Source of the DNA: Antiquaquibacter metalliresistens
Lineage (GTDB): Bacteria; Actinomycetota; Actinomycetes; Actinomycetales; Microbacteriaceae
Assembly: GCF_029211225.1 (NCBI RefSeq)
Contig: NZ_JARGEM010000002.1
Location: 434,001-498,000 of the forward strand
DNA: 64,000 nt
Direction: 5' to 3'
This document shows, piece after piece, positions 1 through 64,000 of the stretch. The notes beneath the pieces were generated by a model that saw nothing but the letters and a program-made list of their open reading frames with translations, did no database searches and had not been told where the DNA came from. Made by a program: the position numbers and the translations under genes. The first letter of the stretch is position 1. Each line of letters begins with the position of its first letter.

Positions 1-560
1 AGACGACGCTCGCGCGCGAGCTGACGGAGCATTTCCGCGCCCGCGGAGGCGACTGGGCCGACACGCGTTGGGTGCCCGAGTACGGCCGCGAGTACACCGA
101 GCTGCTGCTGGAGCGCCAGGGCGCGGTCGCGGCCGAGGGCGAGGCGGCGAGCGCGGAGTGGACGGCGGTGGATTTCGTGCGGATCGCGTTGGAGCAGCAG
201 CGTCGTGAGGATGCGGCCGCGGCATCCACGCGCTCCCCCGTGCTGTTCTGCGACACCGACGCGTTCGCCACCCAGGTGTGGGAGCGCCGCTACCTCGGCC
301 CAGGCAGCACGGCCGCGTTCGACGCGCTGCCGGTGCTGCCGCCGCGGGCGCTCTACCTGCTCGCGGACGTGCACGGCGTGCCGTTCGAACAGGACGGCAT
401 TCGCGACGGCGAGAACCTGCGCGAAGCCATGCAGGGATGGTTCGTCGAGGAGCTCGAGGCGCGGCGCGAGCCCTGGGCGCTCGTCACGGGCTCACGCGAA
501 GAGCGCCTCGCCACGAGCATCCGGCTCGTGGACGAGGCGCTGGCCTTCGCGACCGACTAG
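1..560 (+). CDS. NadR-like AAA-family ATPase / ribosylnicotinamide kinase domain (5' end outside window)
   Basis: The reading frame is open from base 3 and its beginning lies upstream of the window, so the P-loop is not visible. The visible part has the motifs WVPEYGREY, a DFVRIA stretch and VLFCDTDAFAT, which are typical of the C-terminal kinase domain of NadR-like proteins. That domain phosphorylates nicotinamide riboside with ATP in NAD salvage. The C-terminus is complete, ending at a TAG that forms a shared CTAG with the stop codon of the opposing lipoprotein gene, so the two genes are convergent with no spacer. Partner domains (NMN adenylyltransferase or transporter) cannot be judged. 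Confidence 0.75.
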   Translation, partial: TTLARELTEHFRARGGDWADTRWVPEYGREYTELLLERQGAVAAEGEAASAEWTAVDFVRIALEQQRREDAAAASTRSPVLFCDTDAFATQVWERRYLGPGSTAAFDALPVLPPRALYLLADVHGVPFEQDGIRDGENLREAMQGWFVEELEARREPWALVTGSREERLATSIRLVDEALAFATD

Positions 561-1042
561 CGCGCCGCGCCCGCGAGGGAGGTGCTGATCTGACCCGCCG
601 GATCGAACAGGATGCAAGAGACCTGGCGGTCGTTGTACTCCTTCCAGCCGTCGGCGGTCGGCACGTAGTAGTTGTAGTCCAGGGAGGACTCCTCGAACGC
701 GAGACCGACGTAGCCCGCGAACGGCCCGTAGCACCCCTCATCGGCGAGGCTGAACACCTCGTCGTCACCGGGGAAGGTCGCGCGGTCGATGTCGAACTCC
801 GCGTAGACCTCGTAGTCGTGCGGCTCGGTGCACGGCACGGTTGGGATGTCGGTGACGACATCTCCGCCGGGCTCGTTGAAGCAGTCGCCAACTTCGATCC
901 ACGTCGACTGATCGTTGAGGGCTTCGGCGATGGGTGTGGCGACGTCGATGACGTCCTTGATCGAGCTGCAGCCGCCGAGCGCGATGCCGACGCCGAAACA
1001 GACGACGACGACGGCGGCGATGCCGCGGGTGGTGCGATGCAT
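557..1042 (-). CDS. Septum-formation-family lipoprotein
   Basis: 161 aa secreted lipoprotein. The N-terminus is basic (MHRTTR), followed by a hydrophobic segment and the lipobox LGGC, so it should be lipidated and held on the outer face of the membrane. The mature part carries VGDCFNEP, PCTEPHDYEVYAEF and EGCYGPFAGYVG, the Cys-containing pattern of the actinobacterial septum-formation domain, whose molecular role is poorly known. The start at 1042 is chosen because AAGGAGAG lies just upstream; an in-frame ATG 27 codons further up has no such site. It shares CTAG with the upstream convergent gene and is divergent from the methyltransferase at 1184. Confidence 0.75.
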   Translation of the reverse strand: MHRTTRGIAAVVVVCFGVGIALGGCSSIKDVIDVATPIAEALNDQSTWIEVGDCFNEPGGDVVTDIPTVPCTEPHDYEVYAEFDIDRATFPGDDEVFSLADEGCYGPFAGYVGLAFEESSLDYNYYVPTADGWKEYNDRQVSCILFDPAGQISTSLAGAAR

Positions 1043-1171
1043 TCTGACTCTCCTTGGGTTGGAATCGGTATGCCCCAAGACTCGCGTTCGAGCGGGGCGA
1101 GCGGATGGGCATCCACTGCTCAACTGCCGCCCGGCCGCCTACCTACCCGACGTGTGCGGATACCTACCGGG

Positions 1172-1177
1172 TAGCCT
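1172..1177 (+). promoter_or_regulatory. Leaderless -10 box for the 1184 gene
   Basis: TAGCCT followed by six bases (CGACGA) and then the GTG start. This spacing puts the transcription start on or next to the start codon. No Shine-Dalgarno sequence precedes the GTG. The -35 region is not recognisable. Confidence 0.5.
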
Positions 1178-1183
1178 CGACGA

Positions 1184-2047
1184 GTGACTGAGATCCCCGA
1201 GCGCACCCTCGCCGCGAGCGGCTACCGGGCGACGATCACCCCCGACCGTTGGGTCAACGGCGCCTACACGCTCACCGTCAACGGCACACCGCAGTCACAC
1301 GTGAATCTCGAGAACCCGAGCGAGCTGTTCTTCGAGTACGTGCAGCGCATGGGGCACGTGATCGATCGAATCGGCGAGCCCGGCGAGCCCATCACGGCAC
1401 TGCACCTCGGTGCCGGCGCACTCACGCTCCCCCGATATGTCGAGGCCACCCGTCCCGGCTCCCGGCAGCAGGTCATCGAGCTCGAGTCCGACCTCGTCGA
1501 CTTCGTGCGCGCCGAGCTGCCCTGGTCGAAGCAGGCGTCGATCCGCATCCGTCACGGGGACGCGCGCGACGTACTCGGCCGGCTGCCGGCAGGGCTGCGC
1601 GGCACTGTCGACCTCATCGTCGTCGACGTGTTCAGCGGGGCTCAGACGCCCGCCCACGTGACGAGTGTGGAGTTCTATACCGAGGCGGTCGCGCTGCTGT
1701 CGGCACGCGGCATCCTCGTGGCCAACGTCGCCGACGGCCCCGGCCTCGCGTTCGCTCGCGGGCAGGCCGCGACGCTCGCCGCGGTGCTGCCAGAGGTGGC
1801 GGTGCTCGCCGAGACCCAGATTCTGAAGGGCCGCCGCTTCGGCAACCTCGTGATGGTCGGCTCGCGAGCGCAGTTGCCGTTCGACTGGATGCCCCGACTG
1901 CTGGCCGCGGGTCCGCACCCCTCCAAGGTCGTAGCCGGCGCCGAACTGCGCGAGTTCATCGGTGGCACCCCGGTCGTCACGGACACCACGGCCACCGGGT
2001 CGCCGCCGCCGGGGATGATCTTCCGCGAGAAGCCGGGCGCGAGCTGA
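1184..2047 (+). CDS. Spermidine-synthase-like Rossmann methyltransferase
   Basis: 287 aa. The class I SAM-type fold is visible as LHLGAGALTLPRY (motif I), an acidic end of beta-2 (VIELESDLVDF), HGDARDVL and DLIVVDVFSG. This is the pattern of spermine/spermidine-synthase-family proteins in actinobacteria, in which the aminopropyltransferase specificity residues are often lost, so the substrate is unknown. Many relatives have an N-terminal membrane part; this one is soluble. It starts with GTG behind a leaderless -10 box. Its TGA overlaps the ATG of the SprT-like gene (TGATG), indicating translational coupling. Confidence 0.7.
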   Translation: MTEIPERTLAASGYRATITPDRWVNGAYTLTVNGTPQSHVNLENPSELFFEYVQRMGHVIDRIGEPGEPITALHLGAGALTLPRYVEATRPGSRQQVIELESDLVDFVRAELPWSKQASIRIRHGDARDVLGRLPAGLRGTVDLIVVDVFSGAQTPAHVTSVEFYTEAVALLSARGILVANVADGPGLAFARGQAATLAAVLPEVAVLAETQILKGRRFGNLVMVGSRAQLPFDWMPRLLAAGPHPSKVVAGAELREFIGGTPVVTDTTATGSPPPGMIFREKPGAS

Positions 2048-2511
2048 TGGCCGATCTCGATCGGGTGCGCCGCTGGGCCGACGCCCTCATCGACCTGCAC
2101 CTCGACCGCAGCTGGACCTTCGGCTTCGACAACGCGAAGACGCGCGCGGGGCTGTGCAACTACACCGCCAAGCGCATCACGGTGTCCCGCTATCTGGCCG
2201 CCAAGTACGAGGACGACGAAATCCACCAGGTGCTGCTGCACGAGGTGGCGCACGCGATCGCCGGCACACGCGCCGGGCACGGGCCGAAGTGGAAGGCCGT
2301 CGCAGTCGAGCTCGGCTACGAGGGCAAGAGGCTGCACGGCGGTGCCATCGCCGACGAGATGGCGCGCTGGATCGGTACCTGCCCCGCCGGCCATGTGCAC
2401 TACCGCTACCGGCGACCGACGCGTCCGCTGGCCTGCGGCAAGTGCTCGCGCACGTTCGACGCGCGCCACGCGATCACGTGGGTCGAGCGAGACCGCGCGA
2501 TCAGGGCGTGA
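2047..2511 (+). CDS. SprT-like zinc metalloprotein
   Basis: 154 aa. The HEVAHAIAG motif (HExxH) with a downstream GHGPKWK stretch is characteristic of SprT-like domains, as in Spartan-type proteases that act on DNA-protein crosslinks. The C-terminus has CPAGH and a CGKC pair, suggesting a small zinc ribbon. No signal peptide is present, so it should be cytosolic. It is coupled to the methyltransferase gene by TGATG and converges on the SRPBCC gene, overlapping it by 11 bp. Substrate unknown. Confidence 0.75.
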   Translation: MADLDRVRRWADALIDLHLDRSWTFGFDNAKTRAGLCNYTAKRITVSRYLAAKYEDDEIHQVLLHEVAHAIAGTRAGHGPKWKAVAVELGYEGKRLHGGAIADEMARWIGTCPAGHVHYRYRRPTRPLACGKCSRTFDARHAITWVERDRAIRA

Positions 2512-2905
2512 GCGCCTGCGCCAGCTGGGCGACCACGGTCTTCCAGTGGCCGAGCATCATGCGGCGCTCCTCCCGATCGGCGAGCTTCTCGTGGTGCACC
2601 GCGATCGTCGTGCCGGCGGCGGCGGCCTTCACCGTGATCTGCAGGGTGGTGTCATGCGGCCAGTCCTCGGGCTGCCAGCCGAGTCGCACCCGCACGCCCT
2701 CGGTGCGACTGCGGATGATGCCGCGCACACCGTCGCGCGTCTGGTAGGCCTCGCCCTTGAGCATCGGCAGCGCCTCGATGTCGCCGAGCCAGATCCGAAG
2801 TCCCTCGCCGAGCAGGTAGGGCCAGACGACCTCGATCGGTGCGGCCACGGTCGCGCGCACGCCGACCTCCCAGCCGACGTCCTTGGTCGATCCCGTCGTG
2901 CTCAC
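2501..2905 (-). CDS. SRPBCC-domain protein (START/AHSA1-like)
   Basis: 134 aa. It has the helix-grip pattern of the SRPBCC superfamily: VRATVAAPIEVVWPYL at the N-terminus, a central strand region and a long C-terminal helix around GHWKTVVAQLAQAL. Such proteins bind hydrophobic ligands. The GTG start at 2905 is the base directly after the palindrome shared with the divergent CGNR gene, and no room remains for a ribosome binding site, so the mRNA should be leaderless. A longer in-frame extension exists upstream but runs through the palindrome and into the neighbouring gene, and was rejected. Pairing with a CGNR regulator suggests joint control. Confidence 0.7.
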   Translation of the reverse strand: MSTTGSTKDVGWEVGVRATVAAPIEVVWPYLLGEGLRIWLGDIEALPMLKGEAYQTRDGVRGIIRSRTEGVRVRLGWQPEDWPHDTTLQITVKAAAAGTTIAVHHEKLADREERRMMLGHWKTVVAQLAQALTP

Positions 2906-2926
2906 GTAACCAACTATATTGGTTAC
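2906..2926. promoter_or_regulatory. 21-bp palindromic operator with two overlapping leaderless promoters
   Basis: GTAACCAA (2906-2913), a 5-bp centre CTATA and TTGGTTAC (2919-2926) form a perfect inverted repeat. It fills the whole gap between the start codons of two divergent genes. On the plus strand TATATT (2915-2920) sits six bases before ATG 2927; on the minus strand TATAGT sits seven bases before GTG 2905. One 21-bp element therefore appears to serve as two -10 boxes and an operator, with the CGNR protein the natural candidate binder. Confidence 0.6.
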
Positions 2927-3544
2927 ATGCGAGCGTCGACGACACCCCGCCCGAACGGCCAGTGGTTCGCGGGCAGCGCCGACGGTCACCGCTGGTGGTT
3001 CGATTCCGGCGCGATCGCACTCGACTTCGCCTACACGGGCGCGATGGGTCAGGCGCGACCGGAGTGGGAGCGCTGGCACACGCCCACCGAGCTCGCGGAG
3101 TGGCTCGGCGAGCGATTCGAGGGGCTGGATGCCGCGGCCACCGATCGCGACCTCACCGACGCCCGCGCGCTGCGGTCGGCGATCGCGCGGCTCGCGACCG
3201 GGATATCCCGCGGCGTGGAGCCGGACGGCGACGACGTGGACGTCGTCAATCTGTTCGCGGCGACCCCCGACATCCCGCCCGTGCTCGACGGAGGACGACG
3301 CCAGGCCGGGAGATCGCGCGCACGTGTGGGCCAGGCGCTCTCCGAGATCGCCCGCGAGGCGGTGGGACTGTTCTCCGTGGATGCCCGGCACCGCATCCGC
3401 GAGTGCGCGGCAGACGACTGCGCCCTCGTCTTCTACGACGGATCGCGCTCGAACAACCGCCGCTGGTGCTCCATGCAGCGCTGCGGCAACCGGGCGAAGG
3501 TGCGCGCCTACCGCGCGAACGCCTCGGTCACCGACGTCCAGTGA
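2927..3544 (+). CDS. CGNR zinc-finger protein with ABATE-type N-terminal domain
   Basis: 205 aa. The C-terminus has the treble-clef CGNR finger: IRECAADDC, then NNRRWCSMQRCGNRAKVRAY, with four Cys and the CGNR tetrad. The N-terminal two thirds match the ABATE-type stress/antibiotic-response domain (FDSGAIALDFAYTG, then TDARALRSAIARLATG). The family is thought to be DNA-binding regulators. The ATG directly follows the palindrome without a Shine-Dalgarno sequence, consistent with leaderless translation. Divergence from an SRPBCC gene suggests that it controls that gene and itself, possibly with a hydrophobic ligand as signal (inference). Confidence 0.8.
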   Translation: MRASTTPRPNGQWFAGSADGHRWWFDSGAIALDFAYTGAMGQARPEWERWHTPTELAEWLGERFEGLDAAATDRDLTDARALRSAIARLATGISRGVEPDGDDVDVVNLFAATPDIPPVLDGGRRQAGRSRARVGQALSEIAREAVGLFSVDARHRIRECAADDCALVFYDGSRSNNRRWCSMQRCGNRAKVRAYRANASVTDVQ

Positions 3545-3847
3545 CTACTCGACGACCGTGACTTCCTTCCAGAACGCCACGTAGTTCGAGAAGTCCTTGC
3601 CGACGCGGTCGAACGCGGTCGGGTAGGGGGTGGGGTAGCTCCACGCGCGGTCCTGCAGCAGCTCGTCGCCGTTGCGCACCGAGAAGTACTGGCACTCGCC
3701 CTTCCACGGGCACGTGTACGGCGTCGGGCTCTTCTCGAGCAGGTCCGCGTTCACGCTCGACGGCGGAAAGTACCAGTTGCCCTCGATCTTGATGAGCTCT
3801 TCCTGGGGTGCTTCGGCGAGCACGGTGTCTCCGAGTACGGCCTTCAT
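3545..3847 (-). CDS. DUF427 domain protein
   Basis: 100 aa, small and soluble. It carries the DUF427 signature: MKAVLGDTVLAEA, then NWYFPPSSV, the CPWKGECQYFSV block and the C-terminal SWSYPTPYP-like region. The family forms a compact beta-fold and its function is unknown. TAGGGT lies ten bases upstream of the ATG, so the transcript probably has almost no leader. It converges with the CGNR gene, with one stop codon directly following the other. Confidence 0.8.
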   Translation of the reverse strand: MKAVLGDTVLAEAPQEELIKIEGNWYFPPSSVNADLLEKSPTPYTCPWKGECQYFSVRNGDELLQDRAWSYPTPYPTAFDRVGKDFSNYVAFWKEVTVVE

Positions 3848-3860
3848 GATGGGTGCAACC

Positions 3861-4385
3861 CTAGGCGGACGGGCCGAATTCCCGCAGGATGCCGAACTCG
3901 GCCCGCGCGTTCGCCTCGCGTGCGGCGGCCACGGCCCCCGCCCCCGCCTCCTGACCGCTCACGCAGGCCGAGAGCACGTGTGCGGTCGCGTTGCGCAGCC
4001 CGGCGAAGGCGCCGGCCGCTGCGGCGGCCTCCGGTGAGGTGAAGTCGATGCCGACCTCGGCGAGCGCGTCGATCACCGCACCGGCGGCGAGCAGGTCTTC
4101 GACGGCGAAGCGGCCATCCGGCCCACCGGCGGCGACGACCGCCACCACGGCGCGACCGCCGAGTTCCACCTGCTTGGCGAGGATCCACTGCGCGACGGCG
4201 GTGCGCGATCCCACACTGCCGGTGATGAGGGCGCCGTCGTGCCGGAGCGCGAGCGGATCCGCGACGGGCTCGGGCAGGGCATCCGCCCAGACGACGATGT
4301 GCGAGCCGGGCGCGATCGCGGCGGCGCCCGCAAGGCCCCAGTCGAAGCGCACCTGATACTTGGTCTGGTTGCGTGGATCGCTCAC
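3861..4385 (-). CDS. 2-phosphosulfolactate phosphatase (ComB)-like protein
   Basis: 174 aa. The ComB-type pattern is visible: YQVRFDWG at the start, HIVVWADALPEP, LITGSVGSRTAVAQWIL, then AVVAVVAAGGPDGRFAVEDLLAAGAVIDAL. It is shorter than coenzyme M-pathway ComB (about 230 aa) and actinobacteria do not make coenzyme M, so the true substrate is probably another small phosphate ester. It starts with GTG behind a leaderless -10 box (TAGCCT at 4397-4392). The upstream neighbour is divergent and 32 bp away. Confidence 0.65.
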   Translation of the reverse strand: MSDPRNQTKYQVRFDWGLAGAAAIAPGSHIVVWADALPEPVADPLALRHDGALITGSVGSRTAVAQWILAKQVELGGRAVVAVVAAGGPDGRFAVEDLLAAGAVIDALAEVGIDFTSPEAAAAAGAFAGLRNATAHVLSACVSGQEAGAGAVAAAREANARAEFGILREFGPSA

Positions 4386-4391
4386 CGTTCG

Positions 4392-4397
4392 AGGCTA
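4392..4397 (-). promoter_or_regulatory. Leaderless -10 box for the ComB-like gene
   Basis: On the minus strand TAGCCT is followed by CGAACG and then the GTG start at 4385, almost the same string as in front of the 1184 gene. No Shine-Dalgarno sequence is present. Confidence 0.5.
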
Positions 4398-4417
4398 GCG
4401 GAGCGCATGATGGTGAC

Positions 4418-4885
4418 ATGCGCATCCTGTTGAAGCTCGTGCTCGACTGCCCGCCGGATGCCGCCTGGAACGCCATCCGCAGCCCAGCGACCTTCGCGCA
4501 GGTCTCTGCGCCGTTCACGACCTTCGAGTCGCTCGAGCCGCAGGGATTCCCGGAACGCTGGGCGGCGGGCGCCCACCCGGTTCGCGTGCGCGCGTTCGGG
4601 GTGCTGCCGATCGGAGAGCAGTCCATCACCATCTCGTTCCCGACACGGCACGACGACGTGCGCGTGATGCGGGATGACGGCGGTGCCCTCGATGGCCCGC
4701 TCGCGGTCGTGACCGAGTGGCACCACACGATGGCGGTCTCCCCCGCGCCGCACGGGCGAACCCTCTACCGGGATCGCCTGCAGTTCAGCGCCGGGGTGTT
4801 CACGGTGGTGCTGTGGCCCGTCTACTGGGCGTTCTGGCAGTGGCGAGCCGTGCAGATGCGACGGCTCGCCACCACCTGGGTCTAG
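4418..4885 (+). CDS. SRPBCC-like protein with C-terminal hydrophobic segment
   Basis: 155 aa. The start at MRILLKLVLDCPPDAAWNAI gives a typical SRPBCC beta-1/helix opening (PPDAAWNAIRSPATFAQVS). A hydrophobic stretch near the C-terminus (VFTVVLWPVYWAFWQW) followed by basic residues may be the ligand-pocket helix or a membrane contact. Ligand unknown. It is divergent from the ComB-like gene; its stop codon overlaps the end of the giant surface-protein gene on the opposite strand by four bases. An in-frame start 15 codons upstream would run into the neighbouring promoter and was not used. Confidence 0.6.
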   Translation: MRILLKLVLDCPPDAAWNAIRSPATFAQVSAPFTTFESLEPQGFPERWAAGAHPVRVRAFGVLPIGEQSITISFPTRHDDVRVMRDDGGALDGPLAVVTEWHHTMAVSPAPHGRTLYRDRLQFSAGVFTVVLWPVYWAFWQWRAVQMRRLATTWV

Positions 4886-7800
4886 GAGCGCCGGCGACGG
4901 CGGTCCGCCGCCACGATCGCCACACCGACGAACGCCACGAGCAGCCCGGCGAGGCCGATCGGCACGATCGGCGGCAGAGCGCGACCCGTGTTCGGCAGGG
5001 CCAGCGTGTAGACGTTGACGACATCGAACCGCACCGGATCCAGGCCGATCGACAGCGTCGTCAGGCTCGTGCTCACCACCTTGGAACTGACCGTGCGCCG
5101 CGAGACCGTCGAGTCCTTGCTCGTCTCGCCGGGCTCGATGATCACCTCCTCGGCGTCGTTGGTCACCGTCTCGGTCAGTTCGCACTCGGCACCGACGGGC
5201 AGGTCGACATACTCGATGCTCTCCATGTGCAGGATCTCCCGGCTCGCGCCACCGGGGATCTCGATGCTGCGGTCCTTGCCGTTCACGTCGAGCGTGCACG
5301 CAAGCTCGACGACGAACGTGAGGTGCTCGTGCGCCGGCCCGTCGGATCCGGTGACCTTGTTGGTCACGATGAGCATGCCGAGCTGGAACTCGTTACTGAG
5401 CGCGACGTCGATGGCGTCATCGGCGACGACGGTGACGCTCACCGGGTCGGCCGCCACCGAGGCGCCGCCGATGCCGGTCTCCTCGAGCACGCACTCCGCG
5501 CCGGCCGGAAGCCGCGTGAAGGAGTCCGCATAGCCGTTGTCGGCATCGAGCGTGCGGGTCTCGCCGAACGGGATCTCGATGGCCTCGTCCGTTCCGTCGA
5601 CATCGCGCGTGCACTGCAGCGTGACGATGAACGGCCCTTCACCGTAGAGCATCGAACCGTCGCCGGTGACCGTCTTGGTGACATCGATCGAGCCCTCGGC
5701 GAAGTCGTTGCTCACCGCCACCTCGGTCTCGACCGCATCGACCGCGAACACATCCGGGAGCGTGGAGGCGGTCGCACCGCCGCTACGGGTCTCGGTGAGC
5801 TCGCACTCGGCGTCGAGCGGCAGACCCTCGTAGTCGGCCGCGTACGTCGGGGAGGCGAGCTCCCGGGTGGCGCCGCCCGGAACGGTCACCGGCACGGTCG
5901 AGCCGTCGACGTCACGCGTGCACTGCAGGGAGACCTCGAACGGACCGTCGCCCCACAGGTCCCAGCCGCCCGTGCGCTCCTTGGTCACGGTCACAGTGGC
6001 GAGGCTGAACGTGTTGCGCACGGTGACGGGCAGGGTGTCGTCCGCGGCGCTCGTGAAGGTCGCCGACGTGCCGGCCGTGCTCACGCCGTCCATCGACACG
6101 CTCGTGGCGTTGGCGCCACCGGTGGCGGTCTCGGTGATCGTGCACTCGGCGCCGGCCGCGATGCCGTCCAGCTCGATGGGATCGTCACCGGCCACGAGCG
6201 CGAACGTCTCGTCCCAGACGGTGCGTTCGCCGGTCGCGTCGTCGAGCACGCAGATCAGACGCACCGCGAAGGTCTCGGGCTCCCAGGCATCCCCATCGCC
6301 GTCGGTGATCTTCGCGAGGGTCACGCTGCCGGAGTCATAGGCGTTGTCGATCTCGACGAGGTTGCGCGACTCGCCACCGGAGTCGGAGGCGAGCACGACC
6401 GTCGCGCTCGCGCCGGGGCGGCTGAGGCCGACACCGGCGATCTCGGTGCGGATGGTGGTGCCCGCGGCATCCATCTGGTCCAGTTCGGTGATGGTGCACT
6501 CGGCACCGCGCACCAACCCGGTGATCTCGAGCGGGATGCCGGGCTCCAACACCGTGCCATCCGGCGTCGCGTAGACCGGCGCGCCCTCGAACTCGCAGAG
6601 CACCTCGACGGGGAACGGTCCGTACTCGATCGCGGTGCCGTCCTGATCGACGGCGGTGCTCGAGATCTGCTTGGTGACCACCAGGCTCGCGGTCTGATAG
6701 CGGTTGACCACGAAGACGGTCGGTTGCGCCTGCTCACTGTGGATCGCGCCATCCACCGTGATGAGGAAGGCGTGACCCGCGGCGACGTCGGTCGTCAGGG
6801 GCACGCTGACGTCGGTGGCGATGAAGCTCGACGAGGCGCCGGCGGCGTCGGACTCACGCACCGTGCAACTCGCGCCCGACGGCAGACCGGTGAACGTGGT
6901 CGACAGCGCACCGGGCAGCAGGTCGCGCTCCGGATCGGTGACCACGATGGACTGCCCGTCACGGGTGCACTCGATCGTCACCGTGAACGGTCCGACGCCG
7001 AAGTCGGAGGCGTCGCCGTCGAGCACCTTGGTCACGGTCATCGAGCCGGTGAGATACCAGTTCTGGATGGTGGCGTGACCCGGGTTCGACTTGGTGACCG
7101 TCACGATGGAGCCGGTGACGACATCGCCGGCGTCGAACACGATGGTCGTGTCATCCGCACCGAGATCGTCTGCCTCGGTCGCGCTGCAGGTGGAGCCGTC
7201 CGCGAGGTTCTCGATCGTGCGGCTCTCGTCGTCGGCGAGCACGATGTCGTCGTCGAAGGCGTTGCCGCCGCCGGGTGCGGTGCACGTGACGTGGATGGTG
7301 AACGGGCCCTGCCCGAACTGCGCGGCGCCGCCACCGACGCTGTCCTTGGTGACCGTGAAGCTCGAGACCGCGTAGCGGTTCGTGACCGCCGCGCTGTTCG
7401 CGCCGGCGACGAGCGTCGTCACGGCCGTGGTCGCGTTGACCGTGCCGTCGCGCGTGACGATCGTCGTGGAGTCGGCACCGCCGGTGTCGGTCTCGGTCAC
7501 CGTGCAGCTCGCGCCGGCGGGCAGGTCGCTGAAGGTCTTGCTCGTCGTGCCGACGCGGTCGAGCGTGAAGCTCTGCAGGGCGAGCACCGTCTGGCCCTCC
7601 CACGTGCAGGTCGCGGTGAAGTCGAAGGAGTCGGCGACGTAGACCGAGCCGTTCGCCTCGTCGACCGCCGAGGTCTGCACCGCCTTCGTGACGGTCAGGC
7701 TCGCGTTGGAGAAGGTGTTGGTGACCGTGAAGGTTCGGCTCGACCCGGTGAGCGTCGTCGCTTTCGCGGGCACGCTCTTGGAGGTCGCGCCGCCGTCGTT

Positions 7801-10800
7801 CGCGTCCGTCTCGGTGACCGTGCACTCCGAGCCCCCGGCCATCGCGGCCGAGACGAGCCGGTCGGCGATCTGGGTGGTGCCCGACTTCGTCAGCGTGATG
7901 TTCTCGTTCCACACCGTGGTCGGACTCGCGTTGCCGTTGGTGCAGGTCACGTTCACGATGAACGACCGGTTGCCCCAGGTGTCTGCCGCATCGCCGGCCA
8001 CCGTCTTGCGCAACGTGATGCTCGAGACGCCGTAGGTGTTGGTGTAGGCCACCGTGTTCGCGGCGGGGGCGAGCGTGACGATGCGCGCGGTGCCGGAAGC
8101 GGCGGACCCGGTCGCCTCGTTCTGCGTGACCGTGGTGGTGGTGCTCTGCGCCCCACGTGCACTGGTCTCGGTCACGGTGCAGACCGCGCCGGCGACGAGC
8201 CCGGTGATCGTCTTCGTGCCGCCGTGCGACAGCGAGAAGCTCGCATCCCCGGAGCTCAGCGTGATGGCCTGCGCTCCAGCACCCTTGTCGAACGTGCATG
8301 ACACGGTGAACGGCGCCGATCGATACGCGATGGGCGTGCCGGCCTGGTTGACCGCGCCCCCGTTGTCGACGGTCTTCGTGATTGTCAGGCTCGCCGAGGT
8401 GTAGGTGTTCGTGACGGTCGAGGACTCGATGGCGGGCCGGTTCTCACTCCCGAACGCGGGATGCGCATTGGAGACCTGCGAGCCGATCAGGGCATCGAGC
8501 GCCGCCTCCGCCCGCAGCACCTCCTGGGAGATCGACGTCGCAGTCTGCCCGTAGTTCGTCGGTTCGCTCACGGTGCACTGTGCGTAGAGCGGGATGCCCT
8601 CGACCAGCAACTCCGTGCCGGGGGTGACGGTGAACGGGCTGCGCAGGGCACCCGTGGAGGTCTTGAGCGTGATCGTCTCGCCCGCCGACACACAGGTCAG
8701 CGCGAGGGCGAAGGTCGACGGGGCATAGGCCGTCGCCGTGCCGGTGACCGACTTCGCGAGCCGCACCTGGCCGGTCGCGAGCGCGACGCCCACCTTTCTG
8801 GGCTCGGTCACGAAGCGGTAGGCGAGGTCGATGGGCTGCGAATCCGCGTCGGTGCCGATGCCGACGGCCGCGCCCGCAATCGAGTTGTAGGCGACCGAGT
8901 CGCGCGCGAGGGTCGACTCGGCGATGTCCACCTGGGCGGCCGTCGTCGAGCGATAGGTCACGGAGACCGCGGAGCCCGGGCCGAGGCCGGACGGCATCGT
9001 CACCACGAGCTTGAGGGCGACGATGTCGGCCATGAACTCGGGGGTCGCTGCCGGGTCGAGCACCTGCCAGTCGCGCTCGAGCACGTCGTCGATGTGCGCG
9101 CGGCTGTCGAGGCACACGAGGTTCTCGGTGGACATGCTCGGGTTCGAGTCGGCATCCATGCCCATCTCGTACTGGATGTCGGCGGCGTTGCACCGCGGCG
9201 TCGCCACGCCGCTGGTCTTCGTGTAGTAGACGGTGAGGCTCGAACCCGCCGGCGCGCCGTTGAGCACGGGGTACTCGGAGAGCTTCGGCGTCCACTTCGA
9301 ACCGCGCGACTCGTTGATGATCACACCGGTGTCGCCGCCGGTGGGCAGCAGGTCGATCGCGACGACCTTCGCGACAGGCACGTTGCCGCTGTTCGTGAAC
9401 TTCGCGACCCACTCCTCGGTGCCCCCGGGGCGAGTGATCGGCACGCAGGGGTAGCGGTAGTACCCGTTGCCGTTGACGGTCAGGTTCGGTCCGGCGTCGC
9501 ACACGGTCGGGTTGCTGGTCTGGGTCTTCAGGATGCCGAGGTCATCGAATCCGAGCGGCGTGCCGTCGTCGGCGAGCGGGCCCGCACCGACGCCGCGCAC
9601 GCCCTTGATGATCGTCATCGGAGCACTCGGCATCGGCCGCACGGTCGTCTCGGCCCCGCACTCGGCCACGAAGGTCTGCTGGCTGGTCGGCGAGGTGGAG
9701 GCGTTGTCGTAGCGATCGCAGGAGTCGAGCACCTGGTCGGTGACCACCGTGACGGCGTTCGTGACCGGGGTGTCCGCGATCAGCTGCGCGCGGAACTCCA
9801 GCGGGGTGTTGATCGTGAGCGTCCAGCCCACGGGCAGACTGCTGCCCGCCGGCATCCGGAACTCCAGATCCAGTCCGGCAGGCGAAGGGGTGCCGATCGT
9901 CGCGACGATGGCTGGGGCGGGCTGGGTCACGCCCGCCGCGTTCTTGAGCACGTAGCTGAAGGCGTGTGCTGCGTCGTAGGCCAAGCCCGTGTCGGGATCC
10001 TTCGGGATCTCGAGCATCGGCCCCGAGGCATCCCCCTGGATGTGATCGCCGACCACTAGACCGGTCAGCGCCTTGTCGCCGCTCGAGCCGGTGTTCTTGA
10101 TCGTGATCGCGAACGGGATCGCGGCACCGAGGGTCTGACCGCCGGTCGGTCCCTTGCGCACCTCGATGCGAGCAGGGAGGTGCTGGTAGGTGATCGCCCG
10201 CACGGACGACTGGTTGGCGGTCCAGAGCGGGCTGGTGTCGTCGGCGCTCTCGGCCGCCTCGACCGTGACCTTCACCGCATTCGTGAAGGTGGCGCGAGCC
10301 GTTTCGCCGGGTGCCGGGTCGGGGAACGTGTAGAGCGTCGACGGCACCGGCGTGGTCGTGCCCGCGGGCGTCCACACCAGCGTCGCGCGGCGGTCGACGG
10401 TGAAGTTCACGAACTGCTCGGGGTTGTAGGGCCGCTCCCATGCCGCGTAGTCCGAGCGCGTGAAGGTGAGCCGGATGCCGCGGATGTCGTCCTTCGTGGC
10501 CCCGGCGACCGTCGGCAGCGCGAGACTCGACGACGGTGTGCCCTTGTGCCAGCAGAGCTCGAGATCCGCACTGCCGCCGCACTTGGCCACCAGTGTGCTG
10601 CCGTCGAGTTCATAGGTCACCCCGACGAGCACGTCGACCTGCACGGTGTTGATCGGCGCGGCGAAGGGCGAACTCGCGAACGCATCGAAGCGGTAGGCGT
10701 TCCAGAACGTGGGCGAGGAGTCCTCGATCACCATGCGGGTGGTGCGCACGTTGCCCGTCGGGCGACCGCCGATGGTGACCGTCGCCTTGGCCGAGGAGCC

Positions 10801-13800
10801 GCCGTACTGGATCGCCGGAGCCAGCGCCGTGGACGTGGTGTTCGCGACGATCGTCTTGGTGGCCGCGGCGCCGTACTCGAAGGCCGCGATCTGCATCGTC
10901 GCCGATGCGGAGGCGGTCACGGTGTTGTCGGATCCGCTCGCGGGGTCGCTGAGCCCGGCGGGGTCCACCACGCTCGCGAGCGTGCTGTTGTCGACGGTGC
11001 GGGCGGTCGAGTCGGCACCGGAGGTGCGCACCGTGGCGCGCAGCTGGGTGTCGAGCGTCACCGTGGTCCGTGCGCTCGGTGCGATGCGACCCTCGTGCAC
11101 GACCTCGATGCTCGTGACCGCGGCCAGCGTGGTGGCCGACAGGGCGAGTGCGTCAGCGATGTCGTAAGTGCCGAGCGGTTGCAGGATGACCCGACTCGAG
11201 GTGGCGCCGGAGGGCACCGTGATCGACACGATGCGCGCGAGGTTCACGTACTCGAACGGTGTGGTGCCGCCGCTCGGCTCGGAGATCGAGAGCTGGTTCA
11301 CGCGGATGGTCGAGGTGTTCTGCGCCGAGACCGTCAGTCGCGCCTTCGGGTAGAGCTCCTGCGGCGTGCCGACGGGCGGGATGCCGAGCGGGCCGTCGGT
11401 CCAGGTCTTGGTGGCGGCCGCATTGATCGGGCGGTCGATGATCGACACCGAATCGCTGCCCTGATCGCGGCGTTCGGTGCCGCCGACCGCGGTTCCGACG
11501 ATGCCCGCGGTGTTCACCACCACGCCGGCCGTGGAGTTGTAGATCGCGTTGCGGGTCAGACCCAGCACCGCGCTGCCGTCCGAGCGCCGCGTGTCGCGCA
11601 GCTGGAACTCCAGCGTGATGTGGCGCGACCGTCCGACGCTCGCGGAGACACCGCTGCCGACCAGCGGCGCAAGCGGGTTGCTGCCGATGCGGGCGGCGCG
11701 AGTCGGGCTCTCCTCGACGACGAGGCGCACGCCCGTGGCATCCCGGCGCTCGTCGGCGCTCAGGGCGTAGCCGGGGAACGCACCGTCGCACGCGTTCGCG
11801 GCGCACGGGTTGGTCTCGGTCGCGTGCCACGCGCCGGCGTAGAACAGCTCGACGGCCGTGATCCGGTCGTACGTGAGCAGCGGGTCGGCGGTGGACGAGA
11901 TCGCCGGAATGCGCACGAGGTCGAAGGCCTCGAAGACGGTGTCCGCGGCATCCTGCGGGTCGCCGGAGACGCCTGCAGCGCTGTCGCTGATCGTCACCGA
12001 GTTGAACGGCAGACCACCGGTGCCCCAGGAGATCGTGCTGGAGATGCGGTCGCCGGAGCGGGCGAGCACGCTCTTCTCCCCGGTGCTTGCCGAGGCGCTC
12101 CAGACCTTGTCGATCATGTCGATCACACCGCCGCCACCGCCTCCGCCGGTCGGGATGCCGATGAGCGAGAGCGTCGCGTCGTCGGAAAACTCGGCGAACT
12201 CGGGGGTGGCCGCGACGTTCTCGACCCGAGACAGCACGGCGTTGACGATCGTGGAATCGGTCTCGCGCGGCGTGGCCGTGGTGCCAGAGTCCGAGCGCAG
12301 CGTGTCGCGCAGCACCGCCTTGATGTTCGGCTGCACGCTGAAGCCCGGGGGCAGTTCGGTCGCGGGCCCGACCGGCTCGAACACGAACCGGATGCCGCCG
12401 AACGCCGCCCGCTCCTCGGGGGTGAAGAACCGCGACCAGGTCGTGGGCCCGGCGATGTCGGTGGCCGCGGCATCGATCGGCAGCCAGGCCGCGCCATCCC
12501 AGAACTCGACCGTCATGGCCGCGCCGTCGGGCACGTCGGTGGCGATCACCGCGGCGATGTCGAAGCTGTCCCAGAACGGATCGGATGCCGGGTCCGCCGT
12601 GTCCGCGATGACGAACCTGGTCGCACCGACGGTCGACCCGGTGGGGCCATCGGGATCGGCGACGCCGGTGGGCTCGTCGTCGACGCCGCCCGGCAGGGAG
12701 ATGATCGTGAACGCTCCGGGCACGGAGTAGATGGTGTCGGGCTGCAGGAGCTTGTCGACGGTGGAGTTCACGCGGGCGGTGCGCCGGGTGAGTTCCGCCG
12801 CCGCGGTCGTGGATGCCGTCTGACTGGTGGTCGTGACCGCGCTCAGGGCCATGGTGCCGGTCGTGGTGACGTCGGCGGCGACGGCGGAGGTCGAGGCGAT
12901 GTAGGGCACGGTGGCGTACTGGCCTGGCGTCATCGAGGTGCCCGTGAACACCACACGGAAGCCGATCACGGTGCGGCCGTCCTCCGGCGCCGGCAGGGTG
13001 TTGCGCGTCGTCGTCGACACCGCGGTCGCGTAGGCGCCCGAGGCGTCCGCGTAGAGGAAGCCGACGGCGGCGGAGGTCGCGCCGACCGGCCACTCGATGC
13101 GCGCGGCATCCCACGAGACGAAGGCGAGTCCCTGGTCCTCGAGGCTGGCGGTGGCATCCGCCGGTTCCTGGATGGTCATGGTCGAGAAGGTGAAGTTGCC
13201 CGAGTTGCTGCCGCTGAGGGTCACGCGGGTGTTCTTGCCGCCGAGCAGGCTCGCCTCGGTGAACGTCTTGGTCGCGACCGGGTTCACGGTGACCCGGTTG
13301 ATGGTCAGCGAGGCGCTGTCGCTGACCGGAGTGCTCGAGACGCTCGCGTAGGTCGACCACGACGAGGCCGCAGCGCCGACCGTCGCGGACGGGTTGATCG
13401 AGGTGACCGCGCTGCGCAGCACTCCCGCGATCGAGACGGCGGCGCCCGCGTCGCGCGCGATGCCGCCCGAGCTGGAGGTGAAGGTCAGGCGCAGGCCGGT
13501 GATCGTGCTCGCCGTGACGCCGGAGGGCAGCGCCGCGGTCGCCTGCGGGGTGCCGAGGTTCCAGGTTCCGCTGCCCGTCGTGAGCCAGTCGACCTGCACC
13601 AGGTCCGCTCCACTGGGCCAGGTGGTGACGCTCAGCGCGCTGACGGCCACGTAGTCGAAGAGCGTGGTACCGGAGGCCGGAAGCTGCACCGCGAGCGCGT
13701 CGACGGCGCGATTGGCGGTGTTGCGGGCATCCACCGTCATCGTCACCGAGGTCGCGGCGATGCCCGGCACGGTGGTGGGCGAGATGGTGAGATCGACGGT

Positions 13801-14394
13801 CGAGGCGAGCACCGTGGGGATCGCCAGCAGTGTGGATGCCGTGTCGACGTCCCCGCTGTCTCGGTTGGCGACGGTCGCGGTCGCGGTGTTGACGATGGTC
13901 TGAGCGTCCCAGTCCGCGGCGGCATCGAGCGGCACCGCGGCGACGACCGTGAACTCGAGGCTCGTTCCACCGACCATGCCGACGTTGCCGCCGCCGAGAT
14001 CGGTGGTGAGGGTCACGGTGAACGAGTTGCCCGAGGTGGTCGCGGTCGCGGTCGGGGCATCCGGAGCACCGCTGCCGGAGGCGACGGTCACCGACTGCAG
14101 CACGAGCGGTTCCGGAAGCGTGTCCTCGACGCGCAGGTCGATGCAGTCGGTCTCGAGGCTCGAGCAGGCGACGCCCATGACGTAGGTGACGAGCTCGCCC
14201 GGGCCGACCGCCGTCGGGAGCGCGGGCGAGACATCCTGCCGCAGCTCGACCCGCACGGGGTCGAAGAGCGGGTCCGGATCGTCGGCCGAGGCCGCGACCG
14301 GACTCAGCACGCTCAGCGCAACGAACGTCGACAGCGCCGTGGCGACGGCGGCGAAAGCTCCGCGCTTGCGCGGCCCTCCCCATGCGAACAACAC
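4882..14394 (-). CDS. Giant LPNTG-anchored surface protein with DUF11-like and 11 DUF5979-like repeats
   Basis: About 3170 aa. It starts at GTG 14394 with a basic n-region (GGPRKRG), a hydrophobic core and an AASA cleavage site near residue 37. Residues up to about 1876 are Ser/Thr-rich beta-sandwich modules of the DUF11/prealbumin-like type, for example RVEDTLPEPLVLQSV. Residues about 1877-3130 are eleven DUF5979-like repeats. The C-terminus has LPNTG (residues 3133-3137), a hydrophobic span and RRRRRS, a complete sortase signal. It should be covalently wall-anchored and extend far from the cell as an adhesin or stalk. The frame stays open for 470 codons upstream, but that part overlaps the divergent helicase gene and lacks signal-peptide character. 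No sortase gene lies in the window. Confidence 0.85.
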   Translation of the reverse strand: MLFAWGGPRKRGAFAAVATALSTFVALSVLSPVAASADDPDPLFDPVRVELRQDVSPALPTAVGPGELVTYVMGVACSSLETDCIDLRVEDTLPEPLVLQSVTVASGSGAPDAPTATATTSGNSFTVTLTTDLGGGNVGMVGGTSLEFTVVAAVPLDAAADWDAQTIVNTATATVANRDSGDVDTASTLLAIPTVLASTVDLTISPTTVPGIAATSVTMTVDARNTANRAVDALAVQLPASGTTLFDYVAVSALSVTTWPSGADLVQVDWLTTGSGTWNLGTPQATAALPSGVTASTITGLRLTFTSSSGGIARDAGAAVSIAGVLRSAVTSINPSATVGAAASSWSTYASVSSTPVSDSASLTINRVTVNPVATKTFTEASLLGGKNTRVTLSGSNSGNFTFSTMTIQEPADATASLEDQGLAFVSWDAARIEWPVGATSAAVGFLYADASGAYATAVSTTTRNTLPAPEDGRTVIGFRVVFTGTSMTPGQYATVPYIASTSAVAADVTTTGTMALSAVTTTSQTASTTAAAELTRRTARVNSTVDKLLQPDTIYSVPGAFTIISLPGGVDDEPTGVADPDGPTGSTVGATRFVIADTADPASDPFWDSFDIAAVIATDVPDGAAMTVEFWDGAAWLPIDAAATDIAGPTTWSRFFTPEERAAFGGIRFVFEPVGPATELPPGFSVQPNIKAVLRDTLRSDSGTTATPRETDSTIVNAVLSRVENVAATPEFAEFSDDATLSLIGIPTGGGGGGGVIDMIDKVWSASASTGEKSVLARSGDRISSTISWGTGGLPFNSVTISDSAAGVSGDPQDAADTVFEAFDLVRIPAISSTADPLLTYDRITAVELFYAGAWHATETNPCAANACDGAFPGYALSADERRDATGVRLVVEESPTRAARIGSNPLAPLVGSGVSASVGRSRHITLEFQLRDTRRSDGSAVLGLTRNAIYNSTAGVVVNTAGIVGTAVGGTERRDQGSDSVSIIDRPINAAATKTWTDGPLGIPPVGTPQELYPKARLTVSAQNTSTIRVNQLSISEPSGGTTPFEYVNLARIVSITVPSGATSSRVILQPLGTYDIADALALSATTLAAVTSIEVVHEGRIAPSARTTVTLDTQLRATVRTSGADSTARTVDNSTLASVVDPAGLSDPASGSDNTVTASASATMQIAAFEYGAAATKTIVANTTSTALAPAIQYGGSSAKATVTIGGRPTGNVRTTRMVIEDSSPTFWNAYRFDAFASSPFAAPINTVQVDVLVGVTYELDGSTLVAKCGGSADLELCWHKGTPSSSLALPTVAGATKDDIRGIRLTFTRSDYAAWERPYNPEQFVNFTVDRRATLVWTPAGTTTPVPSTLYTFPDPAPGETARATFTNAVKVTVEAAESADDTSPLWTANQSSVRAITYQHLPARIEVRKGPTGGQTLGAAIPFAITIKNTGSSGDKALTGLVVGDHIQGDASGPMLEIPKDPDTGLAYDAAHAFSYVLKNAAGVTQPAPAIVATIGTPSPAGLDLEFRMPAGSSLPVGWTLTINTPLEFRAQLIADTPVTNAVTVVTDQVLDSCDRYDNASTSPTSQQTFVAECGAETTVRPMPSAPMTIIKGVRGVGAGPLADDGTPLGFDDLGILKTQTSNPTVCDAGPNLTVNGNGYYRYPCVPITRPGGTEEWVAKFTNSGNVPVAKVVAIDLLPTGGDTGVIINESRGSKWTPKLSEYPVLNGAPAGSSLTVYYTKTSGVATPRCNAADIQYEMGMDADSNPSMSTENLVCLDSRAHIDDVLERDWQVLDPAATPEFMADIVALKLVVTMPSGLGPGSAVSVTYRSTTAAQVDIAESTLARDSVAYNSIAGAAVGIGTDADSQPIDLAYRFVTEPRKVGVALATGQVRLAKSVTGTATAYAPSTFALALTCVSAGETITLKTSTGALRSPFTVTPGTELLVEGIPLYAQCTVSEPTNYGQTATSISQEVLRAEAALDALIGSQVSNAHPAFGSENRPAIESSTVTNTYTSASLTITKTVDNGGAVNQAGTPIAYRSAPFTVSCTFDKGAGAQAITLSSGDASFSLSHGGTKTITGLVAGAVCTVTETSARGAQSTTTTVTQNEATGSAASGTARIVTLAPAANTVAYTNTYGVSSITLRKTVAGDAADTWGNRSFIVNVTCTNGNASPTTVWNENITLTKSGTTQIADRLVSAAMAGGSECTVTETDANDGGATSKSVPAKATTLTGSSRTFTVTNTFSNASLTVTKAVQTSAVDEANGSVYVADSFDFTATCTWEGQTVLALQSFTLDRVGTTSKTFSDLPAGASCTVTETDTGGADSTTIVTRDGTVNATTAVTTLVAGANSAAVTNRYAVSSFTVTKDSVGGGAAQFGQGPFTIHVTCTAPGGGNAFDDDIVLADDESRTIENLADGSTCSATEADDLGADDTTIVFDAGDVVTGSIVTVTKSNPGHATIQNWYLTGSMTVTKVLDGDASDFGVGPFTVTIECTRDGQSIVVTDPERDLLPGALSTTFTGLPSGASCTVRESDAAGASSSFIATDVSVPLTTDVAAGHAFLITVDGAIHSEQAQPTVFVVNRYQTASLVVTKQISSTAVDQDGTAIEYGPFPVEVLCEFEGAPVYATPDGTVLEPGIPLEITGLVRGAECTITELDQMDAAGTTIRTEIAGVGLSRPGASATVVLASDSGGESRNLVEIDNAYDSGSVTLAKITDGDGDAWEPETFAVRLICVLDDATGERTVWDETFALVAGDDPIELDGIAAGAECTITETATGGANATSVSMDGVSTAGTSATFTSAADDTLPVTVRNTFSLATVTVTKERTGGWDLWGDGPFEVSLQCTRDVDGSTVPVTVPGGATRELASPTYAADYEGLPLDAECELTETRSGGATASTLPDVFAVDAVETEVAVSNDFAEGSIDVTKTVTGDGSMLYGEGPFIVTLQCTRDVDGTDEAIEIPFGETRTLDADNGYADSFTRLPAGAECVLEETGIGGASVAADPVSVTVVADDAIDVALSNEFQLGMLIVTNKVTGSDGPAHEHLTFVVELACTLDVNGKDRSIEIPGGASREILHMESIEYVDLPVGAECELTETVTNDAEEVIIEPGETSKDSTVSRRTVSSKVVSTSLTTLSIGLDPVRFDVVNVYTLALPNTGRALPPIVPIGLAGLLVAFVGVAIVAADRRRRRS
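4984..4998 (-). other. LPNTG sortase sorting motif
   Basis: Codons for Leu-Pro-Asn-Thr-Gly, followed by a membrane-spanning stretch of about 25 residues and five arginines before the stop. This marks the C-terminal wall-sorting signal of the giant surface protein. Confidence 0.85.
5005..8775 (-). repeat. Eleven tandem DUF5979-like repeats (protein level)
   Basis: Eleven modules of roughly 100-120 aa occur head to tail. Each begins with (V/L)(T/A)K.(V/I) and ends with (V/I).N.(Y/F). Each contains a first Cys in a (V/A).C.. strand and a second in CTVTE. The Lys, the Glu four residues after the second Cys, and the terminal Asn are kept in all eleven, although the last copy has the Lys shifted by one (VTNKVTG). 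Sequence between these landmarks is strongly diverged, so this is an old expansion rather than recent DNA duplication. Confidence 0.75.
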
Positions 14395-14555
14395 GATGTA
14401 GCCCCCCAGATTCGGCGCGCCGAACCTGGGAACACAATCGTTGTGCGACGGCTTCGGGTTGCCGCCTCCGAGGCTACGGGCAGCACTTTGTACCCCGAAA
14501 CTCCCCAGTGTGGGTCCTACCCGAACGGGGTACACGGATGTATATCGGTCGCGAC

Positions 14556-14564
14556 TGCTAGGCT
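14556..14564 (+). promoter_or_regulatory. Extended -10 promoter for the DEAD-box helicase gene
   Basis: TGCTAGGCT fits the TGnTAnnnT extended -10 pattern, which would place transcription initiation near 14571. That gives a leader of about 170 nt before ATG 14740, in keeping with long leaders on cold-inducible RNA helicase genes. No good -35 is visible, as expected for an extended -10 promoter. Confidence 0.4.
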
Positions 14565-14576
14565 GGTGGTACTTGC

Positions 14577-14595
14577 GGGGGCCATGACGGCCCCC
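14577..14595 (+). other. Leader hairpin 1 of helicase mRNA
   Basis: GGGGGCC and GGCCCCC form a perfect 7-bp stem around the loop ATGAC, just after the predicted transcription start. An ATG in frame with the helicase lies in the loop, so the hairpin could mask an alternative start. Confidence 0.45.
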
Positions 14596-14632
14596 ATGCG
14601 TCGCAGAACGCTCCCCTCTTCTCGCCCGACCG

Positions 14633-14649
14633 CCTCGAAACGGTCGAGG
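14633..14649 (+). other. Leader hairpin 2 of helicase mRNA
   Basis: CCTCGA and TCGAGG form a perfect 6-bp stem with a 5-nt loop inside the predicted helicase leader. With hairpin 1 it suggests a folded 5' region that could regulate translation or stability. Confidence 0.35.
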
Positions 14650-14739
14650 CTCGACGATGACTTTCTTCGGCGAACGGATGCGGCCACTGCCGCCTTCGCC
14701 ATCAGCCGGGCACCGTCTCGGCCTGCTCAGAAAACTCTC

Positions 14740-16317
14740 ATGACCGAAACTTCCTTCGGCGCGCTCGGCGTGCCCGCTCCCCTCGTCACCGTGCTCGCCG
14801 CACAGGGCAAGTCGGAGCCGTTCCCCATCCAGCAGGACACCCTGCCCGACACCCTCGCCGGGCGCGACGTGCTCGGCCGCGGCAAGACCGGCTCCGGCAA
14901 GACCCTCGCCTTCGCGCTGCCCATGGTGGCTCGACTCGGCGGTGAACTCGCCGGCGGCAAGCGCCGCGCCGGGCGGCCGCTCGGCCTCGTGCTCGCACCG
15001 ACCCGTGAGCTCGCCACCCAGATCACCGCGGTGATCGAGCCGCTCGCGACCGCCTACGGCCTGAAGACCACCACGATCTACGGCGGCGTCTCGCAGAACC
15101 GTCAGGTGGACGCGCTCAAGCAGGGCGTCGACATCGTCGTCGCCTGCCCCGGACGCCTCGAAGACCTCATGAAGCAGGGCTTCGCCCACCTCGACGCGAT
15201 CGAGATCACCGTGCTCGACGAGGCCGACCACATGGCCGACCTCGGCTTCCTGCCGGTCGTCACGCGCATCATGGACAAGACCCCGCAGACCGGCCAGCGC
15301 ATGCTGTTCAGCGCCACGCTCGACAACGGCGTGGACAAGCTCGTGCGCCGCTACCTCCACAACGAGGTGCTGCACTCGGTCGACGAGGCCACGTCGCATG
15401 TCTCCGCGATGACGCACCACGTGTTCGAGGTCTCGGCCGAGAACAAGCCCGAACTCGTGCGCACGCTCGCCTCGGGTACCGGCCGTCGGATCCTGTTCAT
15501 GCGCACCAAGCACCACGCGAAGAAGCTGGCCAAGCAGCTGACCGAGTCCGGCATCCCGGCCGTCGACCTGCACGGCAACCTCTCGCAGCCGCAGCGCGAC
15601 CGCAACCTCGCCGCGTTCTCCTCGGGCGATGCCCGAGTGCTCGTGGCAACGGATGTCGCGGCCCGCGGCGTGCACGTCGACAACGTCGAACTCGTGGTGC
15701 ACGTCGACCCGCCCATGGAGCACAAGGCCTACCTGCACCGCTCGGGACGCACGGCGCGCGCCGGATCCGAGGGCGATGTCGTCACCGTGATGCTGCCCGC
15801 GCAACGCGGCGACACCCAGTCGCTGCTGCGCAAGGCCGCGATCGCGGTCACCCCGCAGCAGGTCACGCCGACCTCCCCGGCGGTCACCGCGCTGGTCGGC
15901 GAGGTGGCTGCGTATGTCAAGCCCGCGCCCGTGCAGCCGCGCCAGCAGCAGGGCGGCGGCGGTCGCTCGCAGGGCGCCAATGCGCAGCGCAAGCGTGCCG
16001 CCCGCGAGGGCGCGCCCACGTCGGCGCCCCGCCGCGACCGCTCGGGTCGCCCGTCGACAACCGGACGCTCCGGCGCGCCCGCGGGCAACGGCCGCTCGGC
16101 GACGGCCGCCGGCTCAGGTCGCGCCGCGGTCACCGGCGAGCGCCGCTCCGCCACGCAGCCGCACGCCCAGTCCTCGCACGCGCAGCCGGCCCGCGCCGAG
16201 CAGGCGCCCTCGCGCCCCCGCGGCGGCAACGGCCGGGCCCAGTCCTCGGGCGGCCCGATCCGGGTCGGCCAGATCGTGCGCCCCAATACCTCGGGTGGGC
16301 AGCGCCGCGGGCGCTAG
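14740..16317 (+). CDS. DEAD-box ATP-dependent RNA helicase
   Basis: 525 aa. All core motifs are present: Q-motif region PFPIQ, TGSGKT (about residue 51), APTRELA, DEAD (about residue 160), SATLD, then VATDVAARGVHV and HRSGRTARAG. The tail of about 140 aa is rich in Gly, Arg, Ser and Gln, typical of RNA-contacting low-complexity tails in cold-shock and ribosome-assembly helicases. No clear Shine-Dalgarno sequence precedes ATG 14740; an in-frame ATG at 14584 would add 52 residues of basic, poorly conserved-looking sequence, so the start is uncertain. A strong hairpin follows the gene. Confidence 0.85.
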   Translation: MTETSFGALGVPAPLVTVLAAQGKSEPFPIQQDTLPDTLAGRDVLGRGKTGSGKTLAFALPMVARLGGELAGGKRRAGRPLGLVLAPTRELATQITAVIEPLATAYGLKTTTIYGGVSQNRQVDALKQGVDIVVACPGRLEDLMKQGFAHLDAIEITVLDEADHMADLGFLPVVTRIMDKTPQTGQRMLFSATLDNGVDKLVRRYLHNEVLHSVDEATSHVSAMTHHVFEVSAENKPELVRTLASGTGRRILFMRTKHHAKKLAKQLTESGIPAVDLHGNLSQPQRDRNLAAFSSGDARVLVATDVAARGVHVDNVELVVHVDPPMEHKAYLHRSGRTARAGSEGDVVTVMLPAQRGDTQSLLRKAAIAVTPQQVTPTSPAVTALVGEVAAYVKPAPVQPRQQQGGGGRSQGANAQRKRAAREGAPTSAPRRDRSGRPSTTGRSGAPAGNGRSATAAGSGRAAVTGERRSATQPHAQSSHAQPARAEQAPSRPRGGNGRAQSSGGPIRVGQIVRPNTSGGQRRGR

Positions 16318-16328
16318 TCCCACTCGCG

Positions 16329-16381
16329 ACTCCTGAGTCTGCGCGCCACATCGCGAAGATCTGGCGCGCTCTCTCAGGAGT
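16329..16381. terminator. Bidirectional hairpin / palindromic repeat between convergent genes
   Basis: ACTCCTGAG (16329-16337) pairs with CTCAGGAGT (16373-16381), and GCGCGCCA (16341-16348) with TGGCGCGC (16362-16369), leaving symmetric TCT bulges and a 13-nt loop. It sits between the helicase and lipoprotein stop codons, so it can act as a terminator for both. Its elaborate double stem resembles an intergenic palindromic (REP-like) element more than a simple terminator. No U-tract is present. Confidence 0.6.
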
Positions 16382-16408
16382 GCGCGCGGTCTCAGGCACC
16401 GCTCGCAG

Positions 16409-17125
16409 CTAGGCGCACTCCTGCGCGCTAAGCGGCTCGACCGCCACCGCGATGCGCTGCGCCTGCGGCACGAAGTCCGTCGGCGAGACGTCATCGATCC
16501 AGAGCAGGAACGGCGCCTCGCCGTTGCGCTCGGCAGGGTTGGCGGCGATCATCGCGACGCCACCGAACTCTTGGCCTCCGCGATCCTCGAGCGGGCGCGG
16601 TACCGCCGCGAACGACTCCGTGTTCTGCACATCGGTCTCGGTGATCACCCGCTCGAACTGCCACTGCCCGAACGGGTTGCCGCACACGCGCCCGCTCCAG
16701 CGCTCCCCGATCTCGGGCAGATTGTCGTCGAGGTGGGCGACGTACGAGGCATCCGTGAACTTCCAGCCCGCCTCGATGCGCAACGTGACCGAGTCACCGC
16801 CGCCCGCGGAATCCGCGCTCAACGTGATGACGTAGGGCGGGGCGATGTCGCGGTCGGCCTGGAAGGTGAAGTAGGTCATCCCGCGATCGTTGTGCTTGCT
16901 GAGGGCGCCACCGGTCGCGGTGCCTTCCACGGGGTAGCCGGGCAGCCGCTGCCCCGTGGCATCGGAGACGACGGGGGCGTCGATCTCGAGGATGCCGCCG
17001 CGCTCGACCCAGAGCTCGCCGTGCACGTAGTAGTCGATGCGCACTGGCTCATCGGATGACACCACCGCGCACGCGGTGAGCGTCAGCGTGACGAGAACGA
17101 GGGAGATGGCGATGAGGCGGCGCAT
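16409..17125 (-). CDS. Secreted lipoprotein of unknown function
   Basis: 238 aa. MRRLIAISLVLVTLTLTAC is a lipoprotein signal with lipobox LTAC. The mature domain is acidic with beta-strand character (ITLSADSAGGGDSVTLRI, WSGRVCGNPFGQWQFERV, FLLWIDDVSP) and has two further Cys. No family is recognised. The ATG lies inside the last 43 bp of the SARP gene on the same strand, so the two are likely co-transcribed and possibly coupled. A link to the upstream surface-protein module is plausible but unproven. Confidence 0.65.
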   Translation of the reverse strand: MRRLIAISLVLVTLTLTACAVVSSDEPVRIDYYVHGELWVERGGILEIDAPVVSDATGQRLPGYPVEGTATGGALSKHNDRGMTYFTFQADRDIAPPYVITLSADSAGGGDSVTLRIEAGWKFTDASYVAHLDDNLPEIGERWSGRVCGNPFGQWQFERVITETDVQNTESFAAVPRPLEDRGGQEFGGVAMIAANPAERNGEAPFLLWIDDVSPTDFVPQAQRIAVAVEPLSAQECA

Positions 17126-20010
17126 GGTGTCGATGGTGGGCGACCGAGCGTCCCGAGGGACAGAGGCAGATGCCCACAACTTCCCGCGAGCGACGAGCGC
17201 CGCCCGGGCGGCAACTGGGCGGCGACCGAGCGCAGCAGCATCCCCGCCTCGTCGAGGGTGAGCCGCGTGCCCTCCCGGTAGGCGGCGTTCCAATCCGCCG
17301 TCGTCAGCGCCTGTTTGGCGCGCGTGCGATACGACTCGTGGGCCTCGTCGTTGACCGCGGCGCGAGGAAACCCATAGACCGCGCCGAGGCGATCGACGGC
17401 CCCGAACAATCGGGCGCCATCACGTTGGCGCTCGGCCAGCGAGACGGCGATCGCGCCCGCGTGCAAGGCGAGGATGACCGCGAGCACGTCGCCCTGCGGC
17501 GCCAGTAGATCGAGGCAGCGCACGAGCTCGTCGATCGCATCCCGCGGGCGGCGGGCCTTGATGAACTCGTGGGAGAGGCTCCACGACGAGGATCCCGCGG
17601 CCCACCCGTCGCTCGCGGCGAGCGCGGCGCCGATCGCAGCTTGAAGGTCCGCCATCGTGTTGGCCGGCTTGCGTGCGGAGATGTGACAGATGCTGCGAAA
17701 CCGGAAGAACTCGCTCACGGCCCATGGCTCGACACCACTCGCGAGGATCGATTCCGCCTCGGTCATGAGCTTCATGCCTGCGGCCACGTCGCGGTCGCAC
17801 AGCCACATGGCGTTGCAGGCGAGGAAGAGCGCGTGCAAGGTTCTGCTGCCCGAGCGGGCGGCGAGCGGCATTCCGGCGAGCGCGTAGGCCTCGCCCGCGA
17901 ACTTGTCACCGGAGCGGTAGACGATCATGATCGCGCCCCAGTAGGCGCGCGCGTCGAAGTATGGCGACACCTCGCCCGGCAGGTCGAGCGCCGTGTCGAT
18001 CCATCGCCAGCCCTCCGAGATCACGCCGCGCATGAACCAGTGCCATGCCTGTCCGCCAGCGAGCCGCACCGAGATCTGCCGGTCGTTTCTGGCGATCGCA
18101 TTCGAGAGTGCGGCCAGCAGCTCCGCGCGCTCGCTGTCGAAGGCGTCATGGGCCTCGGCACTGTGTGGGCCCCGCACGCGAGGCTCGAGCGTGTCGACGA
18201 GGTCGGCGAACCATTGCGAATGCCGCACGCGCCACGCGTCGCGGTCATCGATCGACGGCAGCTGCCGCGCATACAGCTTGACCGACTCCAGCAGACGGTA
18301 GCGGCGACCGCGCGCGCCGCCCCCCTCGACGGCGAGCAATGACTTCTGCGCCAGCACCGCGGCCACCTCGCGCACGTTGTCGTCGGGCAACACGCAGATG
18401 CCCGCGATCGCATCGAGCGAGACGCTGCCGGCGAAGTTGCCCAGTTGCGCGAGCAGTTCGAGCTCGGCGGGGCGCAGCAATCTCGCACTCCACTCGATCG
18501 TGTTGTGCAGGCTGCCGTGCCTGCCCGCGTCGTGCCCCCGCAGGCTCAGCAACTCCTCCGACTCGAGCGAGCGCACCAGTTCGGCGAGGTCCATCACATC
18601 GAGTCGCGCCGCCGTGAGTTCGAGGGCGAGCGGCAGCCCGTCGAGCAGTCGCGACAGATGCTGCACGGTGGGCAGCGTCTGCGCGTCCAGCTCGAAGCCG
18701 GGCATGGCATCCGCTGCCCGCTCGCTGAACAGGGCGACGGCGTCGTCCGCATCCTCACCGAGCATCGGGGCGACCGGGATGAGACGCTCCCCCGCGATGC
18801 GCAGCGGCTCCCTGCTCGTGACGAGCACGCTCAGGCCCGGGCTCGCCGCGAGAAGAGCGGCGATGAGCGAGGCGACGTCTTCGCGCAGGTGTTCCGCGTT
18901 GTCGACCACAAGCACGGTGCCCTGCCCGGAGAGTTGTTCGGCGATCGCCTCGATCGTCGTCGTCGTGGCACCGACGAGTTCGCGAAGCGCGGATGCCACC
19001 TCCCGCCCACTCGTGTAGCTCGCGAGTTCGAGCAGCCACTGCTCGCCATCGACCGAGCCGATCGTTTCACGCAGCGACTCCACCGCGAGTCGGCTCTTGC
19101 CGACACCACCCGGACCGGTGACGGTCACCAGGCGCGACAGACGGCGCGCCTGCGCGATGAGCTCGAGCTGGGCCCGGCGCCCGATGAACTTCGTGATCGG
19201 CAGGGGCACACCGTGCTGGGCCTGGCGACCGACCGCCATGGCCGGCAGCACGTCCGGATCCTGTCGGACGATGGACATGCGCAACGCGGCGAGCGCCGGC
19301 GAGGGGTCGAGCCCCTGGTCAACGGACAACCGCCGCGAGAACGCGTCGATCACCTCGAGGGCATCCGTCGTGCGCCCCGAGCGCGCCAGCGCGGTGGCGA
19401 GCAGGCGGGCCGGCGCTTCGTGGGCCGGGTGCGCCGCCACGAGTGGGGGCAACGCGTGCAGCACCGAGTCGAGCTCACCGTCGGCCAAACGCTGCTCCGC
19501 GAGCGCCTCGCAGACCCGGCGCCAGAGGTCGAGCAGTTCGGCCCGCCAACCGTCGGCGAACGGTGCCACGATTCCGCGAAGCGGCTCGCCCGCCCAGAGC
19601 GACTCGGCGCGCTCCAGGCCCGCGCGTCGCCTCGTCACCAGTGCCGCCTCCGCGGCGTCGCGAAAGTCGAGCACATCGACGCGAGTGTCCGCGGCGAGGG
19701 CGTACCCACCTCGACCGCCCTGAACGTGATCGCCAAGGCCAGCGGAACGCAGCCGGGAGACATTCGCCCGCAGCGTGCCCGCGGCCGTGGGAGGAGGGCT
19801 GGACCAGACATCGTGCGACAGTTGCTCGACCGAGATCTGCTCGCCAACGCTCACCGCGAGGCGAGCAACGATTGCCGCTGGCAGGGCGCCGCGCAACGCA
19901 ACGGGCGATCCGTCCACATGCAGCACGATCCGCCCGAACAGCGTGACGGTGGCTGGCGCGGACACCCGCCCATTCTGGCTGACGACCGAACTCACCTGCG
20001 CGAGCGTCAT
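17083..20010 (-). CDS. AfsR/SARP-family regulator with BTAD and NB-ARC-type ATPase domains
   Basis: 975 aa. Residues about 18-110 form an OmpR-like winged helix (VTLFGRIVLHVDG, then LRANVSRLRSAG). Residues about 110-265 are the bacterial transcriptional activator domain, ending in DQGLDPSPALAALR. An NB-ARC/AAA module follows with Walker A GPGGVGKS (about residue 297), VLVVDNAEH (Walker B) and LPLALELTAARL, then helical TPR-like repeats. Such proteins activate promoters by binding 11-bp-spaced direct repeats. The start overlaps the hydrolase stop by ATGA. The last about 25 residues (PLSLGTLGRPPSTP...) look unlike a conserved tail and overlap the next gene. Confidence 0.85.
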   Translation of the reverse strand: MTLAQVSSVVSQNGRVSAPATVTLFGRIVLHVDGSPVALRGALPAAIVARLAVSVGEQISVEQLSHDVWSSPPPTAAGTLRANVSRLRSAGLGDHVQGGRGGYALAADTRVDVLDFRDAAEAALVTRRRAGLERAESLWAGEPLRGIVAPFADGWRAELLDLWRRVCEALAEQRLADGELDSVLHALPPLVAAHPAHEAPARLLATALARSGRTTDALEVIDAFSRRLSVDQGLDPSPALAALRMSIVRQDPDVLPAMAVGRQAQHGVPLPITKFIGRRAQLELIAQARRLSRLVTVTGPGGVGKSRLAVESLRETIGSVDGEQWLLELASYTSGREVASALRELVGATTTTIEAIAEQLSGQGTVLVVDNAEHLREDVASLIAALLAASPGLSVLVTSREPLRIAGERLIPVAPMLGEDADDAVALFSERAADAMPGFELDAQTLPTVQHLSRLLDGLPLALELTAARLDVMDLAELVRSLESEELLSLRGHDAGRHGSLHNTIEWSARLLRPAELELLAQLGNFAGSVSLDAIAGICVLPDDNVREVAAVLAQKSLLAVEGGGARGRRYRLLESVKLYARQLPSIDDRDAWRVRHSQWFADLVDTLEPRVRGPHSAEAHDAFDSERAELLAALSNAIARNDRQISVRLAGGQAWHWFMRGVISEGWRWIDTALDLPGEVSPYFDARAYWGAIMIVYRSGDKFAGEAYALAGMPLAARSGSRTLHALFLACNAMWLCDRDVAAGMKLMTEAESILASGVEPWAVSEFFRFRSICHISARKPANTMADLQAAIGAALAASDGWAAGSSSWSLSHEFIKARRPRDAIDELVRCLDLLAPQGDVLAVILALHAGAIAVSLAERQRDGARLFGAVDRLGAVYGFPRAAVNDEAHESYRTRAKQALTTADWNAAYREGTRLTLDEAGMLLRSVAAQLPPGRRSSLAGSCGHLPLSLGTLGRPPSTPCAASSPSPSFSSR

Positions 20011-20822
20011 CCCGCCAGCTCCTCCCAGAACGCGACGATCTCGCGAGCGAGAGCCGCAGGCTGCTCGAGGGGCACGAGCGTGCGCGACCAGGAGACCGTC
20101 GTCGAGCGAGCGCCGGCACGCTGGCCGGCGATCGCCTTCGCGAGTGCCGGGGTCCACTCACCACGGTCATCGCTCGCGATGAAGAGCGCGGGCGCGCTGC
20201 CGGCGCACAGGACCGTCCTGAGGTCACGGCGGCGAAGCACGAACGACGCGAACGTCGTCGAGAGGCTGCGTTTGCTCTGTCGATGCATGGAGTCGTGGAT
20301 GACGGCGAGCGCATCCGGGTCGGCGGCGCGACTGTAGTCGGTCAGCTGCGCCTCGGCCACGAGCGCGATGAGGAAGGGCGCGGGGCCGGCGGCGCGCAGC
20401 ACCGGGCGCAGCATCCGGAGCTTCCTCTTCTGGCGCGGGGTGAGGCACTCGGACGGCGCGCTGATGGCGACCAGACTGCCGATCCGACCGGGGTGGGCCG
20501 CGTCGAGCTCGTAGCCGACGTGCCCGCCCCAGGCGTTGCCCACCCAGTCGACAGGTTCCGTGATGCCGAGGCCGTCGAGCAGATCGACCGCGGCATCCGC
20601 ACAGTGCTTCATCGTCGTGACTCGAACGAGTTCGTCGGATGCCCCGTAGCCGGGGCCATCGACGACCACGAGCCGGCGGTGACGTGAGAGCGGCTCGATC
20701 ATGCGCGACCAGCTCGAGGAGTCGACGAACATGCCGTGCCACAGCACCGCGATGGCGCCCTGACCGTACTCGCGAACGGCAAGCCTGCCCAGTCTCGTCT
20801 GCACAAGCCGCGGTGTGGTCAC
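20007..20822 (-). CDS. Alpha/beta-hydrolase-fold protein lacking Ser nucleophile and His (paralogue 1)
   Basis: 271 aa. The fold is clear: VLWHGMFVDSSSW (oxyanion region), VVVDGPGYGASDEL and the elbow VGNAWGGH. At the elbow position where the nucleophile Ser belongs (G-N-S-W-G-G in relatives) there is Ala97. The Asp region (SDDRGEWTP) remains, but the His expected before LVPLEQP is Thr248. It should therefore be catalytically inactive. It is closely related to the protein at 24277-25098, which has the same losses. It starts with GTG overlapping the glycosyltransferase stop (GTGA) and overlaps the SARP start (ATGA), so it is tightly coupled to both. Confidence 0.75.
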   Translation of the reverse strand: MTTPRLVQTRLGRLAVREYGQGAIAVLWHGMFVDSSSWSRMIEPLSRHRRLVVVDGPGYGASDELVRVTTMKHCADAAVDLLDGLGITEPVDWVGNAWGGHVGYELDAAHPGRIGSLVAISAPSECLTPRQKRKLRMLRPVLRAAGPAPFLIALVAEAQLTDYSRAADPDALAVIHDSMHRQSKRSLSTTFASFVLRRRDLRTVLCAGSAPALFIASDDRGEWTPALAKAIAGQRAGARSTTVSWSRTLVPLEQPAALAREIVAFWEELAG

Positions 20823-22114
20823 GAGCGGACGTTCTCCGCGGAGAGTCGGTCGACGATCGCGAGGATGCCCTCAACCCCCGGAGCGCGTGCGATCGAGGCA
20901 CCGATGCGGTTCGCTGCGTCGCGGAAGGAGTTGTCCGCCAGCACGCGACGCACGCCCGCGGCCACGGCGGTGTCGCTCGGACGATTGGTGCGCAGGTTCA
21001 CCCCGACTCCCGACCACTCGACGCGGGCGCTGACCTCGATCTTGTCCTCGGTCGCACCCGCGACGACGAGGGGAACACCGTGCGTGAGCGCGAAGTGCAC
21101 CCCGCCGTATCCGCCGTTCGTCACCATCACATCGACGCGAGGCAGGAGCTCGTCGTAGGGCAGGTACTCCGCCAGTCGAACGTTCGCCGGGACGCGTTCG
21201 GGCACCGACGAGATCGGACGACCGCCCGTCGACACGACCACGATCACGTCGTCGCCCGCGAGACCGCGCATGGTGGGCAGGATCAGCTCTTCGTAGTCCT
21301 GATTCGCGACCGTGCCCTGACTGACGTGGACGACCGGGCGTGAACCATCGAGCTCGCCCCACCACTCGGGCAGGGCCCCCGCGTTCGGCGCCGACGTGGA
21401 GACCGGTCCGACGAAGTGCACCATGTCGGGCAGGTCGGAACGCGGATACTCGAACTCCGGAACCGTGAACTGCACGATGGCATCCGCGAGGCTCGGCCAG
21501 TTGAGGAAGAAGCCGGGCATGTGCTTGCCGGTGATGGCCAGCATCTGCTCGTCAGCGAACTTCTGCACCGGGGCGAAGATGATCTTCTCGGCGACGAAGG
21601 TGTTGAAGCTGTCCCGCAGCCGGCCGACCGGACCAGGCATGGGTTTGAGCCCGAGGCCGAACGGTGCGGTGTCGCGACTCTTGATGCCGAGCGGAATGAT
21701 GCCCAGGTTCACGATCGGAGGACGCTCAGCGCGTGGGGTGACGAGCAACGAGAGGATGCCCGTGAACATCGATTCCGTCATGATGAGATCGGTCGGTGCC
21801 GTCAGCGCTCCGCGAAGAGCAGCGGCCTGGGCGCGCATCGGCCTCAGGAATATCTCGATCATGTCGTATCGGATGCCGGCCGGCCCGGTCAGGCCGACGC
21901 GCCGGGGGAACGCGGTATCCATCGAACGATCGTCGTAGTCGGCGGCGTCGGGAAGCGGCAAGAATCGTGCACCGGCCGCCTCGACCGCGTCGCGGTAGCG
22001 CTGGCCGGTGAGAAACCGCACCTCGTGGCCCGCCGCGACAAGGGTGCGAGTGACGGCGAGCAAGGGGGTGACGTGCCCGTGCACGGGGGTGCTGCAGATG
22101 AGGATCGAAGACAT
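20819..22114 (-). CDS. GT1-family (MGT/UGT-like) glycosyltransferase
   Basis: 431 aa, GT-B fold. The N-terminus MSSILICSTPVHGHVTPLL is the acceptor-domain opening of macrolide/flavonoid-type glycosyltransferases. The C-terminal donor domain has HVSQGTVAN, NVRLAEYLPYDELLP and the signature VTNGGYGGVHFAL (around residues 330-342) with GVPLVVAGATEDK. These enzymes move a sugar from a nucleotide donor to a small hydrophobic acceptor. No signal peptide or membrane span is seen. It lies between a wall-protein gene and a pseudohydrolase gene in one minus-strand operon, so its acceptor may be a metabolite handled by that module. A hairpin precedes it. Confidence 0.8.
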   Translation of the reverse strand: MSSILICSTPVHGHVTPLLAVTRTLVAAGHEVRFLTGQRYRDAVEAAGARFLPLPDAADYDDRSMDTAFPRRVGLTGPAGIRYDMIEIFLRPMRAQAAALRGALTAPTDLIMTESMFTGILSLLVTPRAERPPIVNLGIIPLGIKSRDTAPFGLGLKPMPGPVGRLRDSFNTFVAEKIIFAPVQKFADEQMLAITGKHMPGFFLNWPSLADAIVQFTVPEFEYPRSDLPDMVHFVGPVSTSAPNAGALPEWWGELDGSRPVVHVSQGTVANQDYEELILPTMRGLAGDDVIVVVSTGGRPISSVPERVPANVRLAEYLPYDELLPRVDVMVTNGGYGGVHFALTHGVPLVVAGATEDKIEVSARVEWSGVGVNLRTNRPSDTAVAAGVRRVLADNSFRDAANRIGASIARAPGVEGILAIVDRLSAENVRS

Positions 22115-22131
22115 TGGGTGCTTTCTGTTGG

Positions 22132-22161
22132 GGGCCGCCCGGCGGAGTCGCCAGGCGGCCC
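22132..22161 (-). terminator. Hairpin between LASTG-protein and glycosyltransferase genes
   Basis: GGGCCGCC (22132-22139) pairs with GGCGGCCC (22154-22161); inside it GGCG (22141-22144) pairs with CGCC (22149-22152), with one C/A mismatch and a 4-nt loop. Very stable, without a U-tract. It could partly terminate transcription after the wall-protein gene, or protect its mRNA end so that it is made in excess over the glycosyltransferase. Confidence 0.55.
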
Positions 22162-22172
22162 GTTGAGAGGGG

Positions 22173-24191
22173 TCAGCGGCGCACGCGCGCCACGGCCAGG
22201 AAGGAGGCACCGGCAGCCATGAGTCCGCCGATCAGCAGCAGGGGTGCCCAGATCTCGACGCCCGTGGATGCGAGGCCGAAGGTCGGCGCCTGGTTGCCCG
22301 CGACGACCGTGTACTCGAGCGAACGGGTCGTGCGGTTGCCCGCCTCGTCGATCGCTTCGAAGTCGATCGTGTGCTGCCCGAGCGTCTCGGTCGGCAGCAC
22401 CGAACCGGCCACATCGACGGCCTCACAGCTCGCGACTCCCGAGAGCGCGTCGGCGCACTCGAAGGCGAGATCGACGACCTCACCCTGCGTGAACGTCTTC
22501 GTCGCGACGAGCGAGGCCACCTGGTTGCCGGGCTTCGAAATGTCGATCGTCGGCGCCGTGCGGTCGATGCCGACCGTGTAGTGCTGCGGCGCGGAGCTGT
22601 TGCCGGCTGCGTCGATCGCGTAGGTCGTGAAGACCGTCTCACCCTCGGCGGTCACCGTGTACTCGAAGGACGCGCCATCCACGAACCGACCGCTGATCGG
22701 CTCGGCGCCGTCGGCCTGCACCCACAGTTGCGCCACGCCGCTGACATCATCGGTCGCCCTGAGCGTCACCGTGACATCGCCGCGCGACACCCAGCCGCTC
22801 GCGGTCGACTGAACGTTCACCTGCGGTGCAGTGGTGTCGTCGGCGACCGTGTAGTTCCAGGTGGTCGTCGTGCTGTTGCCCGCGACGTCGGTGTTGGTGA
22901 GCGTGAAGGAGTGATCGCCCTCGACATCGGTGGGCAGCAGGCTGCCGGATGCCCCGTTGCTCGACGCGCACGATGCGACGCCCGAGAGGGCATCCGCGCA
23001 GTCGTAGTGCAACTCGTAGACCTCGCCGACCGTGAAGTGGCCCGGGAAGCCGCTGACGGTCGCCCCCGAGACCTCCTTGTCGACCCGGTGCACGTACTCG
23101 ATCGGTTCGCTCACGTTGCCGAGCGAGTCGGTGGCGCGGAACTGGTTGGTGTGGATGCCGCTGGCGAAGAACTGGAAGGACGCCCTGACCTCCGACTCAC
23201 CACTTGGGTTCGCGGCCGCGGTGACCCACGGGCCCCATCCACCAGCCGCGAGCGCGGGACGATACTCGAACGACTGGATGGGGTTGGCATCCGTGGCGAC
23301 GAAGTCCACCTCGACCGCCTTGTTCCACCAGCCAGACGCGGGAACGGTCTCGCTCGGCTCGACGGTCACGACCGGGGCGGTGGTGTCGGGCTCCAACGCG
23401 GGGAGCACGGTGTAGTTGACGTGGGGCTGCGCGCCGTTCGTCGAGTTGTCGTTGCCGCCGAAGTACATGATCCACTCGCCGACCTTGTCGAGCGTGTAGG
23501 TCTCACCAGACACGACAGGCCTCCCCGGCTCCTCGTACGGGAACGCCGCGCACACGTTGACGCCGCTCAACGCGTCGGTGCAGCTGAAGTCGAACGTGAT
23601 CTGATCGCCGACGCGGTAGACGTCGCCCTCCTTGGGCGAGTTGATGGAGAACACGGGGCCTTCGCTGTCGATGCGCAGGGTGTACTCCTCCACTGCGACG
23701 AACTCGGCCGAGTCGGTCACCGTGACCTGAAGGGTCGTGACTCCTTCCCCGGTGATCGAGATGGTCGCGGGCGACGAGCCCTTCGAACCGGATCCGGTGG
23801 TGGCACCGCTGAGGGTCCACTCGATGCTGACGATGCTTCCCTGGCCGACGGTCGCGCCGACCTGCACCGCGAACGGCTCATGGTGCCATCCGTTGTAGCC
23901 CGCGGGGATCGAGGGCTCGTGGAGTGTGACCGTGGGGCCCTCGGGGTCTTGCGGGTCGCCGGTTGAGGCGAGGCCCTCGGGTTCGGGCAGGGAGGCCTCG
24001 ACGGGTGCCTCGAGAGCCTCGGCGACCGGAAGGGTCTCATCGACCGCGGTCTGTGCGACCTCGACGGTCTCGGGGGTTTCGGGCTCGCCGGTCGCGTAGG
24101 CGGCACCGACGGTGGTGGCAATGGTGATGGGTACCAGTGCGGCCACGGCGATCGCGGCGCGCGCCCATCTGGATGCGTTCTTGGTTGTCAT
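22173..24191 (-). CDS. LASTG-type wall-associated protein with Ig-like/OmpL47-like repeats
   Basis: 672 aa. A signal peptide (cleavage near AYA, residue 33) is followed by a Pro/Glu-rich stretch and several Ig-like beta-sandwich modules of the type found in bacterial surface proteins (TTAPVVTVEPSE, DRTAPTIDIS). Three modules contain the loop C-x-DALSGV-x-x-C, suggesting repeated small disulfide loops. The C-terminus has LASTG (640-644), a hydrophobic span and ARVRR, a non-canonical LPxTG-like signal. The 11-bp-spaced CAACGT repeats lie 54 bp upstream of the start. It is the first gene of the operon leading to the glycosyltransferase, pseudohydrolase and SARP genes. Confidence 0.75.
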   Translation of the reverse strand: MTTKNASRWARAAIAVAALVPITIATTVGAAYATGEPETPETVEVAQTAVDETLPVAEALEAPVEASLPEPEGLASTGDPQDPEGPTVTLHEPSIPAGYNGWHHEPFAVQVGATVGQGSIVSIEWTLSGATTGSGSKGSSPATISITGEGVTTLQVTVTDSAEFVAVEEYTLRIDSEGPVFSINSPKEGDVYRVGDQITFDFSCTDALSGVNVCAAFPYEEPGRPVVSGETYTLDKVGEWIMYFGGNDNSTNGAQPHVNYTVLPALEPDTTAPVVTVEPSETVPASGWWNKAVEVDFVATDANPIQSFEYRPALAAGGWGPWVTAAANPSGESEVRASFQFFASGIHTNQFRATDSLGNVSEPIEYVHRVDKEVSGATVSGFPGHFTVGEVYELHYDCADALSGVASCASSNGASGSLLPTDVEGDHSFTLTNTDVAGNSTTTTWNYTVADDTTAPQVNVQSTASGWVSRGDVTVTLRATDDVSGVAQLWVQADGAEPISGRFVDGASFEYTVTAEGETVFTTYAIDAAGNSSAPQHYTVGIDRTAPTIDISKPGNQVASLVATKTFTQGEVVDLAFECADALSGVASCEAVDVAGSVLPTETLGQHTIDFEAIDEAGNRTTRSLEYTVVAGNQAPTFGLASTGVEIWAPLLLIGGLMAAGASFLAVARVRR

Positions 24192-24244
24192 GCGATCCAC
24201 ACTGACGAACCGCCGCGCCGCATCCGCTCGCGGGGAGGGGCTCA

Positions 24245-24261
24245 CAACGTCCGCGCAACGT
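24245..24261 (-). promoter_or_regulatory. SARP-type direct-repeat site upstream of LASTG protein gene
   Basis: Two CAACGT hexamers (24245-24250 and 24256-24261; ACGTTG on the coding strand) spaced 11 bp start to start. The 11-bp phase is the known spacing of SARP binding sites. The site lies 54 bp from the start codon at 24191 and differs at only two positions from the site at 25152-25168. No convincing -10 is seen downstream, which fits an activator-dependent promoter. Confidence 0.5.
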
Positions 24262-24276
24262 TGCCTGTCGCGGCGC

Positions 24277-25098
24277 TTACAGCTCGGCCCAGAACTCCAG
24301 GATGACCTCCGCGAGCTCCGCCGGCCTCTCGGCGGGAACCACCACGCGCGACCCGGCGATGATCGCCGTGCGGCTGTGCGGAACGAGTGCCGCCGCGGCA
24401 TCCATGGCTTCGGGCGTCCACTCCGGACGGTCATCGCCGGTCACGAAGAGGGTGGGCGCGGAGATGCTCGAGAGGGATGCGGTGACATCCAGCCGTCGGA
24501 TGATGAACGACTCGACCGTGTTCGCGAGGCTGCGCTTGCTCGCGCGCGACAGCGCCCCCGTGACCGACCTCGCAATCTCGGGATTCGCGCGGTTCTCGTC
24601 GGTGAACTGATTCTCGAGGATCGCCGATCGCACGGGCCCGACGGGCCCGAGCACGCGCAGCAGGGCCGTCAGGAAGCGCACCTTACGGCTCAGCGCAGCA
24701 TCGATGGGCTGCGTGGGTGAGCTGATCGCAATGAGGCTCGCCACGAGTGCGGGGCGACTCGACGCGAGCGCCATTCCGGTGTGGCCGCCCCACGCGTTGC
24801 CCACCCAGTCGACCGGCTCGCGGATGCCGAGGCCGCGCAGCAGCTCTGCTGCTGCCTCCGCGCCCTCCTCGATCGAACTGATGGTCTCGAGCTCGTCGCT
24901 GGCCCCATAGCCGGGACCGTCGACGATGTAGAGGGTGCGTTCGGCGGCGAGCGCGGGAATCAGGCCGTCCCAGCTCGCGCCGTCGACGAACATGCTGTGC
25001 CACAGGATCGCGGCGGGGCCAGTGCCGACGATTCGCACCGAAATGTTGCCCAGGCGGGTCGGAATGAGTTGGGTTTGGATCGGAAGCGAGACAGTCAT
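24277..25098 (-). CDS. Alpha/beta-hydrolase-fold protein lacking Ser nucleophile and His (paralogue 2)
   Basis: 273 aa, a clear paralogue of the protein at 20007-20822: shared blocks MFVD..SW, VDGPGYGASDELE, GIREPVDWVGNAWGGH and AISSPTQ. The nucleophile position in GNAWGG is Ala102 and the His position before VVPAERP is Val252, while the Asp region GDDRPEWTP is intact. The same two losses in both copies argue for a maintained non-catalytic role, such as ligand binding, rather than decay. The start at 25098 is preceded at 54 bp by the 11-bp-spaced CAACGT repeats. 85 bp separate it from the LASTG-protein gene, which has its own copy of the site. Confidence 0.75.
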   Translation of the reverse strand: MTVSLPIQTQLIPTRLGNISVRIVGTGPAAILWHSMFVDGASWDGLIPALAAERTLYIVDGPGYGASDELETISSIEEGAEAAAELLRGLGIREPVDWVGNAWGGHTGMALASSRPALVASLIAISSPTQPIDAALSRKVRFLTALLRVLGPVGPVRSAILENQFTDENRANPEIARSVTGALSRASKRSLANTVESFIIRRLDVTASLSSISAPTLFVTGDDRPEWTPEAMDAAAALVPHSRTAIIAGSRVVVPAERPAELAEVILEFWAEL

Positions 25099-25151
25099 GC
25101 TGATCAGCTTCGGTGCCGGGGTGACAACCCGGACGCGCGGAACGCCGGCAA

Positions 25152-25168
25152 CAACGTCCCTGCAACGT
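25152..25168 (-). promoter_or_regulatory. SARP-type direct-repeat site upstream of pseudohydrolase gene
   Basis: CAACGT at 25152-25157 and 25163-25168, 11 bp apart, matching 15 of 17 positions of the site at 24245-24261 and at exactly the same distance (54 bp) from its start codon. The flanking sequence is not conserved, so the similarity is confined to the putative binding site. Confidence 0.5.
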
Positions 25169-25188
25169 GCGACCCGGGCCGACGCAAA

Positions 25189-25728
25189 CTACGGCAGCAC
25201 GCCCACCGAGGCGAGCGCCGCCCGCAGCAGCGACCCGCGGCCACCCTCCATGTCGGCGGTGACGGACTCGGATGCGGCCTCCGCCGGGCGCAGCCACGTG
25301 ACTTCCAGCGCGTCCTGGCGCGGCTCGCAGGTGCCCGTGATCGGCACGACGTAGGCGAGCGACACGGCGTGCTGGCGGGCATCCATGAACTGGCTCGATC
25401 CGGGCCAGGGGAAGTACTCGGCGACCGAGAACGGCACCGGTGAGGCCGGCAGTAGCGGGAACGCCATCGGGCCGAGGTCCTTCTCCAGGTGGCGGAACAG
25501 CGCGTCACGGAGTGTCTCGCCGTAGAGCACGCGTCCGGAGACGAGCGTGCGGGTGATCTCGCCGTCGTTCGCACGCAGCAGCATCCCGACCTCGGTGACC
25601 TTGCCGAGGCCGTCGACGCGCACCGGCACCGCCTCGACGTAGAGCAGCGGGATGCGCTTTCGCGTCTCCGCGAGCTCGTCGTCTGAGAGCCAGCTCGACT
25701 GCGGATCGGGGGTGCCCACGGTGCTCAT
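25189..25728 (-). CDS. Nudix-like (DUF4916) protein
   Basis: 179 aa. The pattern SWLSDDELAETRKRIPLLYVEAVPVRVDG, then LLRANDGEITRTLVSGRVLYGETLRDALFRHLEKDLG, is that of the DUF4916 group within the Nudix superfamily. The canonical box GX5EX7REUXEEXGU is degenerate here (GETLRDALFRHLEKDLG lacks the paired Glu), so classic pyrophosphohydrolase chemistry is doubtful. It is cytosolic, with no signal. It is divergent from the esterase gene at 25767 with 38 bp between the starts. Confidence 0.7.
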   Translation of the reverse strand: MSTVGTPDPQSSWLSDDELAETRKRIPLLYVEAVPVRVDGLGKVTEVGMLLRANDGEITRTLVSGRVLYGETLRDALFRHLEKDLGPMAFPLLPASPVPFSVAEYFPWPGSSQFMDARQHAVSLAYVVPITGTCEPRQDALEVTWLRPAEAASESVTADMEGGRGSLLRAALASVGVLP

Positions 25729-25766
25729 GCTCCATTCTGACCTACGGATGGTGCTTGACTTGGCGA

Positions 25767-26384
25767 ATGCAGCTCGACGAGTCCGCGATCCTCTGGTCCT
25801 CCCCCGAGCGCGAGCGCGCCGGGCGTCCCCTGCTGGTGCTCATGCACGGGCTCGGCTCCCACGAGGGCGATCTCTTCGGCATGGCGCCCGGCCTCCCGCT
25901 CGGGCCCGTCATCGCCTCGCTGCGGGCACCGCTGCCGGAGAGCGGCGGTTGGGCCTGGTTCCCGCGCACCACCCCCGGCAGTCCCGAGCCGACCGGCGTC
26001 GACGAGGCCGCCGTCGCGGTGCTCACCTGGCTGGACACCCTCGAGTACACCAGCGTCTCGCTGCTCGGGTTCTCGCAGGGCGGGGCGATGGCGTTGCAGC
26101 TGCTGCGCCACGCGCCCCAGCGGTTCACCGCCGCGGTGAATCTCTCCGGGTTCCTCGCGCCCGGCGAGCTGCCCGGCGATGCGGAGCTCGCCCAGCGCCG
26201 TCCGCCGGTGTTCTGGGGTCGCGGCACGGCCGACCCGATCATCCCGGATGCCGCGATCGAACGCACCGAGGCGTGGCTGCCCGCGCACGCCGACGCCACC
26301 ATCCGCATCTACGAGGGACTGGGGCACTCCGTCTCCACGCAGGAGCTGGGCGACCTGGTCGCGTTCCTGCACGCCCACCCGTAA
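25767..26384 (+). CDS. Phospholipase/carboxylesterase-family alpha/beta hydrolase
   Basis: 205 aa. The opening LLVLMHGLGSHEGDLFGMA is typical of the small carboxylesterase/phospholipase group. The triad is complete: Ser in GFSQGGAMA, Asp in GTADPIIP and His in GLGHSVST. It should hydrolyse short acyl esters in the cytosol. ATG 25767 is used; a TTG four codons upstream is less likely. It converges with the TetR gene 27 bp downstream. Confidence 0.8.
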   Translation: MQLDESAILWSSPERERAGRPLLVLMHGLGSHEGDLFGMAPGLPLGPVIASLRAPLPESGGWAWFPRTTPGSPEPTGVDEAAVAVLTWLDTLEYTSVSLLGFSQGGAMALQLLRHAPQRFTAAVNLSGFLAPGELPGDAELAQRRPPVFWGRGTADPIIPDAAIERTEAWLPAHADATIRIYEGLGHSVSTQELGDLVAFLHAHP

Positions 26385-26411
26385 CCCCTGCGGCGAGCGG
26401 TCGCTCAGACC

Positions 26412-26981
26412 CTATGCGGCGACGGGCCTCAGCGCCGCGGCGATCAGGGTCTCCGCGGCCCGTCGGGCGTGGGCGGCCGAGTGCGAGTCCGGCAGGATCG
26501 CCGCCGAACTCTGGGCGCCCTCCGCGAGCAGCGCGAGCTGCGGAGCGAGTGCTGCTGGGGCGCCCGCCTGCGCCACGAGCTCGCCGACGTAGTCGAAGAA
26601 CGCCTGCTTGTGCTCGCGTGCGAGCTCGGCGACGACCGGCGAGGTGCCTCCGAGTTCGCCGAACGAGTTGATGAACGCGCAGCCGCGGAAGTCGTCTTCG
26701 TCGAACCACTGCTCGAGGAAGTCGTAGACGGCCAGCAGCCGGCCCTGCGGGTCCGGCACCGCGGCGACCGCGGCGGTCAGCCGCTGCGTCCAACTGCGCT
26801 GGCGGCGACGGAGCACCTCGGCGACGATCGACTCCTTCGAGGGGAACTGCGCATACATCCGCTTCAGCGGCACCCCGGCGTCCGCGCGCAGCTGGTCCAT
26901 CGTCACGGCCTGGATGCCGCGCGAGTAGAACAGCCGCTCCGCGGCCTCGAGCACGCGCTCACGGGTGGTCTGGTCATCCAT
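26412..26981 (-). CDS. TetR/AcrR-family transcriptional regulator
   Basis: 189 aa. The N-terminal helix-turn-helix is clear: RERVLEAAERLFYSRGIQAVTMDQL...AGVPLKRMYAQFPSKESI. The C-terminal ligand domain contains FEQWFDEDDFRGCAFINSF-like sequence of the group that controls small oxidoreductase or hydrolase genes. It is divergent from the haloperoxidase-like gene, and two identical-arm palindromes lie between the genes, so it very likely represses both and itself. Ligand unknown. Confidence 0.8.
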   Translation of the reverse strand: MDDQTTRERVLEAAERLFYSRGIQAVTMDQLRADAGVPLKRMYAQFPSKESIVAEVLRRRQRSWTQRLTAAVAAVPDPQGRLLAVYDFLEQWFDEDDFRGCAFINSFGELGGTSPVVAELAREHKQAFFDYVGELVAQAGAPAALAPQLALLAEGAQSSAAILPDSHSAAHARRAAETLIAAALRPVAA

Positions 26982-27011
26982 TCCGGCTCCTGGTGATGGG
27001 GGACTTGCGCT

Positions 27012-27027
27012 GAGAACGTCCGTTCTC
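27012..27027. promoter_or_regulatory. TetR operator 1
   Basis: GAGAACG-TC-CGTTCTC, a perfect 7-bp inverted repeat. It lies between a TTGCGC -35 (27005-27010) and a TAGTGT -10 (27028-27033) for the plus-strand gene, filling the 17-bp spacer. The same region holds TACACT, a -10 for the TetR gene, so a bound repressor would block both directions. Confidence 0.65.
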
Positions 27028-27035
27028 TAGTGTAG

Positions 27036-27926
<891 letters not shown>

Positions 27927-27945
27927 CCTGCGCACCGATCGCCCG

Positions 27946-27976
27946 CCCGCCGCGTCCAGGTACCCGGCGCGGCGGG
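27946..27976 (+). terminator. GC-rich hairpin after haloperoxidase-like gene
   Basis: CCCGCCGCG (27946-27954) and CGCGGCGGG (27968-27976) form a perfect 9-bp stem with a 13-nt loop, 20 bp after the stop codon. There is no U-tract, as is common for actinobacterial terminators. It separates this gene from the helicase gene 55 bp further on. Confidence 0.6.
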
Positions 27977-28030
27977 CATCGTCGCGTGCGATCCCTGCGC
28001 GCTGACAGCCGTGCGGGGGAGGATGGAGCC

Positions 28031-31000
28031 ATGGTGCTCGAACGCTTCTCCCCCGCGACGCGGGAGTGGTTCACGGGCGCCTTCCCCGCCCCGACGCCCG
28101 CGCAGTTGGGCGCGTGGGATGCGGTCTCGTCCGGTTCGCACGCGCTCGTGGTCGCACCCACCGGATCGGGCAAGACGCTCGCGGCGTTCCTGTGGTCGAT
28201 CGACCGTCTCATCACCGCTGCCGGCGAGGGCACGCGAGTGCTCTACATCTCGCCCCTGAAGGCGCTCGGCGTCGACGTGGAGCGCAACCTGCGCGCACCA
28301 CTGGTCGGCGTGACCCAGACGGCGAAACGCCTGGGCCTGCCCGCACCGAACGTCACCGTCGGGGTGCGCTCGGGCGACACCACCCCCGCGGACCGCAGGC
28401 TGCTCGCGCGAACGCCGCCCGACATCCTGATCACCACCCCCGAGTCCCTCTACCTCATGCTCACCTCCGCGGCCCGCGAGACGCTCGCCGGCGTCGAGAC
28501 GGTGATCATCGACGAGGTGCACGCCGTCGCCGCGAGCAAACGCGGCGCCCACCTCGCGGTCTCCCTCGAGCGCCTGGATGCCCTGCTGCCGAAACCCGCA
28601 CAGCGCATCGGTCTCTCCGCCACCGTGCGGCCGCTGGAGGAAGTGGCACGCTTCCTCGGCGGACGGGCGCCCGTGACGATCGTGCAACCGCCCGCCGCGA
28701 AGACCTTCGACCTCTCGGTCGTCGTCCCGGTGGAGGACATGTCCGAACCCGGCGTCTTCGCCCGGCCCGACGGCTACACGCCGGTCGATGCCCCGCCGAG
28801 CGGCATGGCGCCGGAGGCCACCGGCTCGATCTGGCCGCACGTCGAGGAGCGCATCGTCGACGAGATCCTCGCGCACCGCTCGACGATCGTCTTCGCCAAC
28901 TCCCGCCGTCTCGCCGAGCGCCTCACCGCCCGCCTCAACGAGATCGTGGAGGAACGCCTCACCGGCGTCGCCCCCGAACGCCTCCCGGCCCAGATGATGG
29001 CCCAAGCCGGCTCCACCCGCCGCAGCACGTCGAGCAGGAGCGGGGATGTCGACCAGGTCGCGCGGGGTTCGGCGGGCATCCATGGGCGGCGCGAGCTGGT
29101 CGACATCCCCGCGACCCCAGCCCCCGCCGCCCCCGCCCTACTCGCCCGCGCCCACCACGGCTCGGTCAGCAAGGAGCAGCGCGCCACGATCGAGGACGAT
29201 CTCAAGTCCGGCCGCCTCCGCTGCGTGGTCGCCACGAGTTCGCTGGAGCTCGGCATCGACATGGGGGCGGTCGATCTCGTGATCCAGGTCGAGTCGCCAC
29301 CGTCCGTGGCATCCGGACTGCAGCGCATCGGGCGTGCCGGGCACCAGGTGGGCGAGATCTCGAAGGGGATGCTGTTCCCCAAGCACCGCACCGACCTGCT
29401 GCACTCGACCGTCGTCGCCGAGCGGATGCTGGCCGGGCAGATCGAGGCGATCGCGATCCCCGCGAACCCGCTCGACATCCTCGCCCAGCAGACCATCGCC
29501 GCGTGCGCGCTCGGACCGATCGACGTCGAGGAGTGGTTCGACACGGTGCGCCGCAGTGCGCCGTTCGCGACCCTGCCGCGTTCGGCGTTCGAGGCGACCC
29601 TCGACCTCGTCAGCGGCCTCTACCCGAGCGACGAGTTCGCGGAGCTGCGCCCGCGGGTGGTCTGGGACCGCGTGGCCGGCACGATCGCGGGACGACCCGG
29701 TGCGCAGCGCCTGGCCGTGACCTCCGGCGGCACCATCCCGGATCGGGGGCTGTTCGGGGTCTTCATGGTGGGCGGCGAGGGCCCGGGGCGCCGGGTGGGC
29801 GAGCTCGACGAGGAGATGGTCTACGAGTCGCGGGTCGGCGACGTGTTCGCGCTCGGCACGACGAGTTGGCGCATCGAGGAGATCACGCACGATCAGGTGC
29901 TGGTGAGTCCCGCCTTCGGGCAGCCCGGCAAGGTGCCGTTCTGGAAGGGCGACGGACTGGGGCGGCCGGCGGAGCTCGGGGAGGCGATCGGGGGGTTCAC
30001 GCGAGCGCTCTCGACGGGCTCGATCACCGATTCGAGCGCGAGGCTGGCCGCCATCGGTCTCGACGAGCGCGCCGCGAACAATCTGGTCGCCCTCGTGAAG
30101 GAGCAGCGGCAGGCCACCGGGCAGGTGCCCACCGACACGGTGCTCGTCGTCGAGCGCTTCCGCGACGAGCTCGGCGACTGGCGGCTCGTGCTGCACTCCC
30201 CGTACGGGATGCCCGTGCACGCGCCCTGGGCGCTCGCGGTGAGCGCGCGGGTGCGCGACCGCCTCGGGGTGGACGGCGCCGCGATGGCCGGTGACGACGG
30301 CATCGTCGTGCGCATCCCCGACACCGACGCCGAACCGCCGGGAGCCGACCTCTTCGCGTTCGAGCGCGCCGAGCTCGAGGAGATCGTCACGGAGGAGGTC
30401 GGTGGCTCCGCGCTGTTCGCGGCGAGGTTCCGGGAGTGCGCGGCGCGCGCACTGCTGCTGCCGCGGCGAGACCCGGGGCGCCGTTCCCCGCTGTGGCAGC
30501 AGCGGCAGCGGGCATCCCAGCTGCTGGACGTGGCCCGGCGCTACCCGAGCTTTCCGATCGTGCTGGAGACGGTGCGCGAGGTGCTGCAAGACGTCTACGA
30601 CCTGCCCGCCCTCGGTGCGCTCACGACGCGGATCGAGCAGCGCAAGGTGCGCATGGTCGAGGTGGAGACCGAGGTGCCGTCGCCCTTCGCGCGCTCGCTG
30701 CTGTTCGGCTACGTCGCGGCCTTCATGTACGAGGGCGACTCGCCGTTGGCCGAGCGTCGGGCGGCCGCGCTCTCGCTCGACCCGACGCTGCTGGCCGAGT
30801 TGCTCGGCCGCGCGGAGCTGCGGGAGCTGCTCGACCCCGCTGTGATCGAGCAGACCGAGGCCGAGTTGCAGCGGCTGACCCCCGAGCGCCGCGCCCGCGA
30901 CGCCGAGGGGTTGGTGGATGTGCTGCGGATGCTCGGGCCGCTGACCCTCGAGGAACTCGCCGCGCGCAGCATCCCCGCGCCCTCGGCATGGGTGGAGGGG

Positions 31001-32635
31001 CTGGCGCGGGATGGGCGCGTGCTGCCGGCGACGATCGCCGGCGAGGCGCGATGGGCCGTGATCGAGGATGCCGCGCGCCTGCGCGATGCCCTCGGCGTGC
31101 CGCTGCCGATCGGTGTGCCCGCGGCGTTCATCGAGCCCGTCGACGACCCGCTCGGCGACCTCGTGTCGCGGTACGCCCGCACGCACGGTCCGTTCACGGC
31201 ACAGGATGTCGCGTCCCGCTTCGGTCTCGGCAGCGCCGTCGTCACCGACGCCCTGCGCCGCCTCGCCGCCGACCGGCGCGTCGTGGACGGGGAGTTCCGC
31301 CCCGGCGCTTCCGGCACGGAGTGGTGCTCGGTCGAGGTGCTGCGGCGGCTGCGGGCGCGGTCGCTCGCGGCGCTGCGCTCGGAGGTCGAGCCGGTCGAGC
31401 AGTCAGCGCTCGGTCGATTCCTGCCGTCGTGGCAACATGTCGGCGGCGCGCTGCGCGGTCTGGACGGCGTGCTGCAGGTGATCGATCAGCTCGCGGGGGT
31501 GTCGCTGCCGGCCTCGACCTGGGAGTCGCTCGTGCTGCCGGCCCGCGTACCGGACTACTCACCCGCCTGGCTCGACGAGCTCACGACGAGCGGAGACGTG
31601 GTGTGGTCGGGCAACGGCACGCTGCCCGGTTCCGATGGCTGGCTGGGCCTGCACCTGGCCCCGACCGCGCCGCTGACCCTGCCGGAGCCGAGCGGCGCCG
31701 AGACCACGGAACTGCAGCGCAGCATCCTCGCCGCCCTCGCCGGCGGGGGCGCCTACTTCTTCCGCCAACTGCAGCAGGCGGTGGGCGAGCCGGATGATGC
31801 GGCCCTCGTCACCGCGCTCTGGGAGCTGGTCTGGGCCGGGCTCGTCACCAACGACACGCTCTCGCCGCTGCGCGCCTGGCTCGGCGGACCGGCGAGCACG
31901 CGACGCGCGCCGAGGCCGCGTTCATACCGCGGACGGTCGCTCTCGGTCGCGGTCTCCGGCCCGCCGACCGTGGCCGGGCGCTGGTCGCTGCTGCCGCTCG
32001 CGGAGCCCGACCCGACGATCCGCGCGAAGACGACAGCGGAGCTGCTGCTGGAGCGGCACGGGGTGGTCACACGCGGCGCGGTCGTGAGCGAGGGCATCCG
32101 CGGCGGCTTCGCACTGACCTACAAGGTGCTCAGCGGGTTCGAGGAGCAGGGCCGCGCCAGACGCGGCTACTTCGTCGAGGGACTCGGCGCCGCGCAGTTC
32201 GCGACCGGTGCGACCGTCGACCGGCTGCGCGCCTTCGCGCGCGACCCCGACTCCGTGCCCGAACTGCGCGCGATCGTGCTCGCGGCGACCGACCCGGCGA
32301 ACCCGTACGGCGCGGCGCTGAGCTGGCCGCAACTCGACGACGTCGCCGCGAAGGGCCACCGGCCGGGTCGCAAGGCCGGCGCGATCGTGGCGATCGTGGA
32401 CGGTGGCCTCGCCCTCTACGTGGAGCGCGGCGGCAAGAGCGTGCTGACGTTCACGGCTGACCCGGACGTGCTGCGCGCCGCGACCCTCGAGCTCGCCTCG
32501 GTGGTGCGCGCTCGCATCGGCAGGATGCGCATCGAGCGCGTCGACGGCGAGTTCGCGGTCGGCACCGCGCTGGGTGCGCTCCTGGTGGAGGCGGGTTTCG
32601 CGGCGACGCCGCAGGGGTTGCGGTTGCGGGGATGA
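28031..32635 (+). CDS. lhr: Lhr-family ATP-dependent DNA helicase
   Basis: 1534 aa, the usual length for full actinobacterial Lhr. Two RecA-like domains come first: APTGSGKT (about residue 43), DEVH (about residue 161), LSAT, then ATSSLELGIDMGAVDLV and QRIGRAGHQVG. They are followed by the winged-helix and Lhr-specific C-terminal domains. Mycobacterial Lhr is a DNA-damage-induced 3'-5' helicase/translocase. Between the motifs around HHGSVSKEQR and the preceding MMAQAGS there is an unusual insertion of about 40 residues encoded by a palindromic DNA element. It starts at ATG 28031 after GGATGGAGCC. A weak promoter and a leader ORF separate it from nei2. Confidence 0.9.
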   Translation: MVLERFSPATREWFTGAFPAPTPAQLGAWDAVSSGSHALVVAPTGSGKTLAAFLWSIDRLITAAGEGTRVLYISPLKALGVDVERNLRAPLVGVTQTAKRLGLPAPNVTVGVRSGDTTPADRRLLARTPPDILITTPESLYLMLTSAARETLAGVETVIIDEVHAVAASKRGAHLAVSLERLDALLPKPAQRIGLSATVRPLEEVARFLGGRAPVTIVQPPAAKTFDLSVVVPVEDMSEPGVFARPDGYTPVDAPPSGMAPEATGSIWPHVEERIVDEILAHRSTIVFANSRRLAERLTARLNEIVEERLTGVAPERLPAQMMAQAGSTRRSTSSRSGDVDQVARGSAGIHGRRELVDIPATPAPAAPALLARAHHGSVSKEQRATIEDDLKSGRLRCVVATSSLELGIDMGAVDLVIQVESPPSVASGLQRIGRAGHQVGEISKGMLFPKHRTDLLHSTVVAERMLAGQIEAIAIPANPLDILAQQTIAACALGPIDVEEWFDTVRRSAPFATLPRSAFEATLDLVSGLYPSDEFAELRPRVVWDRVAGTIAGRPGAQRLAVTSGGTIPDRGLFGVFMVGGEGPGRRVGELDEEMVYESRVGDVFALGTTSWRIEEITHDQVLVSPAFGQPGKVPFWKGDGLGRPAELGEAIGGFTRALSTGSITDSSARLAAIGLDERAANNLVALVKEQRQATGQVPTDTVLVVERFRDELGDWRLVLHSPYGMPVHAPWALAVSARVRDRLGVDGAAMAGDDGIVVRIPDTDAEPPGADLFAFERAELEEIVTEEVGGSALFAARFRECAARALLLPRRDPGRRSPLWQQRQRASQLLDVARRYPSFPIVLETVREVLQDVYDLPALGALTTRIEQRKVRMVEVETEVPSPFARSLLFGYVAAFMYEGDSPLAERRAAALSLDPTLLAELLGRAELRELLDPAVIEQTEAELQRLTPERRARDAEGLVDVLRMLGPLTLEELAARSIPAPSAWVEGLARDGRVLPATIAGEARWAVIEDAARLRDALGVPLPIGVPAAFIEPVDDPLGDLVSRYARTHGPFTAQDVASRFGLGSAVVTDALRRLAADRRVVDGEFRPGASGTEWCSVEVLRRLRARSLAALRSEVEPVEQSALGRFLPSWQHVGGALRGLDGVLQVIDQLAGVSLPASTWESLVLPARVPDYSPAWLDELTTSGDVVWSGNGTLPGSDGWLGLHLAPTAPLTLPEPSGAETTELQRSILAALAGGGAYFFRQLQQAVGEPDDAALVTALWELVWAGLVTNDTLSPLRAWLGGPASTRRAPRPRSYRGRSLSVAVSGPPTVAGRWSLLPLAEPDPTIRAKTTAELLLERHGVVTRGAVVSEGIRGGFALTYKVLSGFEEQGRARRGYFVEGLGAAQFATGATVDRLRAFARDPDSVPELRAIVLAATDPANPYGAALSWPQLDDVAAKGHRPGRKAGAIVAIVDGGLALYVERGGKSVLTFTADPDVLRAATLELASVVRARIGRMRIERVDGEFAVGTALGALLVEAGFAATPQGLRLRG
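29040..29112 (+). repeat. Palindromic element inserted in frame within lhr
   Basis: GCGGGGATGTCGACCAG (29040-29056) is mirrored by CTGGTCGACATCCCCGC (29096-29112), a perfect 17-bp inverted repeat. Beyond one mismatch the pairing continues with TCGCGC/GCGCGA (29058-29063 and 29089-29094), giving arms of about 24 bp and a 73-bp unit. It encodes roughly residues 337-361, in a variable linker between conserved helicase blocks, and keeps the frame open. It looks like a mobile palindromic element tolerated inside a protein. Confidence 0.6.
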
Positions 32636-32686
32636 TCAGGGGCGTCCGGGCCCCGGATTCACGGTCTCAGCGTCGGGTCGACCCGC

Positions 32687-32692
32687 TACCGT
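32687..32692 (+). promoter_or_regulatory. Candidate -10 for leader ORF and nei2
   Basis: TACCGT in the lhr-nei2 gap fits the TAnnnT form and would start transcription near 32699, about 28 nt before the leader ORF. The -35 is weak. Confidence 0.3.
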
Positions 32693-32726
32693 GAGGCACA
32701 GCATCCGTCATCGAAGGAGTCCAGCG

Positions 32727-32777
32727 ATGCACCCGTCCGCGCCACCCGCACCACCGTGGGCCGATGCCCGAGGGTGA
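32727..32777 (+). CDS. 16-codon proline-rich leader peptide ORF overlapping nei2
   Basis: ATG at 32727 has a strong ribosome site, AAGGAG, seven bases upstream. It encodes a 16-residue peptide, MHPSAPPAPPWADARG, with five prolines in two PP pairs. Its stop (32775-32777) lies 14 nt inside the glycosylase gene, whose own start has no good ribosome site. Ribosomes finishing the leader could restart on nei2, and slow translation at the PP pairs could tune this. It may instead be the remnant of a longer N-terminus, but the frames differ. Confidence 0.45.
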   Translation: MHPSAPPAPPWADARG

Positions 32778-33558
32778 CACCGTCTACCGCGAGGCGGTGC
32801 AACTGCATGCCGCCCTCGCCGGCTCGACGCTCACGCGCTGCGACCTTCGGGTTCCCGCCTTCGCCACCGTGGATCTCAGCGGGCAGACGGTGCACGAGGT
32901 CGTCAGCCGCGGCAAGCACCTGCTCATCCGGGTCGGGGATGCCACGATCCACAGCCACCTCAAGATGGAAGGCTCTTGGCACGTCTACCCGAACGGCACG
33001 CGCTGGCGCCGACCGGAGTTCACGGCGCGCGCGATCCTGACGAACGAGCGGTTCACCGCGGTCGGCTTCGAGCTCGGGCTGCTCGAGGTCGTGCCCACCG
33101 CGGCGGAATCGGAGGTCGTCGGCCATCTCGGGCCCGACCTGCTCGGCCCGGACTGGGATCCGGATGCCGCACTCGCGAACCTCGTGCGCGATCCGCAGCG
33201 CGCCGTCGGCCTCACCCTGCTCGACCAGCGGGTCATGGCCGGGCTCGGCAACGTCTACCGGTCGGAGCTGTGCTTTCTGCGCGGCATCCCGCCAACCATG
33301 GCCGTGGGCGACGTGCGCGAGCCGGCGAAGCTCATCGAGCTGGCCCAGCGCCTGATCGCCGCGAACCGGGATCGCCCCGAACGCACGACGACGGGCAACC
33401 TGTTCCGCGATCGACTGTGGGTCTACGGCCGCGGAGAACAGCCCTGTCGACGGTGCGGCACTCGCATCGAACACGGCCGACTCGGCGACGACGAACTGCA
33501 ACTGCGCGACGTGTGGTGGTGCCCGAGCTGTCAGCCGACGTTCTCGATCACCGGCTGA
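32764..33558 (+). CDS. nei2: Fpg/Nei-family DNA glycosylase (Nei2-type)
   Basis: 264 aa. MPEGDTVYREA is the diagnostic Nei N-terminus with the catalytic Pro and Glu (Pro1 after Met removal). Further features are the strand with HLKMEGSW, the helix-two-turn-helix around VMAGLGNVYRSELCF, and the C-terminal zinc finger CRRCGT...CPSCQPT. It excises oxidised pyrimidines and cuts at abasic sites. It is located just after lhr, another DNA-damage protein. Its start overlaps a small leader ORF, suggesting translational coupling. Confidence 0.88.
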   Translation: MPEGDTVYREAVQLHAALAGSTLTRCDLRVPAFATVDLSGQTVHEVVSRGKHLLIRVGDATIHSHLKMEGSWHVYPNGTRWRRPEFTARAILTNERFTAVGFELGLLEVVPTAAESEVVGHLGPDLLGPDWDPDAALANLVRDPQRAVGLTLLDQRVMAGLGNVYRSELCFLRGIPPTMAVGDVREPAKLIELAQRLIAANRDRPERTTTGNLFRDRLWVYGRGEQPCRRCGTRIEHGRLGDDELQLRDVWWCPSCQPTFSITG

Positions 33559-33657
33559 TTCGACTCCGACACGGCTCGACGCCCGCGCGGTGGGTCAGAC
33601 GGTGGCCCTGGGGAGCACTCCCCATGCGCCGGGGCGCGAGGGCGGGTACGCCTTCGC

Positions 33658-33663
33658 TAGGGT
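33658..33663 (+). promoter_or_regulatory. Leaderless -10 box for the 33670 gene
   Basis: TAGGGT, six bases (TACCGC), then ATG 33670. The spacing implies transcription starting at the initiation codon; no ribosome binding site is present. Confidence 0.5.
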
Positions 33664-33669
33664 TACCGC

Positions 33670-34275
33670 ATGACTGACTCGATCGTTCCACCGCCGTCCG
33701 AGAACGTGTCGCGCGGACTGCTGTTCTCCCTCGGGTCGATCGTCGTGGGCATCGCCGGCTTCACCGTGCTTTCCGGCGTCATCGGCATCTACGGCACCAT
33801 CACCGGCATCGTGGCCGTCGCGATTCCGCTGGTCTCCGCCTGGCTGTACACGAAGGGCGCCGGCGCCCCCGTCAAGAACGGACGCTGGCCCTGGATCGCG
33901 ATCACCGCGTTCGCCGTCGTCGTCGGAGCGGTCACGAGCCTCGTCGCTGGCGCGTTCGCCGCGTTCACCAGCGTCGGTGGCGATGGCGGGTTCTTCGCGC
34001 CCGCCTTCTGGCGCACGGTCGGCAACCTGGCCGCCAAGCCGGACTTCCTGCTCCCGATCCTCATCACGCTTGCCGCCGGTGGATTCGGCATCTACCTGGG
34101 TCTGCGCGGGCCGCGCACGACGAGCGCCGTCGACGCCGCGAACCCGAACCGCATTCCGCCGACGGCGATGCCGGATGCCCCGACCCAGGCCACCCCGCCG
34201 GAAGCCGCCGCGCCCGCCGTCCCGTCGCCGGGCGTGATGCTCAACGGCAAGCCGCTGGACGAGAAGAAGCGATAG
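33670..34275 (+). CDS. Small integral membrane protein, function unknown
   Basis: 201 aa with about four hydrophobic segments: LLFSLGSIVVGIAGFTVLSG, IYGTITGIVAVAIPLVSAWL, WIAITAFAVVVGAVTSLVAGAF and LLPILITLAAGGFGIYLG. A proline/alanine-rich cytosolic tail follows (NRIPPTAMPDAPTQATPPEA), ending in DEKKR. No family is recognised. It is transcribed alone from a leaderless promoter and converges with the CitE-like gene. Confidence 0.6.
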   Translation: MTDSIVPPPSENVSRGLLFSLGSIVVGIAGFTVLSGVIGIYGTITGIVAVAIPLVSAWLYTKGAGAPVKNGRWPWIAITAFAVVVGAVTSLVAGAFAAFTSVGGDGGFFAPAFWRTVGNLAAKPDFLLPILITLAAGGFGIYLGLRGPRTTSAVDAANPNRIPPTAMPDAPTQATPPEAAAPAVPSPGVMLNGKPLDEKKR

Positions 34276-34285
34276 CGCTGCGCCC

Positions 34286-35101
34286 TCACCGTTCCGTTCG
34301 ACGCCCCAGGATCGCCCGGGCCTGACGCAGCACCGGCTCATCGATCATCGCGCCGCGGAACGCGAAGGCGCCCGGAGCGCCCTCGGCGGCCGCGAGCAGC
34401 TCGGCGGCCCAGCGCACCTGCGCGTCCGTCGGTCGGTAGGCCGCTCTGATCGTCTCGACCTGCGAGGGATGGATGCACGCGGTCGCCGCGAACCCGAGGG
34501 CCGCTGCGTCGGCGGCCTCCTCCGCGAGCCCCGCGAGGTCCGGGATGTCGACGTGCACCGCGTCGATCGCCGCCGCGCCACCGGCCGCGGCAGCGAGCGC
34601 GATCATCGAGCGCGCCTGGCGGGGCACATCCCGGTAGCGGCCGTCCGGCGCGCGACTGGACGTGCCGCCGAGCGAGACGACCAGGTCTTCCGCTCCCCAC
34701 ATCAGCGCGACGACGTTCGCCTCGGCCGCGAGCGCGCCGGCCGCCAGCACGCCGGCCGCCGTCTCGCACAGCGCGATGACGTCGTAGTCCGCCAGCCGGG
34801 CGAGATCGGCGGGGTCGGCGGCCTTGGGCAGCATGACGGTGCGGAAATCCGTGGTGGCGAGCGCCGCGACATCCGCATCGTGATGGGCCGATGCCGCGCC
34901 GTTGACGCGCACGATAACCCGAGCCGGGTCGAGGTCCGCCGTGACGAGGGCTTCGCGAGCGGTCGACTTGGCATCGTCGGCGACCGCGTCCTCCAGGTCG
35001 AGAATCAGCGCGTCCGCGCGCTCGAGCGCCTTCGCGAAGCGATCGGGACGGTCCGCCGGGCAGAACAGCAGGGCGGGTCCGAGGTCGAACGATCGCGTCA
35101 C
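34286..35101 (-). CDS. HpcH/HpaI-CitE-like aldolase/lyase
   Basis: 271 aa. CitE/HpcH pattern: GPALLFCPADRPDRFAKALERADALILDLEDAVADDAKSTAREAL with the metal-ligand acidic residues, VRVNG, VMLPKAADPADLA, ALCETAAGVL and CIHPSQVETI. Stand-alone CitE-like enzymes often cleave malyl- or citramalyl-CoA type substrates. Such a role could follow propionate or itaconate metabolism, but no partner genes flank it. The GTG start at 35101 is used. It is divergent from the SGNH hydrolase gene, 36 bp apart. Confidence 0.8.
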   Translation of the reverse strand: MTRSFDLGPALLFCPADRPDRFAKALERADALILDLEDAVADDAKSTAREALVTADLDPARVIVRVNGAASAHHDADVAALATTDFRTVMLPKAADPADLARLADYDVIALCETAAGVLAAGALAAEANVVALMWGAEDLVVSLGGTSSRAPDGRYRDVPRQARSMIALAAAAGGAAAIDAVHVDIPDLAGLAEEAADAAALGFAATACIHPSQVETIRAAYRPTDAQVRWAAELLAAAEGAPGAFAFRGAMIDEPVLRQARAILGRRTER

Positions 35102-35137
35102 ACCCGTAGTCAAGCAGGTCTGTGATGGACTCGGTGC

Positions 35138-35896
35138 ATGCAGCACAGCTTCTCGAGCTACGTGGCGATCGGCGACAGCTTCACCGAGGGCGTCGGTGAC
35201 GAGTCGCCGGATGGCGGCACCCGCGGCTGGGCCGACCTGGTCGCCCTCGGCCTCGCGCTCGCGTCGCCCGAGCCGGTCGGCTACGCGAACCTGGCGATTC
35301 GGGGCAGACTGCTCGCGCCGATCGCGACCGACCAGCTCGACGCGGCGATCGCGCTCTCGCCGGCGCTCCTGAGCATCAACGGCGGCGGCAACGACATCAT
35401 GAGACCGCGCGTCTCGATCTCCCGCGTCGCCGACCAGCTCATCGCCGCGGTGGAGCGGGCGACCACGGCCGGCATCCACGTGCTGCTGGCCAGCGGCGCC
35501 AACCCGACGCGGCACATCCCGCTCGGCGCCTCGATCGAGAAGCGCGGCGATCGACTCGCCGAGGCGGTGCGCGCCCACCTGCCACTCGGCCGGGTCACCT
35601 TCGTCGACAACTGGGCCGACGACGAACTCACCAAGCTCGAGTACTGGTCGCTCGACCGCCTGCACCTGGGGCCGGCCGGCCATCGGCGCGTCGCGGGCAA
35701 CGTGCTCGCGGCGTTGGGAGTCGCGATCCCGGATGTCGCGGCCGACGCCATCCCCACCGAAACCCGACCGCGCACCGCCGCCTACTGGCGCGAGTACGTG
35801 CTGCCCTGGATCGGTCGCCGTCTCACCGGGCGATCGTCGGGCGACCACCGCGAGCCGAAGTCCGCGACGCTGCAGCGCGTCGAGGTGCCCCGCTGA
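35138..35896 (+). CDS. SGNH/GDSL-family hydrolase
   Basis: 252 aa. SGNH blocks are present: AIGDSFTEGVGD (Ser), a Gly in the NLAIRGRLL block, INGGGNDI (Asn) and LDRLHLGPAGHRRVA (Asp-x-x-His). There is no signal peptide, so it acts in the cytosol as an esterase or acyl-hydrolase of unknown substrate. The C-terminus is basic. The stop codon nearly meets that of the convergent membrane-protein gene. Confidence 0.85.
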   Translation: MQHSFSSYVAIGDSFTEGVGDESPDGGTRGWADLVALGLALASPEPVGYANLAIRGRLLAPIATDQLDAAIALSPALLSINGGGNDIMRPRVSISRVADQLIAAVERATTAGIHVLLASGANPTRHIPLGASIEKRGDRLAEAVRAHLPLGRVTFVDNWADDELTKLEYWSLDRLHLGPAGHRRVAGNVLAALGVAIPDVAADAIPTETRPRTAAYWREYVLPWIGRRLTGRSSGDHREPKSATLQRVEVPR

Positions 35897-35897
35897 G

Positions 35898-36260
35898 TCA
35901 GTTCGCGAACACCGCGATGAAGCCGACGAACACGCCGACCAGTAACAGGACGAGCCCCGCGCGGATGGCGAACGACTTCTGCCGGTACGCGGTCTGCACG
36001 TTCCCCCAGTAGATCGGACAACCCGCGTAGCCGATGGCGATGAGCCCGAGGCCGGTGACCAGCGCACTCGACCACCACGTCGCCGCAGCCGGTGGTGGCA
36101 ACTGGGCTGGCCGCCATCCGCTCAGCACCAGCGCTCCCGTGGCGATCGCGGTCGCGAGCAGCGCGAACGCGAACCACCATGGAGCGACCGCGTCGATGCG
36201 GCGCAGTTCGGCACGAGCCGACATCTCCGGCTCGATCTCGGTCTCTTCCGTAGTACTCAC
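35898..36260 (-). CDS. Small membrane protein of unknown function
   Basis: 120 aa. An acidic N-terminus (TEETEIEPEMSARAELRR) precedes three hydrophobic spans: WWFAFALLATAIATGALVLSGW, ALVTGLGLIAIGYAGCPIYWG and AGLVLLLVGVFVGFIAVFA. No known family. GTG start at 36260 behind a leaderless TACAAT box, transcribed independently of its neighbours. Confidence 0.6.
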   Translation of the reverse strand: MSTTEETEIEPEMSARAELRRIDAVAPWWFAFALLATAIATGALVLSGWRPAQLPPPAAATWWSSALVTGLGLIAIGYAGCPIYWGNVQTAYRQKSFAIRAGLVLLLVGVFVGFIAVFAN

Positions 36261-36267
36261 GTCATCG

Positions 36268-36273
36268 ATTGTA
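36268..36273 (-). promoter_or_regulatory. Leaderless -10 box for the 36260 gene
   Basis: TACAAT on the minus strand, seven bases before the GTG start; a near-consensus -10 with no ribosome site between it and the start codon. Confidence 0.5.
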
Positions 36274-36308
36274 GAAACCGATCCGGTTCGACGGCACGGT
36301 CGGTGCGT

Positions 36309-37736
36309 TCAGACGGAGCCGCGGGCGGCTCTGCGCTGATCGACCACGGCGACGACGGCCGCGACTGCGAGCAGTCCGAGCGAGACCGCGGCGCCGTTGC
36401 GGTAGGCATCGCGATACGCCGACACCGCGTCCCCGTGCGCGACCGGCATCACCGAGGCGTAGAACACCGCGGTGACGATCGTCGTGCCGACCGCGGTGCC
36501 GATACGCTGTCCGACCTGGCCGACCGAGGCCGCGACGCCACCGCGCATCGGTTCCACGTCGTCGAGCGTGAGGGTCTGGTTGGCAGCGACCACCGCGCCG
36601 CCACCCGCGCCGCCGACCGTCAATACCCCGGCCACGACCCACGGCACGATCGCCTCCGGCACCAGAAACGTCACGGCGACGGCGCCCGCGAGGCCGACGG
36701 CGGTCGTCACCACTCCCGCGACGACGATGCCGCGACCGAATCGGTGGGTGTACTTGCCGAGCACCCAGGATGACACCGCCGACGCGAGCGCGAACGGCAC
36801 GGTCGCGGCGCCCGCCGCCGCCGCCGAGACGCCCCAGCCCTGCTGCAGCACGAGCGCGGTCACGAGCAGGGCTCCGGGCATCGCGGCGTAGAACGCCGAG
36901 CCGAGCAGGATGCCGTTGCGATATCCGGCGATCCCGAAGAGCGTGAGGTCGACGAGCGGCCCACGGCCGAGGGCGCGGTAGCGCCGCTCCCACCACACGA
37001 ACGCGGCCGTCGCGGCCGCCGCGATGGGCAGCGCGAGCCAACGCGCCGGATCATCGCCGGGCAATCCCGTCGTGAGCACGAACGGGGCCAGCAGCGCGAC
37101 CGTCGCCACCGCGAGCAGCGCGACGCCGAGCGGATCGAGGTCGCGCGGGAGGCTCGACTCCGGCTGGTGCCTCGGGAGCACCCGAACGGCGATCGGCACG
37201 ATCGCCACCACGATCGGCAGGGTCATCACGAACAGCAGACGCCAGCCGAACTCCGGCCCGCCGAGCGCGATGAGCACGCCGCCGATCGTCGGCCCGAGCG
37301 CGAGTGCGATGCTGAGCACCGCCCCGAAGACGCCGAGCGCGCGACCGCGTTCCGCTCCCCGGAACAGCTGCTGGATGATGCCGAGCGTCTGCGGCACGAC
37401 GATGCCGGCCGAGACGCCCTGCAGCAGGCGGAACGCGATGAGCATCTCCGCCGTCGCCGCGAGGGCGCACCCGACGGCCGCGACACCGAAGAGCACGAGG
37501 CCGGCGATGAACAGGCTGCGCCGCGAACGCATGTCGCCGCGCCGCCCGGCCGGCACGAGCACGAGCGCGAAGGTCACGAGGTAGCCGACGACGATGAGCT
37601 GGATGCCCGTCGGACCGCCACCGAGGCTCCCCTCGATCGCCGGAACCGCGACGTTGATCTTCGAGATCTCGATGAGCGTCACCGCGGAGCCGATGACGCA
37701 CACCGCGAATGCGGACCGTCGCCCGCGGTCGGACAT
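36309..37736 (-). CDS. MFS transporter, DHA2 (14-TM drug:H+ antiporter) family
   Basis: 475 aa. EmrB/QacA-type features: IGSAVTLIEISKINVAVPAIE in TM1, the R-S-R-R-S-L loop after TM2, a GV-x-A-G-I-V-V-P-Q motif in TM4-5 and about 14 hydrophobic spans. It exports hydrophobic compounds using the proton gradient. It begins 11 bp after the epimerase stop codon and so is the last gene of the minus-strand operon that starts at the KstR2-like sites near 40440. It could export a steroid intermediate or a toxic by-product (inference). Confidence 0.8.
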   Translation of the reverse strand: MSDRGRRSAFAVCVIGSAVTLIEISKINVAVPAIEGSLGGGPTGIQLIVVGYLVTFALVLVPAGRRGDMRSRRSLFIAGLVLFGVAAVGCALAATAEMLIAFRLLQGVSAGIVVPQTLGIIQQLFRGAERGRALGVFGAVLSIALALGPTIGGVLIALGGPEFGWRLLFVMTLPIVVAIVPIAVRVLPRHQPESSLPRDLDPLGVALLAVATVALLAPFVLTTGLPGDDPARWLALPIAAAATAAFVWWERRYRALGRGPLVDLTLFGIAGYRNGILLGSAFYAAMPGALLVTALVLQQGWGVSAAAAGAATVPFALASAVSSWVLGKYTHRFGRGIVVAGVVTTAVGLAGAVAVTFLVPEAIVPWVVAGVLTVGGAGGGAVVAANQTLTLDDVEPMRGGVAASVGQVGQRIGTAVGTTIVTAVFYASVMPVAHGDAVSAYRDAYRNGAAVSLGLLAVAAVVAVVDQRRAARGSV

Positions 37737-37747
37737 GCCCGCGGCGG

Positions 37748-38668
37748 TCAGCCTCGTGCCCGATCGACCTCGTCGACGATCTGGCGCACGGCCCGCCGGA
37801 CATCGCCGCGGTCGTAGCCGAGCAGCGCGCTCTCGGCCGGATCCGGCTCGTAGGCGAGCACCCGGCCGCGGCCCTGCGTGATGTAGCGGTCCATCAGGAA
37901 GGGATGCTCCTCATCCCGCTCCCGAATCGTCGCGCCGGACTCGGACTCGTCGGCGAACAGCTGGAAGAACTCGCGATAGCTGAGATTCTCGTCCCCGACG
38001 AGGTATGCGGTGCCCGCGACGCCGCGATCCAGCGCACCGGCCACGGCCTGCGCGAGGGAGCGAGCGGAGAGGTAGTTCGTGCCGCCGGGTGGGGCGGTCA
38101 GCGGCGGGGCATCCGTCGCGCCGCGCACCCAGTCCACCATCCGCTCGTAGCGGCGCAGCACCGGCCCCGGGATGCTCCCGACGATCGGCGGCGGGTTGAG
38201 GGTGACCGCGGCGAACGCCGACGACGAGAGGGCGCGCGTGCGCTCGTCGGCGAGCTGGCGGGCGCGCACGTAGGGATGCACCGCCGCGAGTTCGGGCATC
38301 GCCTGGTGGTAGCAGCTTCCGATCTGAACGAACCGGGCCACCCCGGCATCCCGCGCGAGGGCGGCGAACGCGGGCACGGCGTCGCTCTGCGCGGCGGCCC
38401 AGTGCGCCTCGGACTCGTCCTCGGCGGAGACATGGCGGGTATCGGTGCCCGCGGTGAAGACGACGGCGTCGAAGGGCTCGAGCTGCTCGCGGGTGAACGT
38501 GCCGGCGGCGTAGTCACCGGCGAGGTGGGGCATCCCCCGCACCGGAGAGGTGGCACGCGGTTCTGCACGCGACGAGACCGTGACCTCGTCGCCGCGTTCG
38601 GCGAGGAGAGTCGCGACGTGCGCGCCGATCATGCCGGTGCCGCCGACGACGAGCACGCGGGTGCTCAT
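37748..38668 (-). CDS. NAD-dependent epimerase/reductase (atypical or extended SDR)
   Basis: 306 aa. Rossmann opening VLVVGGTGMIGAHVATLLAERG, then AVVFTAGTDTRHV, VQIGSCYH and SARSLAQAVAGAL. The YxxxK pair is replaced by Y-V-R-A-R in HPYVRARQLADE, so the chemistry may differ from classical SDRs. Its start overlaps the MaoC stop by ATGA. In the steroid operon it may oxidise or reduce a hydroxyacyl-CoA intermediate, although sugar-epimerase relatives are more common. Confidence 0.7.
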   Translation of the reverse strand: MSTRVLVVGGTGMIGAHVATLLAERGDEVTVSSRAEPRATSPVRGMPHLAGDYAAGTFTREQLEPFDAVVFTAGTDTRHVSAEDESEAHWAAAQSDAVPAFAALARDAGVARFVQIGSCYHQAMPELAAVHPYVRARQLADERTRALSSSAFAAVTLNPPPIVGSIPGPVLRRYERMVDWVRGATDAPPLTAPPGGTNYLSARSLAQAVAGALDRGVAGTAYLVGDENLSYREFFQLFADESESGATIRERDEEHPFLMDRYITQGRGRVLAYEPDPAESALLGYDRGDVRRAVRQIVDEVDRARG

Positions 38669-39450
38669 GCGAAGCGCACCGAACCGTCGGAGATGACCGT
38701 CGTGCCGGAGACCAGCACGTCGAACGCGCCGTCGTCCCACGAGCGAACGAGCAGTTCGTCCCCGGGCAGCACCGGACCGCTGAAGCGACCCGCGAGCGAG
38801 GCGAGGTCGGCGGGATGCGCTCCGACGACATCCGCGAGCGCGAGCGTCGAGGCCGCGAGCGTGCACAGTCCGTGCAGGATGGGCCTCGGCTGCCCGATGC
38901 GGGCGGCGGCCTCGGGGTCGATGTGGATGTGGTGGCGATCGCCCAGCAGGCGGTAGAGCGCCGCTTGATTCGGCGCCGTCGCGATGGTGCGTTCGTCGGT
39001 CGGCGCCGTCGCGGGTGCGTGGGCGCGGCCCGGCCCGCGCTCGCCACCGAACCCGCCGAACCCGGGAGCGAAGAGCGTCCAGGTGGCCGCGAAGTGGTCG
39101 CTCTCCACGATCACCTCGAACACCGCGGCCGCGCCCTTGTCCCAGACGTCACCCACACGAGCGGCAAGACGGATCTCGCCCTCGCGCGGTAGCGGCGCGA
39201 ACACCTCAAGGGTCTGCGCGCCGTGCACGGCTCGCGCGTCGAAGGCTCCCGCCTCGGCGAGCACGTCCGGTGCCCATTGGGCGAGCGTGAGGCCGAAGGA
39301 GGGCAGCACGCGCAATCGGTCTTCGAAGACGAGATCGAGCGCGGTCGCCGGTGCGCCGATCGCGAGGGCGTAGAGGATGGCGTCGCGACTCGAATACGCG
39401 ACGGTGCGTTCGCCGAGTGCGCGCCCGGCCCAGTCGCCCGCGCCGCTCAC
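38665..39450 (-). CDS. MaoC-family (R)-enoyl-CoA hydratase, double hot-dog
   Basis: 261 aa. The N-terminal half is a non-catalytic hot-dog region (YALAIGAPATALDLVFED). The C-terminal half has the hydratase-2 motif DRHHIHIDPEAA with catalytic Asp and His and GLCTLAAS. Such proteins hydrate 2-enoyl-CoA to (3R)-hydroxyacyl-CoA. The GTG start overlaps the SDR stop (GTGA). In actinobacterial steroid clusters MaoC hydratases act on CoA thioesters of the side chain or ring fragments; which one here is open. Confidence 0.8.
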   Translation of the reverse strand: MSGAGDWAGRALGERTVAYSSRDAILYALAIGAPATALDLVFEDRLRVLPSFGLTLAQWAPDVLAEAGAFDARAVHGAQTLEVFAPLPREGEIRLAARVGDVWDKGAAAVFEVIVESDHFAATWTLFAPGFGGFGGERGPGRAHAPATAPTDERTIATAPNQAALYRLLGDRHHIHIDPEAAARIGQPRPILHGLCTLAASTLALADVVGAHPADLASLAGRFSGPVLPGDELLVRSWDDGAFDVLVSGTTVISDGSVRFA

Positions 39451-40352
39451 GAGCCGTACACCGGCTCGGGCACCGCCGCCTGGGCGATGAGCGAGCGGAT
39501 CACGGGACCGAGCTCGGCGGCATCCCAGCGACGCCCGACGTCCTCGGCGGGACCGTGCCGCCAGCCCTCCTCGATGCAGATGCGGCCGCCCTCCACCTCG
39601 ATGACGCGCCCGCTGACGTCGGCGGCGTCCGCACTGGCCAGCCACGCGACCACCGGCGAGACGTTGGCCGGGTCCATGCGGTCGAAGCCGTCGGCCGGGG
39701 CCGCCATGGCATCCGCGAACGGGCCCTCGGTCATGCGGGTGCGCGCCGAGGGCGCGAGCGCGTTGACGGTCACGCCGTAGTTGCGCAACTCCTGTGCGGC
39801 CACGATGGTCAGCGCCGCGATGCCCGCCTTCGCCGCCGAGTAGGCGGCCTGGCCGACCGAGCCCTGCAGCCCGGCGCCCGAGGACGTGTTGATGACCCGG
39901 CCCACGGGCTGGCGCCCCGCCTTTGACTCGGCGCGCCAGTACGCGGCGGCATGCCGCATCGTCGCGAAGTGGCCCTTGAGGTGCACGCGGATCACGGCAT
40001 CCCACTCCTCCTCGCTCTGGTTGAAGAGCATGCGGTCGCGCACGAAGCCCGCGTTGTTGACCAGGACGTCGAGCCTGCCGAAGGTGTCGATCGCCAGCTG
40101 CACCATCTCGGATGCCTGCTGGAAGTCGGCGATGTCGGCGCCGTTGGCGATCGCCTCGCCTCCCTCGGCCACGATCAGGTCCACGACCTCTTGCGCCGGT
40201 CCCACCGATCGGCCCTCGCCGTCGAGCGAGGTGCCCAGATCGTTCACCACGACCTTCGCGCCCTGCCGTGCCAGTTCGAGCGCGTGCTCTCGCCCCAGCC
40301 CGCGGCCCGCGCCGGTGACGATCGCCACCCGTCCTTCACAGATTCCCGTCAT
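39447..40352 (-). CDS. Short-chain dehydrogenase, steroid-cluster type (Rv3548c-like)
   Basis: 301 aa. GAGRGLGREHA (NAD(P) site), VVVNDLGTSLDGEG, NNAG, Ser in TSSGAG and YSAAK. The NDLG block with long C-terminus matches the SDR that lies next to echA20 in the mycobacterial HIP cluster. It should oxidise a hydroxyacyl-CoA. ATG 40352 is preceded by GAGGAG at 10 bases; an upstream in-frame ATG would overlap the operators. First gene of an operon with MaoC, epimerase and MFS genes, divergent from echA20. Confidence 0.8.
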   Translation of the reverse strand: MTGICEGRVAIVTGAGRGLGREHALELARQGAKVVVNDLGTSLDGEGRSVGPAQEVVDLIVAEGGEAIANGADIADFQQASEMVQLAIDTFGRLDVLVNNAGFVRDRMLFNQSEEEWDAVIRVHLKGHFATMRHAAAYWRAESKAGRQPVGRVINTSSGAGLQGSVGQAAYSAAKAGIAALTIVAAQELRNYGVTVNALAPSARTRMTEGPFADAMAAPADGFDRMDPANVSPVVAWLASADAADVSGRVIEVEGGRICIEEGWRHGPAEDVGRRWDAAELGPVIRSLIAQAAVPEPVYGS

Positions 40353-40424
40353 CGCGTCCAGTCTCCTCGTCGAGCGCTCAGCGGGATGCACGACGGCTCG
40401 AATCTCCGTTGTATCCCGCTACCA

Positions 40425-40438
40425 AGCAAATGCTAGGC
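40425..40438. promoter_or_regulatory. KstR2-like operator (echA20/SDR), site 1
   Basis: AGCAAATGCTAGGC, a degenerate match (three changes) to the KstR2 box AnCAAGnnCTTGnT. The next site lies 19 bp away and repeats most of its sequence (CAAGCAAA...TAGG). It overlaps a TAGGCT -10-like hexamer. Confidence 0.5.
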
Positions 40439-40443
40439 TATCA

Positions 40444-40457
40444 AGCAAACGTTAGGT
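40444..40457. promoter_or_regulatory. KstR2-like operator (echA20/SDR), site 2
   Basis: AGCAAACGTTAGGT, again three changes from the box, in tandem with site 1 with a 19-bp period. It ends ten bases before the echA20 ATG and overlaps a TAGGTC -10-like hexamer. Two weak boxes in phase may replace one strong box. Confidence 0.5.
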
Positions 40458-40467
40458 CAGGGGTCCC

Positions 40468-41226
40468 ATGGCAATCAATTCGACGATGCATCACAAGGGT
40501 GTGCGGATCGTCACGATGGATTATCCGCCCGTCAACGCCCTGCCGGTGGCCGGTTGGCACGGCATCGCGGACGCGATGAAGCAGGCCGGGACGGACGGGG
40601 AGACCCGCGTCATCGTGCTGCGCGCCGAGGGCCGTGGTTTCAATGCGGGTGTCGACATCAAGGAGATGCAGGCCACCAAGGGCTTCGAAGCCCTCCTCGG
40701 CGCCAACAAGGGCTGCTACGAGGCGTTCAAGGCGATCTACGAGTGCCCGGTGCCGGTCGTCTCCGCGGTGAACGGCTTCTGCCTCGGCGGGGGCGTCGGC
40801 CTCGTCGGCAACTCCGACGCGATCATCGCCTCCGACGACGCCTACTTCGGGCTGCCCGAAGTGGACCGCGGTGCGCTCGGCGCGGCGACCCACCTCTCGC
40901 GGCTCGTGCCCTCGCACCTCATGCGTCCGATGTACTACACGGGCCGCACCATCACGGCGCAGCGCCTCCACGAGCTCGGCAGCGTGCTCGAGGTGACCAC
41001 GCGCGACCGGCTCGACGAGGTGGCCATCGCGCTCGCCGACGAGATCGCGGCGAAGGACCCACGCGTGGTGCGCGCCGTGAAGGAGGCGCTCAACGGCATC
41101 GACCCGATCGACGTCAACGCGAGCTACCGCTTCGAGCAGGGCTTCACCTACGAGCTCAACCTCGCCGGTGTCGCCGACGACCACCGGGACGAGTTCGTGG
41201 CGACCGGCGGCAACCTCACGACGTGA
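40468..41226 (+). CDS. echA20: EchA20-like crotonase, steroid ring-D hydrolase
   Basis: 252 aa. The crotonase fold is evident: DYPPVNALPV, LRAEGRGFNAGVDIKEMQ (oxyanion hole), NGFCLGGGVGLVGNSD, FGLPEVDRGALGAATHLSRLVP and EQGFTYELNLAGVADDHRDEF. These blocks match mycobacterial EchA20 nearly residue for residue. EchA20 hydrolytically opens ring D of the bicyclic HIP-derived CoA ester. It is followed by ipdA, ipdB and ipdC, each overlapping by four bases, in the same order as in Mycobacterium tuberculosis. Tandem KstR2-like sites lie directly upstream. Confidence 0.9.
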   Translation: MAINSTMHHKGVRIVTMDYPPVNALPVAGWHGIADAMKQAGTDGETRVIVLRAEGRGFNAGVDIKEMQATKGFEALLGANKGCYEAFKAIYECPVPVVSAVNGFCLGGGVGLVGNSDAIIASDDAYFGLPEVDRGALGAATHLSRLVPSHLMRPMYYTGRTITAQRLHELGSVLEVTTRDRLDEVAIALADEIAAKDPRVVRAVKEALNGIDPIDVNASYRFEQGFTYELNLAGVADDHRDEFVATGGNLTT

Positions 41227-42083
41227 ACGGCAAGCTGCGCGACCTCGACGATGCGGTCGGCACGATCTCCGACGGCATGACGGTCGGCATCGGCGGCTGG
41301 GGCTCGCGACGCAAGCCGATGTCGCTCGTGCGCGCGCTCATCCGTTCGGGGGCGCGCGACCTGCGCATCGTGAGCTTCGGCGGTCCGGATGTCGGCCTCC
41401 TGTGCGCGACCGGACAGGTGCGCGAGGTGACGGCCGGCTTCGTCTCGCTCGACTCGATCGCGATCGACCCGCACTTCGCGCGAGCGCGCGAGCACGGCGA
41501 GATCGGGTTCGTCGAACTCGATGAGGCGATGCTCGTCGCGGGGCTGCGGGCGGCGGCCCACCGGCTGCCCTTCGAGCTGACGCGTTCGGGCCTCGGTTCG
41601 GATGCCGTGCGCAGCAACCCGCAGATCCTCACGATCGTCTCCCCCTACCCCGATCGCGAGGAGTTCGTCGCGATGCCCGCCGTACCGCTCGACGTCGCCC
41701 TCATCCACGTCGACGTCGCGGACGATCGCGGCAGCGCCCGAATCCTCGCACCCGACGGACATTTCGACGACCTCTTCGCGCTCGCCGCCGAGCACGTGAT
41801 CCTCAGCACCGAGCGCGTGGTGCCGACGGCCGAGCTTCCCGCGTTCGCCCCGGGCGGCAGCCTCGACCGCACGATGGTCCACGCCGTCGTCGAGGCGCCG
41901 GCCGGTGCGCACTTCACCGACGCGCCGGCGGTCGCCGCGCGCGACGAGGCGATGCAACGCGCCTACGTCGCGGCCGCAGCCGACCCCGAAGCGTGGGAGC
42001 GGTTCCGCGATGCGTTCCTGCTCGTCGACGAGTCCGGCTACCACCGGGCCGTCTCCGCGTTCCATGCGGGGGGCGCGGCATGA
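41223..42083 (+). CDS. ipdA: IpdA-like alpha subunit, steroid ring-C hydrolase (copy 1)
   Basis: 286 aa. GMTVGIGGWGSRRKPMSLVRAL, SFGGPDVGLLC, GFVSLDS and an acidic ELDEAML block mark an IpdA-type member of the CoA-transferase superfamily. IpdAB of M. tuberculosis is a hydrolase that opens ring C of the EchA20 product, not a CoA transferase. This copy departs from the mycobacterial sequence in its second half (HVDVADDRGSARIL and DGHFDDLF, where DSxGNA and DPYFDDLF are expected). GTG start overlapping the echA20 stop. Position argues for the orthologous role. Confidence 0.82.
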   Translation: MNGKLRDLDDAVGTISDGMTVGIGGWGSRRKPMSLVRALIRSGARDLRIVSFGGPDVGLLCATGQVREVTAGFVSLDSIAIDPHFARAREHGEIGFVELDEAMLVAGLRAAAHRLPFELTRSGLGSDAVRSNPQILTIVSPYPDREEFVAMPAVPLDVALIHVDVADDRGSARILAPDGHFDDLFALAAEHVILSTERVVPTAELPAFAPGGSLDRTMVHAVVEAPAGAHFTDAPAVAARDEAMQRAYVAAAADPEAWERFRDAFLLVDESGYHRAVSAFHAGGAA

Positions 42084-42835
42084 CCGCGACCCGGGCCGAG
42101 ATCGCCGCTGCGGCGTGCGGCGACGTGTTCCGCGACGCCGGCGAGGTGCTCGCCAGCGCGACAGGCACGGTCGCGACGATCGGGGTGCGGCTGGCGCGAC
42201 TGACGCACGCCCCGCAGCTCATGCTCACCGACGGCGAGGCCGCGATCATGGCCGACACCCCTGCCGTGGACCGTCCCAGCGAGGCGAGCGAGGGATCGCT
42301 GCCGTACCGGGCGCTGTTCGACCTGATCATGCGCGGTCGGCGCCACGTGCTCATGGGCGGAGCCCAGCTGGATCGGCACGGCAACCACAACTTCTCCGCG
42401 ATCGGGCCGCACGATCGCCCGACGCGGCAACTGCTCGGCACCCGTGCTGCCGCGACCAACACGGTCAATCACCCGACGAGCTACTGGATCGCGCGTCACT
42501 CCCCGCGCGTCTTCGTGCCGCGGGTGGATTTCGTCACGGGGCTCGGCACCGACCGCGCGGTCGAGGCGGGGGCCGCGGCATCCCGGTACCACCGGCTGCA
42601 CCGCGTGGTCACGGATCTCGGTGTGTTCGACTACTCGGGTCCGGGCGGCACGATGGCCGTGCTCTCGCTGCATCCGGGGGTGTCGCTCGACGACGTCCGT
42701 GCGGCGACCGGATTCGAACTGCATGCACCGGCCGACGTGCCGGTGACCCGCACTCCCGACGCCGAGGAGCTGCGGTTGATCCGCGAGGTGCTCGATCCTC
42801 GCGGCGTTCGCGAACGAGAGGTACCGCAACCATGA
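42080..42835 (+). CDS. ipdB: IpdB-like beta subunit, steroid ring-C hydrolase (copy 1)
   Basis: 251 aa. TDGEAAIMADTPA, GRRHVLMGGAQLDRHGNHNFSA, RPTRQLLG, LGVFDYSGPGG and SLHPGV match the IpdB family; the RHV, RPTRQ and LGVFD blocks are those of mycobacterial IpdB. The NTVNH loop is preceded by RAAAT instead of RGxPG. It forms the heterotetramer with IpdA. ATGA overlaps link it to ipdA and ipdC, keeping subunits in equal amount. Confidence 0.82.
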   Translation: MTATRAEIAAAACGDVFRDAGEVLASATGTVATIGVRLARLTHAPQLMLTDGEAAIMADTPAVDRPSEASEGSLPYRALFDLIMRGRRHVLMGGAQLDRHGNHNFSAIGPHDRPTRQLLGTRAAATNTVNHPTSYWIARHSPRVFVPRVDFVTGLGTDRAVEAGAAASRYHRLHRVVTDLGVFDYSGPGGTMAVLSLHPGVSLDDVRAATGFELHAPADVPVTRTPDAEELRLIREVLDPRGVREREVPQP

Positions 42836-43905
42836 GCACACCCCAGCTGATCTCGACGCGACTCACCGAGCTGACCGGGGTGGCACACCCGATCGTGCAG
42901 ACCGGCATGGGCTGGGTGGCCGGCGCGCGACTGGTCACCGCCACCGCGGAGGCGGGAGCGCTCGGCATCCTCGCCTCCGCGACGATGACGATCGAAGAAC
43001 TGGAGCGGGCGATCCTCGAGGTGAAGCGCCGCACCGACAAGCCCTTCGGCGTCAACCTGCGCGCCGATGCCGGCGACGCGCTCGAACGCGCCCAGCTGCT
43101 CATCACGCACGGCGTGAAGGTCGCCTCGTTCGCGCTGGCGCCCAAGCGCGAACTCATCGAGCGGCTCAAGGATCACGGGGTCGTCGTGATCCCCTCGATC
43201 GGTGCCGTGCGGCACGCGGAGAAGGTCGCGTCGTGGGGTGCGGATGCCGTGCTCGTCCAGGGCGGAGAAGGCGGCGGCCACACGGGTGCGGTGCCGACCA
43301 CGCTGCTCGTGCCCTCGGTGATCGACGCCGTCGACATCCCCGTCATCGCGGCGGGCGGGTTCTACGACGGTCGGGGTCTCGCGGCCGCGATCGCCTGGGG
43401 TGCCGCCGGCATCGGCATGGGCACCCGGTTCTTGCTCACGAGCGACAGCGCCGTGCCGGAGGAGATCAAGCGGCAGTACCTGACGTTCGGTCTCGACGGC
43501 ACGGTCGTCACCACCAAGGCGGACGGCATGCCGCACCGGTTGCTGCGCACCGACTTCGTCAACGACCTCGAGCGGCACAGCGCGCTGCGCCAGGTGCTGC
43601 CGACGCTGCGGCGCTCCTACCGCTTCAAGCGCATGTCCGGACTGTCGTGGCGCGAGCTCGCGGCCGATGCCCTGTCGATGAAGCGCAGTTCCGGTCGCAG
43701 CTGGGCCCAGATGATGCTCGCCGCCAACACCCCCATGCTGCTCAAGGCCGGGCTCGTCGACGGCGACACCGACGCGGGCATGCTCGCCGCGGGGCAGGTC
43801 GTCGGCGTGATCGACGACCTGCCCTCGTGCGAGCAGCTCGTCGACCGGGTGGTGCGCCAGGCGGCCGAACGGCTCACGAGCGCGGCGCGCACCGTCGTCG
43901 GCTGA
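42832..43905 (+). CDS. ipdC: IpdC-like flavin-dependent oxidoreductase (nitronate monooxygenase fold)
   Basis: 357 aa TIM-barrel with FMN sites: HPIVQTGMGWVAGARLVTATAEAG at the N-terminus, VLVQGGEGGGHTG, VIAAGGFYDGRGLAAAIAWGAAGIGMGTRFL. It resembles 2-nitropropane dioxygenases, but its place directly after ipdB is that of ipdC in the HIP cluster. IpdC is known to be needed before EchA20-mediated ring opening, acting on the hydroxylated bicyclic CoA ester. It converges with fadA6, with only 16 bp between the stops. Confidence 0.85.
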   Translation: MSTPQLISTRLTELTGVAHPIVQTGMGWVAGARLVTATAEAGALGILASATMTIEELERAILEVKRRTDKPFGVNLRADAGDALERAQLLITHGVKVASFALAPKRELIERLKDHGVVVIPSIGAVRHAEKVASWGADAVLVQGGEGGGHTGAVPTTLLVPSVIDAVDIPVIAAGGFYDGRGLAAAIAWGAAGIGMGTRFLLTSDSAVPEEIKRQYLTFGLDGTVVTTKADGMPHRLLRTDFVNDLERHSALRQVLPTLRRSYRFKRMSGLSWRELAADALSMKRSSGRSWAQMMLAANTPMLLKAGLVDGDTDAGMLAAGQVVGVIDDLPSCEQLVDRVVRQAAERLTSAARTVVG

Positions 43906-43921
43906 GCGGCGACGGCGGGCG

Positions 43922-45073
43922 CTACAGCCGCTCGATGATGGTCACGTTGGCCTGACCGCCGCCCTCGCACATCACCTGCAGACCGAATCGCGCCTCACGA
44001 CGCTCGAGTTCGTGCAGCAGCGTCGTCATGATGCGAGTGCCGGTCGCCCCGATCGGGTGCCCCAGCGCGATGCCGCCGCCGTTGACGTTGAGCTTCTCGC
44101 GATCGACGCCGAGCTCGCGCGACCACGCGATCACGACCGAGGCGAAGGCCTCGTTCGACTCGAACAGATCGATGTCATCGACGGTCATGCCCGCCTTCTC
44201 GAGCGCGTACTGCGTGGCCCGGATCGGCCCGGTCAGCATCCAGACCGGGTCGTCGGCGCGCACCGAGATGTGGTGGATGCGGGCCCGCGGCCGCAACCCG
44301 TGCCGTTCGACGGCGCGTTCGGAGGCGATGAGCATGGCGCTCGCAGCGTCGCTGATCTGGGATGCGACGGCCGCCGTGATGCGCCCGCCCTCGATCAGCG
44401 GCTGCAGCCCCGCCATCTTCTCGAGCGACGTGTCGCGGCGGGGACCCTCGTCGGCGGTGAGACCGGCGATCGGGGCGATCTCGCGCGCGAAACGCCCCTC
44501 GTCGGTGGCTGCGAGCGCGCGCCGATGACTCTCGAGCGCGAACTCCTCCATCTCGCCGCGGCTGATGTCCCACTTCTCGGCGATCATCTCGGCCGACCGG
44601 AACTGCGAGACCTCCTGCGTGCCGTACCGAGCAACCCACCCCGGTGATTCGGCGAAGGGCGTCGTGAACCCGAACTGCTCGCCGAGCGTCATCGCCGAGG
44701 AGATCGGGATGGCGGACATGTTCTGCACGCCGCCCGCAACGATGAGGTCGGCCGTGCCGCTCATCACCCCTTGCGCGGCGAAGTGCACGGACTGCTGGCT
44801 CGAACCGCACTGCCGGTCGATCGTGACCCCCGGCACGTGGTCGGGGAATCCCGCCACGAGCCACGCGGTGCGCGCGATATCGCCCGACTGCGATCCGATG
44901 GTGTCGGTGCACCCGAGGATGACGTCGTCAACAGCCGCCGGATCGATGCCGCTGCGCTCCACGAGCGCCGCGATCGCGTGCGCTCCCAGATCGGCGGAGT
45001 GCACGCCCGCGAGCGAGCCCCCGCGCTTGCCGACCGGCGTGCGCACGGCCTCGATGATGTAGGCCTCGTTCAT
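43922..45073 (-). CDS. fadA6: FadA6-like thiolase of HIP degradation
   Basis: 383 aa. Thiolase motifs: DRQCGSSQQS (acylated Cys), SNEAFASVV, NGGGIALGHPIGATG (His) and CEGGGQANVTIIERL (second Cys). The long blocks ISSAMTLGEQFGFT and SLEKMAGLQPLIEGG are those of mycobacterial FadA6. It splits a beta-ketoacyl-CoA during degradation of the CD-ring skeleton. Last gene of the fadE30-ipdF-fadA6 operon. Confidence 0.88.
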   Translation of the reverse strand: MNEAYIIEAVRTPVGKRGGSLAGVHSADLGAHAIAALVERSGIDPAAVDDVILGCTDTIGSQSGDIARTAWLVAGFPDHVPGVTIDRQCGSSQQSVHFAAQGVMSGTADLIVAGGVQNMSAIPISSAMTLGEQFGFTTPFAESPGWVARYGTQEVSQFRSAEMIAEKWDISRGEMEEFALESHRRALAATDEGRFAREIAPIAGLTADEGPRRDTSLEKMAGLQPLIEGGRITAAVASQISDAASAMLIASERAVERHGLRPRARIHHISVRADDPVWMLTGPIRATQYALEKAGMTVDDIDLFESNEAFASVVIAWSRELGVDREKLNVNGGGIALGHPIGATGTRIMTTLLHELERREARFGLQVMCEGGGQANVTIIERL

Positions 45074-45116
45074 CTGTGTCTCCTTCGATGGTGCCGCGCG
45101 AGCGGGCTGGTTCGGC

Positions 45117-45917
45117 TCAGGCGTGTTGACTCGACACGGCGACGACCTCGCCGGTCATGTACGAGGAGTAGTCGCTCGCCAGGAACACCATGACGTTGGC
45201 GATCTCCCACGGTTCCGCGGCGCGGCCGAAGGCCTCCTTCGCCTTGAGCTGCTCGAGCAGTTCCGGGGTCGTGACCTTCGCGAGGAAGGGATGCATCGCA
45301 AGGCTCGGCGAGACCGCGTTCACACGGATGCCGTGCTCGGCCAGGTCCATCGCGGCCGACCGCGTCAGCGCCATGACCCCGGCCTTCGCCGCGGCGTAGT
45401 GCGCCTGCCCCTCCTGGGCACGCCAGCCGATGACGGAGGCGTTGTTGACGATGACGCCCTTCGTACCGTCGGCGACCATGCGCCGCCCCGCCTCGCGGAT
45501 GCAGCGGAAGGTGCCGGTGAGCGTCACGTCGAGCACGAGCGACCACTGGTCGTCGGTCATCTCGAGGATGGAGGCGGTGCCGCCGAGGCCCGCGTTGTTG
45601 ATCATCACGTCGATGGGGCGGCCCTCGGCCTGCGCGACATCGAGCAGGGCCACGATGTCCGCATCCACGGTCACATTGCAGACTGCGTGCCGCACGCGCT
45701 CGGCGCCGAACTCGCTCGCAAGCTCCGCAGCGGCGGCCTCGAGTCGGGCGGCGTGCGTGTCACCGATCGTGACGAGCGCGGCGCCCTCCTCGAGACAGCG
45801 GCGCGCGACCGCGGAACCGATGCCCGCGCCCGCTGCCGCGGTCACCACCACGTGACGACCGTTCAGCAGTCCGTGCGGCGCGACATACTCGGGGGTCGGC
45901 TGTTCGCTGCGGGTCAT
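45117..45917 (-). CDS. ipdF: IpdF-like short-chain dehydrogenase
   Basis: 266 aa. Opening PEYVAPHGLLNGRHVVVTAAAGAGIGSAVARR, then NNAGLGG, Ser in NNASVIGWRAQEGQ, YAAAK and the tail ASDYSSYMTGEVVAVSSQH. The PHGLL start, AAAG dinucleotide site and GWRAQ..HYAAAK block are those of IpdF, the dehydrogenase acting on the propionyl side chain of HIP-CoA. The start overlaps the fadE30 stop by ATGA. 43 bp separate it from fadA6. Confidence 0.88.
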   Translation of the reverse strand: MTRSEQPTPEYVAPHGLLNGRHVVVTAAAGAGIGSAVARRCLEEGAALVTIGDTHAARLEAAAAELASEFGAERVRHAVCNVTVDADIVALLDVAQAEGRPIDVMINNAGLGGTASILEMTDDQWSLVLDVTLTGTFRCIREAGRRMVADGTKGVIVNNASVIGWRAQEGQAHYAAAKAGVMALTRSAAMDLAEHGIRVNAVSPSLAMHPFLAKVTTPELLEQLKAKEAFGRAAEPWEIANVMVFLASDYSSYMTGEVVAVSSQHA

Positions 45918-47080
45918 GGGCGTGGCTCCTTCGGAAGGCCGAGCACGCGCTCGGCGATGACGTTTCTCTGGATCTCGTCCGAGCCGCCGTAGATGGTGTC
46001 CGAGCGGCTGAACAGGAACAGGGTCTGCAGGTCGTCGAGCTCGTACGGGGCATCCACGGTGAGCGCCGCGGCGCCGGCGACCGCCATCGCGAGCTCGCCG
46101 AGTTCGCGATGCCAGGGCGCCCACAGCAGTTTCGCGATCGACATCTCCGGGCCCTGCTCGCCGCTGAGCGTGCGCATGCCGTGCAACCGGATCACCTCAA
46201 GCCCCATCTGCGCCCGCACGATGCGGTCGTGGATGCCGGCGTCGTCGATCGCACCCGTGCGCCTCGCGAGGGCGACGATCCGGTCGAGCTCGCGCTGGAA
46301 TCCGAGCTGCTGGCCGAGGGTGGACACGCCGCGCTCGAAGCCGAGGGTGGCCATGGCGACCGCCCAGCCGCCGCCGGGTTGCCCGACGACGAGGTCGGCA
46401 TCCGTCGTCGCCGCGTCGAAGAAGACCTCGTTGAACTCGGAGGTTCCGGTGAGCTGCAGGATCGGTCGCACCTCGACGCCGGGCTGGTGCATCGGCACGA
46501 GCAGATACGACAGGCCGTCGTGCCGGCGGGAACCCTCGCCGGTGCGCGCGATCACGAAGCACCAGTCGGCGTGGTGGGCGAGCGAGGTCCACACCTTCTG
46601 CCCGTCGATGACCCAGTGGTCGCCGTCGAGGCGCGCTCGCGTGGCGACCGCGGCGAGGTCGGAGCCCGCGTTCGGCTCGGAGTAGCCCTGACACCAGAGT
46701 TCCTCGACGGCGACGATCTTCGGCAGGAACCGCGCCCGTTGCTCGGGTGTGCCGAGGGCGATCAGGGTCGGTCCGAGCAGCTCTTCGCCGAGGTGATTGA
46801 CCCGGGCCGGCGCATCGGCGCGTGCGTATTCCTCGTGGAAGATCACCTGCTGCAGCAGGTCGAGCCCGCGCCCGCCGTACTCGGTCGGCCAGCCGACGCA
46901 GCTCCAGCCGTTGGCGGCGAGGTGCCGGTTCCACGCGAGCCGCTCGTCGAAGGCCTCGTGCTCGCGTCCCGAACCGCCGCGACCGCGCAGCTCGGCGAAC
47001 TCGCCGACGAGGTTGCTCTCGAGCCAGTCGCGCACTTCAGCGCGAAAGGCCTCGTCCGCCTCGGAGAATGTCAGGTCCAC
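45914..47080 (-). CDS. fadE30: FadE30-like acyl-CoA dehydrogenase (HIP-CoA dehydrogenase)
   Basis: 388 aa. REHEAFDERLAWNRHLAANGW, VNHLGEELLGPTLIALGTPEQ, LWCQGYSEPNAGSDLAAVAT, VWTSLAHHADWCFVIART, EFNEVFFD and TIYGGSDEIQRNVIAERVLGLP are the FadE30 blocks. It introduces the first double bond in the propionyl side chain of HIP-CoA. Start: GTG 47080 has AAAGG five bases upstream and gives the family-like opening VDLTFSEADEAFR; ATG 47107 adds nine residues but has no ribosome site. First gene of the minus operon, divergent from an enoyl-CoA hydratase gene. Confidence 0.88.
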   Translation of the reverse strand: MDLTFSEADEAFRAEVRDWLESNLVGEFAELRGRGGSGREHEAFDERLAWNRHLAANGWSCVGWPTEYGGRGLDLLQQVIFHEEYARADAPARVNHLGEELLGPTLIALGTPEQRARFLPKIVAVEELWCQGYSEPNAGSDLAAVATRARLDGDHWVIDGQKVWTSLAHHADWCFVIARTGEGSRRHDGLSYLLVPMHQPGVEVRPILQLTGTSEFNEVFFDAATTDADLVVGQPGGGWAVAMATLGFERGVSTLGQQLGFQRELDRIVALARRTGAIDDAGIHDRIVRAQMGLEVIRLHGMRTLSGEQGPEMSIAKLLWAPWHRELGELAMAVAGAAALTVDAPYELDDLQTLFLFSRSDTIYGGSDEIQRNVIAERVLGLPKEPRP

Positions 47081-47141
47081 ATCTGCCTTTCGACCGCCGA
47101 ACACCATTGGTCACGAAGTCAAGCATCACGTATGCTAGCAA

Positions 47142-47155
47142 ACCAAGCACTTGTT
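47142..47155. promoter_or_regulatory. KstR2-like operator (fadE30/enoyl-CoA hydratase)
   Basis: ACCAAGCACTTGTT, an exact match to AnCAAGnnCTTGnT. It lies 31 bp before the plus-strand start and 61 bp before the fadE30 start. An extra AGCAT-N5-ATGCT repeat (47122-47136) lies on the fadE30 side. Confidence 0.7.
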
Positions 47156-47186
47156 TGGGTGCGAGAACTCGACGAGGAGCAGCATC

Positions 47187-48038
47187 ATGGCCGACTCGAC
47201 GTCCGACGTCGTCACGTACGAGGTGCGGGGCAGCACTGCCATCATCCGCCTCAACCGGCCGGAGTACCGCAACGCGCAGAACTCCAAGGTCACCTACGCG
47301 CTCGACGCCGCATTCACCCGCGCGGTCGACGAAGACGCGGTCAAGGTCATCGTGCTCGGGGGCAACGGCGATCACTTCTGTGCGGGCCACGACATCGGCA
47401 CCCCCGATCGCGATGTCGATCAGAGCTTCGAGCGCAAGGCCGTCATCTGGTGGGATCACGTCGGCGCGGAGGGCGTCGACTCCCGCTTCGCCCGCGAGTC
47501 CGAGGTCTACCTCGGCATGTGCCGGCGTTGGCGCGAGATACCCAAGCCGACGATCGCCATGGTGCAGGGTGCCTGCATCGCGGGCGGGCTCATGCTCGCC
47601 TGGTCGTGCGACTTGATCGTCGCCGCCGACGACGCGTTCTTCTCCGACCCCGTCGTGAAGATGGGCATCCCCGGTGTGGAGTTCTTCGCGCATCCCTTCG
47701 TCATGAACCCTCGTGCCGCGAAGGAGTTCCTGTTCACCGGCGATCGCTTCTCGGCCGAGCGCGCGCACCAACTGGGCATGGTCAATCACGTCGTGCCGCG
47801 GGCCGAGCTCGAGGATGCCGTGCTCGCGCTCGCCGAGCGCATCGGCGCGATGCCGCGCCTCGGCCTCGCCCTCGCGAAGAAGGCCGTCAACCAGGTCGAA
47901 GACTTGCAGGGCTACCGCGCCGGCATGGACTCGGTGTTCGGTCTGCACCACGCCGCCCACGCGCACAACGCCGAGGTCGGCGGGGACTCGCTCGGCGGCA
48001 TGCGCGTGAGAGAGATGCGCGAGGGGGACGGCGCATGA
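47187..48038 (+). CDS. Enoyl-CoA hydratase/isomerase-family protein
   Basis: 283 aa crotonase: IIRLNRPEYRNAQNSKVTYALDAAF, GDHFCAGHDIG (oxyanion hole), VQGACIAGGLMLAWSCDLIVAADDAFFSDPVVKMGIPGVEFFAHPF. The first half of the active site keeps the Gly pair. The inserted region WWDHVGAEGVDSRFARESEVY is larger than in classic hydratases. It is first in the fadE31/32/33-like operon and could hydrate the FadE30 product. Start at ATG with GAGGAG nine bases upstream; the stop overlaps the next ATG. Confidence 0.82.
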   Translation: MADSTSDVVTYEVRGSTAIIRLNRPEYRNAQNSKVTYALDAAFTRAVDEDAVKVIVLGGNGDHFCAGHDIGTPDRDVDQSFERKAVIWWDHVGAEGVDSRFARESEVYLGMCRRWREIPKPTIAMVQGACIAGGLMLAWSCDLIVAADDAFFSDPVVKMGIPGVEFFAHPFVMNPRAAKEFLFTGDRFSAERAHQLGMVNHVVPRAELEDAVLALAERIGAMPRLGLALAKKAVNQVEDLQGYRAGMDSVFGLHHAAHAHNAEVGGDSLGGMRVREMREGDGA

Positions 48039-49207
48039 ACCTCGACCTCTCCGACAGCGAACGCGCCTTCGACGCGGAGGCGCGCGCCTGGCTCGCCGCC
48101 AACGTGCCCGCCGAGCGGCTGCCCTCCATGGACACCCCGGAAGGCGCCGCCGCACACCGGGCGTGGGAGGCGAAACTCGCCGAAGGCCGCTGGTCGGTCG
48201 TCGCCTGGCCCGAGCAGTTCGGCGGCCGCGACGCGAGCCTCATCGAGTGGGTGCTGTTCGAAGAGGCCTACTACCGTTCGGGGGCGCCGACGCGCATCGC
48301 GCAGAACGGCATCTCGCTGCTGGCGCCGATCCTGTTCGAACACGGCACCGACGAGCAGAAGGCTCGATTCCTTCCGGCGATGAGCGACGGCTCGGAGATC
48401 TGGGCCCAGGCCTGGTCGGAGCCGGGCGCCGGGAGCGACCTCGCGGCCATCCGCGCGAGCGCACGACGCGACGAGGAACGCGGCGGCTGGCTGCTGAGCG
48501 GTCAGAAGACCTGGAGCTCGCGCGCGCCGTTCGCCGACCGCGGGTTCGGGCTGTTCCGTACCGACCCGGCCGCCGAACGGCACCGCGGACTCACCTACTT
48601 CCTGTTCCCGCTCGACGCGCCCGGCATCACGGTGCGACCCATCGCGCAGCTCGACGGCGACGCGGGGTTCGCGGAGATCTTCTTCGACGACGTGTTCGTG
48701 CCGGACGCCGACGTGCTGGGAGCCACGGGCGACGGTTGGCGGGTGGCGATGAGCACCGCCGGCAACGAGCGCGGGCTCTCGCTGCGCTCCCCTGGACGAT
48801 TCTGCGCCGCCGCCGACCGGCTCGTCGAGCTCTGGCACAGCCACGGCGACAACGCCCCGCACGCGATCGATCGGGTCGTGGATGCCTGGGTCGGCGCTGA
48901 GGCGTACCGCCTCTACACCTGGGGCACCGTCAGCCGCCTCGCCGAGGGCGGGGATGTCGGACCGGACGGCAGCGTCAACAAGGTCTTCTGGTCCCAGCTC
49001 GACCTCGCGCTGCATGAGACCGCACTCGATCTGCTCGGCCCCGAGGCGGAGCTGCGTGGCGCCGGCGCGCCCGCCGGAGGCCGCTGGGCCGACGACTACC
49101 TCTTCGCGCTGGCCGGTCCGATCTACGCGGGCACGAATGAGATTCAGCGCGACATCATCGCCGAGCGCATCCTCGGCCTGCCGCGCGGTGACAGGAGGCG
49201 GTCGTGA
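48035..49207 (+). CDS. fadE31: Acyl-CoA dehydrogenase, FadE31-like
   Basis: 390 aa. WPEQFGGRDASLIEWVLFEEAYYRSGAP, WAQAWSEPGAGSDLAAIRA, GQKTWSSRAPFADRGFGLFRT and AGTNEIQRDIIAERILGLP give the full-length dehydrogenase fold with the FAD-binding blocks. In mycobacterial HIP clusters fadE31-32-33 are adjacent and act late, on the opened ring products. The same order is seen here. ATGA overlap upstream and GTGA downstream indicate one translational unit. The symbol rests on order and similarity, not on assay. Confidence 0.8.
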   Translation: MNLDLSDSERAFDAEARAWLAANVPAERLPSMDTPEGAAAHRAWEAKLAEGRWSVVAWPEQFGGRDASLIEWVLFEEAYYRSGAPTRIAQNGISLLAPILFEHGTDEQKARFLPAMSDGSEIWAQAWSEPGAGSDLAAIRASARRDEERGGWLLSGQKTWSSRAPFADRGFGLFRTDPAAERHRGLTYFLFPLDAPGITVRPIAQLDGDAGFAEIFFDDVFVPDADVLGATGDGWRVAMSTAGNERGLSLRSPGRFCAAADRLVELWHSHGDNAPHAIDRVVDAWVGAEAYRLYTWGTVSRLAEGGDVGPDGSVNKVFWSQLDLALHETALDLLGPEAELRGAGAPAGGRWADDYLFALAGPIYAGTNEIQRDIIAERILGLPRGDRRRS

Positions 49208-50166
49208 GATTCACCCCGAGTGACGAGCAACTAGCGTTCGCCGACGCCGTCGACGACATTGTGATCTCGGGCGGCGGCCTCTCGGTCGCGCGCTCCTGGG
49301 CGGAGGGCGACCATCGCCCGGGCCTGAAGGTGTGGCGCGACCTCGCCGCGAGCGGCGTGCTGGGACTGCGCATCTCCGAGGAGGAGGGCGGTGTCGGTGC
49401 GAGCGCGAGCGAGCTCGTGGTGGTCTTCGAGCGTCTCGGCTTCCACGCGGTGCCGGGCCCGTACCTCGAGTCCGCGGTGCTGCTGCCGACGCTCGTCGAC
49501 GCGACGCTGCGCGAGGGCATCGCCGATGGCTCGGTCGTGGCGACCGCCGCGGTGACCGGCACGACCCCGTTCGCGGTGGACGCGGATGCGAGCACGCACG
49601 CGTTCGAGGTGAGCGGTGCGTCGATCGCGGCCGCAGCATCCGACACCGTGCTGGAATCGCTCGATCCCGCGCGCCGGCTCGCGCGACTGCGGGCCACGGC
49701 GCCCGCGATGCCGCTCGATCCCACCGTGGTCGAGGCCGCGATCGCCGAGACCACGCTCGCGTGCGCGGCGATGCTCGTCGGTGCCGGGGAGCGGCTGCTG
49801 GCCGAGGCCGTCGCCTATGCGAAGGTGCGCGAACAGTTCGGCCGGGCGATCGGCGAGTACCAGGCGGTCAAGCACGCCCTCGCGGACGTGCGCATCGCGC
49901 TGAGCTTCGCGCGCCCTCTCGTCTACGGCGCGGCCCTCGATCTCGGCACGTCGACGACGGCGCGCAGCGTCTCGGCGGCGAAGCTCGCCGCCGGACAGGC
50001 CGCACTGAAGGCTGCGGGCACGGCCCTGCAGGTGCACGGCGCGATCGGCTACACCGCCGAGCACGACCTCGGGCTCGTGCTGCTGCGGGTGCGCGCCCTC
50101 GCCGGGGTGTGGGGCACGGCCTCCGATCATCGCGCCGTCATTGCGCGCGCGATCCTGGCATCCTGA
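49204..50166 (+). CDS. fadE32: Acyl-CoA dehydrogenase, FadE32-like (short subunit)
   Basis: 320 aa, shorter than standard dehydrogenases (about 390) but matching FadE32. GVLGLRISEEEGGVGAS, FERLGFHAVPGPYLESA, then AYAKVREQFGRAIGEYQAVKHALAD (FAD contact) and QVHGAIGYTAEHDLGLVLLR. The middle beta-domain is reduced. In M. tuberculosis FadE32 pairs with FadE33 in an alpha2beta2 enzyme. GTG start overlapping the previous stop; 17 bp separate it from the FadE33-like gene. Confidence 0.8.
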   Translation: MRFTPSDEQLAFADAVDDIVISGGGLSVARSWAEGDHRPGLKVWRDLAASGVLGLRISEEEGGVGASASELVVVFERLGFHAVPGPYLESAVLLPTLVDATLREGIADGSVVATAAVTGTTPFAVDADASTHAFEVSGASIAAAASDTVLESLDPARRLARLRATAPAMPLDPTVVEAAIAETTLACAAMLVGAGERLLAEAVAYAKVREQFGRAIGEYQAVKHALADVRIALSFARPLVYGAALDLGTSTTARSVSAAKLAAGQAALKAAGTALQVHGAIGYTAEHDLGLVLLRVRALAGVWGTASDHRAVIARAILAS

Positions 50167-50183
50167 GACCAAAGGAGCCCGAC

Positions 50184-51287
50184 ATGCATTTCGCACTGAG
50201 CGAGGAACACCTCGAGCTCGCGAGCACGGTGCGCAGCCTGCTCGCCAGGCACGCCGACTCGGTGGCCGTGCGCGCCGCGATGGTCTCCGAGGTGGGCTAT
50301 GACGGCCAGCTGTGGCGACTGCTCTCCGAGGAGGTCGGGGCCGCCGCGCTCGCGATCCCGGAAGAGTACGGCGGGGCGGGGTTCAGCTCGTTCGAGACGC
50401 AGATCGTGCTCGAACAGCTCGGGGCGTCGCTGGCGCCCTCACCGCTGCTCGGCTCAGCGGTGGTCGCCGCCGACGCCCTGCTGCTCGCCGCCGACGACGA
50501 GGCCTGCGCACGCCTGCTCCCCGGAATCGCCGACGGCACGTCCGTCGCGACGGTGGCCTGGGCGGATGCCACGGGCCGCTGGCGCACGAACGGCTCCGGC
50601 ATCCGCGCCACCCCCGGCGAACCCTGGCGGCTCACCGGCGAGGCGACGCTCGTGCTCGACGGAGCGAACGCCGACGTCGTGCTCGCGATCGCCGAAACGG
50701 ATGACGGCGTCGGCATCTTCGAGGTGCTCGGCGACGGGGTGACCCGGGTTGCCACGCCGGCCCTCGACCCGACGCTGCGGTTCGCGACGCTCACGTTCTC
50801 CGACGCCGCGGCGCGTCCGTTGCTGCTCGATGCCGCAGCGGCCGTCGCCGGCCTGCGCGATCGCGCGATCACCGCCGTGAGCGCGCTGCAGGTGGGCGCG
50901 GCACAGCGCGGACTCGACATGACCGTCGCCTACTCGCAGCAGCGGGTGCAGTTCGGCCGCGCGATCGGATCGTTCCAGGCGCTCAAGCACCGGATGGCGG
51001 ACATGCTGCTGCAGGTCGAGACGGCGCGCACGGTGTCGTGGGCGGCGGGATGGTCGGCCTCCGTGGATGCCGCGGACCTGCCCGAACGTGCCGCGCTCGC
51101 GAAAGCGTGGTGCACGACCGCCCTCGACCACGTGGCCGCCGAGACCGTGCAGCTGCACGGCGGCATCGCGATCACCTGGGAGCACGACGCGCAGCTGCTG
51201 TTCAAGCGCGCCCACGCTCTCGGCCAGCTGTTCGGCGACGCCGGGGAGCACCGCCGTCGGTTCGGGGAGCTACGCGGGCTCGGCTGA
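50184..51287 (+). CDS. fadE33: Acyl-CoA dehydrogenase, FadE33-like subunit
   Basis: 367 aa. LWRLLSEEVGAAALAIPEEYGGAGFSSFETQIVLEQLG, AYSQQRVQFGRAIGSFQALKHRMADMLL and QLHGGIAITWEHDAQLLFKRAHAL. These match the partner subunit of FadE32. Good ribosome site AAAGGAG upstream. The gene end overlaps the convergent hexapeptide-protein gene by 18 bp. The pair probably desaturates the CoA ester formed after IpdAB action. Confidence 0.8.
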   Translation: MHFALSEEHLELASTVRSLLARHADSVAVRAAMVSEVGYDGQLWRLLSEEVGAAALAIPEEYGGAGFSSFETQIVLEQLGASLAPSPLLGSAVVAADALLLAADDEACARLLPGIADGTSVATVAWADATGRWRTNGSGIRATPGEPWRLTGEATLVLDGANADVVLAIAETDDGVGIFEVLGDGVTRVATPALDPTLRFATLTFSDAAARPLLLDAAAAVAGLRDRAITAVSALQVGAAQRGLDMTVAYSQQRVQFGRAIGSFQALKHRMADMLLQVETARTVSWAAGWSASVDAADLPERAALAKAWCTTALDHVAAETVQLHGGIAITWEHDAQLLFKRAHALGQLFGDAGEHRRRFGELRGLG

Positions 51288-51893
51288 TCCACCCCGCCGC
51301 TCGTGCAACGGCACGGAGACGTCGCGCCCGGTGCTCACGCGCGCGCGATCGGGCTCGGGTTCGGTCAGCGGCGTCACGGGGCGCAGCGTCGCGATGCTGC
51401 GCTGCGCGAGTTCCTGGTAGATGCGCACGCCATCGCGCTTCCACTCGATCGCCACCTGGTCGAGCTGCCGCACGACCTTCGCCGGGCTGCCGAGCGCCAG
51501 CGCCCCGGCGGGGATGATCGTGCCCGCCGTCACGACCGCGCCTGCACCGACGAGGGCGTTCTCGCCGACCTCGGCGCCGTCGAGCACGATCGCGCCGATG
51601 CCGATGAGGGCGTAGGAACCGATCGTGCAGCCGTGCAGCACGGCCTGGTGCCCGATGTGGCTCCCGGGCTCGAGCACCGCGTCCGCGCCGGGGAAGGCGT
51701 GGATGACGCACGAGTCCTGCACGTTCGACCCGGCACCGACGACGATGCGGCCGAAGTCACCCCGCAGGCTCGCGAACGGGCCGATGTAGCATCCCGGCCC
51801 GATGATCACGTCGCCGATGAGGCTCGCAGTCTCGTGCACGAACGCGGTCGGGTCGACCACGGGCACGACGCCGTCGATCTCGTAGGCCGGCAT
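51270..51893 (-). CDS. Left-handed beta-helix (gamma-carbonic-anhydrase/PaaY-like) protein
   Basis: 207 aa. Hexapeptide repeats from residue 15 on (ASLIGDVIIGPGCYIGPFASLRGDFGRIVVGAGSNVQDSCVIHA) with HIGHQAVLHGCTIG provide the three His zinc ligands of the gamma-class fold. Members next to CoA-ester pathways (PaaY, CaiE) act as thioesterases that rescue stalled CoA adducts, which fits this cluster. A C-terminal extension of about 40 residues is unusual. It overlaps the SDR stop by TGATG. Confidence 0.78.
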   Translation of the reverse strand: MPAYEIDGVVPVVDPTAFVHETASLIGDVIIGPGCYIGPFASLRGDFGRIVVGAGSNVQDSCVIHAFPGADAVLEPGSHIGHQAVLHGCTIGSYALIGIGAIVLDGAEVGENALVGAGAVVTAGTIIPAGALALGSPAKVVRQLDQVAIEWKRDGVRIYQELAQRSIATLRPVTPLTEPEPDRARVSTGRDVSVPLHERRGGSAEPA

Positions 51894-52639
51894 CAGGCGG
51901 TCACCCCGCCGTCGATGACGAAGTCCTGCCCGGTGCAATAGCTGCTCGCGTCGCTCGCGAGGAAGGCGATCAGGTTCGAGACCTCCTCGGGGCGCCCCGC
52001 GCGCGGGATCGGGATGGTCGAGATGAAGCCGACGCCCTGACGCGTCTGCTCGCTGATCATCGGGGTGTCGACGGCGCCCGGGCACACGGCGTTGACCCGG
52101 ATGCCGTACGGGCCGTACTCGCGCGCCACCGAACGCGTGGCACCCCGCAGGCCGAACTTCGAGGCGGAGTACGGCACACGGCCCGGGGCGCCCTCGAGAC
52201 CCGCGGTCGAGCTGACGTTGATGATCGAACCGCCCCGATCGCGCATCAGGGGCAGCACCTCGCGCATGCCGATCATGGGCCCCACGAGATTGATCTCGAG
52301 CGTGCGGCGCAGGAGTGCGTCGTCGGAGTCGGCGAGGGGTGCCACCGGCGAGTACCCCGCGTTGTTGACGAGCACGTCGATGCGACCGAACCGCTCCCGC
52401 GCGAGAGCGACGACCGCCTGCCAATCGGCCGTCGAAGTCACGTCGTGCGCGACGCCGACCGACTCGCCGCCGAGGGCGGCCGCGAGCGCGACCACGCTCG
52501 CTTCATCGACGTCGGTGAGGATGATGCGCGCCCCGAGCTCGTGCAGCAGGGCGGCATGGGCGCGCCCCTGCCCGCCCGCGGCACCGGTGAGCACCACGAC
52601 CTTGCCGTCGAGCTGCAGGATGCGGTCGGTCGCGGTCAT
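51893..52639 (-). CDS. Short-chain dehydrogenase/reductase
   Basis: 248 aa classical SDR: LTGAAGGQGRAHAALL, NNAGYSP, Ser in NVSSTAGLEGAPG, YSASK, CPGAVDTPM. The GGQGRAH form of the nucleotide motif with a preceding D in the sugar loop (LTDVDE) indicates NAD preference. It probably oxidises a hydroxyl group on a steroid-derived intermediate. First gene of a two-gene operon with the PaaY-like protein, divergent from the VOC gene with a KstR2-like site between. Confidence 0.82.
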   Translation of the reverse strand: MTATDRILQLDGKVVVLTGAAGGQGRAHAALLHELGARIILTDVDEASVVALAAALGGESVGVAHDVTSTADWQAVVALARERFGRIDVLVNNAGYSPVAPLADSDDALLRRTLEINLVGPMIGMREVLPLMRDRGGSIINVSSTAGLEGAPGRVPYSASKFGLRGATRSVAREYGPYGIRVNAVCPGAVDTPMISEQTRQGVGFISTIPIPRAGRPEEVSNLIAFLASDASSYCTGQDFVIDGGVTA

Positions 52640-52664
52640 GTCAATCCACCTTCGCTAGAGTCTG

Positions 52665-52678
52665 AGCAAACGCTTGAT
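52665..52678. promoter_or_regulatory. KstR2-like operator (SDR/VOC)
   Basis: AGCAAACGCTTGAT matches AnCAAGnnCTTGnT at all but one defined position (A for G in the left arm). It lies just downstream of TAGAGT (52656-52661), a plausible -10 for the VOC gene, and 25 bp before the SDR start. Confidence 0.65.
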
Positions 52679-52692
52679 CGAGAGGAGCGGGC

Positions 52693-53130
52693 ATGGTCGT
52701 GCACCACGCAGGAATCACCGTGAGCGACCTGGATGCGGCCGCGGACTTCTTCGTGCACCTCACCGGTGGCGAACTGCTGGGCCCGTACGAGAAGAGCGGA
52801 CCGGCGATCGACGCCGTCACGGGATACGTCGGCGTCGTGGTGCGGCAGGCCTTCGTGCGGCTGCCCGGTGACGCCACGCTCATCGAGTTGCTGGAGTACC
52901 GCGGCGGTTCGGGCGTGCGCATCGACCCCGACAACGGCAGCATCGGCGCGATGCACGTCGCGCTCGTCGTCGACGATCTCGACGCCACGCTGGACCGACT
53001 CGCGGCGCGCGGCGTGACCAGGCTCTCCGACCCCATCACCGCCACGAGCGGACCGCTCGAGCACCACCGGCTGCTGTACGTGCTCGGACCCGACGACGTG
53101 CGCGTCGAGCTCATCGAGGCGCCACGCTGA
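52693..53130 (+). CDS. VOC-superfamily protein (glyoxalase/methylmalonyl-CoA epimerase fold)
   Basis: 145 aa with two beta-alpha-beta-beta-beta modules: VHHAGITVSDLDAAADFFVHL and GAMHVALVVDDLDATLDRLAARG, with metal ligands likely His (HHAG), Glu (LIELLEY), His (MHVAL) and Glu (VELIEAP). The length fits methylmalonyl-CoA epimerase, and steroid degradation yields propionyl-CoA, but the family is broad and an isomerase acting on a pathway intermediate is as likely. Transcribed alone behind a KstR2-like site with ribosome site GAGGAG. Confidence 0.7.
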   Translation: MVVHHAGITVSDLDAAADFFVHLTGGELLGPYEKSGPAIDAVTGYVGVVVRQAFVRLPGDATLIELLEYRGGSGVRIDPDNGSIGAMHVALVVDDLDATLDRLAARGVTRLSDPITATSGPLEHHRLLYVLGPDDVRVELIEAPR

Positions 53131-53137
53131 CCGGCGG

Positions 53138-53866
53138 TCACTTGCCCACCGCCGTCCACCCGCCGTCCACGGGCAGCGTCTGACCCGTGACGAATCCGGC
53201 GTCGCACAGCAGGTAGACGATCGAGGCCGCCATCTCCTCGGGCGAGGCGAGCCTTCCGAGCGGGGACCGTCGCTCGATCGCTCCCACGTCGTAGCCGCCG
53301 TCGATCATCTCCTGCACCATCGGGGTGAGGGTGTGCCCCGGGGCGACGCCGTTGACGCGCACCCCGAGCGGGGCCCATTCGATCGCCAGGTTCGCGGTCA
53401 GCTGACGCACGGCCGCCTTCGCGGTGCCGTAGTCGGCCTGGTTCGGCCAGCCGCCGTAGGCGGTGGTGGAGGAGACCGTCACGATCGATGCCGCGCGGCC
53501 CTGCAGCCGCCGCACGACCGATCTGGCCACCACGAGCGTGCCGATCACGTGCACGTCCAGCACCCGGCGTGTGCGCTCGAGATCGAGCTCGAGCGCCGGC
53601 ACGAACTCCCCGCGGACGCCGTGACAGGTCACCAAGCCCGTCACGATCCCCGAACGCGTCTCCGCCGCGGCCAGGGCGACCTCCACCGCGACCTCGTCGC
53701 TGCAGTCGACCGCGGCGAATCCGACCCCGGCCGCACTCGGCTGCTGCAGGTCGAACACCGTGATCGCGTGGCCGCGTTCGAGCAGAATCCCCACCACCGC
53801 AGCACCGATGCCGCTGCTGCCCCCGGTGACGAGCGTGTGCGGCGCTGTGGTGCTGGTGTCTGCCAT
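53138..53866 (-). CDS. Short-chain dehydrogenase/reductase
   Basis: 242 aa. TGGSSGIGAAVV, CHGVRGEF in place of the usual NNAG, Ser in VSSTTAYGGWPN, YGTAK and APGHTLTPM. The loss of NNAG with CHG in its place is uncommon. Probably an NAD-dependent alcohol dehydrogenase of the steroid pathway. It is divergent from the second ipdAB pair, sharing one KstR2-like site, and converges on the VOC gene with 7 bp between the stops. Confidence 0.8.
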   Translation of the reverse strand: MADTSTTAPHTLVTGGSSGIGAAVVGILLERGHAITVFDLQQPSAAGVGFAAVDCSDEVAVEVALAAAETRSGIVTGLVTCHGVRGEFVPALELDLERTRRVLDVHVIGTLVVARSVVRRLQGRAASIVTVSSTTAYGGWPNQADYGTAKAAVRQLTANLAIEWAPLGVRVNGVAPGHTLTPMVQEMIDGGYDVGAIERRSPLGRLASPEEMAASIVYLLCDAGFVTGQTLPVDGGWTAVGK

Positions 53867-53922
53867 CTCGTCCTCCTCGACGACCCCGGAGGGCGTGGTG
53901 ATTCATGGTACTGTGGCAACCA

Positions 53923-53936
53923 AACAAGCGCTAGGT
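53923..53936. promoter_or_regulatory. KstR2-like operator (SDR/ipdAB copy 2)
   Basis: AACAAGCGCTAGGT fits AnCAAGnnCTTGnT except for A in place of T in the right arm. It lies 8 bp downstream of TACTGT (53909-53914), a plausible -10 for the plus-strand genes, so a bound repressor would cover the transcription start. Confidence 0.65.
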
Positions 53937-53966
53937 TTCGCAGCGTCGCGACATGAGGAGCGGGGA

Positions 53967-54833
53967 ATGCTCGATAAGACGATGAGCCTCGATGAGGCCG
54001 TCGCGTCCATCGAATCCGGCATGACGGTGGGCATCGGGGGCTGGGGTTCGCGGCGCAAGCCGATGGCGCTCGTGCGCGCGCTGCTGCGCACCGAGGTCAC
54101 CGACCTCACGATCGTCGCCTTCGGCGGGCCCGACGTCGGACTCCTCGTCGAGGCCGGCAAGGCGCGCAAGGTCGTCTACGGCTTCGTGTCGCTCGACAGC
54201 ATCCCGCTCGATCCGCTCTTCACGCGGGCACGCGAACGCGGCGGGCTCGAGGTCGAGGAGTACGACGAGGGCATGTTCGTCACCGGCCTGCGCGCCGCCG
54301 CCGCGCGTCTGTCGTTCCTGCCGACCCGTGCGGGGCTCGGCTCCGACGTGCTCGCCGCCAACCCGAGCTTGCGCATGGTGGCATCCCCCTACGACGACGA
54401 GGAGTACGTCGCCATGAAGGCGCTGCCGCTCGACGTCGCCCTGTTGCACGCCAATCGCAGCGACAGCGCGGGCAACGCCCAGTTCCTCGGGCCGGACCCC
54501 TACTTCGACGACCTGTTCGCGATGGCGGCGACCCGCACGTTCCTGAGCGCCGAGCGCGTCATCCCGACGGAGCGACTGCTCGACGAGGGCTCGTTCCACA
54601 CCCTGATGTTCAGTCGCATGTACGTCACCGGCGTGATCGAGGCGCCCGGCGGAGCCCACTTCACGGCCTGCGAGCCCGACTACGACCGCGACGAGGCGTT
54701 CCAGCGCCACTACGCCCAGTCGGCGCGCGACGACGCGGCCTGGCTCGAGTTCAGTCGCGAGTTCCTGGGCGGCGATGAGGCCGACTACCGCGATGCCGTG
54801 GCGCGTTTCGCCGCACGGAAGGACGAGAACTGA
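53967..54833 (+). CDS. IpdA-like alpha subunit (copy 2)
   Basis: 288 aa. The same opening as copy 1 (SGMTVGIGGWGSRRKPMALVRAL, FGGPDVGLL), then YDEGMFVTGLRAAAARL, SDSAGNAQFLGPDPYFDDLF and VIEAPGGAHFT with DYDRDEAFQRHYAQSA. These later blocks are closer to mycobacterial IpdA than those of copy 1. GGAG lies 7-10 bases before the ATG. It is followed without a gap by its beta subunit. Substrate: either the same ring-C intermediate or a related one with other substituents. Confidence 0.8.
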   Translation: MLDKTMSLDEAVASIESGMTVGIGGWGSRRKPMALVRALLRTEVTDLTIVAFGGPDVGLLVEAGKARKVVYGFVSLDSIPLDPLFTRARERGGLEVEEYDEGMFVTGLRAAAARLSFLPTRAGLGSDVLAANPSLRMVASPYDDEEYVAMKALPLDVALLHANRSDSAGNAQFLGPDPYFDDLFAMAATRTFLSAERVIPTERLLDEGSFHTLMFSRMYVTGVIEAPGGAHFTACEPDYDRDEAFQRHYAQSARDDAAWLEFSREFLGGDEADYRDAVARFAARKDEN

Positions 54834-55585
54834 TGCCCGCCACCACCGCCGAGGTCTGCATCGCCGCGTGCGCCGACACCTACCGCGAGTCGGGCGAGGT
54901 GCTCGCGCACGCCGTCGGCACCATCCCGACGATCGGCGCGCGCCTGGCCAAGCTCACGTTCGCGCCGCAGATCGTGCTCACCGACGGCGAGGCATTCCTC
55001 ATGAGCGAGCCGCCACCGCTCGGGGCGACGGCCGCCGCCGGTGGCGTGATCGAGGGCTGGGCGCCGTTCCGTCGCATCTTCGACATCCTCGCGACGGGCC
55101 GGCGGCAGAGCATGATGGGGGCGAGCCAGATCGATGCCTTCGGCAACCAGAACATCTCCCTCATCGGCGACTGGAACACCCCGAAGCGCCAGCTCATCGG
55201 CGTGCGCGGCGCGCCCGGCAACACCGTCAACCATCGCGTGGACTACTGGGTGGCGCGCCACAGCGCGCGACTGTTCGTGCCGAAGGTGGACATGGTCTCG
55301 GGCGTCGGCAACGACCGCGCTCGCGCCGGGGGTGCCGCCATGCGCTTCCACCACCTCGGCGTGATCGTGACGAACCTCGCCGTACTGGACTTCGACGAGC
55401 AGGGGCGCGTGAAGGTCAAGTCGCTGCACCCCGGCGTGACGGCCGAACAGGTGCGCGAGAACACGGGCTTCGAGATCGAGATCGGGGATGCCCCGACCAC
55501 GCGCATCCCGAACGCCGAAGAACTCCGCCTCATCCGCGAGGTGCTCGACCCGCGGGCCAAGCGCACGCGAGAAGTGCCGGACTGA
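54833..55585 (+). CDS. IpdB-like beta subunit (copy 2)
   Basis: 250 aa. LTDGEAFLMSEPPP, VIEGWAPFRRIFDILATGRRQSMMGASQIDAFGNQNIS, GVRGAPGNTVNH, YWVARHSARLFVPKVDMVSGVG and SLHPGV. The IEGW, GNQNIS and PGNT blocks equal those of mycobacterial IpdB and are altered in copy 1, while copy 1 retains others. It overlaps its alpha subunit as TGATG. It converges with the KstR2 gene, 14 bp between stops. Confidence 0.8.
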   Translation: MPATTAEVCIAACADTYRESGEVLAHAVGTIPTIGARLAKLTFAPQIVLTDGEAFLMSEPPPLGATAAAGGVIEGWAPFRRIFDILATGRRQSMMGASQIDAFGNQNISLIGDWNTPKRQLIGVRGAPGNTVNHRVDYWVARHSARLFVPKVDMVSGVGNDRARAGGAAMRFHHLGVIVTNLAVLDFDEQGRVKVKSLHPGVTAEQVRENTGFEIEIGDAPTTRIPNAEELRLIREVLDPRAKRTREVPD

Positions 55586-55599
55586 CCCGAATGCGACCC

Positions 55600-56235
55600 T
55601 CAGTGCGACGAAGCGCTTGCGGGATCCAGCATCCCGTGATGCAGCAGGGCGAGACACTGGTCCCGCACGGTCTCGACGGTGTTGCGCCCGCCGTGGCGGT
55701 ACCACTTGACGGTCGCCCACACCGCGTCGCGGATGAAGCGGTAGGTCAGCTGCACGTCGAGCTCGGGGCGGAACACGCCGGCCGCCTGGCCTGCGCGCAT
55801 CGTGCTGAGCCAGATCATCTCGATCTGCTGACTCTTCTCCGCGACGAACTCGAACCCGCGCTGCCGGTAGAGGAACGACGATTCGTTCTGGTACAGGGCC
55901 ACGGCATCGGGCTTGGAGTCGATCGTGACGAACGCGTAGGCGATGAGCTCGTCGAAGGTCTCGCGCGGGTCGAGCCCGGCATCGGAGATCGTCTGGAATC
56001 GCGCGAGCAGGTCATCGAGGAAGCTCCGAAGGATCTCCTCGAGAATGGCCTCCTTGGAGGAGAAGTGGTGGTACAGGCTGCCCGAGAGGATCCCGGCCTC
56101 ATCCGCGATGTCGCGCACCGTCGTCGCGGAGTAGCCGCGCGAGGCGATGAGGTGGGCGGCGATGAGCAGCAGCTGATCCCGACGGCTCTGCGGTGCTCCG
56201 GTGGCCGGGTCCTGGATGATGGGATTGCTGGTCAT
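55600..56235 (-). CDS. kstR2: KstR2-like TetR repressor of the CD-ring regulon
   Basis: 211 aa. The DNA-binding domain SRRDQLLLIAAHLIASRGYSATTVRDIADEAGILSGSLYHHFSSKEAI matches KstR2 closely, including the recognition helix GILSGSLYHHF. The C-terminal domain ends with DVQLTYRFIRDAVWATVKWYRHGG, again the KstR2 pattern. In mycobacteria it is released from DNA by HIP-CoA, the FadD3 product. It is divergent from fadD3 with a near-perfect operator between, as expected for autoregulation. Confidence 0.88.
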   Translation of the reverse strand: MTSNPIIQDPATGAPQSRRDQLLLIAAHLIASRGYSATTVRDIADEAGILSGSLYHHFSSKEAILEEILRSFLDDLLARFQTISDAGLDPRETFDELIAYAFVTIDSKPDAVALYQNESSFLYRQRGFEFVAEKSQQIEMIWLSTMRAGQAAGVFRPELDVQLTYRFIRDAVWATVKWYRHGGRNTVETVRDQCLALLHHGMLDPASASSH

Positions 56236-56258
56236 CGGCGAGTCTCCCTGCGGTCTTG

Positions 56259-56272
56259 TACAAGCACTTGCT
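56259..56272. promoter_or_regulatory. KstR2-like operator (kstR2/fadD3)
   Basis: TACAAGCACTTGCT matches AnCAAGnnCTTGnT except for the first base. An overlapping second palindrome, CTTG-TA-CAAG (56255-56264), shares the CAAG half, so two dimers could compete or a larger complex form. It lies 24 bp before the kstR2 start and 86 bp before fadD3. Confidence 0.7.
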
Positions 56273-56357
56273 CAGTGTGCCGTATCCGCGGGCGCTTCGG
56301 CGACATCCGCGACGGCCGATTCTTCCGACGCGACCGCATTCCAACGATGGGATACCG

Positions 56358-57986
56358 ATGAACGCCAACCCCGACGACCGCACGATTCCGGGGATGCTCG
56401 CCGCCGCGGCCGAGCGCTACGACGAGCACCTCGCCGTCGTCGACGGACCGCAGCGGGTGAGCTACCGCGGACTGTACGAGCTCGTGCGACGCGCCGCGCG
56501 CGCCTACCTCGCTCAGGGCGTGCGCCGCGGAGACCGGGTCGCGGTGTGGGCGCCCAACCGGCTCGAGTTCATCGTCGCCATGCTCGGGGCGCAGTCGATC
56601 GGGGCCGCCGTGGTGCCGCTGAACACGCGCTACACCGGCCGCGAGGCGCACGTGATCCTCGAGCGCTCCGGCAGCTCGGTGCTCGTCGTCGCCGACGGCT
56701 TCCTCGGCAAGGACTACACGCATCTGCTGCAGGATGCCGGCCGCGCCGAGCACGCGGACGACCCGTCGTCACCGGTGGTCGGCCTACCCCAGCTGCGACT
56801 CATCGTCGACCTCGACGATGCCGCCGCCGGTCCCGGCGAGTTGAGCTGGCCGCAGTTCCTCGCCCTCGGCGACGCCGACGCGGAGGAGGCGCTGGACGCC
56901 GCCATGGCGGCGGTGACCGCGGAGGACATCGTCGACATCCTCTACACCTCGGGCACCACCGGTGTGCCGAAGGGCGTCATGAGCGCCCACCGTCAGACGC
57001 TCGGCGTGGCGCGCGCCTGGGCGGCCGGCGCGAACCTGTCGCCGGACGACCGCTACGCCATCGTGAACCCCTTCTTCCACGGCTTCGGCTACAAGGCCGG
57101 GATGACCTCGTCCCTTGTCGCGGGCGCCACCATCTACCCCGTGGCCACGTTCGACACCGACCAGCTGCTGACCCTGATCCAGACGGAGCGCATCACCGTG
57201 ATGCCGGGCGTGCCGACGATCTTCACGTCCCTGCTCGACCACCCCCGCCTTCGGGAGTACGACCTCTCGTCGTTGCGGTTCGCGGTCGCCGGTGCGACGG
57301 CGGCTCCCGCGACCCTGTTCCGCGACATGGTCGAGATCCTCGGGTTCGAGACGATCGCGCAGGCCTACGGGCTCACCGAGTGCATCGTCGCGACGATGTC
57401 GCGCCCCGGCGAGACCCTCGAGCACGCGGCCCAGACGACCGGGCCGGCGGTGGCGGGCACCGAAATCCGGGTGATCGACACCGAAGGCCGTGACGTGCCC
57501 GTCGGCGAGGACGGCGAGATCCTGCTGCGCGGCGACAACGTGATGCTCGGGTACTTCCACGACGAGGAGGCGACGCGCGCGGCGATCGATCCCGAGGGCT
57601 GGTTCCACACCGGTGACATCGGGCGCCTCGATGAGCACGGCTGCCTCAAGATCACCGACCGACTGAAGGACATGTACATCGTCGGCGGGTTCAACGTGTA
57701 CCCGGCGGAGGTCGAGAACGTGCTGCGCCAGCATCCGGCCGTCAACGAGTCCGCCGTGATCGGGTTGGATGACGCCCGCCTCGGCGCCGTGGGCCGGGCC
57801 TACGTCGCGCTGCTGCACGACGCCGACCCCAAGCCCGACGCGAGCGACCTCGACGCGTTCTGCCGAGCGCGCCTGGCGAACTTCAAGGTGCCGCGCGAGT
57901 TCGTCTTCGTCGAAGACTTCCCCCGCAACGCGACCGGCAAGATCATGAAGTCGGAGCTGCGGGAGCTCGCGACCCGCGAGGGCTGA
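56358..57986 (+). CDS. fadD3: FadD3-like HIP-CoA synthetase
   Basis: 542 aa acyl-CoA synthetase: ILYTSGTTGVPKGVMSAH (P-loop, about residue 197), NPFFHGFGYKAGMTSSLVAGAT, AYGLTE, WFHTGDIG, DRLKDMYIVGGFNVYPAEVE and the C-terminal Lys in RNATGKIMKSELREL. The HRQ...W block and FFHGFGYKAG are FadD3 features. It activates 3aalpha-H-4alpha(3'-propanoate)-7abeta-methylhexahydro-1,5-indanedione (HIP) to its CoA ester, the entry step and the source of the KstR2 ligand. No strong ribosome site precedes ATG 56358. Confidence 0.87.
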   Translation: MNANPDDRTIPGMLAAAAERYDEHLAVVDGPQRVSYRGLYELVRRAARAYLAQGVRRGDRVAVWAPNRLEFIVAMLGAQSIGAAVVPLNTRYTGREAHVILERSGSSVLVVADGFLGKDYTHLLQDAGRAEHADDPSSPVVGLPQLRLIVDLDDAAAGPGELSWPQFLALGDADAEEALDAAMAAVTAEDIVDILYTSGTTGVPKGVMSAHRQTLGVARAWAAGANLSPDDRYAIVNPFFHGFGYKAGMTSSLVAGATIYPVATFDTDQLLTLIQTERITVMPGVPTIFTSLLDHPRLREYDLSSLRFAVAGATAAPATLFRDMVEILGFETIAQAYGLTECIVATMSRPGETLEHAAQTTGPAVAGTEIRVIDTEGRDVPVGEDGEILLRGDNVMLGYFHDEEATRAAIDPEGWFHTGDIGRLDEHGCLKITDRLKDMYIVGGFNVYPAEVENVLRQHPAVNESAVIGLDDARLGAVGRAYVALLHDADPKPDASDLDAFCRARLANFKVPREFVFVEDFPRNATGKIMKSELRELATREG

Positions 57987-58000
57987 GCCCCGTCTCGACC

Positions 58001-59221
58001 TCAGCTGAGGCGCTCGAGCACCATCGCCATGCCCTGACCGCCGGCGGCGCACATCGTCTCGACGGCGAACTGCTCGTCGCGCTCCTGCAGGGCGTGGATC
58101 GCCGTGGTCGCCATCCGCGCGCCCGTCATGCCGAACGGGTGGCCGAGCGCGATCGCGCCGCCGTTGACGTTGACCTTGTCCATGTCAATGCCGATGTCCT
58201 CCACACACGGCAGCACCTGCGCGGCGAAGGCCTCGTTGATCTCCATGATGTCGATGTCGGAGACCGAGAGCTTGGCCAGCTCGAGTGCGCGCGCCACCGA
58301 CTGCACCGGACCGAGACCCATGATCTCCGGGCTCACCGCTGACACCGCGGTCGACACGATGCGCGCCAGCGGCGTCAGCCCCAGCTCCTTGGCCTTGCGG
58401 TCGCTCATGATGACGAGGGCCGCTGCGCCGTCGTTGAGCGGGCAGCAGTTGGCGGCGGTCACGGTGCCGTGCTCGCGGAAGACCGGCTTCATGCCGGAGA
58501 TGCCGTCGAGCGTCACACCGGCACGCGGGCCGTCGTCGGTGGTCACCCACGAGCCGTCGGGCAGCAGCACGGGCGTGATGTCGCGCTCCCAGAAGCCACG
58601 AGCGGCCGCCTGCTCGGCGAGATTCTGACTGCGCACGGCGAACTCGTCCTGCGCCTGACGTGAGACGTTGCGGAACTGGGCGACGTTCTCGGCGGTGTCC
58701 CCCATCGCGATGTAGATGTCCGGGATCTCGCCGTGCTCGCGCGGGTCGCTCCAGCGCGCGCCGGGGTCGGCGGCGAGCAGCGCAGTGCGCTCGGCACCCT
58801 TCAGGAAGGCGGGGTTCTTGGTGTCGGGCATCCCGTCCGACTTGCCGGCGCCGAAGCGCGAGACGGTCTCGACACCCGCGGAGATGAAGACGTCGCCCTC
58901 GCCCGCCTTGATCGCGTGGAAGGCCATGCGGGTGGTCTGCACCGACGATGCGCAGTAGCGATGCACGGTGGTGCCGGGCAGGGCGTCGAAGCCGAGCTGC
59001 ATCGCGACCATGCGCGCGATGTTGTAGCCCTGCTCCCCCGCGGGCTGAGCGCAACCGACCATGAGGTCGTCGATCATCGCCGGATCGAGCTCAGGAACGG
59101 CCGCGAGCGCGGCACGCACCATCTGCACGGCGAGGTCATCACCGCGCAGGTCTTTGAGCGACCCCTTGTAGGCGCGGCCGATCGGCGAGCGGACGGCGGA
59201 GACGATGACGGCTTCGGTCAT
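58001..59221 (-). CDS. Thiolase (acetyl-CoA C-acyltransferase)
   Basis: 406 aa. HRYCASSVQTTRMAFHAI (Cys), MEINEAFAAQVL, NGGAIALGHPFGMTGARM (His) and CAAGGQGMAMVLERL (Cys). It differs from the FadA6-like enzyme and resembles general beta-oxidation thiolases (the HRYCASSVQT form). It may split chain or ring fragments to acetyl- or propionyl-CoA. Its start overlaps the SDR stop by ATGA; it converges with fadD3. Confidence 0.85.
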   Translation of the reverse strand: MTEAVIVSAVRSPIGRAYKGSLKDLRGDDLAVQMVRAALAAVPELDPAMIDDLMVGCAQPAGEQGYNIARMVAMQLGFDALPGTTVHRYCASSVQTTRMAFHAIKAGEGDVFISAGVETVSRFGAGKSDGMPDTKNPAFLKGAERTALLAADPGARWSDPREHGEIPDIYIAMGDTAENVAQFRNVSRQAQDEFAVRSQNLAEQAAARGFWERDITPVLLPDGSWVTTDDGPRAGVTLDGISGMKPVFREHGTVTAANCCPLNDGAAALVIMSDRKAKELGLTPLARIVSTAVSAVSPEIMGLGPVQSVARALELAKLSVSDIDIMEINEAFAAQVLPCVEDIGIDMDKVNVNGGAIALGHPFGMTGARMATTAIHALQERDEQFAVETMCAAGGQGMAMVLERLS

Positions 59222-60024
59222 GACGGGGTTCCTTCTGAGCGTTGGGCGAACGAGGCGTGCGGGGTGTGGGCCAGGAAGGCGGGCCATTCGCCGCCCCCGT
59301 CGACATCGAGCACGGCACCGGTGATGTGGCTGGAGAGCGGGGAGGCGAGCACGACGCAGGCCGCGCCGATCTCCCGCGGGTCGGCCAGGCGCCCGCGGGG
59401 AATCGTGGCGGCGACGCGCGCGTAGCTTTCGGCGTCGCCGTAGTGGTCCTCGGCACCGTCGGTCGCGACCAGGCCACAGCTGACGGCGTTCACCCGGATG
59501 CGCGGTGCCCATTCGACGGCGAGGCTGCCGGTCAGACTCTCCAGCGCCGCCTTCGCGGCGCCATAGACGGCGGTGCCGGGACTCGGGCGCCTGGCGCTGA
59601 TGGAGGTGACGTTGACGATGCTGCCGCCGCCTGACTGCCCGGCCATGATCGGGTACACCGCGTGCGAGACCGCGGCGGCGGCGAAGAAGTTGAGGTCGAG
59701 GATCTTGCGGTGCAACCGCAGCGATCCCTCGGCGAACCCGACGAACGGCGCCCCGCCGGCGTTGTTGACGAGCACGTCGATGCGGCCGCGGCGGTCGGAG
59801 ACCTCGCTCACCCAGCGCGCGACCTGCTCATCGTCGCGCACATCGACCGCGCTGAATCGCGCGGTGCGCCCGTCGGTCTCGCGCAGGGTCTCGGGCGTGG
59901 TGCGACCGCAGATCTCGACCTCGGCGCCGGCGCGCAGGAACGTCTCGACGATGCCCTCGCCGACGCCTCGGGCGCCGCCCGTGACGAGCACCACCTGGCC
60001 GGTCAGGTCGATGACGATGGACAT
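59218..60024 (-). CDS. Short-chain dehydrogenase/reductase
   Basis: 268 aa. TGGARGVGEGIVETFLRAGAEVEICGR, NNAGGAPFV, Ser in VTSISARRPSPGT, YGAAK and SCGLVATDG. The EICGR segment after beta-2 suggests NADP use. It is coupled to the thiolase gene, which fits formation of a ketoacyl-CoA followed by thiolysis. Divergent from another SDR gene with a KstR2-like site in the 68-bp gap. Confidence 0.82.
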   Translation of the reverse strand: MSIVIDLTGQVVLVTGGARGVGEGIVETFLRAGAEVEICGRTTPETLRETDGRTARFSAVDVRDDEQVARWVSEVSDRRGRIDVLVNNAGGAPFVGFAEGSLRLHRKILDLNFFAAAAVSHAVYPIMAGQSGGGSIVNVTSISARRPSPGTAVYGAAKAALESLTGSLAVEWAPRIRVNAVSCGLVATDGAEDHYGDAESYARVAATIPRGRLADPREIGAACVVLASPLSSHITGAVLDVDGGGEWPAFLAHTPHASFAQRSEGTPS

Positions 60025-60071
60025 CGTTGGTCTCCTTGCTCCGCGTCTGCGCGGACCTCCCCACTCTACCA

Positions 60072-60085
60072 ACCAAATGCTAGGT
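60072..60085. promoter_or_regulatory. KstR2-like operator overlapping a leaderless -10 (SDR/SDR)
   Basis: ACCAAATGCTAGGT differs from the KstR2 box at two defined positions. Its right arm runs into TAGGTT (60081-60086), which stands six bases before ATG 60093, so operator and -10 overlap and the plus-strand mRNA is leaderless. Confidence 0.6.
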
Positions 60086-60092
60086 TAGTGCG

Positions 60093-60923
60093 ATGAGCGA
60101 TGAGGCTTCTCTCCAGCGGCGGGTGTGCGTGGTCACGGGTGGCGCGCTCGGCATCGGCGGCGCGATCAGCCGCAGGTTCGGGCGCACTGGCGATCATGTC
60201 ATCCTGAACGATCTCGACGGGCCGGCCGCCGCGGTCGCGGCCGCGGAGATCGAGGCGAGCGGCGGCGCCTGCTCCGTCGTGATCGGCGACATCACCGAGC
60301 CGGCCGTCGTCGACGAGCTGGTCGCCGCCATCGATCGCGACGCCAACGGCATCGTCGACGTGCTCGTCAACAATGTCGGCGACTTCCGACCGGCGTCGCC
60401 GATCTTCCTGCGGAGCACCCCGGAGGCCTGGGACCGCCTCTACCGCCTCAACCTGCTGCATGTGCTCGCCGTCACGCACGCGCTCGCGCCGCGGATGGTC
60501 GAGCGCGGGCGGGGGTCGATCGTGAACCTGTCGACGGTCGAGGCCTACCGCGGCATCCCCGGGCACGCCGTGTACTCCGCGTTCAAGGCCGGCGTCTCCG
60601 CCTTCACGAAGAGCCTCGCCGTCGAGCTCGCTGGCTCCGGGGTGCGCGTCAACGGCATCGCGCCCGACCTGGCAGACACCGAGCAGACCCCCGCCGAACT
60701 CATGCTCGCCGGTCGCGACCCGGCGCTCATCCGCACCTGGGTGCCGCTCGGCCGCTTCGGCGACCCGGATGACTACGCCAGCGTCGTCGAGTTCCTCGCC
60801 TCCGATGCGGCGGGCTTCGTGACCGGCCAGACCCTGCCGGTTGACGGAGGCACGCTCGCGGCGTCGGGGTGGTACGCCCGCAGCACGCGCCGCGGCTGGA
60901 CGAACCTCCCCGACGCCACCTGA
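60093..60923 (+). CDS. Short-chain dehydrogenase/reductase
   Basis: 276 aa. TGGALGIGGAISRRFGRTG, LNDLDG after beta-2, NNVGDF in place of NNAG, Ser in LSTVEAYRG, YSAFK and PDLADT. The NDLD form suggests NAD preference. It has an unusual C-terminal tail after the PVDGGT block (WYARSTRRGWTNL). A single-gene unit controlled by the KstR2-like site; converges with livF. Confidence 0.8.
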   Translation: MSDEASLQRRVCVVTGGALGIGGAISRRFGRTGDHVILNDLDGPAAAVAAAEIEASGGACSVVIGDITEPAVVDELVAAIDRDANGIVDVLVNNVGDFRPASPIFLRSTPEAWDRLYRLNLLHVLAVTHALAPRMVERGRGSIVNLSTVEAYRGIPGHAVYSAFKAGVSAFTKSLAVELAGSGVRVNGIAPDLADTEQTPAELMLAGRDPALIRTWVPLGRFGDPDDYASVVEFLASDAAGFVTGQTLPVDGGTLAASGWYARSTRRGWTNLPDAT

Positions 60924-60937
60924 GCGCCGGCGCTACG

Positions 60938-61750
60938 CTACCGCTTGGTCTTCTTCTGCCCGGGGAACTCGTCGTGCGCCCGCTCGGAGGCCTCAAGGTC
61001 GGTCTTGAGCGAGTGCTTTCCGAAGTAGGCGTCGTGCAGGATGCTGATGTCCGTGATCTCGGATGCCGGTGCCGACAGCACGGTGCGCCCCATGTCGAGC
61101 ACCACCACGTCGTCGGCGATCGCCACCGAGGCGTCCACCGCCTGCTCGACGAGCAGGATGCCGATGCCGGTCTGCTTGAGCTCGGCGATGCGCTGCATGA
61201 CCTCCTTGACGATCACGGGGGCGAGGCCGCCCGAGGGTTCGTCGAGCAGCAGCAGGCGGGGCGCCGCCATGAGCGCCGTGCCGATCGCGAGCATCTGCTG
61301 CTGACCGCCGGACATGCTACCGGCCGGCAGAGCCCGCTTCTCCTTGAGAATCGGGAAGAGACCGTAGATCTTGTCGATCTCCTCGCGCAGTTCGGATCGC
61401 TTGACCCGGCGCACCCGGCCGCCCAGCAGCAGGTTCTCCTCCACGGTCTGCGCGTGGAGCACGCGCTTGCCCTCCTGCACGTAGGAGATACCCATCTTCA
61501 CCCGCTCGGGCACGCTGCGCTTGGTGAGCGCCTCGCCGTCGTACTCGACGGTGCCGCCGGTGACCTTGTTGAGTCCAGTCACGGCCCGCAGCGTCGTGGT
61601 CTTGCCCGCCCCGTTGCGGCCGAGGAGCACGGTGAGGCGTCCGGGATGCACCTCGAAGGAGACATCCCACACCACTCGCAGGTCGCCGTAGCCCGTGGCG
61701 AGGCTCTCGACCTTCAGCAGCGGTCGGGGGGTCGTGTCGGTCGAGCTCAT
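60938..61750 (-). CDS. livF: LivF-type ABC transporter ATPase
   Basis: 270 aa. Walker A GRNGAGKT (about residue 44), Q-loop YVQEGKRV, signature SGGQQQM (about 147), Walker B LLLLDEPSGGLAP and switch His region replaced by LLVEQ as in LivF. It energises a branched-chain-amino-acid-type importer. Basic C-terminus (GQKKTKR). It overlaps the upstream fused gene by ATGA. Neighbourhood suggests uptake of a carboxylic steroid fragment rather than leucine, though this is not provable here. Confidence 0.85.
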   Translation of the reverse strand: MSSTDTTPRPLLKVESLATGYGDLRVVWDVSFEVHPGRLTVLLGRNGAGKTTTLRAVTGLNKVTGGTVEYDGEALTKRSVPERVKMGISYVQEGKRVLHAQTVEENLLLGGRVRRVKRSELREEIDKIYGLFPILKEKRALPAGSMSGGQQQMLAIGTALMAAPRLLLLDEPSGGLAPVIVKEVMQRIAELKQTGIGILLVEQAVDASVAIADDVVVLDMGRTVLSAPASEITDISILHDAYFGKHSLKTDLEASERAHDEFPGQKKTKR

Positions 61751-63579
61751 CGGTGTCCCTCTCGCTGCTGTTCTTCGAGTTCATCGGGGTCGACGCCGAG
61801 GTACTCACTGAGCACCCGCGTGTTCGACTCGATCTCGGCTGGCGTGCCCTTGGCCATGACCTCGCCGTGCGCGAGCGCGACGATCTCGTCGGCCAGTGAG
61901 AGCACGAGTTGGAAGTTGTGCTCGACGAGCACCACCGTGCCTCCCGCTTCGGCGACCTTGCGCACGACGCGCGCGAGACGCTCCACCTCGTGCTCGTCGA
62001 GCCCGGAGGCGACCTCGTCGAGCAGCAGCACGCCGGGGCGCGAGATCAGGCAGCGCGCCACCTCGAGCATGCGACGCATGCCGAGCGGCAGCGAGAGGGC
62101 CTCGACGTCGCGGTACTGCGTCAGCCCCACGAGGGCGAGCACGCGATCCGCCTCGTCGTGGTCGCCGCGGCGTACGCGCCGGAATCCGGGCAGCCGCAAC
62201 ACGGCACTGACGATGGATGCGCGGTCGGACATATAGCGGCCCGATGCCACGGCGTCGTACACCGAGATGCCCTCGGGGATGTTCGGCGTCTGGAACGTGC
62301 GCGCCACGCCCGCGCGGGCCACCGCATCCGGACTCGAGGACTGCAGGCGGCGACCGTCGAGCTCGATCGAGCCGGCATCCGTGCGATAGAAGCCGCAGAC
62401 CATGTTGAGCAGCGTCGTCTTGCCCGAGCCGTTCGGCCCGATGATCGCGGTGACGCGGCCCGGCTCCGCCGTGAGCGACACGTCGTTGAGCGCCCGGTTT
62501 CCGCCGAACGACTTCGTGACGCCGCTGATCACCAGCCGCTTGCCGTCGAAGCCCGAGAGCCCCGCAGCCTCCGCCTCGGCGGTCGCCCCGGCGGGCTTGG
62601 GCGTCTCCCTCGCCGCGCGCGCGTCGAGGCGTGCGACGAGCGATCGGAACACCCCCGCAAGGCCGCCGGTCAGCAGCACGCCGCCGATGATGAGGAACGC
62701 CCCCGTGAACAGCAGCGCGTACTCCTGGAAGCCGCTCGACTGGTTGAGGCCGAACTGCAGGATGCCCGCACCGATCACCGCCCCGTAGACGCTCGCCGAG
62801 CCGCCCAGGATCGAGGCCGCGAGCACGGTGGTCGCAAGCGTGAACCCGAACGCCTCCGGCGAGATGTACAGGTCGAGGTTCGCGAACAGCGCTCCCGCAA
62901 GTCCCGCGGGAACCGCGCCGAGCGCGTAGGCGGTGAGCTTCATCCGGAAGACCGAGATGCCGAGCGACGAGGCGAGCACGGGGCTGCGCTTGAGCACCCG
63001 GAACGCGACGCCGTGCCGCGAGGTCACGATGTTGCGCACGATGGCGAACCAGAGGATGACGACGACGCCGATCACGAGATAGACCTGGTCATCCGTCAAC
63101 CGCTGCCCGAACAGGGTCGGCGGAGCGATGCCCGTGAGCCCGTTGCGGCCGCCCGTGTACTCCTTGAAGATCGCGAGCACATCGGGCAGCACGAGCACCA
63201 GGAAGAACGAGGTCATGGCCAGCGACCACCCGCCCAGCCTGAGCCCGGGTATGCCCGTGAGCAGGCCGACGAGCAGCGCGACGACCGCACCCGCGCCCAG
63301 CTGGATCAGGATGTCGGTCTGCCCCGCCTTGGAGATGAGACCAGCCGTATAGGCACCGGCCGCGTACATCGCCGCCTGGCCGAGAGCCAGCTCACCGGCG
63401 TAGCCGAGCGAGAGGTTCAGTCCGCTCACGACGAGGGCGAGGATGAGCGTGAGCTGGATCTGACGCTGGATCGAGAACTGCAGGCCCAGTTGCGGCAGGA
63501 GCAGGATCACGATGCCCAGCGCGAGCGGGATGATCCAGAGGGGGAACGAACGAAGGCGGATCCACCAAGCCACGATCAC
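61747..63579 (-). CDS. LivM permease fused to LivG ATPase
   Basis: 610 aa. Residues about 1-320 form a LivM-like permease with roughly eight spans (LILALVVSGLNLSLGYAGELALGQAAMYAAGAY is the LivM opening). After a linker rich in Ala and Glu, residues about 345-610 form the LivG ATPase: GPNGSGKTTLL, the LIVG-specific VARTFQTPNIPEG, LPLGMRRMLEVAR (signature variant) and LLLDEVASGLDEHEVERL. LivM-LivG fusions occur in some actinobacteria. Coupled by ATGA on both sides to livF and livH. Confidence 0.85.
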   Translation of the reverse strand: MIVAWWIRLRSFPLWIIPLALGIVILLLPQLGLQFSIQRQIQLTLILALVVSGLNLSLGYAGELALGQAAMYAAGAYTAGLISKAGQTDILIQLGAGAVVALLVGLLTGIPGLRLGGWSLAMTSFFLVLVLPDVLAIFKEYTGGRNGLTGIAPPTLFGQRLTDDQVYLVIGVVVILWFAIVRNIVTSRHGVAFRVLKRSPVLASSLGISVFRMKLTAYALGAVPAGLAGALFANLDLYISPEAFGFTLATTVLAASILGGSASVYGAVIGAGILQFGLNQSSGFQEYALLFTGAFLIIGGVLLTGGLAGVFRSLVARLDARAARETPKPAGATAEAEAAGLSGFDGKRLVISGVTKSFGGNRALNDVSLTAEPGRVTAIIGPNGSGKTTLLNMVCGFYRTDAGSIELDGRRLQSSSPDAVARAGVARTFQTPNIPEGISVYDAVASGRYMSDRASIVSAVLRLPGFRRVRRGDHDEADRVLALVGLTQYRDVEALSLPLGMRRMLEVARCLISRPGVLLLDEVASGLDEHEVERLARVVRKVAEAGGTVVLVEHNFQLVLSLADEIVALAHGEVMAKGTPAEIESNTRVLSEYLGVDPDELEEQQREGHR

Positions 63580-64000
63580 ACCATCCTTTCTCGGGCGCGC
63601 ACGAACAAGCCCGCGGGCTTGACGAGCAGGATGACGATGAGCAGGAAGAACACGGTGAGGTTCGCGAACTCGCCGCCGAGGTAACGGGCGGCGAGCGACT
63701 CCGCGAGGCCGACGACGACCGCGCCCACGAGCGCACCCGGCATGGAGCCGAAGCCGCCGATCGCGAGCACGACGAAGCCCTTGAGCGCCAGGGACGCGCC
63801 GAGGGTCGCGACCGCGAACGTCTTCGGTCCGACGAACATGCCGAGGATGCCGGCGAGCGCGCCCGAGAACACGAACGCCATGAGCGCGAGCCGGCGCACG
63901 TTCACGCCCCGCAGCTGCGCCGCCTCCGAGTCCTCGGACATGCCGCGCAGCGCGAGGCCGGTCAAGGAGACCTTGCCGTAGATGCCGAAGGCGATGACGA
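63576..64000 (-). CDS. LivH-type ABC permease (5' end outside window)
   Basis: The frame is open to the window edge; about 141 C-terminal residues are visible. TGLALRGMSEDSEAAQLRGVNVRRLAL is the cytosolic coupling helix of LivH permeases, followed by AFVFSGALAGILGMFVGP, LKGFVVLAIGGFGSMPGALVGAVVVGLAES and LIVILLVKPAGLF. It would pair with the fused LivM-LivG protein. The substrate-binding protein gene is probably further upstream, beyond the window. Confidence 0.85.
   Translation of the reverse strand, partial: VIAFGIYGKVSLTGLALRGMSEDSEAAQLRGVNVRRLALMAFVFSGALAGILGMFVGPKTFAVATLGASLALKGFVVLAIGGFGSMPGALVGAVVVGLAESLAARYLGGEFANLTVFFLLIVILLVKPAGLFVRARERMV

Follow-up and report, generated by a model that had tools for sequence, protein, structure and literature searches.

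A putative SARP-controlled surface regulon in Antiquaquibacter metalliresistens encoding two hydrolase-fold proteins without a catalytic nucleophile

Introduction

SARP-family regulators are described mostly as activators of antibiotic clusters, and EmbR of mycobacteria, whose deletion is reported to have left embCAB expression unchanged (PMC9239209), is an exception. The operators of SARPs are repeats with an 11-bp period (PMC5930380, PMC10936776, PMC10972967), and in AfsR-type promoters a spacing of 8 bp separates the repeat from the -10 element that follows it (PMC10936776). The locus described here lies within a stretch of 64,000 nucleotides from A. metalliresistens (the window) and encodes a large SARP beside predicted surface proteins, a glycosyltransferase and two proteins related to alpha/beta hydrolases.

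Results

Organization of the locus

Gene calls and profile matches recovered the six minus-strand genes listed in an earlier note on this DNA. In the direction of transcription these are hyd1 (24277-25098, 273 aa), the gene for a LASTG sorting-signal wall protein (22173-24191, 672 aa), the gene for a GT1/MGT-like glycosyltransferase (GT; 20819-22114, 431 aa), hyd2 (20007-20822, 271 aa), the SARP gene (17083-20010, 975 aa) and the gene for a putative lipoprotein (16409-17125, 238 aa) with a lipobox read from its sequence; hyd1 and hyd2 encode nucleophile-less alpha/beta hydrolases. The tight packing proposed for the set holds for GT, hyd2 and SARP, where GTGA at 20819-20822 joins the GT stop to the hyd2 start and ATGA at 20007-20010 joins the hyd2 stop to the SARP start, and the lipoprotein start falls within the final 43 bases of the SARP gene. 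A single tightly packed operon it is not, given gaps of 90 bp 5' of hyd1, 85 bp 5' of the LASTG gene and 58 bp between the LASTG gene and GT. The last of these contains a strong hairpin (22132-22161, minus strand, 13-bp stem) that lacks a T-run and probably acts as an attenuator or terminator; the surrounding 66 nt (22110-22175) fold with -32.2 kcal/mol (z -5.0).

Upstream of hyd1, a DUF4916/NUDIX protein gene (25189-25728, minus strand) lies outside the module and marks the chromosomal site. On the other side, a DEAD-box helicase gene (14740-16317, plus strand) stands between the module and the gene (4882-14394, minus strand, start codon inferred) for a giant wall protein of the LPNTG type that contains DUF5979 repeats, and because of this intervening gene the membership of the giant protein is uncertain. 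No PKS, NRPS or terpene cyclase was matched among the proteins of the window, as the earlier note had stated. An anti-phage defence system was rejected, as PADLOC models gave 0 families for 6/6 module proteins at E 0.001.

The LASTG protein carries OmpL47/Big-type Ig-like repeats and ends in LASTG, a hydrophobic stretch and RVRR, the layout expected of a sortase substrate and thus of the wall protein it was taken to be. A similar C-terminus (LxxTG, hydrophobic stretch, basic tail) suggests that the giant LPNTG protein is also a sortase substrate. Neither Pfam nor NCBIfam matched the lipoprotein at E 0.01, and BLAST gave no match to it across the loci compared.

The nucleophile-less hydrolase family

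The two hydrolase-fold proteins are paralogues with 46% identity and scored 58.2 (hyd1) and 51.0 bits (hyd2) against the Abhydrolase_6 profile (cutoff 26.3). Both read GNAWGG with alanine at the nucleophile position, in agreement with their earlier description as dead hydrolases. Alignment with 4uhh and 2xua placed Ala102, Arg (Asp position) and Val (His position) at the triad of hyd1, and Ala, Arg and Thr at that of hyd2. A serine hydrolase requires a Ser, Cys or Asp nucleophile together with Asp and His, none of which is found at these positions, and judged from these residues neither protein can use the classical serine mechanism. The AF2 model of hyd1 (pLDDT 95.9) has an alpha/beta hydrolase fold and superposes on 4uhc and 2xua with TM 0.86-0.87 at 19-24% identity, so that the fold is common to hyd1 and these PcaD-like serine esterases/enol-lactonases, whose nucleophile serine is replaced in 92/92 family members compared. 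The replacement is Ala in 90/92 and Gly in 2/92, although 80 of the loci were partly collected via the pattern VDWVGNAW, which favours Ala; an unbiased search returned 16 matches, 14 with Ala and two with Gly.

The family is large, actinobacterial, and ranges from mycobacteria to Microbacteriaceae (L034, L037, L058 and L065 were removed as duplicates, and the fragments L094 and L104 were left off the tree). Residues W33, H34, D39, N101, W103 and H106 near the elbow are invariant or almost so. The tree has two groups in which the Asp/His replacements are nearly constant, Arg with Thr, Val or Ile in one and His with Tyr in the other, which is unlike free decay. A quick tree gave no support to a single clade of the four SARP-linked hydrolases, but such a clade was not rejected either (AU p 0.16), and two separate recruitments of hydrolases into SARP loci are not claimed. 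A literature search for the motif GNAWGG gave one unrelated match, and titles and abstracts on inactive hydrolases, in a coverage excluding most subscription journals, held no description of such a family.

TetR and MarR regulators as a rule sense ligands, and a divergent TetR or MarR gene is a usual layout of a regulator and its target enzyme. The hydrolase relatives are often divergent from such a gene, and among the Pfam families listed a TetR or MarR was the close 5' neighbour in 58/78 of them (92 genes) versus 5/39 ordinary hydrolases (40 genes). These tallies draw on the best 25 of 61 and the best 25 of 80 neighbour families, so that rarer regulators fall outside them, and 58/78 may be low since the codon-based caller missed some neighbours that clustering revealed. 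The 40 control hydrolases are order-level relatives only, a taxonomically narrower set than the family, and 30/40 had GxSxG in the stretch checked, the others being partly different ORFs; the counts represent non-independent events, since many of the mycobacterial rows are closely related and the controls include several orthologous genes. In the unbiased search by itself, a divergent TetR was present for 8/14 relatives and a SARP for 2/14.

Both this pairing and the conserved residues would suit active, nucleophile-free enzymes (of lyase, cofactor-free oxygenase or cyclase type) encoded by regulator-controlled detoxification or catabolic genes, a sizeable minority possibility. The polar and aromatic elbow residues and the constancy of the replacements within each group speak for such an activity, whereas no candidate catalytic residues emerged and two of the three triad positions differ between the groups, so that one common mechanism is not obvious. 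Ligand binding by hyd1 and hyd2 is plausible.

The SARP and its predicted operators

The SARP matched BTAD with 64.8 bits (cutoff 22.1), and a winged-helix (OmpR-type) DNA-binding part, for which Pfam gave no match to a family of that type, was read from its sequence. Its assignment as a SARP/NB-ARC regulator stands in part: BTAD is followed by an AAA/STAND-type ATPase part (AAA_22 above cutoff) and a C-terminal part, but NB-ARC itself reached 16.3 bits, below the cutoff of 23.5. The C-terminal part had no Pfam match to TPR at E 0.01. Orthology with AfsR was ruled out by a score of 88.1 bits against NCBIfam model NF053617 (cutoff 1430).

A direct repeat with the 11-bp period of SARP operators was found 5' of both hyd1 (25151-25168, minus strand, ACGTTGCAGGGACGTTGT, two repeats 11 bp apart) and the LASTG gene (24244-24261, minus strand, ACGTTGCGCGGACGTTGT). 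In each case, counting back 53 positions from the first base of the ATG leads to the last base of the predicted operator. Within the 3.07-Mb assembly, these are the only two sites with exact ACGTTG-N5-ACGTTG. When up to three mismatches to the 18-bp pattern were allowed, the window alone gave two sites, which is chance level (mean 1.8), and the weight therefore rests on exactness and whole-genome uniqueness; likewise, heptamers that repeat at period 11 with 6 of 7 positions identical are a weak test alone, with 0.5-1.4 matches expected per region. At the two window boxes, no -10 element was recognised by eye 8 bp after the 3' repeat.

The exact hexamer pair is found again next to related SARPs at L020 and, in reverse orientation, at L270, and a pair with one mismatch precedes the GT of Salinibacterium soli, again at 53 positions. 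Across 149 genomes the exact pair is present in 28, including genomes without this SARP group. The third exact repeat of genome G049 is intragenic and was therefore taken as chance. The relaxed pattern TTGY-N7-TTGY stands 5' of 13/32 genes at seven SARP-group loci versus 16/2086 elsewhere (Fisher p 8e-18), or 11/25 with the window left out (p 6e-16), in a test that is not blind because the loci were already known when the pattern was made more general. Related SARPs had been scored among the best five candidates per genome; for the pattern count, the seven locus ranges were set by hand, and L281 and L282 were left out as overlaps. Other repeat periods occurred at 0-1/32 genes, and TTGY-N7-TTGY at 0/142 genes of 13 control SARP loci, which at ~14 kb each (one 8.4 kb) are about the size of the SARP-group loci except the 64-kb window. 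The box of the L270 wall protein escapes the relaxed pattern.

Direct repeats 11 bp apart are thus present before the putative targets as a sequence pattern, and their position before hyd1, the LASTG gene and the S. soli GT supports the control of neighbouring genes that had been suggested for the SARP. In the window, GT, hyd2, the SARP gene and the lipoprotein gene have no box directly 5' of them, and control of these four genes would depend on read-through past the strong hairpin.

Conservation of the locus

The earlier note had proposed the six genes as one conserved system and asked whether they occur beyond this strain. A core does: S. soli has the order GT-hyd2-SARP-giant wall protein, with a relative of the giant LPNTG protein directly 3' of the SARP, and in another genus a hydrolase of this family is divergent from a related SARP. 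The whole set does not; hyd1 and the LASTG gene are missing from the S. soli locus (another such hydrolase, L021, is encoded elsewhere in that genome), and among 24 GT relatives outside the window and S. soli, none had a related hydrolase or a related SARP in the stretch fetched, and conservation of the whole set was rejected. A divergent TetR is found beside 14/24. A separate exception is L031, a GT relative (52%) in the Actinomycetales MAG D148 that came to light through its hydrolase. The GT gene lies ~0.75 kb 3' of that hydrolase gene, and a TetR gene separates the two; it was rejected as a GT-hydrolase pair as each gene has its own divergent TetR.

Comparison of the SARP-group loci bore out the view that the neighbours of this SARP are surface proteins and not biosynthetic genes. 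A sorting-signal protein is encoded at 5/7 of these loci (L271 and L273 lack one) versus 1/13 control SARP loci, against a background of 7/2052 genes. No link between SARPs and sortases was found in titles and abstracts, most subscription journals being outside the coverage.

At L270 and L272 a SARP accompanies a surface protein with neither hydrolase nor GT, and this raises the alternative that the SARP controls surface proteins only, with the hydrolases and GT as operon passengers of unrelated metabolic role. The frequent TetR or MarR partners of hydrolase and GT relatives elsewhere fit this alternative, as does the window box preceding the LASTG gene and not GT. It is nevertheless unlikely given that hyd1, the L020 hydrolase and the S. 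soli GT each have a box directly 5', all at a similar distance, and that GT, hyd2 and SARP were kept in two species with their genes overlapping or touching. Chance co-location, the shared repeat being a duplicated promoter, is very improbable: the chromosomal site varies, with GT and TetR alone occupying it in G047, and hyd1 and hyd2 are paralogues, but the 52 bases that separate the box from the start codon agree ungapped at only 17 positions between hyd1 and the LASTG gene, about chance, and the boxes recur beside related SARPs in other genera. For the antibiotic-response system suggested earlier, framed here as inactivation by GT of a macrolide-like drug that the SARP senses, no evidence was found, and it is the most improbable reading, since GT (EryCIII-like_C and UDPGT above cutoff) resembles macrolide glycosyltransferases at 121.4 bits on MGT TIGR01426 (cutoff 260) and 49.4 bits on the macrolide-inactivating model NF033129 (cutoff 700), scores that ruled it out as a macrolide-inactivating MGT, and no exporter gene is among the six while the surface proteins fit poorly.

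Discussion

The gene content, the missing triads, the repeats with their recurrence beside related SARPs and the pairing of the hydrolases with regulators were all computed here. Together they give good support at the level of sequence and make it moderately likely that the module is a SARP-controlled surface regulon. The large AfsR-like SARP would bind the direct repeats ACGTTGC-N4-ACGTTGT, spaced at 11 bp, before hyd1 and the LASTG gene, and would activate hyd1 on the one hand and, through transcription reading on past the hairpin, LASTG-GT-hyd2-SARP-lipoprotein on the other. The SARP is thus predicted to be both activator and autoregulator, as its expression from its own target transcript would form a positive feedback loop. 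The output would comprise a surface arm, with the LASTG wall protein, the lipoprotein and possibly the giant wall protein, and a small-molecule arm, with the GT1 glycosyltransferase and the two hydrolase-fold proteins lacking a serine mechanism. As a best guess, the latter bind, or modify without a nucleophile, a small molecule that sets the state of the regulator.

If this is correct, a SARP group with wall-protein targets represents another job for the SARP family, and the short operator sequence opens the link between SARP and surface to a direct test. Apart from the SARP link, and broader than it, stands the hydrolase family, and its ligand or reaction could reveal what many TetR and MarR regulators sense. 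A more speculative and rather doubtful extension is that the GNAWGG proteins are widespread actinobacterial small-molecule receptors derived from dead hydrolases, which serve the adjacent MarR, SARP or one of several TetR types and in this lineage feed a SARP that switches the surface coat and not antibiotic synthesis. Their counterpart in kind would then be the plant gibberellin receptor GID1, in which a hydrolase fold lost catalysis, became a small-molecule receptor and binds DELLA proteins.

RsbQ (1wom) is among the profile matches of the hydrolase. In RsbQ-RsbP of Bacillus, an alpha/beta hydrolase and a signalling protein are likewise encoded together and form a sensing module; RsbQ signalling needs an intact Ser-Asp-His triad (PMC3183031), whereas the triad of hyd1 and hyd2 is gone and their neighbour is a DNA-binding regulator. 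An RsbQ-type hydrolase also has a PAS partner, but no PAS domain was among the Pfam matches of the module proteins.

With regard to the SARP, EmbR is a regulator of the same family, and cells without it have an altered shape and envelope, but it ends in an FHA domain, unlike the SARP of the window (PMC9239209). The PimR/SARP-LAL type recognizes heptamer repeats with 4-nt spacers, and the reverse complement of their consensus CGGCAAG contains TTGC, as do the window repeats, but its C-terminal half is different and its target is polyene biosynthesis (PMC5930380). In build the SARP resembles AfsR of Streptomyces, which similarly combines a SARP domain, an ATPase and a C-terminal part in ~1000 aa (PMC10936776, PMC10972967) and has an operator of two 11-bp direct repeats, the site also starting with CGTT (PMC10972967) as in the window repeat unit. 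The target of AfsR is afsS, whereas the window SARP is predicted to act on genes for surface proteins, a glycosyltransferase and proteins with a hydrolase fold.

Layout of the module

The six genes and their overlaps, read from the window sequence, are as the earlier note described them, all on the minus strand: hyd1 (24277–25098), the LASTG wall protein gene (22173–24191), the GT1 glycosyltransferase gene (GT; 20819–22114), hyd2 (20007–20822), the SARP gene (17083–20010) and a lipoprotein gene (16409–17125). The tight packing it claimed is real at the overlaps but not throughout, with gaps of 90, 85 and 58 bp present. Pfam and NCBIfam searches matched hyd1 and hyd2 to Abhydrolase_6, GT to EryCIII-like_C/UDPGT, the SARP to BTAD and AAA ATPase, and the LASTG protein to OmpL47/Big-type repeats; the lipoprotein gave no family match in either. 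A hairpin in the gap between the LASTG and GT genes (13-bp stem, −32 kcal/mol, z −5) may allow surface protein output to exceed that of the downstream genes.

The 3640-aa ORF beyond the lipoprotein encodes a giant LPNTG wall protein (about 4882–14394; 11 DUF5979 matches), which is separated from the SARP genes by a plus-strand DEAD-box helicase gene (14740–16317). The mechanical ORF of this protein runs antisense to the helicase gene over its first 470 codons. Elsewhere in the window, 36309–63998 is a CoA-dependent catabolic region that also codes for a thiolase, an acyl-CoA dehydrogenase, an AMP-binding ligase, an MFS transporter and a branched-chain-type ABC transporter. Each of its CoA-transferase genes, at 41223 and 53967, precedes a partner gene of similar size that has no Pfam match at 1e-10.

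The SARP group and its operator-like repeats

Among 149 related genomes, nine SARP genes from five genomes form a distinct group scoring at least 487 bits, the next score being 272; another 396 genomes, sampled separately from the order, contributed a single extra SARP (306 bits). The nine genes lie at seven loci, the window included. Salinibacterium soli, from the same genus as the window, has the order GT-hyd2-SARP-giant wall protein, the last being a 4032-aa LALTG protein with 44% identity over 3187 aa to the giant protein of the window. At locus L020 a hydrolase gene diverges from the SARP gene, with an LALTG protein on the far side of the hydrolase, while at L270 the SARP is followed by an LATTG protein. 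L272 carries two SARPs, a lipoprotein and LASTG proteins, L273 two SARPs and a lipoprotein, and L271 an FAD-binding protein without a surface protein. Sorting-signal genes occur at 5/7 group loci, compared with 1/13 lower-scoring SARP loci and 7/2052 background genes, and GNAWGG hydrolases at 3/7 and 0/13 of these loci, respectively.

The same repeat of two ACGTTG units 11 bp apart stands before hyd1 (ACGTTGCAGGGACGTTGT, 25151–25168) and before the LASTG gene (ACGTTGCGCGGACGTTGT, 24244–24261), in both cases with its last base 53 positions upstream of the first base of the start codon (ATG). These are the two exact ACGTTG-N5-ACGTTG sites of the genome assembly; allowing one mismatch gave six sites against three for the reversed control. 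An 18-bp search of the window with up to three mismatches returned two matches, which is chance level (mean 1.8), both of them exact. Exact pairs also lie between the hydrolase and SARP genes at L020 and, in reverse orientation, before the wall protein at L270, and the S. soli GT has a pair with one mismatch at the same 53-position distance. Exact pairs are present in 28/149 genomes; one of these, G049, has three, two at its SARP loci and one inside a gene.

The looser pattern TTGY-N7-TTGY precedes 13/32 genes at the seven group loci against 16/2086 elsewhere, a comparison whose p-value is optimistic because the pattern was chosen after boxes had been seen at group loci, and in which two of the 13 are double counts of a box between divergent genes (L020, L272). 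With the seven window genes removed, 11/25 remained. More weight belongs to the spacing control, in which periods of 7–10 and 12–16 gave 0–1/32 genes. Passages of published work describe SARP operators as repeats spaced by 11 or 22 bp, of which the 3' one lies 8 bp from the −10 element (PMC10936776), or as heptamers with 4-nt spacers (PMC5930380), and give the AfsR operator unit as CGTT(T/C)ATCGNN (PMC10972967). The window repeats match such sites in repeat phase and CGTT start; no −10 element was recognisable by eye after them. On this sequence evidence from several genera, control of the predicted operator targets by the SARP is likely the right reading.

Two further sites were observed. In genome G134, overlapping direct and inverted ACGTTG repeats (C1:216365–216383; locus L314, 4366–4384) lie ~178 bp before the gene of a 1115-aa protein whose end is of the LADTG type; this genome has no match to the window SARP at E 1e-50. 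Nine genomes from the genus of the window (G001, G004, G005, G009, G010, G011, G017, G020 and G026) share an identical ACGTTGTGTATACGTTG site, a conserved element that is not one of the exact sites in the window genome.

The GNAWGG hydrolases and their neighbouring regulators

A full-length search of the 149 related genomes found hydrolase relatives in 13, own genome counted, and a second search, seeded with the motif and run on named genomes, retained 80 of 86 confirmed loci; 92 proteins entered the alignment after duplicate removal. The nucleophile position is Ala in 90/92 and Gly in 2/92, within a highly conserved elbow (N in 89/92; W in 86/92, F in 6/92), and a 55-row alignment of the window proteins with the motif-seeded loci shows no variation at W33, D39, N101, A102 or W103. 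In a quick tree of 90 rows, the Asp position is mostly occupied by Arg in the 28-row clade of the window (support 99), and the His position mostly by Thr, Val or Ile. In 19 rows of a 20-row group (support 85) these two positions are His and Tyr, respectively. Of the other 42 rows, 34 retain His and 23 retain Asp; where Asp is missing, the residue is Val, Ile, Ser, Leu or another. Judged from these residues, the triad changes look like replacement of function in the 28-row and 20-row groups and partly like drift in the remainder. The AlphaFold2 model of hyd1 is a high-confidence hydrolase fold (pLDDT 95.9), with serine esterases and an enol-lactonase as its nearest structural matches. The hydrolases may act as receptors or as unusual enzymes. 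The four SARP-linked hydrolases all fall within the 28-row clade, where hyd1 pairs with that of L020 (SH-aLRT 95) and hyd2 with that of L027 (99).

A 5' neighbour within 400 bp was present for 78/92 hydrolase genes, on the opposite strand in 67/78, and Pfam assigned 30 of the 78 to MarR and 28 to TetR. Among 40 control PF12697 matches from related genomes, 39 had such a neighbour, with TetR 3, MarR 2 and LysR 1 among the families listed. In-house profiles placed an opposite-strand MarR or TetR gene beside 59/92 hydrolase genes and a SARP beside 4/92, with neither found for 29/92. Restricting the count to the 14 relatives that came from the unbiased search gave TetR 8, SARP 2 and neither 4; 8/14 here against 5/40 with TetR or MarR among the controls corresponds to p 0.002. 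The regulator follows the tree: MarR goes with the 42-row remainder and TetR with the 28-row and 20-row groups, L112 (TetR) being the sole exception.

In mycobacteria (L079, L080, L083, L084, L088, L100, L106 and kin) the hydrolase, usually with MarR, occupies one conserved site, beside what we take to be a GabT-like aminotransferase gene, a YajC-like gene and a ~1200-aa gene; in some of those loci a presumed aldehyde-dehydrogenase-like gene adjoins it. The hydrolase gene at L054, L059, L062 and L076 is directly followed or faced by a gene of cluster c42, which codes for a small, putative membrane protein.

The glycosyltransferase and the history of the site

Relatives of GT, with the window and S. 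soli left out, have a divergent TetR gene at 14/24 loci. In genome G047 (L275) such a GT-TetR pair adjoins relatives of the window NUDIX (79%), esterase (51%) and DEAD helicase (77%) genes, and the stretch contains neither a GNAWGG hydrolase nor a SARP. From these layouts, GT in the window lineage seems to have parted from its TetR and passed to control by the SARP, hyd2 lying between the GT and SARP genes; the LASTG gene and hyd1 look like later additions.

The donor-site motif of the window GT and its relatives is TNGGYGG or close to it, where GT1 enzymes usually carry THxG. Since [TS]N[GA]G[YF]GG is found in 25/26 rows compared, the exception being one partial row with none, the motif is a trait of the GT subfamily. 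The antibiotic-response role proposed in the earlier note found nothing in its favour beyond the distant kinship of GT.

Comparison with known systems

For a receptor reading of the hydrolases the closest precedent is GID1, a dead-hydrolase receptor. AfsR is the closest precedent for the window regulator. In passages of the respective sources, EmbR offers the closest precedent for SARP action on the envelope (PMC9239209), and RsbQ for a hydrolase that forms part of a sensing pair (PMC3183031).
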